A stretch of 49,782 nt of DNA, from NCBI GenBank assembly GCA_003819715.1, contig RPQN01000018.1, forward strand, positions 1 through 49,782, given 5' to 3'. Positions 1 through 49,782 of this stretch are shown one piece after another (the first letter of the stretch is position 1; each line of letters starts with the position of its first letter). The notes under the pieces were generated by a model, which did no database searches, was not told the origin of the DNA, and saw only the letters and a list, made by a program, of their open reading frames with translations. The position numbers and the translations under genes are program-made. The stretch comes from Ignavibacteriota bacterium. Its GTDB lineage: Bacteria > Bacteroidota > Ignavibacteria > UBA10030.

Positions 1-112
1 AACATTCCACTAATTACAACAGATATTCTGACGAGGTTAAGGAAAAGATTACTGTTGAAGAATTGGTTTTTCATAAAGTAATCCTTAAATACTATGAATG
101 TTTTTCGACACA

Positions 113-313
113 CTGCCTAACGGCATGCGCATAAGCTGCGCCGTGACCAAGTTTAATGTTACACAAAAAGAAATGAGTTCACGCTATCAACTAAATTAAG
201 CTGCAACCAACCAACGAGAAACTGAATAGTAAATAATAAAAACGTAAAACCACCACCCGCAATGCTTAACGTACCCACGCTTATTGCGTCAGCTTCATGC
301 GCTGGTTAGGCAG
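113..313 (+). repeat. Putative integron attC-like recombination site (imperfect inverted repeat, GCCTAAC ... GTTAGGC)
   Basis: Left arm 113-142 CTGCCTAACGGCATGCGCATAAGCTGCGCC. Reverse complement of right arm 286-313 is CTGCCTAACCAGCGCATGAAGCTGACGC. Shared blocks are CTGCCTAAC, GCGCAT, AAGCTG and CGC, with extra unpaired bases on one arm, resembling R''/L''-L'/R' boxes with extrahelical bases. The arms span about 200 bp, long for attC. No integrase is in the window. Confidence 0.5.
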
Positions 314-407
314 AAACCCACAAACAGCACGATATTGGTTAATAACTTGTACTCATATTTGTTAGTTGTCGATTTGTACTTCTCAATAATTAACGTTTCT
401 GCCTAAC
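305..407. repeat. 13-bp perfect inverted repeat GTTAGGCAGAAAC (305-317) / GTTTCTGCCTAAC (395-407)
   Basis: Direct reading; the second arm is the exact reverse complement of the first and reuses the GTTAGGC core of the attC-like site. Confidence 0.8.
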
Positions 408-523
408 TATGTATTAGATAGAATTAGTCTATATAGCATGCATATTAGACATTAATTATAGATAAAATATATAATATTGAGTACCATTGACAAGGAACAC
501 AGGGCTCGACTATGGCACTGAAA

Positions 524-853
524 TTATTGGATCAAATGCTCGATATTGTGTACATAAAACACCCGTGCACCAGAACTGAAAATGTTTGCCTGTAATGGAT
601 TAAGTGATTTATTCTTGTTCTCCATAAACGCCACCCTGTCGAAATGGAAGAGAATGAAATCCGCCGGTTCTTGAACTACCTCGCTGCGAGCAATATCTTT
701 CTTCTTCAACTCAAAATCAAGGCCTTCATACGAATAATTTATTTCATTACGTAATTTTAAATCCAAACTATTAACGTTGATGCTGCTGATGCATAAATCA
801 AACAAAAAACTTACATTGAATATGACTTCACCAGAGGGGCAGCTCAAAATCAT
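524..853 (-). CDS. Hypothetical protein (possible cassette ORF or gene remnant)
   Basis: 109-aa ORF; composition of the C-terminal part looks protein-like, but no recognised family, and it overlaps the 5' end of the ORF track entry at 777. Confidence 0.25.
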   Translation of the reverse strand: MILSCPSGEVIFNVSFLFDLCISSINVNSLDLKLRNEINYSYEGLDFELKKKDIARSEVVQEPADFILFHFDRVAFMENKNKSLNPLQANIFSSGARVFYVHNIEHLIQ

Positions 854-890
854 TTTAACAAATTATACACCTCAAATGCACGGAGCACAT

Positions 891-1469
891 ATGCGTAAAA
901 TTATTTGCACGATTATCGTTATTGCACTCACAACGTTCCTTTTCACATTCGTATCCGCACAGGATAAAAAGCCGGCCGAACCACCCAAGGCCGCAGCAGG
1001 TCCATCTCAGGAATTATTATGGGGCTGGAACGACATCGGCAACAAGCTTATCGCTATGGCAGAAGATTTTCCTGAAGAAAAATACGGTTTTAAAGCCCAG
1101 AAAGACGAACGGACGTTCGGTGAGAATATCCTGCATGTTGCATACGATAACAATATTATGATCAACGCACTCAAGGGAATATCAGTTCGAATTGCCTGGA
1201 ACGAAGATTCATTGCAAAAACTTTACGTGACGAAAGAATCCATCGTGAACTATCTGAAGCAGGCAGTGAACGATGGCGCAGAACTTATCAAAGCACAAGG
1301 CGACAGCGGATTAACAAGCGAGTTTAAATTTCCATGGGCCAATATGATGGCCCACCGTTCTTTCGGCTGGATGGGGACTCTTGAACATTCGGGCGAACAT
1401 TATGGACAACTAGTGGTGTATTATCGCGTCAATGATATGATACCACCCGCTTCTCGCCCGAAAAAATAA
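891..1469 (+). CDS. DinB-family protein with N-terminal signal peptide
   Basis: MRKIICTIIVIALTTFLFTFVSAQ signal peptide, then a DinB-like helical pattern (LLWGWNDIGNKLIAMAEDFPEEKYGFKAQKDERTFGENILHVAYDN ... HSGEHYGQLVVYYRVNDMIPPAS). Internal ATG at 891 preferred over the ORF-track start at 777. Confidence 0.8.
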   Translation: MRKIICTIIVIALTTFLFTFVSAQDKKPAEPPKAAAGPSQELLWGWNDIGNKLIAMAEDFPEEKYGFKAQKDERTFGENILHVAYDNNIMINALKGISVRIAWNEDSLQKLYVTKESIVNYLKQAVNDGAELIKAQGDSGLTSEFKFPWANMMAHRSFGWMGTLEHSGEHYGQLVVYYRVNDMIPPASRPKK

Positions 1470-1500
1470 AACGATCACCGGGATTCATGCTGTGCGGATT

Positions 1501-1558
1501 GTAGAGTCTATTTCCAAGAATGGGCGATGATAATGTCCGTCGGGGCGACGGACTCTAC
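1501..1558. terminator. Nested stem-loop between convergent genes (likely bidirectional terminator or dispersed hairpin repeat)
   Basis: GTCCGTCG (1535-1542) GGG CGACGGAC (1546-1553), plus outer pairing GTAGAGTC (1501-1508) with GACTCTAC (1551-1558); lies between convergent ORFs ending at 1469 and 1558. Confidence 0.5.
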
Positions 1559-2745
1559 TATTTCTCAACAAGAAACGCTGCATCGATTTCAAATAATAAT
1601 TCATCTCTGCAAACATCCGCAACCACATTGATCGACGGCGCCTGGGAAATTCCGATTTCCTCAACGATCTTCTGATAGAGAAGGAAATCTTCTTTACGTT
1701 TTAAGAAAACCGTCGCTTCACAGAGATCCTGCAAAACGGCCCCTTCCGGAGCGATCAATGACGACACAACGCTCATCGTTTGTTTGATCTGGGCGGCAGA
1801 ATCACCGATAAAAACGCTTTTCCCGTCCTCGTCAATGGAAGCGGTGCCCGAGACGAGTATCAATTTACATTTGTCGTCTTCAATAACCATCGCCCGTGAG
1901 AATGCCGAGCCATACCGAAACGGCGACCGCTGTTTCGTACCGTAGAGAGGCCGGACTTTGGTGGTGCTTTCAGGTGAGTGGTGAACGGCGAATACATCCA
2001 TTACCGCAGCACGCCCGAGCGGATTTCTTCCTTCTATACCCGTGCTTGCGGGAAAAAATATCTGCTCGGCATGTTCGTGTCGGTCCGCAGTTCCGATAAT
2101 TCCGTATTCCGAATAACACCGATTCCGCACCACATTAAAATCATCGTACCAATCAAGGATATCCGAGATATAGATCCATGTTCTCACGACATCCTGATAA
2201 GTCGATCCTTGAGTACGAAGAAGCCGTTCTGCCTGACGAAACATTGCTTCCGACTGGTCCTTGCGGTTGGAATGACCGATGCCGTTGGTATTGCCGCCGT
2301 CCATACTCTGAAGCACATAAAATGTCGCGCCATCCACATTCCATGCCCGTCCTTTGGGAATACCGTCATCAACGATAGTCCTGACTTTGGTGCCCGCTGA
2401 GGGTGTTACTGCTCTGATCTGAAATCCGGCAATCCCATGTTCAACGCAGGACTCTCCTTCAACAAATGTCATCGGCGTATCGACCTGCATTCCATGTCTG
2501 CTCAATGCACCGGTACGTGCTTTCTGGATTTGCTGCTGGAGTTCCACTCTGGTGAAGCAGCGCTCATGTATAATCTGGCTCGATGAAGCGGCCAGGACTT
2601 CAGCGATTCTGCCGTATATTTCTTCAGTTGTTTTTTCCGGATCAGCACGGCGGTCGGTGATCGAAGCACTGAGAAATAAATGATCGTGCAGCGATGTAAT
2701 AAAGAGTTTATATGCGGGGTGCAGCTCGATTGAACGTTGAATCAT
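1558..2745 (-). CDS. Chorismatase/RidA-superfamily protein (FkbO/Hyg5/XanB2-like)
   Basis: Two YjgF/RidA-like halves; motifs GRAWNVDGATFYVLQSMDGGNTNG, VVRTWIYISDILDWYDDFNVVRN and FFPASTGIEGRNPLGRAAVMDVFAV resemble the chorismatase family. Confidence 0.65.
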   Translation of the reverse strand: MIQRSIELHPAYKLFITSLHDHLFLSASITDRRADPEKTTEEIYGRIAEVLAASSSQIIHERCFTRVELQQQIQKARTGALSRHGMQVDTPMTFVEGESCVEHGIAGFQIRAVTPSAGTKVRTIVDDGIPKGRAWNVDGATFYVLQSMDGGNTNGIGHSNRKDQSEAMFRQAERLLRTQGSTYQDVVRTWIYISDILDWYDDFNVVRNRCYSEYGIIGTADRHEHAEQIFFPASTGIEGRNPLGRAAVMDVFAVHHSPESTTKVRPLYGTKQRSPFRYGSAFSRAMVIEDDKCKLILVSGTASIDEDGKSVFIGDSAAQIKQTMSVVSSLIAPEGAVLQDLCEATVFLKRKEDFLLYQKIVEEIGISQAPSINVVADVCRDELLFEIDAAFLVEK

Positions 2746-2758
2746 CTCATATACTCAT

Positions 2759-4366
2759 TTAGCGTTTTGTCGTTTTCATTTTTTTCGATCCACCATCGAC
2801 GGCAATGGATTTTGGTGCAATGTTTTTTCTCTGCAGAAGAACGTTCGGATCCAATTTCGCCGTCAACATTTCTTCCGGTTTCGAAAACGCAGCATCCGAG
2901 AGCGCCTGGGGACTCATCTTCACGGGTTCGTTCGCGAACTCCGGAACATTATAGACAGAGAGCGATACTTCCTGCGATACAAGGTCTTCTTGGGGCATCA
3001 CAAACGGCTTGGAGGCACTGCCCGATGAATCGATATGGCTGAAATAGGGCCTTGTAAAAATATTATCGTCGCGTTTGCTGGAAAAGACGATCCATCGGCT
3101 GCTGCTCGACCATGAATGGAATGAATCCGCACGGTCGCTGTTCGCTTCCGATTTTTTCCATTTCCCCGTCCGTAAGTCCAGCATATAGATATCGGCGGTC
3201 TGAAGATAAATCGGGAACTGGCTGTATGCGGCTCCGGTAAACAGGAGGAAATGTCCATCCGGCGATACTCTCGGTTCTGTAATGCTCAAACCGGATTCTT
3301 TTGCCGATATGACCGTCTCCAGCTTTCCCCATGTCTTTTGAACAGGATCATAGCCCATCCGCATCAGATCATACTGGATTTTATCGTAGGCGATATCGCT
3401 CGGATTTTCCGGATTTTCGAATGTCTCGATCTTCGGAGCGCTGCAGAAGTAAAGAGTTCTTCCATCGGGAGACCACGCGGGCCAAATTTCCATCCGGTCC
3501 GGACTGGAGATGTCCAGTGTTGTTGTTACCGTATTGGTCGGAATATCATAAAGAATAATATCCGAGTACCGGTCCAGTACATCCCGGCATTCGCCTGTTT
3601 CATGGAAGAACAGCCGCAGTTTGCTCACGGTGAAGGCAATCAGTTCGCCCGACGGATGCCATGCGGGATACGCAGCAGGTCCGTTAAACTTTGTTTTGAG
3701 ATCAATTTTTTTCGCTTTGCCGTCGGTCACCAGCAGCATCGAAGTCCCCGGGCCGCCGCGCAGATGGAGAAGCCACCGGTCGGTTTTATTCTGATAGAAA
3801 TTATGGCAATTCATGCAATTGTCCTGGGTCAGCTTGTTCACCAGGACCGGCTTCTCAGAAAAATCTTCAAGGCAGCGTTGATAGATTCCCATCTTTTTAA
3901 AGAGATTATAGAGAGATCCGAACTTCCTGTACGCGAGATAGCCGTCGATAGAATCCTGCGAAATCTGATTGACGATCGGGGTGTAATTCAGCCAGCTGCC
4001 TGATTGATTCCTGACGAAGATCTCAGCGGTGAGCGGCTGCCCGGCATTTTCTCCGAGAAGGCGCTTCCAGTCCTTGATCGGAATCTGGATATGGCCGGTT
4101 CGATTCTGAATCCGGATGGGATCTCCATGAGAGGAATGAATGCGTACGAAATAATCCTGTCCTGCTTCTTTTATTAAAAAATTTAACGGTGCAATATTCG
4201 GCGGGATGAGGAGACCGGAATAGTCCGGTTGGATGACCGCCCCCCGGTTTGCCGATTGAATGTCTGTCCTTCCCTCCGGGGAACGGGAGCATCCGGCACT
4301 AAAAAAGACGACCGCACAGAACGAGATCCACCAGGATCCCATCCTGAGAATATTATTGAAATTCAT
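2759..4366 (-). CDS. TolB/PD40-like beta-propeller lipoprotein with a single CxxCH haem-binding motif
   Basis: Lipobox-like 'CAVVFFSAGCSRS'; 'TQDNCMNCHNFYQ' CxxCH motif; repeated PD40 signatures (AYPAWHPSGELIAFTVS, IWPAWSPDGRTLYFCS, EPRVSPDGHFLLFTG, FHSWSSSSRWIVFSSKR). Internal start at 4366 has an upstream ggagag RBS. Confidence 0.75.
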   Translation of the reverse strand: MNFNNILRMGSWWISFCAVVFFSAGCSRSPEGRTDIQSANRGAVIQPDYSGLLIPPNIAPLNFLIKEAGQDYFVRIHSSHGDPIRIQNRTGHIQIPIKDWKRLLGENAGQPLTAEIFVRNQSGSWLNYTPIVNQISQDSIDGYLAYRKFGSLYNLFKKMGIYQRCLEDFSEKPVLVNKLTQDNCMNCHNFYQNKTDRWLLHLRGGPGTSMLLVTDGKAKKIDLKTKFNGPAAYPAWHPSGELIAFTVSKLRLFFHETGECRDVLDRYSDIILYDIPTNTVTTTLDISSPDRMEIWPAWSPDGRTLYFCSAPKIETFENPENPSDIAYDKIQYDLMRMGYDPVQKTWGKLETVISAKESGLSITEPRVSPDGHFLLFTGAAYSQFPIYLQTADIYMLDLRTGKWKKSEANSDRADSFHSWSSSSRWIVFSSKRDDNIFTRPYFSHIDSSGSASKPFVMPQEDLVSQEVSLSVYNVPEFANEPVKMSPQALSDAAFSKPEEMLTAKLDPNVLLQRKNIAPKSIAVDGGSKKMKTTKR

Positions 4367-6197
4367 TTTGACTCTCCGACGTCCGGGTGGGGGGCTTGAC
4401 AAACATAAAATAGTACCAGAATGTATCGTCATACCGGCCTCTCAAATTCTGCATGGCACTGGTTCTATCCCCCTTGAATGCATAAAGGATGCGGCGGTAT
4501 TCCATAAAGCGCTGGAAGATTCCCTGTTCGACGACATCCTGGAGAATCTGCTGATTGAATTTCGGGTCCATCGATGCGACAAAAAGCACTGCTTCCTGGA
4601 CATGCCGCGGATACCGGTTATAATTAAAGGAATGAAAATCCTCCAGATGATTTAAGAGTTCTCCCATATTACCGGTCAGGAGAAGATTGGCAATCATATA
4701 TTCGAAAGCCATTTTATTAATCGAGTTGCGATTTACCAAAAGATCCAGTTTCGGTGAAGCTGATTTGGTCCTCGAAATCAGGTCCTCTGCCGGCATGACC
4801 GATCGGATATGCCTGAATTCCGGATCTGCTGCAAGGCCGGACGGATTCCCAATCAACCGGAGGTAATGGTCAGCGGCCGGTCCCTGGAATGGAACATTTT
4901 TCAGGTTGAGAAAATATCGTTTCGCAGCTTCGTGATTCCCCTTGGCCAGATAAATTTTCCCAAGCCTCTTTAAAAGATCAGGTGCGGCAGCGTTGTGTTC
5001 GATTGCCTCATGCGCCCAATGCTGTGAATCATTGACGAGTCCAAGTCTCCAGCTGATATTGCTCGCATATTCCGGCCAGGCGAGAGACCACGTTTGATTC
5101 ATGATCAGTCCCTGTGATCCCTTCGACTGCGGATAAGCGAACATACTGTCCAGCAGTTTTCCTGTCTCGTACAATGCAAGGTTGGACTGGCAAAGGATGA
5201 GAGGCGATTCGTTCGAACTATATTTCGTCATGGCCAGGACATCGGACCATCGTTCCTCGGTGACCGCCCGATTCACCATCTGGACGTGGCGCTTAATTTC
5301 GTTGAGCGATTCCCGGGAAAGTCCATAGGTACAACCGGCAATCAATATCGTCCCCGCTGCCATTTTTAAAAGTGGGGCAAGGTTTTCATTTTTTTTGATG
5401 AGTTTCGGAATCTTTACCAATCCTGCGAGCGAAACGAAAATGAATGTCAGGAGATAAAATGCCGGAATCAGATATCCCGTGTACCATAATTCCGTCGGCA
5501 TTTCGAACGGGAGATTATGAACATACGCCTGTTTGAGAGGGACGAGAACAACAGAATGAGCGGCGAGATATGGAAGGATCCCGGAGACCATAAGGACCGA
5601 AGCGCTGCTGACAAATCTTTTTTGGGAAAGCTCATCCACTCCAAGAAGCGCCGCGAAAATGAAAAATGCGCCGCCCGTCATCCAGAACAGCATGAGAGAT
5701 ATGCCAAGACACAAAACCGTACGGAGAATCCGGTTCTGAGATTTCCACCGCAGAACTATGTTGAGCGCAAGGAGATTTATCATGAGCGCTATCATGACGC
5801 TCAAACGGGTATCAAATTGAGTATAATAAACAAGAAACAATCCCATCGGGATCAGGTGGAATGTATGGATCGGGCGCCTCTTGAATAAAGTCGACATCCA
5901 TAACTTCGTCAGCACCATGACCAGCCAGAACCCGGCGGTGAGCACGAGCGATATGATCAAATCAGAAAACCAGGATTGCATGATCAACGCCGACATCCAG
6001 TCCGTCAAGCCGCCGGGAATAACCAGGAAATCTTTCAGAAAATCCGCTGTGTCAAGGAATGCAGGGGACTGAACTTCGATCATCAAGAGAGGATGGATAA
6101 CGTACAGCAAATACAGGAAGCAGGATAAAAGAAGAATGCCTTCCTGAATCCAGATCACCCATTGTTCAAACCGTTTTTTTTCGCTGAACGCCTTCAT
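4353..6197 (-). CDS. Polytopic membrane protein, DUF6057-like, with TPR-like soluble C-terminal half
   Basis: Multiple hydrophobic helices in the N-terminal half, then a helical repeat-like region (WAHEAIEHNAAAPDLLKRLGKIYLAKGNHEAAKRYFLNLKNV). Overlaps the downstream CxxCH gene start by 14 nt. Confidence 0.6.
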   Translation of the reverse strand: MKAFSEKKRFEQWVIWIQEGILLLSCFLYLLYVIHPLLMIEVQSPAFLDTADFLKDFLVIPGGLTDWMSALIMQSWFSDLIISLVLTAGFWLVMVLTKLWMSTLFKRRPIHTFHLIPMGLFLVYYTQFDTRLSVMIALMINLLALNIVLRWKSQNRILRTVLCLGISLMLFWMTGGAFFIFAALLGVDELSQKRFVSSASVLMVSGILPYLAAHSVVLVPLKQAYVHNLPFEMPTELWYTGYLIPAFYLLTFIFVSLAGLVKIPKLIKKNENLAPLLKMAAGTILIAGCTYGLSRESLNEIKRHVQMVNRAVTEERWSDVLAMTKYSSNESPLILCQSNLALYETGKLLDSMFAYPQSKGSQGLIMNQTWSLAWPEYASNISWRLGLVNDSQHWAHEAIEHNAAAPDLLKRLGKIYLAKGNHEAAKRYFLNLKNVPFQGPAADHYLRLIGNPSGLAADPEFRHIRSVMPAEDLISRTKSASPKLDLLVNRNSINKMAFEYMIANLLLTGNMGELLNHLEDFHSFNYNRYPRHVQEAVLFVASMDPKFNQQILQDVVEQGIFQRFMEYRRILYAFKGDRTSAMQNLRGRYDDTFWYYFMFVKPPTRTSESQNEFQ

Positions 6198-6531
6198 CGT
6201 CTTTTTTACCGCAAAAAGGATTAATAAGAATTAAAAGTAAAAAAATTTGTCTCCAAGTCCTAATCGAATATACCTCTGCCCGCCGGTACTCATTCCTGCT
6301 GAATAGCGCAGTCATTCGATTGATACTTGGAATTTGGTATTGTCATTTCTTTGTTCCCGCAATAGTTGACGTGGAATACGCGGCACGGAAAAAAGAGAGG
6401 TTTTTCTTTATTGAAGAACGAACAGCGTTCCCGGATAAATCCAAAAAAAGATTCCCGATCACAGAAACACTGTCCCATGACTGCTGAAATGCCGGAGCTT
6501 AATATTATTCTTGAGGTGTGTAGTCCTTTTC

Positions 6532-7677
6532 CTATTTCCTGGACGTCACTAATAATTTTTCGCTATAAACGGTATGCCCCATATTCATCTGGATAAAATA
6601 CATGCCCGGGGGCAATTTTTGCAGTTGGAGCGTAGCGGCAAATTGATTGTTTAATTTTGAAGCGGACGTCCGGGAGATCTCCTGTCCCAGTAAATTATAG
6701 AGCCGGATCGAGACTTCGCCGCGATAGGAATTTTCTAATTCTACTTTTGAAGAAGAGGAAGACGGATTGGGATACAATTTCATGACATGGGCAGAGATCG
6801 GCTGCCTGTTTGCAACGCCGGTGCTCGTTTCCGCGGCTAATGTTACATGTCCAAAACCATCGGCATTCATCCAATGCATGTTGCCGGGAGCGGCTTCCCA
6901 AACTGACCCGAACATATGGTCCCGGACTTTCGGATTTTCGTTCAGGCCATCGTTGTCGCAATAGGCAACAGATATTCCCATCTCTTTACCGGCCGCCAAT
7001 TGCGATCTTGCTGCCGCCTTATTGCTCTCGGTATATGTGTCATTATAGACGATAAGAGAAAACTCTCTGACCGCCGTTTGACCGGTTCTCCGTAATGCAT
7101 ATTCCGGGAAGTGCGAAGTATAATTTGCACGCGCGCTGGCCTGCTGTGTTCCCGCCATATCGTCGACCTGCCATGCCGTTGTCACCTGTCCATCTGCGGG
7201 ACAGGCCGCATACATGTGATATGCAAAAGCGTTTTCAGCATTTGTCGCCGGACCATCATAGCGATGCTCGCCGCCCGATGCATTCTCATCTATGAAAACC
7301 TCTGAGATGTCATAGTCATAGATCGCACCGCCGCCGGTCGGTTTATAGCCATCCACAAAAACATCGTCATGAACTTCCATGAGGAAGTACAGCAAGTTTG
7401 TCGTCGATGACCAGACAACCTTGTATCTTCCGTAATAGTCAGAAGAATCTACTGTTGTTCCATAATCAATCCATACCTGCATCATGCCCTGCCAGGGAAC
7501 GTTTTGCCAGCACGCATCATCACCTCTTCCATCGATTGTCGGTGCGACGACCGCTTTCGGTGCCAGCACCGGATCATCTTGAACAATCCCGTGCTGGGCA
7601 TTTGCATGAAATGGGAATAGAAGGCACATCATAACAATAATGATGAATGAACGAACGTCATCCTGATATAATTTCAT
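6532..7677 (-). CDS. Secreted CBM9-like (carbohydrate-binding family 9-like) protein with T9SS C-terminal sorting domain
   Basis: Signal peptide MKLYQDDVRSFIIIVMMCLLFPFHANAQ; CBM9-like PTIDGRGDDACWQNVPW ... VVWSSTTNLLYFLMEVHDDVFVD; C-terminus LYPNPSSSSSKVELEN ... VSIRLYNLLGQEI ... LPPGMYFIQM ... KLLVTSRK. Confidence 0.75.
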   Translation of the reverse strand: MKLYQDDVRSFIIIVMMCLLFPFHANAQHGIVQDDPVLAPKAVVAPTIDGRGDDACWQNVPWQGMMQVWIDYGTTVDSSDYYGRYKVVWSSTTNLLYFLMEVHDDVFVDGYKPTGGGAIYDYDISEVFIDENASGGEHRYDGPATNAENAFAYHMYAACPADGQVTTAWQVDDMAGTQQASARANYTSHFPEYALRRTGQTAVREFSLIVYNDTYTESNKAAARSQLAAGKEMGISVAYCDNDGLNENPKVRDHMFGSVWEAAPGNMHWMNADGFGHVTLAAETSTGVANRQPISAHVMKLYPNPSSSSSKVELENSYRGEVSIRLYNLLGQEISRTSASKLNNQFAATLQLQKLPPGMYFIQMNMGHTVYSEKLLVTSRK

Positions 7678-7739
7678 GAAAATTTCATTCCTTCCGCTTG
7701 ATTCATTGACAACGACACTGACCGGACGTTTTTCTCTTT

Positions 7740-9698
7740 TTACTTGAGCAACACCATACGCTGCACCTGCGATTGAGCGCCCTGTGTTCCTTGTGCACTG
7801 AGCCGGGCAAAATATATTCCCGATGCCGCGCTCGTGCCGTTCACCCGCCCGTTCCACTGAACGGAATACGAGCCGCTTGTTTGGTACACATTCACCAGAG
7901 TGCAGATGCATTGACCCTGAACATTATAAATAGATAAATCAACCTGTGCGGCCTGCGGAAGATGATACCGGATCGTAGTGCTCGGATTGAATGGATTGGG
8001 ATAATTCGGTTCCATCGCAAAGACATTCGGCTGCATACTGGAATTGCGATCCTCGACCGAGGTAAGGATTTCGAGCTTCTTTAATTCAATGCCGGACCCC
8101 GTTCCGAGATCGCGGGAATACTTCTGGTCGATTGCATTATCCCAGTGCTCGTGAACTCCCAGACTTCCAATCACCGTCCCGTCCCGTTCCGGGTCATACC
8201 GCACCCCTGCGGGCCAGAAAGAAGAATCGGCAGCCTGATACAGATGATCGTCAACGCCAACCATTTGCGGATAGGTCTCTGCATGTTTATCGCTCGTAAA
8301 TTCCGCTTTCAATATATCATAACAAACGGATTCCAATGCAATTGGATCCTGGGACACGAAAATTGAGGATGGCCAATCATTATTGAACGGCGGCATCTTG
8401 AATTTTACCGGTTTGACATTTGCACCGGGTCCGCCCCAGAGGCCGTCAACCACAAACAACATTGCATTACCGCCTAATTTTTTATGCCCCAGGAGATCGA
8501 CTAAAACACGATATTTATTAAATCCGAATCTGCTTCTCGCATTTCCTGCCGGCGCCACTCCATCCGGATTGGGGAGGCCCATATGCAAATGCATGGCATT
8601 TGTTCGTGTGTGCGATCCGAAGTTGCATTTTCCGATCAAAGTCATTCCCGCCCGTTCATGGACCTTGAGCGCAGCGACATAAATCAGATAATCGGTCTGT
8701 TCAAAGACAGAATATAATTTGTCAGCGGTAATGGGAATCCCTTTTGACATATCGCCCCAGTTCGGATCACCGGCTCGAAGCACCGCACCACGGTCCGCGT
8801 AAAATATCGAAGTGTCTGCCCCTGGAACCGACTGCGTGCGTCCGGTCCCGGCGCTTCGGCTGATATATTTGACATTGGGGAATTCCGCATGCCAGATATC
8901 GTAAAATTCGTTCTGACAATCATTCCCCGGATCGCCGACCGTAATATTGGCCTGAGGTATTCCGCAGCCATTGATCAGTTCGCGCATGATCGCCAGGACC
9001 GGCTGAGGCGCGGTTTTTGCCCACGTGAAAATATCTAATGAGGTAGTTACCTGGGTTGCCCCGACGGCATTGGTCTTGATAAATATTTTTTCCCCGGCTT
9101 GATAACCGACGGGGCCTTTTCCTTTTTTCATATTAAAGTAGACAAACAACGTATCCCAGGCTTTTTTCACATCCGATTTGCCGGTGAGACTGAGAATGGA
9201 GTTCGTCATCATATCATTCACGACACTCATATTTGTATTTTTCGACAAAAAATAGGCATCTCCAAATGTGCTATTGCTGCAATTTTCATTGGTTGCATTC
9301 GGATTTCTGGTCCACACCACACGGCCGGGGAAAATTCCTTTTGGAATTCCCCTGGGGGTATTGGCGGTATCGAGATAACTCGTACTTGCATAGACCGCCG
9401 GCTGATCAGCCTGAAACGCAAAAAATCCGGCAACCAGCGCAATCGCCATAAAGCCTGCCATCGCCCAGTAACGCGAATTTTTCCAATGATCCCTCATTTT
9501 GCCCAAGGCAAAGGCCGAGGTCGCCAGTCCAAGCAGATAGACGACAAAGGCGGAAGCCAGAGGATATGCGACCTGCATACAGGGATAGGTCGCCCGGCTC
9601 GGCTTTGGAATGACCCGGAGGAGAAACCAGATGGACGCCCCAATACCGATGAGCGGGAAAAATAATTTTGAGAGTACCGATTTCAGTTTCATATGCAC
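7740..9698 (-). CDS. DUF362 domain protein with N-terminal transmembrane helices and T9SS C-terminal sorting domain
   Basis: KGIFPGRVVWTRNPNAT, GEKIFIKTNAVGA, NITVGDPGNDCQNEFYDIWHAEFPNVKYI, HEHWDNAIDQKYSRDLG; C-terminus NYPNPFNPSTTIRYHLPQ ... GIYFARLSAQ ... RMVLLK. Confidence 0.8.
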   Translation of the reverse strand: MHMKLKSVLSKLFFPLIGIGASIWFLLRVIPKPSRATYPCMQVAYPLASAFVVYLLGLATSAFALGKMRDHWKNSRYWAMAGFMAIALVAGFFAFQADQPAVYASTSYLDTANTPRGIPKGIFPGRVVWTRNPNATNENCSNSTFGDAYFLSKNTNMSVVNDMMTNSILSLTGKSDVKKAWDTLFVYFNMKKGKGPVGYQAGEKIFIKTNAVGATQVTTSLDIFTWAKTAPQPVLAIMRELINGCGIPQANITVGDPGNDCQNEFYDIWHAEFPNVKYISRSAGTGRTQSVPGADTSIFYADRGAVLRAGDPNWGDMSKGIPITADKLYSVFEQTDYLIYVAALKVHERAGMTLIGKCNFGSHTRTNAMHLHMGLPNPDGVAPAGNARSRFGFNKYRVLVDLLGHKKLGGNAMLFVVDGLWGGPGANVKPVKFKMPPFNNDWPSSIFVSQDPIALESVCYDILKAEFTSDKHAETYPQMVGVDDHLYQAADSSFWPAGVRYDPERDGTVIGSLGVHEHWDNAIDQKYSRDLGTGSGIELKKLEILTSVEDRNSSMQPNVFAMEPNYPNPFNPSTTIRYHLPQAAQVDLSIYNVQGQCICTLVNVYQTSGSYSVQWNGRVNGTSAASGIYFARLSAQGTQGAQSQVQRMVLLK

Positions 9699-9705
9699 CT
9701 GCTCC

Positions 9706-11292
9706 TTATTTCATGAATATCATTTTCTTTGTATCTGTTCGTGTCGGTGTTTGAAGTATATAAAAATATATTCCGCTGGATAACCGTGAAGCATCAAATG
9801 TTACACTCTGTTCCTTCTGACGTTCTGCCAGGCCATTGAAGAGGCTCGCGATCTCCTGTCCATATATATTATAGACCGTCAGCGTGGCATGTTCTGTGCT
9901 GGAGAGTACAAAAGAGATTTTTGTACTGGGATTGAATGGATTTGGATAATTCTGTGATAACACAAATCCGGCGGCCATGCCCGAAGATGCCGGCTCGACA
10001 GAAGTCGGCAAACCGGAAACATCCAGCGTATCGAGGATTCCCATGTATTCATTTTTCGTATTATACAATCGGATTGCCGCCGTCTTCGCACTGTTGGGGA
10101 TTCCCAGGGTCTCCTGCAATTGAAATTCCGTAAGAGGAGTGATTGCATGGGATTGTCCTTCAGCCAGAGCCTGTCCTTGCGCATTGACCAATACGATCTT
10201 CGCGGTGCCGGTGTAGAAGACACCATAGATTCCGGAAAAACTATGCGTCGTGGAATTATAAGATAATCTCCCGGCGATCGCGCCGACCGAGTCCACATCC
10301 AGAATCGGCGCCCGGACTTTAGCAGCCCACCAATTTTCCGTGAACGTAGAATTTCCACCGTTGGCCGTAAGCAGAACGACCGGTCCTTTCACTTCAACTT
10401 CCATGTAAAGTGGAATTCCCGCGCCGCTGACGTACACTGTCGTGCGCGCGCCGCCGTCAGGATATTGCCTGCCTTCGAAAACCGGGAAGGTTCTTGCAAA
10501 CACGACCGTATCCGACAAACTGGTATAGGCAATCCAGCCCTTTGCCGGATCGGCAAATACTTTTTTACTGCTTGAAGCAAACTGAACACCATAGATCCCC
10601 GGGACAACTTCTCCCAGCCACGCTGAACTTGCACCATCATACTGAATGCCGTTCGCTCCGTAAACACTGTTGGGATTGAGAGGAAAATACGCCCGGAAAT
10701 TCGTGTAATCTGACTTGCCGGTATGGTTCACAATGGCCGGCGCGATACTCCACATACCCCAGCTGGTATCTTTCGTCCCCTTGTTGATAAGAGTTTGCTC
10801 CATCCGGACCCGGGTCGTACCGGAAAAAAGTGTTGCCCGCCGCTTGAACTGAATATTCGCCGCAGCCCATTTCTCTATGGGGCTCAACACTGTGAGCGAG
10901 ACAGAATCGTTCGTCTGGGTTGCTTCCAAAATCGAGTAGGCACCAAAATCCAGCGTGGGGGGCGGCGGCCAGGTGCCGGGCCAGAGGTTTTGAGGCGAAG
11001 GCCAGTTCTTATATCCGCCAAAATTATAGTATAAACCGTTTGCAGGCGTGTACTTTTTCCCGAACAAGCTCGGGTTCACCATCAGAGATGGAAGGCTCCC
11101 TAAATCGTACTGCATCACCCGTGCACCGATCGCCGGCACCGTGGCCATGGTGATCAGTTCATTCTGCATGACGATGGTGGTATCCCAGCCCCATTGCTTG
11201 TAATTGGAGACGGTGTGCATGGTGACGCCCGGGGTCTGGCCGTACACCATCGCGGAACAGAAACAAACGATGAAGAGACTCAGTTTTCGCAT
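9706..11292 (-). CDS. DUF4380-like secreted protein with T9SS C-terminal sorting domain
   Basis: Signal peptide MRKLSLFIVCFCSAMVYGQ; NELITMATVPAIGARVMQYDLG ... WPSPQNLWPGTWPPPPTLDFGAYS; C-terminus QNYPNPFNPSTKISFVLSS ... KMIFMK. Confidence 0.7.
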   Translation of the reverse strand: MRKLSLFIVCFCSAMVYGQTPGVTMHTVSNYKQWGWDTTIVMQNELITMATVPAIGARVMQYDLGSLPSLMVNPSLFGKKYTPANGLYYNFGGYKNWPSPQNLWPGTWPPPPTLDFGAYSILEATQTNDSVSLTVLSPIEKWAAANIQFKRRATLFSGTTRVRMEQTLINKGTKDTSWGMWSIAPAIVNHTGKSDYTNFRAYFPLNPNSVYGANGIQYDGASSAWLGEVVPGIYGVQFASSSKKVFADPAKGWIAYTSLSDTVVFARTFPVFEGRQYPDGGARTTVYVSGAGIPLYMEVEVKGPVVLLTANGGNSTFTENWWAAKVRAPILDVDSVGAIAGRLSYNSTTHSFSGIYGVFYTGTAKIVLVNAQGQALAEGQSHAITPLTEFQLQETLGIPNSAKTAAIRLYNTKNEYMGILDTLDVSGLPTSVEPASSGMAAGFVLSQNYPNPFNPSTKISFVLSSTEHATLTVYNIYGQEIASLFNGLAERQKEQSVTFDASRLSSGIYFYILQTPTRTDTKKMIFMK

Positions 11293-11470
11293 GAGATCAT
11301 TCTCTCTGATGGTTGAGTGAATGCGCTGAACAAGAAATTATTACGGGAACCGATCACGGACGACTCGCGAGATGAAGCGACCATGGATCTTTTCCCGTTC
11401 TCAACGGGAAAAGATCCACCGGAAGACATGAAATTCGTTCATGATGCAGCTTCACGCCGCTTCGATGAAT

Positions 11471-13567
11471 TTATTTCAGCAGCAGCATCTTTGCCGATCG
11501 AACGAACGTCTTTCCATCCGCCAGCGACGATGCAGCCACCCGATAGACATAGACGCCGCTGGACAATGAACTGCCGCGTTCGTTCGTTCCGTTCCACACC
11601 ACTTTTTGATACCCCGCCGATTGTGCGCCGACGGTGAACGATTTCAGCTCACGGCCCTGCAAATCGAAAATGGTGATCACGACGGAAGATTTCTCGGGCA
11701 GGGAATATGCGATCGTGGTGCTCGGATTGAACGGGTTGGGATAGTTCTGGTAAATCCTGAAATACTCGGGAGCGTTCTCAACGTCGGCAACGCTGGTGGC
11801 CGTTTGTTCCGTCTCGACCAATTCGATGCCGGTGCCCGACGTCGGATTGAGGTTCCGCGAATATTTCATGTCGGTCGCATTGTCCCAGTGTTCATGTGTG
11901 CCGAGGCTGTACACATGCTGGCCCGAGTTATCCGGATCGTACTTAATCCCGACCGGCCAGTTGTTCGAGTCCGCCGCCTGATGGAGATAATCGTCAACGC
12001 CCGGCATTTGCGCCGAGGCGTCGAAGCCGCTGACATCGGTGAATTCCGTTCTGAGGAAATCGTAACCGACGGATTCAATCGCCACCGGGTCAAGAGAGAC
12101 AAACATCGACGACATGAACGTATTGTTGAAGGGAGCCATCTGCCATTTCCGGGGGATGTCCAGTTCGTACGATGTCGCCCAGAGTGCATCCATAATATAG
12201 ATGAGGTTTTTGGCGCCCAGGAATTTGTGCGTAATGAGATCGACCTGTATGCGGTACATCCCGTAATCCGAACGCATCGTCGGATCTATCGCTGTGCCAA
12301 ACGGACGCACCAAGCCCATGTGAAGATGTCCGGCATCGCCGCGCGTATGAGATCCAAAATGATTTTTTGCAAACATGGTGATTCCGCCGCGCTGATGGCC
12401 CTTCAACTGGGGAATATTGATCATATACTCCGCAGTCTCAAAAATGGTGTACAGATAATCCTGAATAACCGGGACCCGGTTCGTGCTGCCGGGGCTCATG
12501 GAATTTGTCAGGAGCACCGATCCTTTGTCGGAATACGTAATTTTTGCAGTCGTGCTGGCGACCACTTTTTCTCTTCCCAGAGTCGTAAGGTTATAGTCGA
12601 GATAATGGACATTGGGGAATTCCCCATGCCACGCATCATAGAGATGTTTGTAGATATGCTTCATCGGATCGCCGACATAAATATCGGTTTGTGCAACACC
12701 GACGACATTCACAAGCTGGCGAAGCACGGTAAGAACCGGCGCAACCGATGTCTCGGAGATATACTGGTTCGGCGTCATGTTCGAAGTATTGAAGTTGCCG
12801 CTCCAGGCGCTTGTGGCATTGGTTTTAATAAAGATCTTTTCGCCCGGTTTATAATTCACAGGACCTTTGCCCCGCTTCGTATTATGGAACTGGAAGACCA
12901 TTCTCCAGGCAGCGCTGTCGGATGTCTGGCCGGTGATGCTGTGCAGGCCGGAGGAGATCATCTTATCAACGGTCGCCTGATTATTGTTCTCTCTCAGGTA
13001 CCATGCATGTCCCGCCTGGTTGACAACGCATTTCTGGTTCACGGCGCTGGTATCATGAATCCAGACCACGCGTCCCGGGAAAATCCCTTTTCCCACCCCC
13101 ATCGGCTGATTCGACGCAACGCTGATTGTCGGAAACTTCTGGAAGTTATCCGGTTCAGCGTAATAGGAGCCGCTGATCCCGAAGACGACAAAAGCCCCGA
13201 GGAAAAATACCGGATAATACCGTAACGATTGTTTTGACCGGAATAATGCGATGCCGGAGATCGCCAGCATCACCAGGTAACCGATGAATCCGGAGGCAAT
13301 CGGCATGGCAGTTCGAACACACGGATACGATAAGCGGCTGGGCTTAGGAATGACGCGAAGAAGGATCCAGACCATTGCAGCAATACCGATGACCGGGAAC
13401 AACAGCCGCGAGAAGCCGTTCAGCCGGCCGACACCGATGAATTTTCCAGTCTGAGGACAGAATTTCAGGTACTTTGTAACGAAGTTTTTCATATGAATAA
13501 TTCCGGATGCAAATCCGCCTTTCCAATGAAGATTGAACCACGTTGTGAATTTATCGGAGCGATCCAT
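11471..13567 (-). CDS. DUF362 domain protein (paralogue of 7740..9698) with N-terminal transmembrane helices and T9SS C-terminal sorting domain
   Basis: Same architecture: RVIPKPSRLSYPCVRTAMPIASGFIGYLVML, KGIFPGRVVW, GEKIFIKTNATSA, LGTHEHWDNATDMKYSRNL, QNYPNPFNPSTTIAYSLPEKS ... KMLLLK. True start may be the internal Met at MKNFVTKYLKF. Confidence 0.8.
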   Translation of the reverse strand: MDRSDKFTTWFNLHWKGGFASGIIHMKNFVTKYLKFCPQTGKFIGVGRLNGFSRLLFPVIGIAAMVWILLRVIPKPSRLSYPCVRTAMPIASGFIGYLVMLAISGIALFRSKQSLRYYPVFFLGAFVVFGISGSYYAEPDNFQKFPTISVASNQPMGVGKGIFPGRVVWIHDTSAVNQKCVVNQAGHAWYLRENNNQATVDKMISSGLHSITGQTSDSAAWRMVFQFHNTKRGKGPVNYKPGEKIFIKTNATSAWSGNFNTSNMTPNQYISETSVAPVLTVLRQLVNVVGVAQTDIYVGDPMKHIYKHLYDAWHGEFPNVHYLDYNLTTLGREKVVASTTAKITYSDKGSVLLTNSMSPGSTNRVPVIQDYLYTIFETAEYMINIPQLKGHQRGGITMFAKNHFGSHTRGDAGHLHMGLVRPFGTAIDPTMRSDYGMYRIQVDLITHKFLGAKNLIYIMDALWATSYELDIPRKWQMAPFNNTFMSSMFVSLDPVAIESVGYDFLRTEFTDVSGFDASAQMPGVDDYLHQAADSNNWPVGIKYDPDNSGQHVYSLGTHEHWDNATDMKYSRNLNPTSGTGIELVETEQTATSVADVENAPEYFRIYQNYPNPFNPSTTIAYSLPEKSSVVITIFDLQGRELKSFTVGAQSAGYQKVVWNGTNERGSSLSSGVYVYRVAASSLADGKTFVRSAKMLLLK

Positions 13568-13821
13568 TGCTCGGGATCATGAATGAAATCCATGGTCATT
13601 TTATAATACTAATATTTTGTTCGATAAACATGTGCTCAGCCGCACTTCCGGGAATATCTCGAGGCGGAATATTCTTCAAGGGAAAAATCATCACGGAAGT
13701 ATTTCGAGGTAATTCACATGGAGGTTAAAGAAAATTATTCCTATTTTTTATAAAGTACAGGGGACGTTGTATCAAAAAAAGGAATACGGCAATTTCGAAA
13801 CAAAACAGAGGATTAACGCTC

Positions 13822-14883
13822 ATGAAACTTTCGCTTCTCAGCAGGATTTTTATTTTCGATGTATTCTTCACTGTTCTCGCGCTGGTGGTGGTCTGGGTCT
13901 TCCTGCGTCCCCAATACGAAGATCGGCTCATCACCGAACACCGGAATAGCCTCCGGCAAATGCAATCCTACGCCCTCGCTGACCTTGATCAAATCATTGC
14001 CGGCTGGTCTGATGTGACAAAATTTATCGCGGCCCAGGTGAACGAGCGTCCGAAAGAAGGAGAAATCGTACTCCGATCCATGGTCGCGCTGCATCCGGAG
14101 ATTGTTCAAATAAAAATTCATTCTCCGCAGCTCGTCGATGAACTGAGCAGTCAGAATACATTGTATCCGCCTCCTCATGTCCAGGTGATGGACAGCAACG
14201 GGATTCGTTCGAACGTGGATTCCCTTCTTATGTTTTACTGGGCTCAGGATTCTTTGGACCGGCAGCACTATCTTGTGACCAGAACGAATATTCAAGTCGA
14301 GAACCATCCGTTTAACCTGACCGTGATCTGGGATGCAAAGGAACTGGTGACCGTTTTTTCCAAATTGCCGTTTGGTGAAGGATATTCTGCGAGTATTCGA
14401 AGTGTCTCTTCAGTACTGCTGGAGCATCATTCCTCGTTCAAACCATTGGAGAGCCGGACGGCCCCCGGCAGCGAAGCAACCGTGCAGCGTGTACGCCAGG
14501 ACAAATCTGATTGGAGTGTGTTGACGGGTGCGTTTCGAACTGCTCAACTCTGGTTGGTCGTCGCCGTTCCCGAACAGTCGATGCTCCTCCCGGTGGAGGA
14601 ATTACTGCGCGCCATAACCGTGTGCATCATCGGACTGGCTTTCATCGTGCTCCTTCTCGGCTGGATTCTTTCGTCTCAGATTAAACGGCCGGTCCGCCGG
14701 CTGGTCCGGGATGTGCAGAACCTTCACGAGATGGATTTTACGCAGACAATCCAGGTACCCGCGATAAAAGATTTACGCGGCATGGGAGAAGCGCTTGAGC
14801 AGCTGCGACAGATGATGGAGCTGAACATGCCTCCGCGGGAAAAAAGCGAAGGGCAGGAAAGCGATTCCGAACCGAACGTGTAG
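13822..14883 (+). CDS. Membrane sensor protein: two TM helices, periplasmic sensor region and C-terminal HAMP-like segment, no output domain
   Basis: N-terminal TM IFIFDVFFTVLALVVVWVFL, periplasmic region, second TM AITVCIIGLAFIVLLLGWILSSQI, then RPVRRLVRDVQNLHEMDFTQTIQVPAIKDLRGMGEALEQLRQMM; the ORF ends shortly afterwards. Confidence 0.65.
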   Translation: MKLSLLSRIFIFDVFFTVLALVVVWVFLRPQYEDRLITEHRNSLRQMQSYALADLDQIIAGWSDVTKFIAAQVNERPKEGEIVLRSMVALHPEIVQIKIHSPQLVDELSSQNTLYPPPHVQVMDSNGIRSNVDSLLMFYWAQDSLDRQHYLVTRTNIQVENHPFNLTVIWDAKELVTVFSKLPFGEGYSASIRSVSSVLLEHHSSFKPLESRTAPGSEATVQRVRQDKSDWSVLTGAFRTAQLWLVVAVPEQSMLLPVEELLRAITVCIIGLAFIVLLLGWILSSQIKRPVRRLVRDVQNLHEMDFTQTIQVPAIKDLRGMGEALEQLRQMMELNMPPREKSEGQESDSEPNV

Positions 14884-14935
14884 CCGTACCGATTGTGGTC
14901 TGCGGCGCATGACCCGCCTGCGCCGCGGATCGATG

Positions 14936-15508
14936 TTACAGCTTGTTCCAGCTCAGTCGATCACCCTCTTTAATTCCAAACTTATCGGTAAAGCCGGCAT
15001 TGACTTCAAGTACAAGGAGTGTCATTGCCGTGGCAGAATAGGACTGCTCGGAAAACGGAGTGGTATTCCTGCAAATGGTGACGATCACACCATCCCGGTT
15101 GATGAAAATCATATCGAGCGGGAGGATGGTATTCTTCATCCAGAATGAAGCGATTTGTTCCTGTTCAAGGAGAAAGAGCATCCCCTGCCGCTCTTCCATC
15201 ACCGGCCGCCCCATCAGCCCGATCTCCCGTCTCGTGTCGTCATCGGCAATCTCAATATCAAGAGAGACAATGGGCTTGTTGTCGCGATTTGAAATGGTGC
15301 ACCCGCCCTCCTTTTTAAACATCGGAGCGATGGCAGGGCCTGATGTCTCGGTTGTGTTTTTCTTAGGCATAAAAATTATAATGAGCGCGACGGCAATAAC
15401 CGCCAATGAAACGCCAATCTGGAGACGCCGCTTTGATTTCGGCTGGGCCTCTTTATTCTGATCTGCGAATCTGTTTTTTTTTGACATGGATTTCTTCATT
15501 CGGCGCAT
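14936..15508 (-). CDS. DUF192 domain protein, membrane anchored
   Basis: VSLDIEIADDDTRREIGLMGRPVMEERQGMLFLLEQEQIASFWMKNTILPLDMIFINRDGVIVTI ... VLEVNAGFTDKFGIKEGDRL is characteristic of DUF192. Confidence 0.9.
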   Translation of the reverse strand: MRRMKKSMSKKNRFADQNKEAQPKSKRRLQIGVSLAVIAVALIIIFMPKKNTTETSGPAIAPMFKKEGGCTISNRDNKPIVSLDIEIADDDTRREIGLMGRPVMEERQGMLFLLEQEQIASFWMKNTILPLDMIFINRDGVIVTICRNTTPFSEQSYSATAMTLLVLEVNAGFTDKFGIKEGDRLSWNKL

Positions 15509-15517
15509 GGTGAGGAA

Positions 15518-17215
15518 TCAGCGAATGCTCCCCGCCGTTTTCGGCACGAGCGTATACTGCGGTTCAATATCTATCGGGAGTGATCCGAGCTTCTCGAGTC
15601 CCCGCTGCATGGCCGGGCGGACCACCGCATACTTTTGAATCAATGCTTGTGCCTTCTCGTACGAACCTTCGGCTTCAATCGTAAGAATGTCACCGGTTAA
15701 TTTTTTCACCGCATCCTTTATTTTGAGCATATCGATGCTGAATGTCCCTGCCGGTTCATTCATCCTGATAGCGCCTGCATCGGTGAGCACATTGAACTGG
15801 ATCGCGACTCCCTTTCCATGCGCTTCGTTGACGCCGAACCGGACCGAACGAAACATGCTGGCAAGAAATGTCGTGTACATTTCCTGTTCCATCCGTTTCT
15901 CGAGGAGCCCCCGATCAATAAGAAACTGCAGCGCGAAGAGCCCCGTGATATCGGCCTTTGCTTCTTCGATGGCGGAGTAGAGTTCCTTCAATTCCTGCCG
16001 GACATTCGTCTCTTTTCCATTGACGGAAATATTGTGCGGGCCCAGCCCGTGCATCAGCTCATGGGCGAGGATATGAGTGAAAAACGCATTGAACGAGACA
16101 TCGGCCTGCTGATCCTGCGCGAGCACGAGTTTTGAAATCGGCAGGAGTATTTTATTGAATTTTGCCTCCTGCATATTTTTCAGCATCACGCGCTTCGATC
16201 CTTTTTCGCGGATGACCCGTTCGTCATTCGGCAGGTTAAATGCCGCCGTCTGCACCCCGCGGTTCCCTTCCCCGGCGGCATAGATCACATCCACCACACG
16301 GATCGGCGACAGCGCAGCAAGTTTCGGATTGCGGTACTTCGCATCGAACGGAAGATTGTTTTCGATCTCCTGCAAATACCCGCTGAATTTTTCCAGCTTT
16401 GCAGACTCCGTTTCATCGCGCAGTGTGACAAACACTTCAAATGCCGCTTTATAATTAAACAACTCGTCCATATACGTCTCATAAGGGCCGATGGTCAACT
16501 CGATCGGCGCATCAAGCTCCATCCATGCGACATCGCTGGCGTAATAATCGTTGCTGCCGAATGCATCCGCCCTTGCAGTAAGAAATTTTTTCAGAGTGGT
16601 GTTGTCTGTCGACCGCGCCGCTTCCTGTAACAGCGCTGCCGCCGGTTTCAGCCATTCGCGGTATTCGCTGCTGTACGGAATGACCTGCAGGTGTCCGCCC
16701 GCGGCACGCCGAACAGTATAAAAAAAGCCTGTTGCGTTCTCCCGTTCCTGTTCATTCAATCCTTTGATCCACGTCGAAAATTCTTCTTTCGACATATCCT
16801 CCGGATAGTAGTTCGCTCCTGCCGGTTTTTCTTTTGGCGCCCCGTTGATGAACGACGCGTTGTTATCCAGCAGCGACCATGGCCCCATATTGATCCGGAA
16901 ATAATGGAGCAATTCTTTACCTTCCGTTGTCGAATCGGTTTCTAACTTCTTTAACCGTTCCACGTTCCCGCTCCACACTTGACGCAGGAACATCGGATCC
17001 AGCAATTGAGCCGCTTCAATGATTTTATGTAATGCTTTTGTATCGCCGGGGGAGAGGCCGGCGACATCAGCGGAAATTTCTGTCGGAGCAAAACGGGCGA
17101 TTTTCTGTTCGAGAGTCATTGCAGGCGATGTCTTGGTTGATTCCTGTTTCCTACAGGAAACGAGTGAGACAGCAAGCACTACTGCCGCAGCGGAAATGAT
17201 GATGGTGGGTTTCAT
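15518..17215 (-). CDS. M49-like (dipeptidyl-peptidase III family) zinc peptidase, lipoprotein-like N-terminus
   Basis: HELMHGLGPHN zinc-binding motif and downstream YSAIEEAKADITGLFALQFL; N-terminal lipobox-like AVSLVSCRKQ. Confidence 0.75.
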   Translation of the reverse strand: MKPTIIISAAAVVLAVSLVSCRKQESTKTSPAMTLEQKIARFAPTEISADVAGLSPGDTKALHKIIEAAQLLDPMFLRQVWSGNVERLKKLETDSTTEGKELLHYFRINMGPWSLLDNNASFINGAPKEKPAGANYYPEDMSKEEFSTWIKGLNEQERENATGFFYTVRRAAGGHLQVIPYSSEYREWLKPAAALLQEAARSTDNTTLKKFLTARADAFGSNDYYASDVAWMELDAPIELTIGPYETYMDELFNYKAAFEVFVTLRDETESAKLEKFSGYLQEIENNLPFDAKYRNPKLAALSPIRVVDVIYAAGEGNRGVQTAAFNLPNDERVIREKGSKRVMLKNMQEAKFNKILLPISKLVLAQDQQADVSFNAFFTHILAHELMHGLGPHNISVNGKETNVRQELKELYSAIEEAKADITGLFALQFLIDRGLLEKRMEQEMYTTFLASMFRSVRFGVNEAHGKGVAIQFNVLTDAGAIRMNEPAGTFSIDMLKIKDAVKKLTGDILTIEAEGSYEKAQALIQKYAVVRPAMQRGLEKLGSLPIDIEPQYTLVPKTAGSIR

Positions 17216-17359
17216 GTCGATTCATCAATGTTAATAGTTCATATGAACGGGTTTTGAATTGTTTATAATTTGAGAAATGGATACGGGAAAAGCAAGAAGG
17301 ACGACACGAATAAACACGAATAAAAAAGCCGGGAAAGAATGCTTGGCTTTTTCCCTGCT

Positions 17360-17563
17360 TTACGGCACTTTAGAAATTTCTTCCTTTTCTCGTGTATACA
17401 GCAAAGCCATCACTTTCGGGTCTCGTTCCAGATTACCAGCGATAAATGATTCCCGAAGAGTAATGCATTTCTCTTTGACATTGTTGACCATTTCTTTGTT
17501 ATCCGGGCTTCTCGCAGCCAATTCTTTTATACGAACCAAGACATGCGTTCCTGAGTTTGTCAC
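17360..17563 (-). CDS. Small hypothetical protein resembling the C-terminal part of the protein at 20003..20761
   Basis: Shared pattern NV...TLR.S...G..ER..K.MALLYT; putative GTG start directly follows the TAG stop of the DUF3592 gene. Confidence 0.4.
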   Translation of the reverse strand: MTNSGTHVLVRIKELAARSPDNKEMVNNVKEKCITLRESFIAGNLERDPKVMALLYTREKEEISKVP

Positions 17564-18838
17564 CTATTGCATCCTCTCTTCCTCGATGGACGCATCTTCA
17601 TCATCCATCGATCTTACAAACGGATCGTTACCTATCTTATCGTTGAAATCGATGTAAAATTTCTGAACTGGTTTCAGCGAGTCCAGATAAGCGCGAAACC
17701 GATCCCCTTCTTTGATTTCCGCTTCAGTCTGGCGCGGTACCCAGAAAGAAAATTCTCCCTCAAGCGAAACAAAATTCTCTAATTTTGCGGCTGCTCCTTT
17801 GGCATCCTCTTTGATTCGATAGTGAAGATACCGGGTTTTCTTATTCGCCTTTATCACCGTAGCTATCGCTGAGACTCCGGATGTTTTAAGTTCTTTGTGA
17901 ATACCGGGATCATGGGTTTCGGGAACGATACTCTTGTACCCATTTATTACAAGAATAAACAACACGAGCAATGCAAACGTACTGAATCCAAAAAATATTG
18001 GAGAGGGCCAAAACTCATCCCATGTGTTCACACGACCCTGATCCGGTTTGCCGGCAAGATAGATGACCTCCACCTTGTCGCCCGCCTTAAGCCGGGACAA
18101 TGGCTTGGCCAGCGATCTTCGAATGGTATGGGGCGTACCTGAAGAATCTTCAAAGTCGATCATCGGAAACATTCCGCTTTCTATAGTGCCATTGTTGCTT
18201 TTGGAGTAACCTCTTTCAATCGCTGTGACGTACCCTGTCACCTTCATGCCGTTGGAACGCAGATCGGCTGTTATGTTGTAAGTCCAATACGTCCCTAACA
18301 CACATGAGGGGATCGCGAAAAACAAAATAAGCAGGACAGGAAAACGAACGGGATTCAGGTGAAAGTGAGCAATGACAGTTGGCAGGAGATGGAAGGGATC
18401 ATCCAATGTCGGGTCATTTGAAATGAGGATGCCTCCCATCCACATCAAGATTAAAACAACGACAAAACCCAGAAGAACGCTTGCCGGGCCGATCGGAAAA
18501 TCCTCCCAGGTAAGTAACAGGGCATTTCTGGGATTTGACTTGCTGTAAGCTACAGTGAGGTCATCCCCTACCCGTGCCGAGGGAGCCGAGGTATATGACC
18601 GACCACTGACCCTGATAAGTTCACCGTCTGAAGTAACAAATTCAACCATTGGAGAGAACATTGGTGCTCTCCCGGGTTCGCTGTTGAAACGCGACGAACT
18701 CTCCATCCCAACAACAATACCATGGGCTCTTTTCCCGGCAATCAATAAGTGAACTGAATTCTGCAGCAAATATCCCGTCAGGAATAACAAAAGCAGAATT
18801 ACGAAACTCAATATCCATCCAATCCAATTTATCGCCAT
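17564..18838 (-). CDS. Membrane protein with two DUF3592-like domains
   Basis: Two repeats: HGIVVGMESSSR...MVEFVTSDGELIRVSGRS...VGDDLTVAYSKSNPRNALLLTWEDF and TGYVTAIERGYS...MIDFEDSSGTPHTIRRS...AGDKVEVIYLAGKPDQGRVNTWDEF, flanked by TM helices. Confidence 0.75.
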   Translation of the reverse strand: MAINWIGWILSFVILLLLFLTGYLLQNSVHLLIAGKRAHGIVVGMESSSRFNSEPGRAPMFSPMVEFVTSDGELIRVSGRSYTSAPSARVGDDLTVAYSKSNPRNALLLTWEDFPIGPASVLLGFVVVLILMWMGGILISNDPTLDDPFHLLPTVIAHFHLNPVRFPVLLILFFAIPSCVLGTYWTYNITADLRSNGMKVTGYVTAIERGYSKSNNGTIESGMFPMIDFEDSSGTPHTIRRSLAKPLSRLKAGDKVEVIYLAGKPDQGRVNTWDEFWPSPIFFGFSTFALLVLFILVINGYKSIVPETHDPGIHKELKTSGVSAIATVIKANKKTRYLHYRIKEDAKGAAAKLENFVSLEGEFSFWVPRQTEAEIKEGDRFRAYLDSLKPVQKFYIDFNDKIGNDPFVRSMDDEDASIEEERMQ

Positions 18839-18939
18839 AGCTCTGAGTTCACTAAATTTTATGTATCCGGTCCAACGGGCTCATTTGAACATTCAAGTCA
18901 TTGTTTTCTTGTGAGTATTTCACCAAAGCAAATGATTGA

Positions 18940-19272
18940 TCAGGGCCTTGTGAAGCTGCCAAATTTTATGTTATTCTCACGCATAAATACTCCAAACAAA
19001 GAGTATGCTTTATTTACACTGAACCGATTTTTAATTTCCTGTAAAAGAGCGGATTGATCCCCGTCTCTTATGCTCAAGAGATTATAGAATTTATTTACTT
19101 CTTCCGGCTCTACGGTATAGATATACTCATAATCCGAATCGCCGCAGTATTCTTCAACAGATTTTCCCACATCGTGTCCATCAAAGTACAACTGGCCTTT
19201 CTCGTTAAAGTATATCTTCATAGATATTTTAATATCAGGTCTCTCTAAATAAAACAGAATTACTTTTTCCAA
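18940..19272 (-). CDS. Small hypothetical protein (possibly immunity-like)
   Basis: Intact 110-aa ORF rich in acidic and aromatic residues (MKIYFNEKGQLYFDGHDVGKSVEEYCGDSDYEYIYTVEPEEVNKFYNLL). Assignment is by compositional and contextual resemblance only; the start may be the Met within ...KISMKIYF. Confidence 0.5.
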   Translation of the reverse strand: MEKVILFYLERPDIKISMKIYFNEKGQLYFDGHDVGKSVEEYCGDSDYEYIYTVEPEEVNKFYNLLSIRDGDQSALLQEIKNRFSVNKAYSLFGVFMRENNIKFGSFTRP

Positions 19273-19315
19273 AGCGCGCCTTTGATGGGTTTATTTTACT
19301 TTTTCGAAACGCTTC

Positions 19316-19939
19316 TTAGAATCTGTTCCCGTTTTGCTTTTCGTCTTTCATAATCTTTTCCAAGTCCAAGAGTCCGATAAGTACGGCACTGTTATTTCCT
19401 TCGCCTGCCGCTTCTCCATTATATGTTATTATAAACTTCCCGTCTTTGTAATAGGTAATATCCGAGATGAAATCAAATTGCTTGCGATTGAAGAGAATGG
19501 TAAGCTCGTTATTTGAAAGGGCCTTTACCATCAGATAAAATGTTTCCGAGTCGCCGCGGTATTGCCTGTCAATGCTTTTTAAAGTCACTTTTGAATATTT
19601 CTGTTTATCGACTGGAACATTATGCAGAGAGTAACCGCTTCTATATTCCCCTGTACCATCGTTCATTAAACACTCTCTTTCCTTTGCGATGGCATACGGA
19701 TTCAGAGTATCTAAAATAGCACCGTTGTCTGGGGATATTTCAATAAATGTCGAATCCCAATTCCTGCCGAAAATGAAGTTCGATTCTTTGATATAGACTT
19801 CTCCAACCCGACCTTCAATTTTTATATTCCAGACAAAGTCTTTTACGGTGAACGTATAGTCTTTGTGATTCAAAAAGGTCTTGGTGCACATCATATTGAA
19901 TAACGAGAGTATGGAAAATACAATTATTCGATTTTTCAT
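19316..19939 (-). CDS. Hypothetical exported/lipoprotein-like protein
   Basis: N-terminus MKNRIIVFSILSLFNMMCTKTF resembles a lipoprotein signal; no family recognised. Confidence 0.5.
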   Translation of the reverse strand: MKNRIIVFSILSLFNMMCTKTFLNHKDYTFTVKDFVWNIKIEGRVGEVYIKESNFIFGRNWDSTFIEISPDNGAILDTLNPYAIAKERECLMNDGTGEYRSGYSLHNVPVDKQKYSKVTLKSIDRQYRGDSETFYLMVKALSNNELTILFNRKQFDFISDITYYKDGKFIITYNGEAAGEGNNSAVLIGLLDLEKIMKDEKQNGNRF

Positions 19940-20002
19940 TGGCGGGACATGTACTCTTTTTTCATCGATTCAATTTCAGCAGGACAAAGTCCATCACCGC
20001 CG

Positions 20003-20761
20003 TCACTTGCTGTTATTGTTGACAAAATCAATCATCGGCTGTCCGGGATCATGGAAAATAACCCCCCCATTCTTATCTATCGTATAAAGCAATGCCATCA
20101 TTTTTGTGTATCGTTCCTGCTTCCCGGTGGTAATAGATTTTCGAGTAAGAGCATAATTATTTTTGATTACTTCCACATTCCCAACATCGCTCTCAGGGTG
20201 TTTTTTCGCATAGCCGCTCACAGCCAATTCATGTGCATAGACGACGGCATTTTCTTCTGAATTGACCGCAAGGCCATCCTCCCAAAATTCAGCGATATAG
20301 GTGCCATCGCCAATGTGTTGAATACGGATATCATAGTCTCCTGCAATCTTCTTCTGATCCATCTTTCCGAATTCACTGAACACCAGCAGAAATGTCTCTA
20401 CGTCGAATTGTGTCGCTGCGGCATAGTCGTTCCTTGATTGTTCCCCTAACGCCTGCAATTCATTTTGCTTTTCTTCCGGCCATGTAGTTATTTTTGCTGC
20501 AATAGCTTTATTCTCCATTGATTCCGGGTCTGATTTTTTCGCCGACTGCTTCAGATCGGTAATGGACCGCCCTTTAATTGATTTATAAATTGGATCATTT
20601 TTATCCAGGTAATCTGCTGTTCCATTTTTTGCTGCCATCATGGGTTTCCCCGTTTTATGAGATTGAGAGTAACTATAACCGCCGCTGAATACGAGGAACG
20701 CACTGAGTACGATCAATAGTCGTTGAATAGATTTATTCTTTGAAGATGTCCGTGGCTGCAT
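20003..20761 (-). CDS. Hypothetical exported protein
   Basis: Internal start MQPRTSSKNKSIQRLLIVLSAFLVFSGGYSYSQ gives a signal-peptide-like N-terminus; the ORF-track start at 20881 overlaps the upstream gene. Confidence 0.55.
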   Translation of the reverse strand: MQPRTSSKNKSIQRLLIVLSAFLVFSGGYSYSQSHKTGKPMMAAKNGTADYLDKNDPIYKSIKGRSITDLKQSAKKSDPESMENKAIAAKITTWPEEKQNELQALGEQSRNDYAAATQFDVETFLLVFSEFGKMDQKKIAGDYDIRIQHIGDGTYIAEFWEDGLAVNSEENAVVYAHELAVSGYAKKHPESDVGNVEVIKNNYALTRKSITTGKQERYTKMMALLYTIDKNGGVIFHDPGQPMIDFVNNNSK

Positions 20762-20867
20762 GTATTGATCCTTCAATTGATACCATGTATTACTTTTTTT
20801 CAATCGTGAGAAGCCCTTATCGGTCAGGTGGTTTCCAATAGTACGAGAGTGAACGGCTTTCAGTATT

Positions 20868-23558
20868 TTACCATTGAACATTCAGTGCAACATGAAATAT
20901 GAGCTCATCATAATTGAGCGTGTTGTCGGCAAGATCTTTATAGGCTGTCTGTTCTGCCCTTGCGTTAAGAGTAATATTTTTCCACGGGGAAATGGTCGTC
21001 GTCAAATAAAACCCTGTTTTATGATTCACCGCCTCTTCCGCGGTGACGTCTACTCCGATCGTGCTGGTGAGGAATTCCGAAAATGCGGCGTTGACGCTGA
21101 AATCATAATTGCTGATATGAGAATTTAATGACAACGAAGCTGTTTTAATGAGTCCCCAGGTACCTGAAAATGAGAACGGATTATTAAAGCTTACTCCTTC
21201 AGTTATAGAAATTGAATTGGTGTGATAATCCGACAGGCCGCTGAGGGTGAGTGCTTCATTCCTCGTATAGGCGACCGTGGTGGATATGTTCAATTCATCA
21301 ATGAGCAAAACGTAACCGGTGACCGCGGAGAGCATGGAAGTTTTATTTTCAACCTTCCGGGTAAGAACCGAGTCGTCGTTTTTCTGAACAACCGGTGAAT
21401 ACGAAACCTGCAGGAAAGGAAGTTTCGGAAAATTCAGCCCGAGATTGAGCCCATATGCCGAAGTGGTGGTGGTGGAGCTTTTCCAATCAATGAGGTTGTC
21501 GTGCGAAGTTCTGAAGAATGTACTGAGCGATATTTTTCTGGAAAATAATCCCTGTTCGGCTTTTGCTTCGTAGGCGATTTGATCATTTCTCAAATTCGGC
21601 GCTCCAAGGGATACATACCCTGGTCCGATCATTTTCGTATTAAAAGAAATGCGGGTTGCAGATCCTGTATTGTTATAGGATATTTTTCCTGAATACGAAT
21701 AATCAAAGGAAGAGCTGATTTTAGGATGAAGGACTCCCTTGATCCAGCTTGGGATTTCTTTTATTTCCAGGTCGGCATCTCTTGTATCACGCGTAAGAAT
21801 TGCGGCATTTCCTTCTCCTTCAATGAGAATATGATCCTGAAAGAGAGCCAGTTTTGTTTCCATGCCAAAAACATCATTTGCTTTTGGAGTCAACGGTATA
21901 CTGCCGGGCGATATGGAAGGCCCCATCGCTGAAGTAGTGGATGAAACGGTCATTGAATTTTCATCGTCCTTCACATAAACCCCGGTAAAGAATAAATGAG
22001 TGCCTTCTTTTTTCCCCAGTCCGAGCCGGCCGGCATACAAATTTCTTTGGTACGCAATATTTTGTATACTCCTCTGATTCTTCGATGCCGCGAACGCCGC
22101 ATAAAGAATTCCCGGATTCAGTTCAACATTAATTCCCGTCACCGGAACCCCTTTTAACGTGTAATCAGAATAGGACGGGTAATTTATTCCTATGCCCAGC
22201 GCAATGAAGCTCATCATGAAATTATCCCATCCCGACAGTTCCTTAATTTTATCTCCCAGACGCGTTTTGAGATTTTCCCGATAGCTCTTAAAATCAACAT
22301 TAAAAGCGAAGCGGTTGATGCTCTGGCGATCCGATCCATTCTGCGAAGAAAGAAGAATGTTTGCCGTGATGGGAAGATCATACAGTATCAGAGAAGGATT
22401 AAGCTCCGCTGTTAAAATACTCTTCGGTACCTCTGAAAACGGCAAGTCTTTGTAGCCGGTCTCCCAGCTTAATTTTGCATTTCCTGAAAATAGAAGAGGA
22501 CTTGGTTTGTTTTCTTTTTCATTTTCATATATCATATCCGCTAATTGTGAATTGTCTGTCGATGCAAGCAGCAGGTGTTGCCCGGCAAAGGAAGAGGAGG
22601 TATTGCCCAATTCGTTTGCCGACGTTGATTTATTATCGACGAACGTATGCTGTGAATTATCGGTATAGGTAAATTCCCAAGTCTCGCTTTCAGAAATCAG
22701 TTCATTGTTGAGATACGCACCCACCTGCCACGCATACGTCCTGTTGTTTTCAAACCTCCTGCCTCCCGTCGGATATAAAAAAACACTGGAATAAATATTT
22801 TGATTTTTATAGAAGGCGGGATTGGATAAGAGCGCATCAGAGGGGGATTGATTCCCCAGCATCTCCGCAATTCTTATGGAGTATGTTGCCTTAACGCCCG
22901 GCGGGATGGGAGAAGGCGGCAGCCAGTTGAACGTAATGGAGGAGCCATTAACATAATTGGCCGGTATTCCTGTGTCTTCATTTGTTTTCGTTCCCGTTGT
23001 TGTCATTCCATCATTCCCCGATCCAGCAACATCAGTTCCGCCCCCTGAAATTATCTTCACGCCGTTTTCCGGCAGCAACAGTTCAACCTGGGACATGTTC
23101 TGTGTCTGCGCCTGTATGCATTGTGTCCCAAGTTCCACTCCGGTTTCTGCATTGAAAACCGTAACACAAATCTCATAATCGCCCGTAGGGACAGCGCCGA
23201 CATTCTCAACCACATTCGCGTATTTGTTATTATTGACATCAACACTCATGGGAACAAGCTCCCGCGAATTTACAACTTTTACGCCGGGGGCTAATGAAAA
23301 AGCAGCCGTCGTTGCAGATACGATTTGTCCTTTTGCCGATTCGCTTGCGACACCATGCAGGTACACCCGATACGTTGTCGTTGTGGGATTTATTAATGTC
23401 ACCTTCCACATATGTTCAATCTTGAACTGGAAGGGAGGCGGCTGCTGAAGGACAACGGTGACCTGGGCATGGAGATCCATTTGAGAAAATAAGAGCATCA
23501 CCGCAAGAGCCGAAACAATACAGCGTACGTTTATTCGTTTCACAAAATTCCTTTTCAT
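20868..23558 (-). CDS. Secreted/outer-membrane protein: N-terminal TANFOR-like module plus putative beta-barrel C-terminal half
   Basis: Signal-like N-terminus ending LFSQMDLHAQ; N-terminal module paralogous to 25768..30612; C-terminal half has alternating beta-strand patterns and ends ...ELIFHVALNVQW (terminal aromatic). ATG at 23558 preferred over the GTG at 23588. Confidence 0.65.
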   Translation of the reverse strand: MKRNFVKRINVRCIVSALAVMLLFSQMDLHAQVTVVLQQPPPFQFKIEHMWKVTLINPTTTTYRVYLHGVASESAKGQIVSATTAAFSLAPGVKVVNSRELVPMSVDVNNNKYANVVENVGAVPTGDYEICVTVFNAETGVELGTQCIQAQTQNMSQVELLLPENGVKIISGGGTDVAGSGNDGMTTTGTKTNEDTGIPANYVNGSSITFNWLPPSPIPPGVKATYSIRIAEMLGNQSPSDALLSNPAFYKNQNIYSSVFLYPTGGRRFENNRTYAWQVGAYLNNELISESETWEFTYTDNSQHTFVDNKSTSANELGNTSSSFAGQHLLLASTDNSQLADMIYENEKENKPSPLLFSGNAKLSWETGYKDLPFSEVPKSILTAELNPSLILYDLPITANILLSSQNGSDRQSINRFAFNVDFKSYRENLKTRLGDKIKELSGWDNFMMSFIALGIGINYPSYSDYTLKGVPVTGINVELNPGILYAAFAASKNQRSIQNIAYQRNLYAGRLGLGKKEGTHLFFTGVYVKDDENSMTVSSTTSAMGPSISPGSIPLTPKANDVFGMETKLALFQDHILIEGEGNAAILTRDTRDADLEIKEIPSWIKGVLHPKISSSFDYSYSGKISYNNTGSATRISFNTKMIGPGYVSLGAPNLRNDQIAYEAKAEQGLFSRKISLSTFFRTSHDNLIDWKSSTTTTSAYGLNLGLNFPKLPFLQVSYSPVVQKNDDSVLTRKVENKTSMLSAVTGYVLLIDELNISTTVAYTRNEALTLSGLSDYHTNSISITEGVSFNNPFSFSGTWGLIKTASLSLNSHISNYDFSVNAAFSEFLTSTIGVDVTAEEAVNHKTGFYLTTTISPWKNITLNARAEQTAYKDLADNTLNYDELIFHVALNVQW

Positions 23559-23590
23559 TAGCTTATGAATGAGTCCACAAAGACTCACTT

Positions 23591-25726
23591 TTATTCAATA
23601 ATTTTACCCACCACTTCGCTCAACGTTGACTGACCGCCATCCTTCATAACGGCCTTTATTGCATAGTAATTTGTCTTATGGGCATTCTTGTCGGTATAAG
23701 ACTTTTCCGTCGTGATGTCATATTGCGTTAAGTTTCCGTTATCGTCCTTTTTGTAAACAATAAAAGAAGGCTCAACTTTTGAGGAAGGATAATTCCAGGT
23801 CAGGATAATATTTTTCTTTTCGACTTTTGCATTGAGGTTTTCAATGGGAGGCCGAATGCCGGTGTCATATGGTTTGCCGTATACCGCGGATGCATAATGA
23901 GAATACAATCCGCCAAAATCCTTCGCCCTTATTGAATAATAGTACGTAACTCCCGTCGTTACGTTCGTATCAATAAATTTGGATAAAAGGGAACTGAACA
24001 TGCTCAGAATTTGCCATTCAGACTTCAAGTCTGTTTTTCTGTAGAGAATATGCTCTTGTACATCTGCACTGCTGCTTGAGACAAAGAATAATTCCACTTG
24101 TTTTTCTTTCACAACGACACTTGTAAATATCGGAGAGACAGGTGCTATGGTGTCCGGTCGCGCGACTTTGAGGAGATCCGAAAAATCTGATTGATTGTAG
24201 TTGAAATCGAGAGCTTTCACTTTATAATAGATAAACGGAGTTAAAGAATTTAACGTGACCGTGTCTTTGAATACGGTTTGAATTTCCTGATTTAAGGAAT
24301 CGTTCTCGACAAAGCCCTCGACCATAACGGAAAATTCATGTTCGGGGCTGTTTGCCTTGAAGAGCCGATACCCCATCAAATCTTTTTCTTTGCTTTTCTT
24401 CACCGTTATCGTCACCACTCCCAACGAATCTATTGTCCCCGATAGAAAAGCAGGCTTGCCGGGGGGTATGGAATCAATCAACGTGACCGATACCGGGAAT
24501 GAGGAGCTTACATTATTTGCCGTATCCATTGCCTGGACGACATAATAATTTGCCTGCCCTCTGACAAATGTCGTATCCGTAAATGTTCTTGCTTCTTTCG
24601 GCAGCATCGCCTGATGCAGGACTTTAAAATCTCCTTCATTTTTATTTGCCCGTGCAACAAAAAATCCTTTTAAGTCCGGAGCCGGAACCGGGTTCATCTG
24701 CCACGTCACCAATACTTCGTTTGGTTTTACATTTTGAGGCTGCGGCAAAAACGGTTGTTCGGGAGGAGTCAAATCCTTAGGCATGGCTTTCACTTCTGCA
24801 AATTGTACTTTTTCACCGAACAATGTGTAACCAAAAAATCGATACGTATAGACTTGATAATTGATAAGGTTTTTGTCGTTGAATCCGCTTCTCGATTCGC
24901 CGCCCGCAGCGCTGCCTTCAAGATTATGAATAGGCGCCTTATTCAATTGAGTAAATGTCGTCTCGCCTGGATTCGCACGTTCTACAAAATATCCTGAAAG
25001 ATCCGGTGTCTCTATCCAGGCAAAAAATAATTCCGTATCTCCCTGTTTCACATAAACCGGGTTATCATAGCCCTTCTTAAGGTTTTCAGCAACAATTCTA
25101 TAATCAACGGAGATAACCGTATAAACATCGGATTTCCCAACAGGTCTTGCTCGATAGAAATAGGTCTTCCCTTTTATTGCGGTACTATCCGTATACGCTA
25201 AACCCAATGCGGTTGCAGCCTTTGCGTCTTTGAGAGCAGTGAGTGTAAATATCATATACTCGAAATCTTCCTTACTCTTTTGATCTTTTAATTCAGCAAT
25301 TCCTTTTTCGAAATTGAATGCTCCCCCTTTTCCCTTGTCAATGTTTTTCAGAAAATCTCTTGCAATCTCCAATTCATTCTTTGATTCCAGGCTTTTCTCG
25401 CTCCTGAGAGCAGTTTCCCATTGAGTATCGCTGTAAGGAAATATTCTTGCAATTTCTGCATACGTCATTTTATTGGGATCTTTTCTTATAATCGACGTAT
25501 CGAAAAGCATTCGCTCTATAATAAACCCTTCTTTAAACCCGACTTCCAAAACAGATTTTTTATCGGGGAAAAATCGAATTTCAACACCTTTGCCCTCCGT
25601 ATATCTGCCGATTAAATTAATAGTGCTGACCGGATTGATGACGGGTTCTGCATCTTGCGCAAAGCAATTGCTCGCGTAAAATAATATTGATGCGATAGTG
25701 AGAATGTGTCTTGTTTGTTTATTCAT
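23591..25726 (-). CDS. Secreted fibronectin type III-repeat protein
   Basis: Signal peptide MNKQTRHILTIASILFYASNCFAQ; repeated Fn3-like motifs (YFYRARPVG, YQVYTYRFFGYTLFG, ANYYVVQAMDTANNVS, FIYYKVKALDFNYNQSD, VTYYYSIRAKDFGGLYS). Confidence 0.75.
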   Translation of the reverse strand: MNKQTRHILTIASILFYASNCFAQDAEPVINPVSTINLIGRYTEGKGVEIRFFPDKKSVLEVGFKEGFIIERMLFDTSIIRKDPNKMTYAEIARIFPYSDTQWETALRSEKSLESKNELEIARDFLKNIDKGKGGAFNFEKGIAELKDQKSKEDFEYMIFTLTALKDAKAATALGLAYTDSTAIKGKTYFYRARPVGKSDVYTVISVDYRIVAENLKKGYDNPVYVKQGDTELFFAWIETPDLSGYFVERANPGETTFTQLNKAPIHNLEGSAAGGESRSGFNDKNLINYQVYTYRFFGYTLFGEKVQFAEVKAMPKDLTPPEQPFLPQPQNVKPNEVLVTWQMNPVPAPDLKGFFVARANKNEGDFKVLHQAMLPKEARTFTDTTFVRGQANYYVVQAMDTANNVSSSFPVSVTLIDSIPPGKPAFLSGTIDSLGVVTITVKKSKEKDLMGYRLFKANSPEHEFSVMVEGFVENDSLNQEIQTVFKDTVTLNSLTPFIYYKVKALDFNYNQSDFSDLLKVARPDTIAPVSPIFTSVVVKEKQVELFFVSSSSADVQEHILYRKTDLKSEWQILSMFSSLLSKFIDTNVTTGVTYYYSIRAKDFGGLYSHYASAVYGKPYDTGIRPPIENLNAKVEKKNIILTWNYPSSKVEPSFIVYKKDDNGNLTQYDITTEKSYTDKNAHKTNYYAIKAVMKDGGQSTLSEVVGKIIE

Positions 25727-25767
25727 AATGATATCTGCTTTTTAATTGTTGAATTATTTTTTGCATG

Positions 25768-28700
25768 TTAATGGAGATGCGGCAGCGATGTACTCACTGT
25801 TGCAAGCTGGGACCCCGTCTTGAAATTTTTGGTAACGGTCTGTGCAACAACGGCGTTATTCTTGTTTTTGGCATTGATCCAGGTATTATTGACGTACTCT
25901 TTCAAGGCAGCCGTAACGGTAAAAACATAATTTTTATTGAGTGTGAGATTATTTTTTATCTCAGGCGGTTCGGGCGGTAAATTATTATACGTATTCGTTA
26001 CTGGCGGCAGAGGGTAGCTCACAGTCTGTATATTGCTGATACTGAGCGATGTATTGCTTATCGGATGAATAGCATTGGTATTGGTACTCGCAGTGTTGAG
26101 ATGTGCCGATGTTTGACCAATCGTTATTGGTGTTGATGTATTTATTACGGTTGGCACTAATACCGTATAGAGAAACTCTCCCAGATTATTTTGTCTTGTC
26201 TTTAATGATTGATTGGTCAATGACCCGTTATCATTTTGAATTTTTATGCTCGTCGTGACCACCAGTTTAAATGTTCTGCTTTTTACAGAACCATCCGATT
26301 GCTGCTCTGATACATCAAATACATTGCCGGGGATCAATCCGTACTCGACGGCTAAAGGAGCGGTGATGGGAAAGTCAAAATGCTGATCCGGATGTACATA
26401 TTTTATCAATAATTGTTGTTGCTCTCCGGCGGCATCTCCTTGAGCAACCGTTGCTCCCGTTAACGCGCCTGATGTCCCGCAATCGGTGCCCTTCACAAAA
26501 GTTTTATCAAAAGAGGCATTCACCAAATAATGGTCCTGAGGATGCACACACGCTGACCACGATGGCCAATATGCCGGTCCTGACCAATCGCCTGTAGAAT
26601 GTATCCAGGTCGTATAGTGACCGATGAGCACAGATCCCTGAATTTCTCCGGCAACATAGACGGGATTTGGAAATTTTCCTGTTAACCAGCCTCCGGCTTT
26701 AATGTCTGCAAGCGGCCAGGTGTGACCATCACTTGATCTTTTGATACTAGCGAGTACAGAAGCATAAAAGCCTATGTCCCCAGAAGCCTGCCATCCGTTA
26801 ATTCCAATCCGTTCGGAAGGGTTCTCGCAATTCTGTCCGCTATACTCCGCAAAAGCTAAATCTAATTCTGCACCTGCTGCCAATGCTAACGATGCATCAT
26901 AGTTGCCCGTGACATTAAATCCAAAATCATTTTTAAATGTAAATCCTACGCCAAGCGCTAATCCTTTGCCGGTTGCCGTATTATTATTGGTGACACCGAG
27001 GGTTTTTACTCCCATCCCTGGATCATGTCCGAACACACCGCGATAACCGTCCTTAAATGTTTGTGTAAATCCTGAGGGCGGCGTGATGTGATTGCCAAAC
27101 ATCAAATATTGATATAAATGGGCGGTGAAAAGATCTACATTCACGTCAACTTTCGTTAACGAATTATCATTGGACGATGGTTCTCCGAACTTAAAATACC
27201 ACTGATTTACTTTCCCATTAATATCCAAGACAAGATTCGCCGGACTTGGTGTTGAGATCGGCGGAGCATTTACCATAACGTTTGCAGAAAGGTTAAAATG
27301 CTTATCCGGGAAATTATACGTGACGCTCACATTTCCCTTCACGTTCGCCTTCGCTCTTTTGGGAGCGGTAAGACCGGCGGCAACATAAAAGTCGCCTGTA
27401 AATGCAATGAATATTAAACCCTCGGATTTTGAAAACTGCGCATCCAATGCGACGTCTGCATTAAAAGATTCTTCTTTTGGTGTCGTGGCAATCGTTGCCG
27501 CAATTTTCAAACCAAACGTTGAGTATTTCGGTTTAAATGTAAATCTTTTACCCGATGGTGTTTTCGTGGAGGCCGACAATATTGCATCCATATTATAGTA
27601 GGCACCGCCGCCAAAACCTCTAAAAGCAATGCCCGGCAAAAACGGAACTCCCGGTGGAGGTAAGAGTACATCAGCTTCTACGCGCCAGTATCTGTACAAC
27701 GTACTTCCATGTTGATAATTGGTATTGCCGAATTCTAATAATGCGTCTGCTGTTATTCCAACCGGTGTAAAAGCGACGCTTAATGTTCCTAAGAAACCAT
27801 CGCCAAAAACAGAGTCATGATTTCTGAATAAAATACTCCCATCAATTTTTACTGCCGGTAAATTTGCATGGACGGCAAGGCTATCGAGAGATATCCCCTT
27901 GAATTGCGGCGTAAATTTCTTCGCGCTGGTATTTAATTCCACCGCAAAATTAGCGCCTATGGTTGTACTTCCGCCAATATCCTCGGTAAGGTCGGCAACG
28001 ATATCAAGACAGACCTCCCCTCTTAAGAGCTCTTTGACGTTCGCACTGCCGGAAGGCACTGTTGATTTTGATTTATAATAGATCTTTTTAATTGAGACAG
28101 GGAAATTAGCTAAGAATTTCTGAGGACTCGCAAAACTCCACGAACCAGGGCTGAACTTGAGAGAATCAGTGGACGGAGTATTTTTGTAAGTTAATCCGAC
28201 ATTCTCAAAGTCCAATTCCATATTGACTTTTAAAGTATTGAAGGGAGATGGAAAAGTTGGATTATCCCACTTGAATTTACCATTAAGCATTATAGAAAAT
28301 GTTTTTAAGGTGGGAGTAATAACCGCGGTAATATTTGTCGTTGGGAGTAAAGTCATCTCTCCCTTCAATATATCGGCTTCAATAGGCCCCGACGGCATAA
28401 CCACTATTTGAAAACTGTTCGCATTTGAAACCTGGCTGAATACGGCGGTGTACTTCAACGTATTGGTGATGGTGTCTTTGCTGATGGGCAATACCAGCAA
28501 TCCTTTCGCCGTTCCGCTGGTTAAAGAACCTTTCAGCATAGCGATCTCAAGAGTATCAAGACTGGCACTTAAATTTGCCACGCTGCCGCTGGCGAACGTA
28601 ACAACATGTAATGCCTTCATTTTTAATGTGATGCCATAATCATCAATGATGAGATCATTCGCAGTTATAAATGTTGGATTTGCGCCTGTCTTCCAGGTTT

Positions 28701-30612
28701 CAGGCAGCGTGAGTTTAAACTTTTTCACATACAGTCCCCGCCAGAGCAGCCTTCCCGCAGCGGTCGTATCATCGGTGTAATTTTTAGGGAAGAACATGCC
28801 GGCAGGATTCCTGACATCTGAAAGGTCGAGAGCAATGGAGTCCACCTGAATTTTCAACCCGTTCGTACCAATTATTTCGCAATCCGGCAAATTTCCGGAA
28901 AGAATTATGTCCTGCATACTCGTCCCATTTCCCGAGAGAGTTGCTTTCACGGAATCCGTTGAAGTTGGGATGGGAAGCAGCCAATCTCGTGAAAATTTAA
29001 TTTCAAGGCCGAGACTGATATTGGTAATACCAGTATCTGCCCACTGAACATAACATCCGGAGTTTGCTGCCCCCTTCTTAAAGTTGAATTTCATTTTTGG
29101 ATTGGATGTTACATTGGGTAATGTAAAATCATTCACCAGTTCAACGCGCCCATTGGTAAAATCAATGCTGCTGGGATGTATCTTAAAGTATTTTCCCGCG
29201 AATCCGAGCTTATACGGAGTGCCTGATTTTGTAAACTGTTCCTGTGCCAGGAAATTAATTTTAGATTCATTCTGTTTGAATATGATTTCGGTAATCACCA
29301 ATTTCTGATTGCCGTTATTGAACTGTAAACCAAAAGGCATTTTAAGAGGATTGCTCGGTAAATTGGGAGTTGGAATAACATTTGAATAGTTCATGGACGG
29401 CTGACCAAAATTTAGACCATTAGTCCATGTAATCAGATCATTAACCTGGTTATTGGACCAATTTATAGTGTTATCGACAACATTAGCTACCCCCGGACCT
29501 GAGAGCAAACTTAGCGCCCAGGCTTTGGGATATGCCTGATATGAGGTACTGGAACTGCCGCTTTCAGTAGTTACAATGCCCCCGGAAGTCAAACGCTTTA
29601 ACGTATCTATTCGTATCTTTTTAAATTCAACTGCAACACTTGTCAACAACCAGTGTATGTACACACTGCCATTACCAGAAAGCGAACTATCCGCTTCGTG
29701 GGTCATTTGAGAAACAACAACCTTAAATTCTCCATTCAGTCCAGCCTTTATCGTATCGCCTGCTGCGACGGTCCCCGTTCCTCCTCCAGATGTGGTGCTA
29801 TCCGGCGCGTTCGTCGTGAGCAAGCTTTTTGCATGACCCTGGTTTTTTGCAATCCCGAACATAAACGGCGCCGCCAATCCGTTATTCTCTCCAATGCCTT
29901 GTCCTGTATTATCGAGGCACTGTACATTCCACGCATATTTTTTATCCGTATCAAGCTTTCTCGCCGATACCGGGTATTGAAACATGGTTGCTCTGATATC
30001 CGTTTTTTCAAACCAAGCCGTATTTCTTTGTAAAGCAAATTCAGGAGATTGATTTCCAAGTATCTCCACAATCATGAGTTTGTATTTGATTTGTCCTGAA
30101 GGAGCCGGCATGGGTGGCAGCCATGTGAAAAAGAGAGACTGACCTTCCGGCAGAGAATCGCCGTCAGCAGGCGCCAGAAGGGCAGGCGATGAAATTATTT
30201 CCACTCGTTGATCAATACAGTCGCTCCCAATTTCCTCGCCGGAAATATCTTTTACATGAATACATATGGTGTAATTTCCGGAAGGCGCATTGCCCGTGCG
30301 GGTAAATGCATTGTTCCATTTACCTGATTTGAAATTGACATTTCCGGTTTTGACATCTTCGTATGTAATTTTCTTCATTCCGGGAGGCAGGCTGATGGGC
30401 TTTGAATTCCCTTCCACGACGATTCCCTCGCTCGCTTCATCGAGTGTTCCGTTTAATGTCACCTGAAGGGTGTTCCGGCCGGAATTCATAAGCGTCACTT
30501 TCCATATATCCGCTGCGCGGAGCTGGTTGGGCGGAGGCTGCAGAAGCTTTACCGAAACCTGCGCAAAACAAAACCCGGTAAACAACATTGAAAGAAAAAT
30601 TAGTTTTCGCAT
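25768..30612 (-). CDS. Giant (1614 aa) secreted protein with N-terminal TANFOR-like module
   Basis: Signal peptide MRKLIFLSMLFTGFCFAQ; N-terminal module VSVKLLQPPPNQLRAADIWKVTLMN...TLNGTLDEASEGIVVEG...GNYTICIHV...LFFTWLPPMPAPSGQIKYKLMIVEILGNQSP matches 20868..23558; the remainder is beta-rich and unassigned. Confidence 0.75.
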   Translation of the reverse strand: MRKLIFLSMLFTGFCFAQVSVKLLQPPPNQLRAADIWKVTLMNSGRNTLQVTLNGTLDEASEGIVVEGNSKPISLPPGMKKITYEDVKTGNVNFKSGKWNNAFTRTGNAPSGNYTICIHVKDISGEEIGSDCIDQRVEIISSPALLAPADGDSLPEGQSLFFTWLPPMPAPSGQIKYKLMIVEILGNQSPEFALQRNTAWFEKTDIRATMFQYPVSARKLDTDKKYAWNVQCLDNTGQGIGENNGLAAPFMFGIAKNQGHAKSLLTTNAPDSTTSGGGTGTVAAGDTIKAGLNGEFKVVVSQMTHEADSSLSGNGSVYIHWLLTSVAVEFKKIRIDTLKRLTSGGIVTTESGSSSTSYQAYPKAWALSLLSGPGVANVVDNTINWSNNQVNDLITWTNGLNFGQPSMNYSNVIPTPNLPSNPLKMPFGLQFNNGNQKLVITEIIFKQNESKINFLAQEQFTKSGTPYKLGFAGKYFKIHPSSIDFTNGRVELVNDFTLPNVTSNPKMKFNFKKGAANSGCYVQWADTGITNISLGLEIKFSRDWLLPIPTSTDSVKATLSGNGTSMQDIILSGNLPDCEIIGTNGLKIQVDSIALDLSDVRNPAGMFFPKNYTDDTTAAGRLLWRGLYVKKFKLTLPETWKTGANPTFITANDLIIDDYGITLKMKALHVVTFASGSVANLSASLDTLEIAMLKGSLTSGTAKGLLVLPISKDTITNTLKYTAVFSQVSNANSFQIVVMPSGPIEADILKGEMTLLPTTNITAVITPTLKTFSIMLNGKFKWDNPTFPSPFNTLKVNMELDFENVGLTYKNTPSTDSLKFSPGSWSFASPQKFLANFPVSIKKIYYKSKSTVPSGSANVKELLRGEVCLDIVADLTEDIGGSTTIGANFAVELNTSAKKFTPQFKGISLDSLAVHANLPAVKIDGSILFRNHDSVFGDGFLGTLSVAFTPVGITADALLEFGNTNYQHGSTLYRYWRVEADVLLPPPGVPFLPGIAFRGFGGGAYYNMDAILSASTKTPSGKRFTFKPKYSTFGLKIAATIATTPKEESFNADVALDAQFSKSEGLIFIAFTGDFYVAAGLTAPKRAKANVKGNVSVTYNFPDKHFNLSANVMVNAPPISTPSPANLVLDINGKVNQWYFKFGEPSSNDNSLTKVDVNVDLFTAHLYQYLMFGNHITPPSGFTQTFKDGYRGVFGHDPGMGVKTLGVTNNNTATGKGLALGVGFTFKNDFGFNVTGNYDASLALAAGAELDLAFAEYSGQNCENPSERIGINGWQASGDIGFYASVLASIKRSSDGHTWPLADIKAGGWLTGKFPNPVYVAGEIQGSVLIGHYTTWIHSTGDWSGPAYWPSWSACVHPQDHYLVNASFDKTFVKGTDCGTSGALTGATVAQGDAAGEQQQLLIKYVHPDQHFDFPITAPLAVEYGLIPGNVFDVSEQQSDGSVKSRTFKLVVTTSIKIQNDNGSLTNQSLKTRQNNLGEFLYTVLVPTVINTSTPITIGQTSAHLNTASTNTNAIHPISNTSLSISNIQTVSYPLPPVTNTYNNLPPEPPEIKNNLTLNKNYVFTVTAALKEYVNNTWINAKNKNNAVVAQTVTKNFKTGSQLATVSTSLPHLH

Positions 30613-30926
30613 GAGACACCATCTTCTGATTGAGCGGTTGTGATAATTCCATACTTTTATTCAAGTTCAATCTATCTTTCGGATACACGTTATACAATCG
30701 CACATTCGTGGTATATTCCAAAACGATCCTGGAAAGCCATACGCAGGCGGTTGTTGTGTTGAGTGTCCCAATGTGAGACGCGGGAATAGAGCGCTGCAGA
30801 TTTTGGCGAGCGTCCGGTAAGACTTTTGAGATGATTGACCGAGCAAATCGATCATTCAATTCCGGAGCAACGAAAATATTATCAGGAGGACTACTAAAAA
30901 TCTCGAAAAATGAAACGGGTGTGAAA

Positions 30927-31598
30927 TTAAAGAAGGTTCTCTTTATATACTTTTGATACAGCGCCGCTGAGGGTGTGAACCTGAAGCTTGATATAGATGT
31001 TTTTGAGGTGCGTATTAACGGTGTGGAAACTTAAAAATAATTGTTTGGCAATTTTCTTCTTGGTGGATCCATTGACCATGAGCTTAAGGATTTCTTTTTC
31101 GCGATCGGTCAGCCCATAATTCCCTTTCGGAGCAGCGAGGCTCGTAAACAGGTCGAGAACGGTATGCGCAATGGACGCATTCATGGGAGCACCGCCGGCA
31201 AGGACTTCTTTGATTGCTTCAATTGCATTTTCGGGAGATGAATCTTTGAGGATGTACCCCGATGCCCCGGCACAAAGTGCATTGAACACATTGATACTGT
31301 CATCGTGGATGGTCAGCATAATGATGTTCGTTGAGGGGCTGGCCGCTTTGAATTGTTTTACCCCTTCGACACCGTCCATTCCCGGCAATCCAATATCGAG
31401 CAGGATGACTTCAGGCGGTTCGGACGATTCGAGCGTTTTCAATGCTTCTTCGCATGACGTGAACCCGAATGCGCAGCGCATCCCTTCGGTTTCGTTGATC
31501 AGCTCAGCGAGGGTTTTCTGGAAATGGATATTGTCTTCCACTAGCCAAATTGTAACGCGTTGAGCAAGTGATTGCTTTTTTCCCATTCGTTGCTTCAT
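30927..31598 (-). CDS. NarL/FixJ-family response regulator (REC + LuxR-type HTH)
   Basis: IWLVEDNIHFQKTLAELI, PEVILLDIGLPGMDGVEGVKQF, LTIHDDS; C-terminal LTDREKEILKLMVNGSTKKKIAKQLFLSFHTVNTHLKNIYIKLQVHTLSGAVSK. Confidence 0.95.
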   Translation of the reverse strand: MKQRMGKKQSLAQRVTIWLVEDNIHFQKTLAELINETEGMRCAFGFTSCEEALKTLESSEPPEVILLDIGLPGMDGVEGVKQFKAASPSTNIIMLTIHDDSINVFNALCAGASGYILKDSSPENAIEAIKEVLAGGAPMNASIAHTVLDLFTSLAAPKGNYGLTDREKEILKLMVNGSTKKKIAKQLFLSFHTVNTHLKNIYIKLQVHTLSGAVSKVYKENLL

Positions 31599-31797
31599 GG
31601 TTGTTTAACATACGTCTTCGAAATCGTCAGCACCATACCACCTTCGTGGTATAATAGAAATATATTCATGAAAGTTGCACGAGGACGATTTACAAAATTT
31701 TATATTCCTCTGAACATCTACACGCAGCCTTACATCAACTTGCACGAACCTTTGGAGCTGACCTTGGAAGAGGATTCGCTCCCGACAAAGGCATTTG

Positions 31798-33615
31798 TTA
31801 TGGCTTCTCTGTTGGTACAGAAAGTGTGATTTTGACACCCCGTCCAGTGCAACTTGAAATATCAATTATTGCTCCAATCTTTGCCGCACGGTCACTGAGG
31901 TTTTTCAACCCCAGTCCATCTTTTACATCCCCGGCTTCAAATCCAACGCCGTCATCACAAACCGAGAGAATAAATCTATTGGATTGACTTTTGATTTCTA
32001 TAGCCACCTTCGTGGCATTTGCATGTTTCACAATATTATGGAGGATTTCCTTATAAATAAGATAGATCTCTTTGCGTATAAGAAGATCCGGCATCGATTC
32101 AATTATGTGACCGGATGTATTGAAGGTATATTGGAGATCGGTGAGGAATTTTGGGGTCACTTCCTTTAATCGTTGTATGAGATCGACAAATTTATCATGC
32201 TGGGGATTGATGAACCAAACGATATCGCGGATCGCATCAGTCGTTTCTTTTGCAATTGCCGTTATTTCAGCGAGGCGGTGCTTTTCCAGTTGACTAAGCT
32301 TCGCGCTCCGCCGAATCATCTGGCTGGTCATGGATATGCTGCTCAGATTGCTGCCAATTTCATCGTGAAGATCGGCAGCAATACGGCTTCGCATTTCTCC
32401 CTTTTCCAATTCTTTCTCAATCTTGATCGTGTTAATCCTATCGCCAAGGGCAAAGGAAAACAACGTCATTTCCCAGAGCATCCCGGCCTGGAGAGTATAT
32501 TCGGTGAAGAGGTTCAGGGGAAGAACGCCGGAAACGCGCAGCCCTCTGACAATCAGACCGATGAGGAATCCCATGACAGCGAGTAAATAGAAACGTGCGG
32601 GTGCGTAACGGTTCTGCAAACCGATAATCGCCATTGCCGTCGTTAATAAAGCATAGGGAATGATGATAAACGATATCATTCTATTCATCAATGGACCTGA
32701 AGTTATGGACGCAAAGATCAGCACCATCCCTCCAAGAATGGCACACACGGTTAATCCCTTATGAAGGAGCGGACTAAATCGCGATGAGAAAAGTATTCGC
32801 TGAGTGAACAACGAGCCGAACAAGAGGAAAAATCCAATCGCCATCTGGAATATATGGACAGACGCCACGACGGAATTTGGGAAAAAGTATTCTTCGTAGA
32901 GTCCGTCGACGACCATCTGATGAAACACATAACCCGCGACGTATAAAACGTAAAATAAATATGATGTATCGCGAATTGCAAGAAAGAGAAAGAGGTTATA
33001 CAAAACCAGTATCAGAATGGATCCATAAAATATACCAAGGTAGAACTGTGCATTGTGGTCAGCATCCATATACCGTTGGAGCGTCATAAGCCGCAGATAC
33101 AAGGCAACAGAACTTTGCGATTCAAAACGAACATACAGCGTCTGGTTGATCATGCGCTGCGATCTTATGCTGAACGCTGCACGACGATCCTTGATTTCGC
33201 GCCGGTTAAACGGCAATAACGTCCCGGCATGTTTTGAAAATATTCGATGTAATGAATCGACGATAAAGAGATCCACGTTGTCGATGCCCGGGTAATTGGC
33301 CTGAAGAATCCATCTATTTCCATTGAGAGTGGAATCTACAATCTCAACCCTCACCCACCACGATGAGTTTGTGATGCCTGGGTTGAGCATGGTGTTGGAC
33401 GCCGGTTTGAATTGATACAAAATCTCCGGTGAGAGTATTTCCTGAATGGTCCGTAAACAGCTTTTGTCTTCGAATACACTAAGATATGGTGTTAACTCAT
33501 ATTCAACGTTACTCGCATTGAGAACAAGCTTGTTTTGTGCCTGCGTGTTTACTATAAAACTTATGATTGTTACAAGGATAACAACTGCACGGTTCAGGAA
33601 GTACGATGGGGTCAT
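31798..33615 (-). CDS. 7TMR-DISM sensor histidine kinase (HisKA_3/HATPase_c)
   Basis: 7TMR-DISM extracellular region followed by multiple TM helices; DLHDEIGSNLSSISMTSQMIRRS phosphoacceptor; HNIVKHANATKVAIEI and CDDGVGFEAGDVKDGLGLKNLSDRAAKIGA ATPase motifs. Confidence 0.9.
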   Translation of the reverse strand: MTPSYFLNRAVVILVTIISFIVNTQAQNKLVLNASNVEYELTPYLSVFEDKSCLRTIQEILSPEILYQFKPASNTMLNPGITNSSWWVRVEIVDSTLNGNRWILQANYPGIDNVDLFIVDSLHRIFSKHAGTLLPFNRREIKDRRAAFSIRSQRMINQTLYVRFESQSSVALYLRLMTLQRYMDADHNAQFYLGIFYGSILILVLYNLFLFLAIRDTSYLFYVLYVAGYVFHQMVVDGLYEEYFFPNSVVASVHIFQMAIGFFLLFGSLFTQRILFSSRFSPLLHKGLTVCAILGGMVLIFASITSGPLMNRMISFIIIPYALLTTAMAIIGLQNRYAPARFYLLAVMGFLIGLIVRGLRVSGVLPLNLFTEYTLQAGMLWEMTLFSFALGDRINTIKIEKELEKGEMRSRIAADLHDEIGSNLSSISMTSQMIRRSAKLSQLEKHRLAEITAIAKETTDAIRDIVWFINPQHDKFVDLIQRLKEVTPKFLTDLQYTFNTSGHIIESMPDLLIRKEIYLIYKEILHNIVKHANATKVAIEIKSQSNRFILSVCDDGVGFEAGDVKDGLGLKNLSDRAAKIGAIIDISSCTGRGVKITLSVPTEKP

Positions 33616-33770
33616 AGATAACGAATAATTATAGGAGGCATGTGAAGCACTTTAAATACTCTTCGTCAATCAGGTCAACAGAGAAGCACAATAATCGATG
33701 AATATTTGGTAATGGACTCTAATCAAAGAAGACTCAGAGTCCAATATCCAAGTGTCAATTCCCTTTTTCC

Positions 33771-35429
33771 TTATGCTTTATCGCGGATAAACAAGCGTTT
33801 CAGCTTTTTCTTGAAGCCGCCGCGTTCCTCTTCCATGGTTGCCATGAGGCTGCGCCAGTCACCTGTTTGCGCCGGAGGAACAGAGGATGATGCCTTCTTT
33901 ACAAATTTTGGTTTTTCGGCTGAAAAGGATTGACGATGCTTTTCATCATCCCGATGTTCACGCGGTTTGAATTCATTACGCGGTTTTCCGGAATATTCCG
34001 AACGCCGTTGTTCATTGTGCGGTCTGCTTGCGGATTCCGGGCGACGATGTTCGCTCTGCGGACGTCCCGTGGACTCTGTACGGCGATGATCGCTTTGCGT
34101 TCGTCCTGATTCTGTGCGACGATGTTCGCTCGGCGGACGTCCTGTGGATTCTGTTCGACGATGATCGCGGTACGGCTTTCCAGAAGATTCTGAATGCCGC
34201 CGTTCCCGATGGTCATCCCTTCTGCCATGTCCGCCCTCCCGACGTTCCCGGGGAGATTTCTCATCGTCATGTTTTCCAGCGACCGCCGGCCTTTTCGCGT
34301 AATCGAAACCGGGATAGCGTTTCAACTCGAAATGTTTATCGGTGTACCGCTCGATGCTTTTGAGATACTTTTGCTCCTGCGTCGAGACGAAGGTAATGGC
34401 GTCGCCTGTTGCAGAGGCTCTGCCGGTCCGGCCGATACGATGGATATAGTCTTCTGCGAATGTCGGCGTGTCGAAATTCACCACGTGGGAAATTCCCTCC
34501 ACATCAATACCGCGCGCGGCAATGTCCGTCGCGACCATGACTTTATACTGGCCCTGTTTAAATCCTGCCAGCGCCCGCTGCCGTTGAGCCTGCGTCCTGT
34601 TGGAATGGATCGCAATGGCTTTAATGCCGGCACGTTCAAGTTTGTTGCAAATTTTATCCGCGCCATGTTTCGTGCGGGAGAACACCAATATGGTGTCCAT
34701 CTCTTCCGTCTTGAGAATATGGAGAAGCAGGTCCATTTTTGAGTCCTGCGGTGATGAATAAAAATACTGCTTCACGGCGTCGACCGGATGCCGCAGTACT
34801 CCGATCTCGATCATTTCAGGGTTGACTTGAATGGAAGCGACCAGTCCTCTCACTTCCTTCGACATCGTTGCAGAGAACAACAGCGTTTGACGCTTCGCGG
34901 GAATTTTGGCGATGATCTTACGGACGTCATCGATGAATCCCATATCAAACATCCGGTCGGCTTCGTCGAGCACCAGGATTTCCACATGCGATAAATCGAC
35001 GGTGCGCCGGCTGATATGATCCAGCAGACGCCCGGGGGTGGCAACGATAATATCCACTCCGCGCCGAAGCCGCCTGATCTGGTTTTCCATGTTGACGCCG
35101 CCGAAAATGGACATACTCTGCAGACCGGCAAAGCGGCCGTAGGCTGAAATAAATTCCTCGCCCTGCTGCGCCAGTTCCCGAGTCGGTGTGAGAATGAGGC
35201 CGCGGGTCAGATGTCCCTTGATCGCCGGCCGTTCTTTGATAAAATGATTCAGCATTGGCAGGGCAAATGCTGCGGTCTTTCCGGTCCCGGTCTGCGCGCA
35301 GCCGATGATATCGCGGCCTGCCACTGCCAGCGGAATGGCGCGTTCTTGAATTGCGGTGGGCGCAGTATATCCCGTCGCGAGAATGCCCTGCACGAGTTCG
35401 TCGGCAAGGCCTAGTTTTGAAAATGACAT
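33771..35429 (-). CDS. DEAD-box ATP-dependent RNA helicase (RhlE-like) with repetitive basic C-terminal tail
   Basis: AQTGTGKT, PTRELAQQ, VATPGRLLDH, LDEADRMFDMGF, SAT, HIGRTGR-type HRIGRTGRASATGDA; tail of repeated 'HRRTESTGRPxSE' units. Confidence 0.95.
   Translation of the reverse strand: MSFSKLGLADELVQGILATGYTAPTAIQERAIPLAVAGRDIIGCAQTGTGKTAAFALPMLNHFIKERPAIKGHLTRGLILTPTRELAQQGEEFISAYGRFAGLQSMSIFGGVNMENQIRRLRRGVDIIVATPGRLLDHISRRTVDLSHVEILVLDEADRMFDMGFIDDVRKIIAKIPAKRQTLLFSATMSKEVRGLVASIQVNPEMIEIGVLRHPVDAVKQYFYSSPQDSKMDLLLHILKTEEMDTILVFSRTKHGADKICNKLERAGIKAIAIHSNRTQAQRQRALAGFKQGQYKVMVATDIAARGIDVEGISHVVNFDTPTFAEDYIHRIGRTGRASATGDAITFVSTQEQKYLKSIERYTDKHFELKRYPGFDYAKRPAVAGKHDDEKSPRERREGGHGRRDDHRERRHSESSGKPYRDHRRTESTGRPPSEHRRTESGRTQSDHRRTESTGRPQSEHRRPESASRPHNEQRRSEYSGKPRNEFKPREHRDDEKHRQSFSAEKPKFVKKASSSVPPAQTGDWRSLMATMEEERGGFKKKLKRLFIRDKA
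33960..34200 (-). repeat. Tandem coding repeat (about 13-aa units 'EHRRTESTGRPQS') in helicase tail
   Basis: DHRRTESTGRPPS / EHRRTESGRTQS / DHRRTESTGRPQS / EHRRPESASRPHN / EQRRSEYSGKPRN read in frame. Confidence 0.8.
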
Positions 35430-35893
35430 TGGTAAATCCTTCTACTAAAAATGAGGAAACACGCTGAACAGTATTGAAAACTTGCAGAAGATAAACTCCG
35501 CCGATGGCGGATACGCAATGAACAATCGCGTACAAGTGCGCTCATAAAGCGACTTGGAAAAGAAGAACACATGAATGGTCGGGTTCTTCCGTGCTGTACC
35601 TTAGTGCCGGTCCTGTGACATCTCAAAACCTTCACTTCGCCGCATGAAGAGAATTGCTTCTTCGTCATGGGCGCTTGCTAAATTATCATCAGAGAGCGAG
35701 TCTCAAATGCCCGCTTCCGATGCCTAATTGCACGGATGCGGTTAGCCGCTATCTGCGGCTGAAATAAGATACGAAAAATTCTATTGCCTTCCTATTGAAT
35801 CAGAAATAAATATTGAGGGATTACGATAGTGAATATCAGGCGAACCTATCATAATGGATTTGAAGTAAAAGTCTTTTCATGCAATATTGAAGT

Positions 35894-37060
35894 ATGAATA
35901 AAGATGTCGTCATCATCGGAGCAGGCGCGGCGGGACTCATGTGCGCCATCGAAGCGGGAAAACGCGGGCGGTCCGTTCTTGTGTTGGACCATGCCCGTCA
36001 AATCGGTAAAAAAATACGCATCTCCGGCGGCGGAAGGTGTAATTTCACCAATAGGAATGCTTCACCTGCCAATTTTATTTCTCAGAATCCGCATTTCTGT
36101 AAATCAGCCCTCGCTCGCTTTACACCCACGGATTTTATTTCATTGATAAATAAACACAGTATTTCATTCCACGAAAGAAATCATGGCCAGCTGTTCTGCG
36201 ATGACAGCGCGGACCAAATCGTTCGCATGCTGACTCAGGAATGCAAGCTGGCCGGCGTCGAGATACAAACGGAGTGTGAAGTTCACAACATAACGAAAGC
36301 ACAGGATTTCCAGTTACAGACGACAATTGGACCGCTAACCGCATCCTCGCTGGTGATCGCGACCGGCGGGCTTTCCATACCAAAGTCGGGAGCAACGAAT
36401 TTCGGACTGAAGGCGGCGGAACAATTCGGTCTCAATATTATCCCGTCAAGACCCGGATTGGTACCGCTGAAATTCGCATCAGATGATTTTAAACCGTTTC
36501 TGGAACTCAGCGGAATATCGGTGGACGCCGAAGTACACTGCAACGGAATCTCTTTTCGCGAAAATATCCTGTTCACGCATCGCGGGTTAAGCGGTCCTGC
36601 CATTTTACAGATTTCATCCTACTGGATTCAGGGAGACTCCCTTTCCATCAACCTGTTCCCGGGAAGAGACATCCTGGCATTGCTTCACGCCCAGCAGCAA
36701 AGTAAAAAGCAGCTCTTGACCATCCTGGATCAATTCCTGCCCGCGCGTTTTAATCAAGCCTGGTTTTCTCAAACCTCCAGTTCGAAACCGATGAACCGGT
36801 ATTCCCCCGGCGAATTGAAATCGATCGCTGCCGCCCTCACGCACTGGCTCCTGACTCCTACCGGAACCGAGGGATATGAAAAAGCGGAAGTGACCGTCGG
36901 CGGCGTGGATACCGGCGAACTTTCTTCAAAGACCATGGAATCGAAAAAAATACCCGGGCTCTATTTCATCGGAGAACTCGTGGATGTCACAGGATGGCTG
37001 GGCGGTTATAATTTTCAGTGGGCTTGGTCTTCAGGATGGGCGGCAGGCCAGGCAGTGTAA
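35894..37060 (+). CDS. NAD(P)/FAD-dependent oxidoreductase, HI0933/BaiN-like family
   Basis: VVIIGAGAAGLMCAIEAGKRGRSVLVLDHARQIGKKIRISGGGRCNFTNRN and C-terminal VTVGGVDTGELSSKTMESKKIPGLYFIGELVDVTGWLGGYNFQWAWSSGWAAG. Confidence 0.95.
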   Translation: MNKDVVIIGAGAAGLMCAIEAGKRGRSVLVLDHARQIGKKIRISGGGRCNFTNRNASPANFISQNPHFCKSALARFTPTDFISLINKHSISFHERNHGQLFCDDSADQIVRMLTQECKLAGVEIQTECEVHNITKAQDFQLQTTIGPLTASSLVIATGGLSIPKSGATNFGLKAAEQFGLNIIPSRPGLVPLKFASDDFKPFLELSGISVDAEVHCNGISFRENILFTHRGLSGPAILQISSYWIQGDSLSINLFPGRDILALLHAQQQSKKQLLTILDQFLPARFNQAWFSQTSSSKPMNRYSPGELKSIAAALTHWLLTPTGTEGYEKAEVTVGGVDTGELSSKTMESKKIPGLYFIGELVDVTGWLGGYNFQWAWSSGWAAGQAV

Positions 37061-37115
37061 GAAGCAGTAATGAGTAGTGAGTAACGAGTATGGAGTAAAA
37101 GAATCAGGTAAAGAA

Positions 37116-37145
37116 AAGCCCGCGCCGATTTCTCAACGCGGGCTT
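37116..37145. terminator. Rho-independent-like terminator hairpin between convergent genes
   Basis: AAGCCCGCG ... CGCGGGCTT perfect 9-bp stem (37116-37124 / 37137-37145). Confidence 0.75.
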
Positions 37146-37175
37146 CTGCTGTAAGCTCAACGCTTATGGCTCAAG

Positions 37176-39938
37176 TCACTGGACAATATTCCCATTGCTG
37201 TCTATCAGTTTTACTTCGCCATAGCCCAGTTCACGAATACCCGCTTCGATCTTTGACCGGTCCCCCACGACGACCCAGACCATATTATCCGGGTGCACGA
37301 CTATTTTTGCCGCGCGGGAGATATTATCAAGAGTAAGACCTTTGATTTTCTTCACAAAGGTTTCAAAATAATCGTTGTTATAATCGAAGCGCACCATCTC
37401 GGCAACGGAGCCCATGACGGCATTGTTGGTCTCCCATGAACCGGGCAATTCGAGAGTCATGCTGCTCTGTACTTTCGCCAGTTCGCCGGAGGTTGCCGGA
37501 CGCGGGCCCAGGATGTCGCGGAACTCCTTGTTCAATTCCATGATCGATTCCTTGGTCTTATCCGTCTGCACAATCCCGTAACCGATGAACGGCTGCTGCC
37601 CGCGGGCATTGAACACGAAACTGCCCGAACCGTAAGACCAGTGTTTATCTTCGCGCAAATTCATATTGATGCGGGAAGTGAATGAGCCGCCGAGAATGGT
37701 ATTCATCGCTTCAATTGCAATGGCATCCGGATTGTTCTTCGGCAGAGTGAGATTTGCCGGGAAAATGATTGACTGCCCTGCACCGGGTTTATCTAAAATG
37801 TAAACACTCGGGTGAGCCGGCAGGTTGATGGTCGCAAGATTCTTTTTCGGTACATCCCCCGCTTTCCATCCGCTGAATAATTTTTCGAGCCGCGGTTTTA
37901 ATTCGCCCAGGGTGATATCGCCAACCACAATCATCGTCGCGATATTCGGCTTGATCCATGTCTGGTAGAATTTTACCATATCATCGCGGTTCATTTTCGC
38001 AACCGACTCTTCCGTGCCGGAGCCGGTGAGCGGAGTACTGTACGCATGATTGCTCCCATAGAGCAATTTCGGCATTACGCGGTATCCCATTTGAATAGGC
38101 TGGGTTTTTTCCCGCTGGATGCCGGCGATGGTTTGTTTCTGCAGACGGTCAAAATCCTCCTTCGGGAATGACGGTTTCAGTACCACATCGGCAAATATCG
38201 CAAGCGATGCATCCAGGTTTGATTTCAGCGCAGAGAGAGACACCGTGGACATATCGAGATTCGATCCGGTACCCAGGTTTGCACCGAGCATGGCCAGTTC
38301 ATCGCTGATCTGGAGCGCATTTCGAGTCGCAGTTCCTTCGTCCATCATATTCATTGCAAGATTTGCCGTGCCGGGTGCGGCAAACTGGTCGGCCGCATAT
38401 CCCGCATCAAACAATAAATTAAAATTGACTACCGGCACCGATTTCCGTTCGGCGAGGATCACTTTAAGTCCGTTGGAGAGGACCGTGCGTTCGAGTTTCG
38501 GAAACGTTGCCTCAGGCGCTTCGCCGACTTTCGGCAGTGTTTTACGGACGGTGGTATCCTGTTGGGATTCGGAATAATTCGGGAACGGGAATATTTCCAG
38601 AACGTACGCGCCGTCGGAGAGCCATTCCTTTGCAGCATCCTGCAGATCCTTTATCGTAGCATTTTGAATCCGTTTGAGCGTCGTTTTATAAAAATCCGGT
38701 GAGCCGCCGTACACCTGATTCATTGCAAGGATGTCGGACTTTCCGCCGAATCCGCCGATGCGTTCAATACCGCGGACAAATCGCGCGAGCGACTGGGTTT
38801 TTACCCGTTCCAGTTCTTTTTCCGTCGGGCCGGATTTTATCAGCTTCGCAAGCTCCTCATTGACCGCGGCTTCGACTTTTTTCAGATCGTCGCCCGGTTT
38901 TGCCGTGGCTTCGATATAGAATTGACTGGCAATTTCCCGCTCATCAAGATATGAGTTCACATTTGTTGCAATCTGGTCATCGTAGACCAGCCGCTTATAG
39001 AGGCGCGATGTTTTTCCCGAGGCAAGAACATTGGTCAGGAGTTTTAAATATTCAAATTCCGGCGTTCCCCAAGCGGGCATATTCCATACTTTGTAGAGAC
39101 GCGCCTGCGGTACTCGATCCTGTGCGGACTGCCTCTGCTCACCCGTCCGCTTTGCGGTCCAGGAATTGAAATGCGCCACCGGAGGGCCGGAGGGAATGTC
39201 CCCGAAATATTTCTTCACTTTTTCCAGGGCCGTGTTCGCGTCAATATCGCCCGCAACGACCAGGACGGCGTTCGCCGCGCCGTAATATGTTTTAAACCAC
39301 TCTTTCACATCGTCAAGTGATGCCGCATTGAGATCCTCCATCGAACCGATCACCGTGTGCGCGTACGGATGCGTTGCCGGCCACGTCGCTTTCGTGATCA
39401 GTTCTTCCGCGACCGCATAGGGCTGATTATCTCCCTGCCTTTTTTCGTTTTGCACGACGCCGCGCTGTTCATCCAGTTTCTTCTGGCTGATCACGCCGAC
39501 GAGATGCCCCATACGATCCGATTCCATCCAGAGGGCAAGATCCACCGCGCTCACCGGAACATTCTGAAAGTAATTCGTTCGATCCTCGCTGGTGGTCCCA
39601 TTAAGATCGGTTGCCCCCACGCGCTCGAGCGCCTGGAAATAATCGTCATCAAAATTTTCGCTGCCGTTGAACATCAAATGTTCAAACAGATGCGCAAAGC
39701 CCGTCCGCCGTTCTTTTTCATTTTTCGATCCGACGTGATACCATACGTTCACCGCGACGATGGGCGCTTTATGATCCTCGTGCACGAGCAGGGTGAGGCC
39801 GTTCTCCAGAACGATTTTTTTATACTGAATATCGATTTCCGGAAGGTTCTTCTTGGGAGATTGTTTTTGCGCAACCGTGAGAAGAGGAATTGCCGAAAAG
39901 GCGAAGAAGACTAAACCGAACAGCAAAAATGTTCTCAT
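37176..39938 (-). CDS. M16-family zinc metalloprotease (two M16 modules)
   Basis: HXXEH motif in 'GFAHLFEHLMFNGSENF', signal peptide MRTFLLFGLVFFAFSAIPLLTVAQ; second M16-like half. Internal ATG at 39938 with AGGAGG RBS. Confidence 0.95.
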   Translation of the reverse strand: MRTFLLFGLVFFAFSAIPLLTVAQKQSPKKNLPEIDIQYKKIVLENGLTLLVHEDHKAPIVAVNVWYHVGSKNEKERRTGFAHLFEHLMFNGSENFDDDYFQALERVGATDLNGTTSEDRTNYFQNVPVSAVDLALWMESDRMGHLVGVISQKKLDEQRGVVQNEKRQGDNQPYAVAEELITKATWPATHPYAHTVIGSMEDLNAASLDDVKEWFKTYYGAANAVLVVAGDIDANTALEKVKKYFGDIPSGPPVAHFNSWTAKRTGEQRQSAQDRVPQARLYKVWNMPAWGTPEFEYLKLLTNVLASGKTSRLYKRLVYDDQIATNVNSYLDEREIASQFYIEATAKPGDDLKKVEAAVNEELAKLIKSGPTEKELERVKTQSLARFVRGIERIGGFGGKSDILAMNQVYGGSPDFYKTTLKRIQNATIKDLQDAAKEWLSDGAYVLEIFPFPNYSESQQDTTVRKTLPKVGEAPEATFPKLERTVLSNGLKVILAERKSVPVVNFNLLFDAGYAADQFAAPGTANLAMNMMDEGTATRNALQISDELAMLGANLGTGSNLDMSTVSLSALKSNLDASLAIFADVVLKPSFPKEDFDRLQKQTIAGIQREKTQPIQMGYRVMPKLLYGSNHAYSTPLTGSGTEESVAKMNRDDMVKFYQTWIKPNIATMIVVGDITLGELKPRLEKLFSGWKAGDVPKKNLATINLPAHPSVYILDKPGAGQSIIFPANLTLPKNNPDAIAIEAMNTILGGSFTSRINMNLREDKHWSYGSGSFVFNARGQQPFIGYGIVQTDKTKESIMELNKEFRDILGPRPATSGELAKVQSSMTLELPGSWETNNAVMGSVAEMVRFDYNNDYFETFVKKIKGLTLDNISRAAKIVVHPDNMVWVVVGDRSKIEAGIRELGYGEVKLIDSNGNIVQ

Positions 39939-40068
39939 AGATCCTCCTTGGATTGAAAGTGATGTGAAATAAATTGAATATAAGACGAGATATTGTAGTG
40001 TCATCGACTGTTGTTATAACGGATGAACAGGGTAAAAGTTGTGACTGGAAGCGTCCGGATTCCTCTTT

Positions 40069-40836
40069 TTAAGACAAGAAGTCAAGAACGACCTCTGTGA
40101 ATTCCTCCCGTGCATCTACATGAACCCAATGCCCGGCGTTTTTTATGGTCACAAGCTCGGCTGCCGGAAAGAGCTGTCCAATGAGAGGGAGATCGTCCAT
40201 CTGGATGTATTCCGATTTTTCACCCCGGATAAACAGGGCCGGACGCACATATTGATGGTCCCGCGGGAGTTCCTTATAGATCTGTTCATTATTTTTTTCA
40301 ATAGCCCGGAGATTCAATTTCCAACGAAACAGGCCGGAATCATCGCGCATTAAATTCTTTAAAAGAAATTGACGCACGGATACCTCGGGTATTTTCATTG
40401 CAAGCGCTTCATCGATATCTTTTCGATAGTGAAAACCGCTCAAATCAAGAGACATCATCGCTTCCAGTACTTGATCGTGATGCTCTTGATACGATCTCGG
40501 TGCGATATCTACAACAATCAGTCTGTTCACAAGTTCCGGATGAAGCAGTGCGGTCAGTGCTGCGGTTTTTCCGCCCATGGAATGCCCGAGGAATGAAGCG
40601 GAAGAAATGTGATGCTGCATCATAAACTCCACCATATCTTCTGCCATCGCCGGATAGTTAAAGACATCACGATGCGGTGAACGTCCATGATTTCGGGCAT
40701 CGGGAATGTATGTCCGGAATTGTTCGCCGAATAATTTCCCGTACGAATGCCAGTTCTCCGACAAACCGAACAACCCGTGGAGAATGATGAGTGCCGGCGA
40801 CGACTCAGAACCATATGCGTTATAATGAAGTTGCAT
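40069..40836 (-). CDS. Alpha/beta-fold hydrolase (YbfF-like esterase)
   Basis: LIILHGLFGLSENW, DARNHGRSPH, FLGHSMGGKTA, VTIKNAGHWVHVDA. Confidence 0.9.
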   Translation of the reverse strand: MQLHYNAYGSESSPALIILHGLFGLSENWHSYGKLFGEQFRTYIPDARNHGRSPHRDVFNYPAMAEDMVEFMMQHHISSASFLGHSMGGKTAALTALLHPELVNRLIVVDIAPRSYQEHHDQVLEAMMSLDLSGFHYRKDIDEALAMKIPEVSVRQFLLKNLMRDDSGLFRWKLNLRAIEKNNEQIYKELPRDHQYVRPALFIRGEKSEYIQMDDLPLIGQLFPAAELVTIKNAGHWVHVDAREEFTEVVLDFLS

Positions 40837-40906
40837 TGATGTTGACTGGATAGACGATACTCACGCACCGCATGGTGAATACTCGAATGAAGAGATGTCA
40901 AATCAT

Positions 40907-41920
40907 TTATAACAAAACAATATTGTTCCGTTTGAATTCCGCAATCATTTCTTCCGGCCAGATACTTGCTTGAATTTCGCCGATATGTGCTTTGTGGAGA
41001 TAAAGCATACAGAGGCGCGATTGACCGATGCCGCCTCCGATGGAAAGCGGCAGTTCATCATTCATCAACCGTTGATGAAATTTCAAATTCAACCGGTGTT
41101 CCTGTCCGGAAAGACCGAGTTGTTTTTTAAGAACACCCTTATCAACACGGATGCCCATCGACGACAGTTCGAAGGCGCATTCGGTCACCGGATTCCAGAC
41201 AAAAATATCGCCGTTCAGAGTCCAGTCGTCATAATCGGGTGCGCGCCCGTCATGCCTGGTGCCGTCTGCAAGGTTTCCCCCAATGCCGATAATAAACACC
41301 GCCCTGTGTTCGCGGACAATGGCATCTTCCCGTTCCTGGGGAGTGAGCGTGGGATATCGTTTCAACAATTCTTCAGAATGAATAAATGTAATCTTTTCAG
41401 GAAGGATGGGTTTTAATACGGGATATTCATAATAGACATATAATTCCGTCCGGCGGATGACGTCATAAATCGTTTCAACGGTCCGTTGAAGGTAGGCCAG
41501 CGTCCGCTGTTCGGCGGTGATCACTTTTTCCCAATCCCATTGGTCGACGTAGAGAGAATGGAGATTATCCAGCGTTTCATCCGCCCGGATCGCATTCATG
41601 TCCGTATAGATCCCGGATCCGACGGGGATGGAATAGTCGGCAAGCGCCATTCGTTTCCACTTTGCCAGGGAATGGACTACTTCCGCCTCCTGATCGTGAA
41701 GGTGACGGATCTTAAAAGCCACAGGCCGTTCTATACCGTTGAGATCGTCATTAACCCCGGTTCCTTTTAACACAAAAATCGGGGCGGTCATCCGCTTCAG
41801 ATCCAGTTCGAGTGCAAGATTCAACTGGAAAAAATCCTTGATCCTCATAATCGCCTGTTCCGTGGTATGCAAATCCAGCACCGGATGATATCCTTTCGGA
41901 ATAAAGAAACCTCTCGGCAT
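40907..41920 (-). CDS. asnA: Aspartate--ammonia ligase
   Basis: MPRGFFIPKGYHPVLDLHTTEQAIMRIKDFFQLNLALELDLKRMTAPIFVLKGTGVNDDLNGIERPVAF and C-terminal LPLSIGGGIGQSRLCMLYLHKAHIGEIQASIWPEEM. Internal ATG at 41920 with a GGAG upstream. Confidence 0.95.
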   Translation of the reverse strand: MPRGFFIPKGYHPVLDLHTTEQAIMRIKDFFQLNLALELDLKRMTAPIFVLKGTGVNDDLNGIERPVAFKIRHLHDQEAEVVHSLAKWKRMALADYSIPVGSGIYTDMNAIRADETLDNLHSLYVDQWDWEKVITAEQRTLAYLQRTVETIYDVIRRTELYVYYEYPVLKPILPEKITFIHSEELLKRYPTLTPQEREDAIVREHRAVFIIGIGGNLADGTRHDGRAPDYDDWTLNGDIFVWNPVTECAFELSSMGIRVDKGVLKKQLGLSGQEHRLNLKFHQRLMNDELPLSIGGGIGQSRLCMLYLHKAHIGEIQASIWPEEMIAEFKRNNIVLL

Positions 41921-42039
41921 AACTGCACTCCTTTGAATGAAATGTTCCCTGGGACGTCCCTTCTGAAAATCGGAAAGGATTAGCGGAAAAGCAATTGTTC
42001 CGCCATTTTGCATCTCGATTGCCCGCTTGTTACATTTAA

Positions 42040-42984
42040 TTGAAAGAACCATCAATAAAAGGAATCGATCGGTTGAACTCTGCTTCCTTGACACTTGAAC
42101 TGCCTGGAGATTTTGATTTTTTGCGGACGGTGTACAGCCATGGCTGGTGTTCGCTGCGCCCGTTCAGTGTAGACAAAGAACATCGTGCATTGAACCGTAT
42201 CTTGACGTTAGCTGACCAATCTCTCGTCCATTGCTCAATTTCCGATCAGAGAAATTCGCAACTGGAAATTAAAACGACAAGTCCCGGACGCCTGACGGCT
42301 GCCCAGCGTTCCGACGTCGTCGGGCAAATTGCATCCTGTTTACGGTTGACCGAAGATTTTTCCGCTTTCTACCGCGAAATCCGGAGAACCCCGGACTATC
42401 GATGGATTGCCAAAATCAAGGCAGGACGGATGCTGCGTTCGCCGACGGTCTTTGAAGATATTGTCAAAATGATCTGCACAACCAATTGCAGCTGGGCGCT
42501 CACGGAAATCATGATCAACAATCTCGTGGGACAACTCGGCAGCGCATTCGACGGCGTCAATTATTCTTTTCCATCGCCGGACGCGCTTGCCGGAACCACC
42601 GACCGGTTTCTCCGGAAGAACATAAAAGCCGGTTACCGCTCGCCATTCCTCCTGGAATTCGCGGAACGGGTCGCCGGCGGGAAATTAGACGTTGAATGCT
42701 GGCGCTCGTCCGAACTCCCGACTGTTGAGCTCTTCACGGCACTCCGCTCCATTAAAGGGGTTGGCGTTTACTCGGCAGGAAACATTTTAAAACTGCTTGG
42801 CCGGTATGATTATCTCGGCCTCGATTCGTGGTCGCGCGGAAGATACTACGAACTCCATCATCGGGGGAGAACCGTCAGCGACCGTACTATTGAACGCCGG
42901 TATCGCGAATTCGGAATATGGCGCGGGTTATTTTTCTGGCTCGAAATGACGAAGTATTGGTACGAACACGAATTTCCATTTTGA
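42040..42984 (+). CDS. HhH-GPD/AlkA-like DNA-3-methyladenine glycosylase family protein
   Basis: RSPTVFEDIVKMICTTNCSWALTEIMINNLVGQLG and helix-hairpin-helix region LRSIKGVGVYSAGNILKLLGRYDYLGLDSW (Asp retained); TTG start uncertain. Confidence 0.8.
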   Translation: MKEPSIKGIDRLNSASLTLELPGDFDFLRTVYSHGWCSLRPFSVDKEHRALNRILTLADQSLVHCSISDQRNSQLEIKTTSPGRLTAAQRSDVVGQIASCLRLTEDFSAFYREIRRTPDYRWIAKIKAGRMLRSPTVFEDIVKMICTTNCSWALTEIMINNLVGQLGSAFDGVNYSFPSPDALAGTTDRFLRKNIKAGYRSPFLLEFAERVAGGKLDVECWRSSELPTVELFTALRSIKGVGVYSAGNILKLLGRYDYLGLDSWSRGRYYELHHRGRTVSDRTIERRYREFGIWRGLFFWLEMTKYWYEHEFPF

Positions 42985-42985
42985 T

Positions 42986-43822
42986 ATGATCATTCAACTT
43001 CTGCACCGGTTCATTCGTACTCGCTATTCCCGGATGGGATTTACGAGTGAACAATACGAAATCGATTCCTGCCGCCTCCACTCTTTTCAGAAAAAAGGCC
43101 GGGACGGTTCAACCCCCATCGTCTTTCTTCACGGGCTCGGGACATCCTCCAGCACATGGATCAAAGTTCTGAGCGCGCTCCGGAGGAAAGATACTATCGC
43201 CTGTCTTGATTTGCCGGGACACGGTTTTTCAAAAATTAAGAATGGGGATGCGTACTTTACATTGAAACAAATGGACCATGCACTTGATCAATTTATCAAC
43301 CGGTTCACTGCATTACCGGTCATCCTCGTTGGACATTCGCTGGGCGGCTGGCTTGCCGCCCGGTACGCGGTGGACCATCCGGACCGGGTTCGCCGACTTA
43401 TTCTGATCAACCACGCCGGCGTCCAGTACGAAGGAGTCGAGCAACAGAAAGAGGCATTTACGATCAACAGCGTCGAAGATGTCCGGAAGCTCCTTCGACA
43501 GATGTGGTACCATTATCCATGGTATTATCAACCGTTCACTTCATCCATCTACCGCTCTTTAAAGAAAAAACAGATTACTCAATTTATTTCGTCGATCACC
43601 GAAGTGGATTTTCTTAATCCATCGCTCTCATCCTTGACGATGCCGCTTGATATTTTCTGGGGCACCGAGGACCGCCTCATCTCGATGATATCTCTGGAAG
43701 TCATGAAACAGCATGTGCCGCAGTTAAAGGCGTACTTCATTGCCCGCTGCGGTCATGTCCCCCAGCTGGAAAGCCCGCGCGCCCTGGCGGCATTATTCAG
43801 CGGCATTCTTCCTTCACCATAA
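42986..43822 (+). CDS. Alpha/beta-fold hydrolase
   Basis: VFLHGLGTSSSTW, LDLPGHGFSKI, LVGHSLGGWLAARYAVDHPDRVRRLILINHAG, CGHVPQLESPRALA. Confidence 0.9.
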   Translation: MIIQLLHRFIRTRYSRMGFTSEQYEIDSCRLHSFQKKGRDGSTPIVFLHGLGTSSSTWIKVLSALRRKDTIACLDLPGHGFSKIKNGDAYFTLKQMDHALDQFINRFTALPVILVGHSLGGWLAARYAVDHPDRVRRLILINHAGVQYEGVEQQKEAFTINSVEDVRKLLRQMWYHYPWYYQPFTSSIYRSLKKKQITQFISSITEVDFLNPSLSSLTMPLDIFWGTEDRLISMISLEVMKQHVPQLKAYFIARCGHVPQLESPRALAALFSGILPSP

Positions 43823-43823
43823 A

Positions 43824-43851
43824 AAGCCCGCGGCGTATTTTCCGCGGGCTT
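43824..43851. terminator. Rho-independent-like terminator hairpin between convergent genes
   Basis: AAGCCCGCGG CGTATTTT CCGCGGGCTT perfect 10-bp stem. Confidence 0.8.
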
Positions 43852-43884
43852 CTCGATTCGCCACGAACAGCCGGAATAATTCAG

Positions 43885-44601
43885 TTAATCGGTTTCAGAG
43901 TCTTCAGCAGAATGTTTTGAAGCACCTTCGATGAGGAGTACATATTCGCCGCGGGGCTCCTTCTTTTCCAGTTCGGGAAGTATTGAGGAGATCGGGCCCC
44001 TTACAATTTCCTCAAATTTTTTCGTCAACTCACGGGCAACGACCACCTTACGGCTGCCGAGAGTGGTTTGGATATCCGTTAATGTTTTTATAATGCGGTG
44101 CGGCGATTCGTAAATAATAATTGTGCGTGATTCCGATTTCATCGATTCAAACTTCGTCTTGCGCCCTTTTTTCAGAGGAAGGAATCCTTCGAACACAAAA
44201 CGGTCGGTCGGCAAACCGCCGGCCATGAGGGCCGTAATACATGCGGCCGGGCCGGGAATAGGGACGATAGGGATCCCCTGCTCCAGCGCCTGCTGAACGA
44301 CATGGAATGCCGGATCGGAAATTCCCGGAGTTCCTGCATCGGAGACCAGAGCAACGGACCGGCCTGCAATTAATTTTTCAACCAATTGCGGCGCACGCAC
44401 CTGCTCGTTGTAACTGTAGTAGCTCATCATCGGCTTGCTGATGTTGTAGTGGTCGAGGAGGATCTTGGTTTTCCGTGTATCTTCCGCGGCAATCAGGTCG
44501 ACCGATGCGAGCACCTTCACCGCCCGATAGGTGATATCTTCCAAATTACCGATTGGCGTTGCTACAAGATACAAAGTCCCTGATCGAATAGATTCACTCA
44601 T
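43885..44601 (-). CDS. rsmI: 16S rRNA (cytidine(1402)-2'-O)-methyltransferase
   Basis: GTLYLVATPIGNLEDITYRAVKVLASVDLIAAEDTRKTKILLDHY, ALVSDAGTPGISDPAF, IPGPAACITALMAGGLPTDRFVFEGFLP. Confidence 0.95.
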   Translation of the reverse strand: MSESIRSGTLYLVATPIGNLEDITYRAVKVLASVDLIAAEDTRKTKILLDHYNISKPMMSYYSYNEQVRAPQLVEKLIAGRSVALVSDAGTPGISDPAFHVVQQALEQGIPIVPIPGPAACITALMAGGLPTDRFVFEGFLPLKKGRKTKFESMKSESRTIIIYESPHRIIKTLTDIQTTLGSRKVVVARELTKKFEEIVRGPISSILPELEKKEPRGEYVLLIEGASKHSAEDSETD

Positions 44602-44763
44602 AAATGATATTTCCTCGTATGTCCATCATCAATATAAAGATCAAAAATGATACTTGAAATGTTTTCCTGTATTACTAATTGCTTCTGAAAATCCATATAG
44701 TTATTATTTTATCCATGAACATAATCGATTCGGACATTTCTTATATTTTAATAGGAGTCGGCC

Positions 44764-45585
44764 TTGAAAATAGTATATTATCTGCCGGATGTTTTGAATC
44801 CATTTTGGAACCTGGTAGTCTCTGGTATTGAACAAAGCGCAAAACAAGGTGGCGTTGGTTTTGAGGCTATAAGTGCAAATCATAGTGATAGCCTGCAGAA
44901 CTCCCAGTTGAAAGCATTTAAGGGAAAAAGACCTGATGCAATTTTAATTTCACCTATAGATTTGAAAACAATTGATCAGATTGGCCCAATCACTTCCGAA
45001 GCGGGCGTACCAATAATAGTTATTGATCAGTATATAAAGGCGAATGTAACTGCTTGTATAATATCGGGTAACCTTCGAGGGGGGACTGCTGCAGGAAAAT
45101 ATTTTATAGACCAATTAAGCAAAGGCGGCCGTATAGTTCATATTCAAGCAGAGGATTTTGAGAATGCGAGAATGCGCAGGAAAAGTTTTATTAATAAAAT
45201 TACACAACAAAGAGATTTCACTATTATTAAAACGATACAAGCGGACGGTAACCGAAATAAAGCGTATGAGCAGATAATAGCATTCTTGAGAGAAGGAATT
45301 ACTTTCGATGGATTGTTTGCAGAAAACGATGCGATGGCTTTAGGTGCGATTCACGCACTTAAGGAAAAGCGGTTTTCTCCGTGGCCTATTGTGGTCGGGT
45401 TTGATGGTGTTCAGGAAGCGCTGGATGCCATACGCGAAGGATCTCTGTCTGCAACAATTGCGCAAGATCCTGTTACCATGGGCAAGAAAGCGTTTGAAGT
45501 TGCATTAAAAATTATTCAGAAGAACCCCTATGAAGAATTGACAACTATTATGCCGAATTTAGTTACCCGTGCAAATTTGAGTTGA
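44764..45585 (+). CDS. Stand-alone periplasmic-binding-protein-like (sugar-binding, RbsB/LacI-type) protein lacking a signal peptide
   Basis: VYYLPDVLNPFWNLVVSGIEQSAKQGGV, PDAILISPIDLKTIDQIGPITSEAGVPIIVIDQYI, GLFAENDAMALGAIHAL, VVGFDGVQEALDAIREGSLSATIAQDPVTMGKKA; begins directly with the binding fold. Confidence 0.85.
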   Translation: MKIVYYLPDVLNPFWNLVVSGIEQSAKQGGVGFEAISANHSDSLQNSQLKAFKGKRPDAILISPIDLKTIDQIGPITSEAGVPIIVIDQYIKANVTACIISGNLRGGTAAGKYFIDQLSKGGRIVHIQAEDFENARMRRKSFINKITQQRDFTIIKTIQADGNRNKAYEQIIAFLREGITFDGLFAENDAMALGAIHALKEKRFSPWPIVVGFDGVQEALDAIREGSLSATIAQDPVTMGKKAFEVALKIIQKNPYEELTTIMPNLVTRANLS

Positions 45586-45622
45586 GTTTTTTCGAACCAA
45601 TCATAGGAAGATGTGTAATCTT

Positions 45623-46468
45623 CTATATTCCCCAATCCCGTACATACCGAAAGTCGACGTTGACGGTCCGGTACGAAACTTTTGCGATCAACGGCGGGCG
45701 CCGCTTAAACTGGTTCTTCTGAATCATCAGACGAATCTTCTTAATGAGCGGAGCATCGAAATTCAATTTTAACAATTCTTCATCAGTGCGCCGCTCGTCG
45801 ACCATCTCGTAGAGGAGCGCATCGAGTGTGGCGTACGTGACGCCCATTTCATTTTCATCCGTCTGCCCTTCCCAGAGATCAGCCGACGGGGCTTTCTCGA
45901 TCACCGGTTTCGGAATTCCCAGCGCTTCCGCGAGCTGCCAGATCTGCGATTTGTAAAGATCGCCCAGCGGATTGATCGCACAGGCGAGATCCCCATGCTG
46001 TGTTCCATACCCGACGAGAATTTCCGTTTTGTTGCTCGTGCCGATCACGAGCGCGTTTTCCCGCGCCGAGAGGTCGTAGAGCACAATCATCCGCATACGG
46101 GCCATCACATTGCCCCGCCGAAGCGAGTCGGTGATGTTGTTCTCATCGCAATATCCGTCCACCATCCTCGTGATATCGACGAGTTCGGATGTGATGCCGG
46201 TGGATTGGATAACGAGCTTTGCATCTTCCACACTTTTCGGATTGCTGGTGCGGTATGGGATCATGACGCCGAGGACATGTTCCTTGCCCAGCGCCTCCGC
46301 GGCAAGCGCCGCAGAAACGGCAGAATCGACACCCCCGGACACGCCGATCACCGCCTTGGTAAATCCCGCATTCGACGTCTGATCTTTGATAAACCGGACG
46401 AGCAGTTCCCGCACGATCTTCGTATTGAGTTTGAGATCTGCCCGATTGGTGCGGTGTGAAGTTTCCAT
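45623..46468 (-). CDS. nadE: NAD(+) synthase (ammonia-dependent type)
   Basis: AVIGVSGGVDSAVSAALAAEALG, NVMARMRMIVLYDLSARENALVIGTSNKTEILVGYGTQHGDLACAINPLGDLYKSQIWQLAEALGIP; about 280 aa, no glutaminase domain. Confidence 0.95.
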   Translation of the reverse strand: METSHRTNRADLKLNTKIVRELLVRFIKDQTSNAGFTKAVIGVSGGVDSAVSAALAAEALGKEHVLGVMIPYRTSNPKSVEDAKLVIQSTGITSELVDITRMVDGYCDENNITDSLRRGNVMARMRMIVLYDLSARENALVIGTSNKTEILVGYGTQHGDLACAINPLGDLYKSQIWQLAEALGIPKPVIEKAPSADLWEGQTDENEMGVTYATLDALLYEMVDERRTDEELLKLNFDAPLIKKIRLMIQKNQFKRRPPLIAKVSYRTVNVDFRYVRDWGI

Positions 46469-46522
46469 TTTTACGACCTTCTCAATTATCGATAATACTC
46501 TTTGTCATGATTGATAGTACTT

Positions 46523-48253
46523 TTAGTTTGAGATCGACCTTTTCCATAATTCAAATGTCAACCACCAATTAACAGTACTTCGCAGATGACTATCACCTTT
46601 ATAATAAGAATCTACAGAATATAGTATTTTGTCTTGATTATACCCGGACCAGTTTCGAACTTCATTCGAATGCGCCAAATCGAGTACGAACTCTTTCAAT
46701 TGAAGAAGGAATCGATCAGGAAGAGTATCTGCATAAGGCTTTGATATTTGATTTTTTACTTTGGTTACCATCCAAGCCGTTGATGATGCAAGATGAAAAG
46801 GATATGTGGTTCCAGATTTTACCAGTGGATAATTCATGAGACATGATTTTTTGGTGCGTATGATATCTCTATAAAGTCTTCCGTTTCTTCTCCACTTCAA
46901 ATCGGTTTTCAAAACCGCTTTTAAAAATGACGCCTGAGCCATGGGCATAAAATTCATGATAGAGGAATCGGACCTCGTCTGTTCTGGTTCCCCAAAATTA
47001 GGCACCCTCGTACGAATAGAGAGGAGATCAACAAAATTTTCAACACCTATTTCATTCGCTGTTGGCATGGTGTGCAATGTCGTATCTAAACTTTGACGGG
47101 CAGCAGAAACCAGCTCTTTTGAATACTCTGGATTAAATATGTCAGCGCGCGTTGTACGCATTAACTTAAACAATGAGGGGACATCCCTGCGGAATAACGC
47201 TGACCGACCCAGTCGAACAATTCGGTTGAGGTACTGGCGACGGGCAATTTCTCCAAACCCGCCATCAATGATCAAGTGCCCATTATTATGCTGCTGCGAG
47301 TAGTACCGTAACTTGAGAATGGAAGATACAGGTTCAACAAGGATATTCTGTGCCACAAAAGAATTAACCAGAGCGATTAATTCGTCTGAATTTGGAATCG
47401 GTTTATTGAGATAATGGCGTTTGAGACTATACCCTCGGGAAAGATCTTCGGAAATACGAACATCAGGATCTAATGGTTCGCCAAAAGTATGAACATCGAA
47501 ATTTATATTTTGAGTATCCAGAAGAATTGATAATAAAGTGCGTGAATCAAGGCCCCCAGACAAACCGAGCGATACTGTATGTCCGTTTGCGGCGGCAGCG
47601 TGCACAAGGGATTCTAATATCGAAATTGCTTGGACCTCATTTTGATTCCCGAATTCCGAACTCCAAGGATGGCTCTCATGCTTCAATACCTTGCCGTTTT
47701 TTATTACGACACGTGAGGATGGCCCCAATCGCTCTATCCCGTTCACGCAAGAATCATACGATAATTGATTAAAGAGCAGCCAGCGCCCGCCTAAAGACGC
47801 TCGATTAATATCATGTTTTTTTGTTGTCTTCGCTACCCAATCGAGGCGAGTGGAGAAGCAGATACCGGCATCACATGTACCATAATAAACTGTACGAAGA
47901 CCTAACTGATCCGTCCAAAGCTCAAGCTCATCCTTGTTCCACCGTAACGCTACAAAATGCCCGTCAAGTGTATCAGTTTGAATAATGCCAGATGAGAATA
48001 TTATGTTCCAATCTTTTTTACTGAGGATTCGTGCATTTGAATCTGATACTCTGATGCCAAGCCCTAAAACAGCCCAACCGACATCTTGCGCTTCAGTTAA
48101 CACCTCGTAGAAGCATGTCTCTTCTATCCCGCCAAGTGCAATATGCAGGTTTTGTGTAGTGAGTTTATATAATGTCCCTGGATATAATTTTTCATATTCA
48201 TTTGTATTGAAATTCTTCTGTCCGGATTTTATGACGCCAAACAACCAGCTCAT
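46523..48253 (-). CDS. Asparagine synthase (AsnB)-like protein lacking the N-terminal catalytic cysteine
   Basis: N-terminus MSWLFGVIKSG (canonical MCGIFG); LDGHFVALRWNKDELELWTDQLGLRTVYY; PP-loop VSLGLSGGLDSRTLLSILLD; LIIDGGFGEIARRQYL. Confidence 0.85.
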   Translation of the reverse strand: MSWLFGVIKSGQKNFNTNEYEKLYPGTLYKLTTQNLHIALGGIEETCFYEVLTEAQDVGWAVLGLGIRVSDSNARILSKKDWNIIFSSGIIQTDTLDGHFVALRWNKDELELWTDQLGLRTVYYGTCDAGICFSTRLDWVAKTTKKHDINRASLGGRWLLFNQLSYDSCVNGIERLGPSSRVVIKNGKVLKHESHPWSSEFGNQNEVQAISILESLVHAAAANGHTVSLGLSGGLDSRTLLSILLDTQNINFDVHTFGEPLDPDVRISEDLSRGYSLKRHYLNKPIPNSDELIALVNSFVAQNILVEPVSSILKLRYYSQQHNNGHLIIDGGFGEIARRQYLNRIVRLGRSALFRRDVPSLFKLMRTTRADIFNPEYSKELVSAARQSLDTTLHTMPTANEIGVENFVDLLSIRTRVPNFGEPEQTRSDSSIMNFMPMAQASFLKAVLKTDLKWRRNGRLYRDIIRTKKSCLMNYPLVKSGTTYPFHLASSTAWMVTKVKNQISKPYADTLPDRFLLQLKEFVLDLAHSNEVRNWSGYNQDKILYSVDSYYKGDSHLRSTVNWWLTFELWKRSISN

Positions 48254-48262
48254 GTATATCCT

Positions 48263-49558
48263 TTATGTCAGACCGACATGCTCAAAGATATAATCGACGT
48301 GTTTCAGACTTCTTGCCGGATCGAATAACTCATCGAGATCTTTTGGGGATAAGAGTTTCATGACTTCTTCACTTCCGAGAAGAAGCGCTTTGAATTCTTT
48401 TTCCTCTTTCCACACCTTCATTGCCTGTTCCTGGACCATGCGATAAGCGTCTTCGCGCTTCATCCCCTTTTTGGTCAGTGCGAGCAGCACCTCCTGTGAA
48501 AAAATCAGCCCATGGGTTGCATTGAGATTGCGTGTCATATGGTCCGGGTAAACGAGCAGGCGGTCGATTATCCTGGTCATATCTCCAAGTATAAAATCCA
48601 GAAGGATACAGCTGTCGGGGACGATGATCCGTTCCACCGATGAATGCGAAATATCGCGTTCATGCCATAAGGCGACGTTTTCCATGGCCGCGAGTGCGTT
48701 GGAACGCAGCAGCCGCGCGAGGCCGCTGATCCGCTCGCAGACGATGGGATTCCGCTTGTGCGGCATGGCCGACGATCCTTTTTGACCCTTGGAAAAGAAT
48801 TCCTCCGCTTCGAGCACTTCGGTTTTCTGAAGATGCCGGATTTCCGTCGCAAACTTTTCCAGCGAGCAGCCGCACACGGCGAGCGTATTCATGAACTCTG
48901 CGTGCCGGTCGCGCTGCAGGATTTGCGTCGAAATCGGAGCGGGCTGCAACCCGAGTTTCTCACAGACAGAGCGTTCGACAGAAGGATCAAGATGCTGGTA
49001 GGTGCCGACCGCGCCGGATATCTTTCCGACCGCAATTGCTTTCCGGGCGCCTTGCATCCGTTCGATATTCCTCACGGTCTCCGCATACCAGAGGGCAAGT
49101 TTTAATCCGAAGGTGACCGGTTCGGCATGGATCCCATGCGTCCGCCCGATCATGACGGTATGCTTAAATTCTTTTGCCCGACGTGCAAGGACTTCTTTTA
49201 ATCCTTCCAGATCTTTGAGCAGGACATCGGCAGACTGCATCATCTGTACCGCCAGCGCCGTATCCAGGACATCCGACGAGGTCATGCCGAGGTGGATGAA
49301 TCGCGATTCGGGGCCGACATACTCCCCGACATTCGTCAGGAACGCGATGACGTCGTGTTTCACTTCGTGCTCGATCTCGAGTATCCGGGGAATGTTGAAG
49401 TTCCCCTTCTCACGGATAATCGCGACCGCTTCCTTCGGTAACTTGCCGAGTTCCGCCTGCGCTTCGCATGCCAGCGTTTCAATTTCCAGCCAGATGCGGA
49501 ATTTATTTTCGTCTTCCCAGATTTTTCCCATTGCCGGGCGGGTATAACGCTCTATCAT
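48263..49558 (-). CDS. purB: Adenylosuccinate lyase
   Basis: MIERYTRPAMGKIWEDENKFRIWLEIE ... IHLGMTSSDVLDTALAVQM ... GRTHGIHAEPVTFGLKLALWY ... KGQKGSSAMPHKRNPIVCERISGLAR. Confidence 0.98.
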   Translation of the reverse strand: MIERYTRPAMGKIWEDENKFRIWLEIETLACEAQAELGKLPKEAVAIIREKGNFNIPRILEIEHEVKHDVIAFLTNVGEYVGPESRFIHLGMTSSDVLDTALAVQMMQSADVLLKDLEGLKEVLARRAKEFKHTVMIGRTHGIHAEPVTFGLKLALWYAETVRNIERMQGARKAIAVGKISGAVGTYQHLDPSVERSVCEKLGLQPAPISTQILQRDRHAEFMNTLAVCGCSLEKFATEIRHLQKTEVLEAEEFFSKGQKGSSAMPHKRNPIVCERISGLARLLRSNALAAMENVALWHERDISHSSVERIIVPDSCILLDFILGDMTRIIDRLLVYPDHMTRNLNATHGLIFSQEVLLALTKKGMKREDAYRMVQEQAMKVWKEEKEFKALLLGSEEVMKLLSPKDLDELFDPARSLKHVDYIFEHVGLT

Positions 49559-49782
49559 TTTCGTCCTTTCGTCGTCGATTCCAGCTTCAGCGAGATGTCG
49601 ATCGTTTTACGGTCGCGGTACACCTTAAACTTCAGAACATCGCCCGGATTGGATTCTACCATCACCGCAAGAATGTCCTTATCGGAATTTACTTTCTCGC
49701 CGTTCACTTCAAGGACGACGTCGCCGATTTTTAATCCCGCAGCCACCGCCGGCCCGCCCTGGGCGATGTCACTGACAATAAC
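49555..49782 (-). CDS. PDZ domain protein, C-terminal fragment (runs off window; possibly an HtrA/DegQ-type protease or S2P-type protein)
   Basis: Reading frame is open to the window edge: VIVSDIAQGGPAVAAGLKIGDVVLEVNGEKVNSDKDILAVMVESNPGDVLKFKVYRDRKTIDISLKLEST. Confidence 0.8.
   Translation of the reverse strand, partial: VIVSDIAQGGPAVAAGLKIGDVVLEVNGEKVNSDKDILAVMVESNPGDVLKFKVYRDRKTIDISLKLESTTKGRK

What the first reader, a model, noticed from the sequence alone, without database searches (positions are those of the whole stretch)
20868..30612. Candidate undescribed system: three-gene cassette of a giant secreted protein, Fn3 protein and outer-membrane barrel sharing an N-terminal module
Seen in sequence: the three genes are nearly contiguous (41-nt and about 30-nt gaps), and all have signal-peptide-like N-termini. 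The 1614-aa and 906-aa proteins share a modular N-terminus: xVxLxQPPPxQ...WKVTLxN, then G(D/N)YxIC(V/I), then (F/T)WLPPxPxP...I(A/V)E(M/I)LGNQSP, then Y(A)WxV. The 906-aa protein appends a likely beta-barrel, and the Fn3 protein sits between them. Inference: a surface assembly or secretion/adhesion machine in which the shared module mediates recruitment to the barrel. The giant protein lacks an obvious T9SS tail, so it may use the linked barrel instead. The shared module resembles TANFOR-like domains, but I could not verify this.
Basis: partly seen in the sequence, partly recalled or inferred. Interest (0 to 1): 0.7.

Follow-up and report, generated by a model that had tools for sequence, protein, structure and literature searches.

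The report
Divergent TANFOR cassette with paired outer-membrane barrel
Three neighbouring genes encode a conserved cell-surface cassette whose outer-membrane barrel appears to be the missing partner of TANFOR proteins, a group of large Bacteroidota proteins that often carry toxins and whose route out of the cell is unknown.

Summary
The 1614-aa giant, 711-aa Fn3 protein and 906-aa protein lie head to tail, and the giant and the 906-aa protein share a ~235-aa N-terminal module. The module is a divergent TANFOR domain (TIGR02542) plus an Fn3-like domain. The trio is conserved: a giant "core" profile is found in 45 of 396 phylum genomes. In 58 fetched core loci, a Fn3-protein homologue lies within 1 kb in 47 and a barrel homologue within 3 kb in 42. 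Twenty control stretches hold none. In other Bacteroidota the same barrel, core and Fn3 genes cluster with separate TANFOR proteins, and some of those carry toxin-type domains.

Across 29 cassettes the module co-varies with the barrel (partial r 0.66) but barely with the core in its own polypeptide (0.19). The core co-varies with the Fn3 protein (0.76). The window's cassette is mosaic along the same lines.

Most likely the barrel is the outer-membrane docking, anchoring or export partner of TANFOR modules; whether T9SS also takes part is open. None of the three proteins carries a T9SS tail, although the genome has about 122. No toxin domain was found in this giant. Structure models failed (pLDDT below 30).

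The parts
25768..30612 (-). Giant protein, 1614 aa: TANFOR-Fn3 module, large core, Ig-like C-terminal stretch; hydrophobic leader, no T9SS tail
   Evidence: ORF; no Pfam or NCBIfam family; relatives
29851..30558 (-). N-terminal module of the giant (residues 19-254): divergent TANFOR domain plus Fn3-like domain
   Evidence: Module profile; hhalign against TIGR02542-positive modules, probability 100%, E = 2.6e-45
26581..29745 (-). Conserved beta-rich core of the giant (residues ~290-1344), unannotated
   Evidence: Profile A7 found in 45/396 genomes; strong beta alternation z = 9.4; fold not obtained
23591..25726 (-). Secreted multi-Fn3 protein, 711 aa, conserved partner of the core
   Evidence: fn3; profile matches to Fn3-containing PDB chains; family A3; co-varies with the core
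20868..23588 (-). Module-barrel fusion protein, 906 aa (about 896 aa if the start is the ATG at 23558)
   Evidence: ORF; module and barrel profiles
22665..23462 (-). Second copy of the TANFOR-Fn3 module, fused to the barrel
   Evidence: phmmer E = 2.2e-42 to the giant's N-terminus; module tree
20871..22502 (-). Predicted outer-membrane beta-barrel (residues 363-906), ends in W
   Evidence: Alternation z = 7.1 and 44/57 homologues ending in F or W; fold not obtained

Best explanation
The trio is a divergent TANFOR cassette. Shown by sequence: the giant's N-terminus is a TANFOR-Fn3 module fused to a large beta-rich core; a barrel-like protein and a multi-Fn3 protein are its conserved neighbours; module and barrel vary together, as do core and Fn3 protein. 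Inferred: all three pass Sec; the barrel inserts in the outer membrane and is the docking, anchoring or export partner of the module; core and Fn3 protein form a second unit that projects from or spans the envelope. In split lineages the same barrel and core serve separate TANFOR proteins, some carrying nuclease or pretoxin domains; in the window the module is built into the core protein and a second module into the barrel, so this copy looks like a self-contained surface structure without a toxin. Whether the barrel itself translocates the giant, or T9SS does so without a classical tail, is open.
For: Module is TANFOR-related. Trio conserved across the phylum, 0/20 controls. Split clusters with TANFOR proteins carrying toxin-type domains. 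Module-barrel partial r 0.66 and core-Fn3 0.76 over 29 cassettes; module-barrel 0.90 in 8 cassettes where the barrel is the furthest gene. Mosaic window cassette. Barrel clade of six fusions and three barrels with a separate module protein in the operon; fused modules form one clade. No T9SS tail.
Against: No structure: both models have pLDDT below 30. Most barrels lack a module. Some TANFOR loci show no barrel in the fetched stretch. Every core genome has SprA, so a T9SS route is possible. Co-variation was tested post hoc with identity distances. No toxin domain or immunity partner in the window, so its function cannot be read from cargo.
Confidence: 0.55

Rival explanations
1. T9SS exports the giant and other TANFOR proteins through SprA using a non-classical signal (as Jana et al. 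hypothesised); the barrel only anchors them at the surface, as PorP-like proteins are proposed to do for type B T9SS proteins.
For: All 45 core genomes have SprA; the genome has 122 T9SS tails; the hypothesis and SprB/tail enrichment in PMC7073777; PorP-like anchoring from the abstract of PMC9143113.
Against: No T9SS tail in the window trio, in 20 giants scanned or in 16 Fn3 proteins. SprA is near universal in the sample (165 of 171 genera), so co-occurrence says little.
Confidence: 0.3
2. An ordinary surface adhesion or fibre operon in which the shared module is only a structural building block, with no specific module-barrel partnership.
For: Fn3-like domains in module and Fn3 protein; this giant has no recognised enzymatic or toxin domain.
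Against: Module and core lie in one polypeptide yet co-vary less than module and barrel do, even where the barrel is the furthest gene; the module is tied to TANFOR proteins with toxin-type domains.
Confidence: 0.2
3. The window giant is itself a polymorphic toxin with an unrecognised C-terminal toxin domain, and the 292-aa gene downstream is its immunity gene.
For: TANFOR kinship; unannotated small genes downstream.
Against: The C-terminal region 1361-1600 is conserved with L064 and L113 (51-72% identity) and aligns with further giants, unlike a swapped toxin tip; the downstream genes have no homologue in the other cassettes compared and lie behind the barrel, not behind the giant.
Confidence: 0.06

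Closest known systems
TANFOR-domain polymorphic toxins of Bacteroidetes (TIGR02542; Jana, Salomon, Bosis 2020, PMC7073777)
   Same: Homologous N-terminal module, Fn3-rich neighbourhood, large secreted proteins, Bacteroidota/Ignavibacteria range, no T9SS tail on the trio
   Different: Window module scores below the TIGR02542 model; no toxin or immunity domain found; the module is fused to a conserved core and a second copy to an outer-membrane barrel; the barrel and core are not mentioned in the sections of that paper read here
T9SS type B substrates with PorP/SprF-like partners (e.g. SprB)
   Same: Very large surface protein encoded with an outer-membrane barrel; T9SS-bearing genomes
   Different: No type A or B sorting tail; no family match of the barrel; unrelated giant
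Two-partner secretion (TpsA/TpsB, CdiA/CdiB), from general knowledge
   Same: Large exoprotein plus dedicated outer-membrane barrel; N-terminal module of the exoprotein linked to the barrel
   Different: No TPS, POTRA or haemagglutinin-repeat family match; an additional Fn3 protein; the link rests on co-variation only

Membership tests
TANFOR domain proteins (TIGR02542) | Score above the curated cut-off of TIGR02542 (67 bits) | tested here: not met
   No match in the window's genome at E <= 0.001. No genome in samples of 149 and 396 reached the cut-off either
TANFOR domain proteins (TIGR02542) | Homology of the N-terminal module to TIGR02542-positive proteins | tested here: met
   hhalign 100%, E = 2.6e-45 over 234 columns; the target set is 14/14 TIGR02542-positive
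TANFOR polymorphic toxins | C-terminal toxin domain | tested here: not met
   No Pfam or NCBIfam toxin family in the window giant; present in relatives L109, L084, L085
TANFOR polymorphic toxins | Immunity gene directly downstream of the toxin gene | tested here: not met
   The next gene is the Fn3 protein, then the barrel; genes at 19316-20881 have no immunity family match
T9SS substrates | C-terminal sorting domain (TIGR04183 or TIGR04131) | tested here: not met
   No match in the trio, 20 giants or 16 Fn3 proteins, while the genome has 122 TIGR04183 matches
Two-partner secretion / type V | TPS domain on the exoprotein, POTRA plus ShlB-type barrel on the transporter | tested here: not met
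   No such Pfam family in the trio or in 20 barrel homologues
Outer-membrane beta-barrel proteins | Amphipathic strands, C-terminal aromatic, closed barrel fold | tested here: inconclusive
   Alternation and terminal aromatic met; fold not obtained, pLDDT 29.9
Secreted proteins (Sec) | N-terminal signal peptide | tested here: inconclusive
   Hydrophobic leaders ending A|Q read by eye in all three; no signal-peptide program available

The most novel reading that the evidence does not exclude
Barrel, core and Fn3 protein form a so far undescribed dedicated outer-membrane export or presentation machine for TANFOR proteins, working without the T9SS sorting tail, with the TANFOR module as its recognition signal.
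Probability: 0.3. Interest if true: 0.82.

Novelty: new variant of a known kind. Interest (0 to 1): 0.62.

Why it matters
How TANFOR polymorphic toxins leave the cell was left open in 2020, with T9SS proposed. A conserved barrel that co-varies with the TANFOR module names a concrete partner and makes the question testable by gene removal and binding assays. It would also suggest roles for unannotated protein families: the core alone occurs in roughly a tenth of the sampled genomes of the phylum.

Tried and rejected
Viral contigs: three scans found no relatives. PDB profile searches of barrel and giant gave nothing credible. SprA co-occurrence 45/45: rejected as evidence, because 165 of 171 genera have SprA. 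Internal repeats in the core, or core-barrel homology, by hhalign: none. ORFs next to the TANFOR or Fn3 genes in L094, L100, L101 and L086 as divergent barrels: not supported. Reading the window giant as a toxin: rejected, no toxin domain. Adjacency alone as the cause of module-barrel co-variation: not sufficient, it holds where the barrel is the furthest gene.

Full report
OBSERVATION. The three ORFs are present as described. The giant (25768-30612), the Fn3 protein (23591-25726) and the 906-aa protein (20868-23588) are on the - strand with a 41-nt gap and a 2-nt gap (32 nt if the 906-aa protein starts at the ATG at 23558). The giant and the 906-aa protein share an N-terminal stretch of about 235 aa (phmmer E = 2.2e-42; alignment). 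Pfam and NCBIfam recognise only weak fn3 matches and unrelated low-score hits in the trio.

WHAT THE MODULE IS. TIGR02542 (TANFOR) does not match the window's genome, but an order-mate giant (G235, L080) does at 2.9e-4. An alignment of 18 modules from the window and relatives (A11) aligned over 234 columns with 14 TIGR02542-positive modules (A12; 14/14 match) at 100% probability, E = 2.6e-45. The first half is the TANFOR domain; the second half is Fn3-like (an fn3 hit at residues 192-282 of the L109 proteins; weak fn3 match at 213-243 in the window barrel protein). One caution: the module ranges were delimited with a profile that already included TANFOR proteins, although the aligned sequences of the two sets are disjoint.

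CONSERVATION. A profile of the giant's core (residues ~290-1345) is found in 45 of 396 genomes sampled across the phylum, in 32 of 171 genera. In 58 core-bearing loci a Fn3-protein homologue lies within 1 kb on the same strand in 47 and a barrel homologue within 3 kb in 42; several of the rest are cut by contig ends or by the fetched stretch. The set includes loci fetched through the TANFOR and barrel searches as well as core hits. None of 20 control stretches, nearly all from genomes of the same set, hits any of the four profiles. Gene order is barrel-giant-Fn3 in 24 complete cassettes, giant-Fn3-barrel in 10 including the window, and giant-barrel-Fn3 in one. Named relatives are a Melioribacter MAG (Ignavibacteria), Persicobacter sp. 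JZB09 and, partly, Bergeyella porcorum.

LINK TO TANFOR TOXINS. In the window's class, TIGR02542-positive giants carry the same core and sit in the same trio (L090-L092, L095, L097). In several other families the core is a separate protein of about 1100-1690 aa without module, and the TANFOR protein is a separate neighbour (barrel, core, Fn3 and TANFOR genes together in L129, L136, L140, L141 and L084; in G342 and G412 the pieces are spread over neighbouring stretches of one contig). Some of these TANFOR proteins carry toxin-type domains: a colicin/pyocin DNase domain in L109 (E = 3.9e-41), a PT-HINT pretoxin domain in L084, DUF6883 in L085. L109 holds two TANFOR proteins with nearly identical modules but different ends. 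Jana et al. (PMC7073777) described TANFOR proteins as polymorphic toxins, reported Fn3 domains enriched nearby and hypothesised T9SS export; the sections read do not mention a barrel or the core.

THE PAIRING. Distances among 29 non-redundant complete cassettes were compared. The giant's module tracks the barrel (partial r 0.66, 0/2000 permutations), and the core tracks the Fn3 protein (0.76, 0/2000), while module and core, in the same polypeptide, are nearly independent (0.19). In the giant-Fn3-barrel order, where the barrel is separated from the module by core and Fn3 genes, module-barrel is still 0.90 (8 cassettes, 0/2000). The window shows it directly: giant residues 1-240 are 70-73% identical to L120 and 53-61% to L064; residues 241-1600 are 49-80% identical to L064/L113 and 18-50% to L120; the barrel protein follows L120 (55-80%), the Fn3 protein follows L064/L113 (55-88%). 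One replacement of the middle block explains this single case; the 29-cassette result is the general argument. This analysis was built after seeing the data, on simple identity distances, and permutation does not remove relatedness, so it should be repeated with trees and a larger sample.

BARREL-FUSED MODULES. The window's barrel belongs to a 9-row clade (100/100) of six module-barrel fusions and three barrels whose operon holds a separate module protein (L073, L074, L078). The five barrel-fused modules long enough to be placed form one clade (95/91). So a second module joined this barrel lineage probably once and has been kept.

BARREL AND CORE STRUCTURE. The barrel family shows strong two-residue hydrophobic alternation (z = 7.1), and 44 of 57 distinct complete members end in F or W. 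The Fn3 protein shows no alternation (z = -0.1) and 13 of 60 end in F or Y. The core also alternates strongly (z = 9.4), which would fit a large beta-barrel, a groove or a solenoid. AlphaFold2 from two-row alignments failed for both.

T9SS. The genome has 122 T9SS-tail matches and SprA, and four tail-bearing proteins lie in this window at 6532-13567, but the trio has no tail. All 45 core genomes have SprA, but so do 165 of 171 genera sampled, and the SprA-lacking genomes that were listed are nearly all one family, so this neither proves nor excludes T9SS involvement.

MECHANISM. Shown: homology, conservation, co-variation, absence of T9SS tails. Inferred: Sec export of all three; barrel insertion in the outer membrane; module docking at the barrel; core plus Fn3 protein as a second physical unit. 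Open: which machine moves the giant across the outer membrane, and what the window's toxin-free version does; a surface adhesion or display role is the plainest guess.

VERDICT. The finding is real and worth follow-up. It is a divergent, toxin-free variant of a known protein group, and it exposes a conserved partner barrel for that group which was not found described in the papers searched here.

Noticed in passing
window 30927-33615 (-): A LuxR-type response regulator and a 7TMR-DISM histidine kinase lie directly upstream of the giant on the same strand and could regulate the cassette.
   Followed up: no
window 6532-13567 (-): Array of four T9SS-tail proteins, two of them with DUF362 and one with CBM9.
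   Followed up: no
window 19316-20881 (-): Two small unannotated genes downstream of the barrel (292 and 207 aa); the 292-aa ORF overlaps the barrel gene by 14 nt unless it starts later. No homologues in the other cassettes compared.
   Followed up: partly
L109:8827-19105: Two TANFOR proteins in one cluster with nearly identical modules but different C-termini, one ending in a colicin/pyocin-type DNase domain.
   Followed up: partly
L078:5000-17052; L075:3895-17479: Cassettes of the window's barrel clade without the core: L078 has a stand-alone module, two large unannotated proteins and the barrel; L075 has two module-bearing giants beside a module-barrel fusion.
   Followed up: no
L119 and L122 (same genome G370); L102, L128, L137 (same genome G515): Several cassettes in one genome that fall in different clades of the barrel and module trees, so the cassette rather than the genome looks like the unit of inheritance.
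   Followed up: partly
window 26581-29745 (core): The core has barrel-like amphipathic beta alternation over about 1000 residues, with no detectable internal repeats and no conserved aromatic C-terminus.
   Followed up: partly
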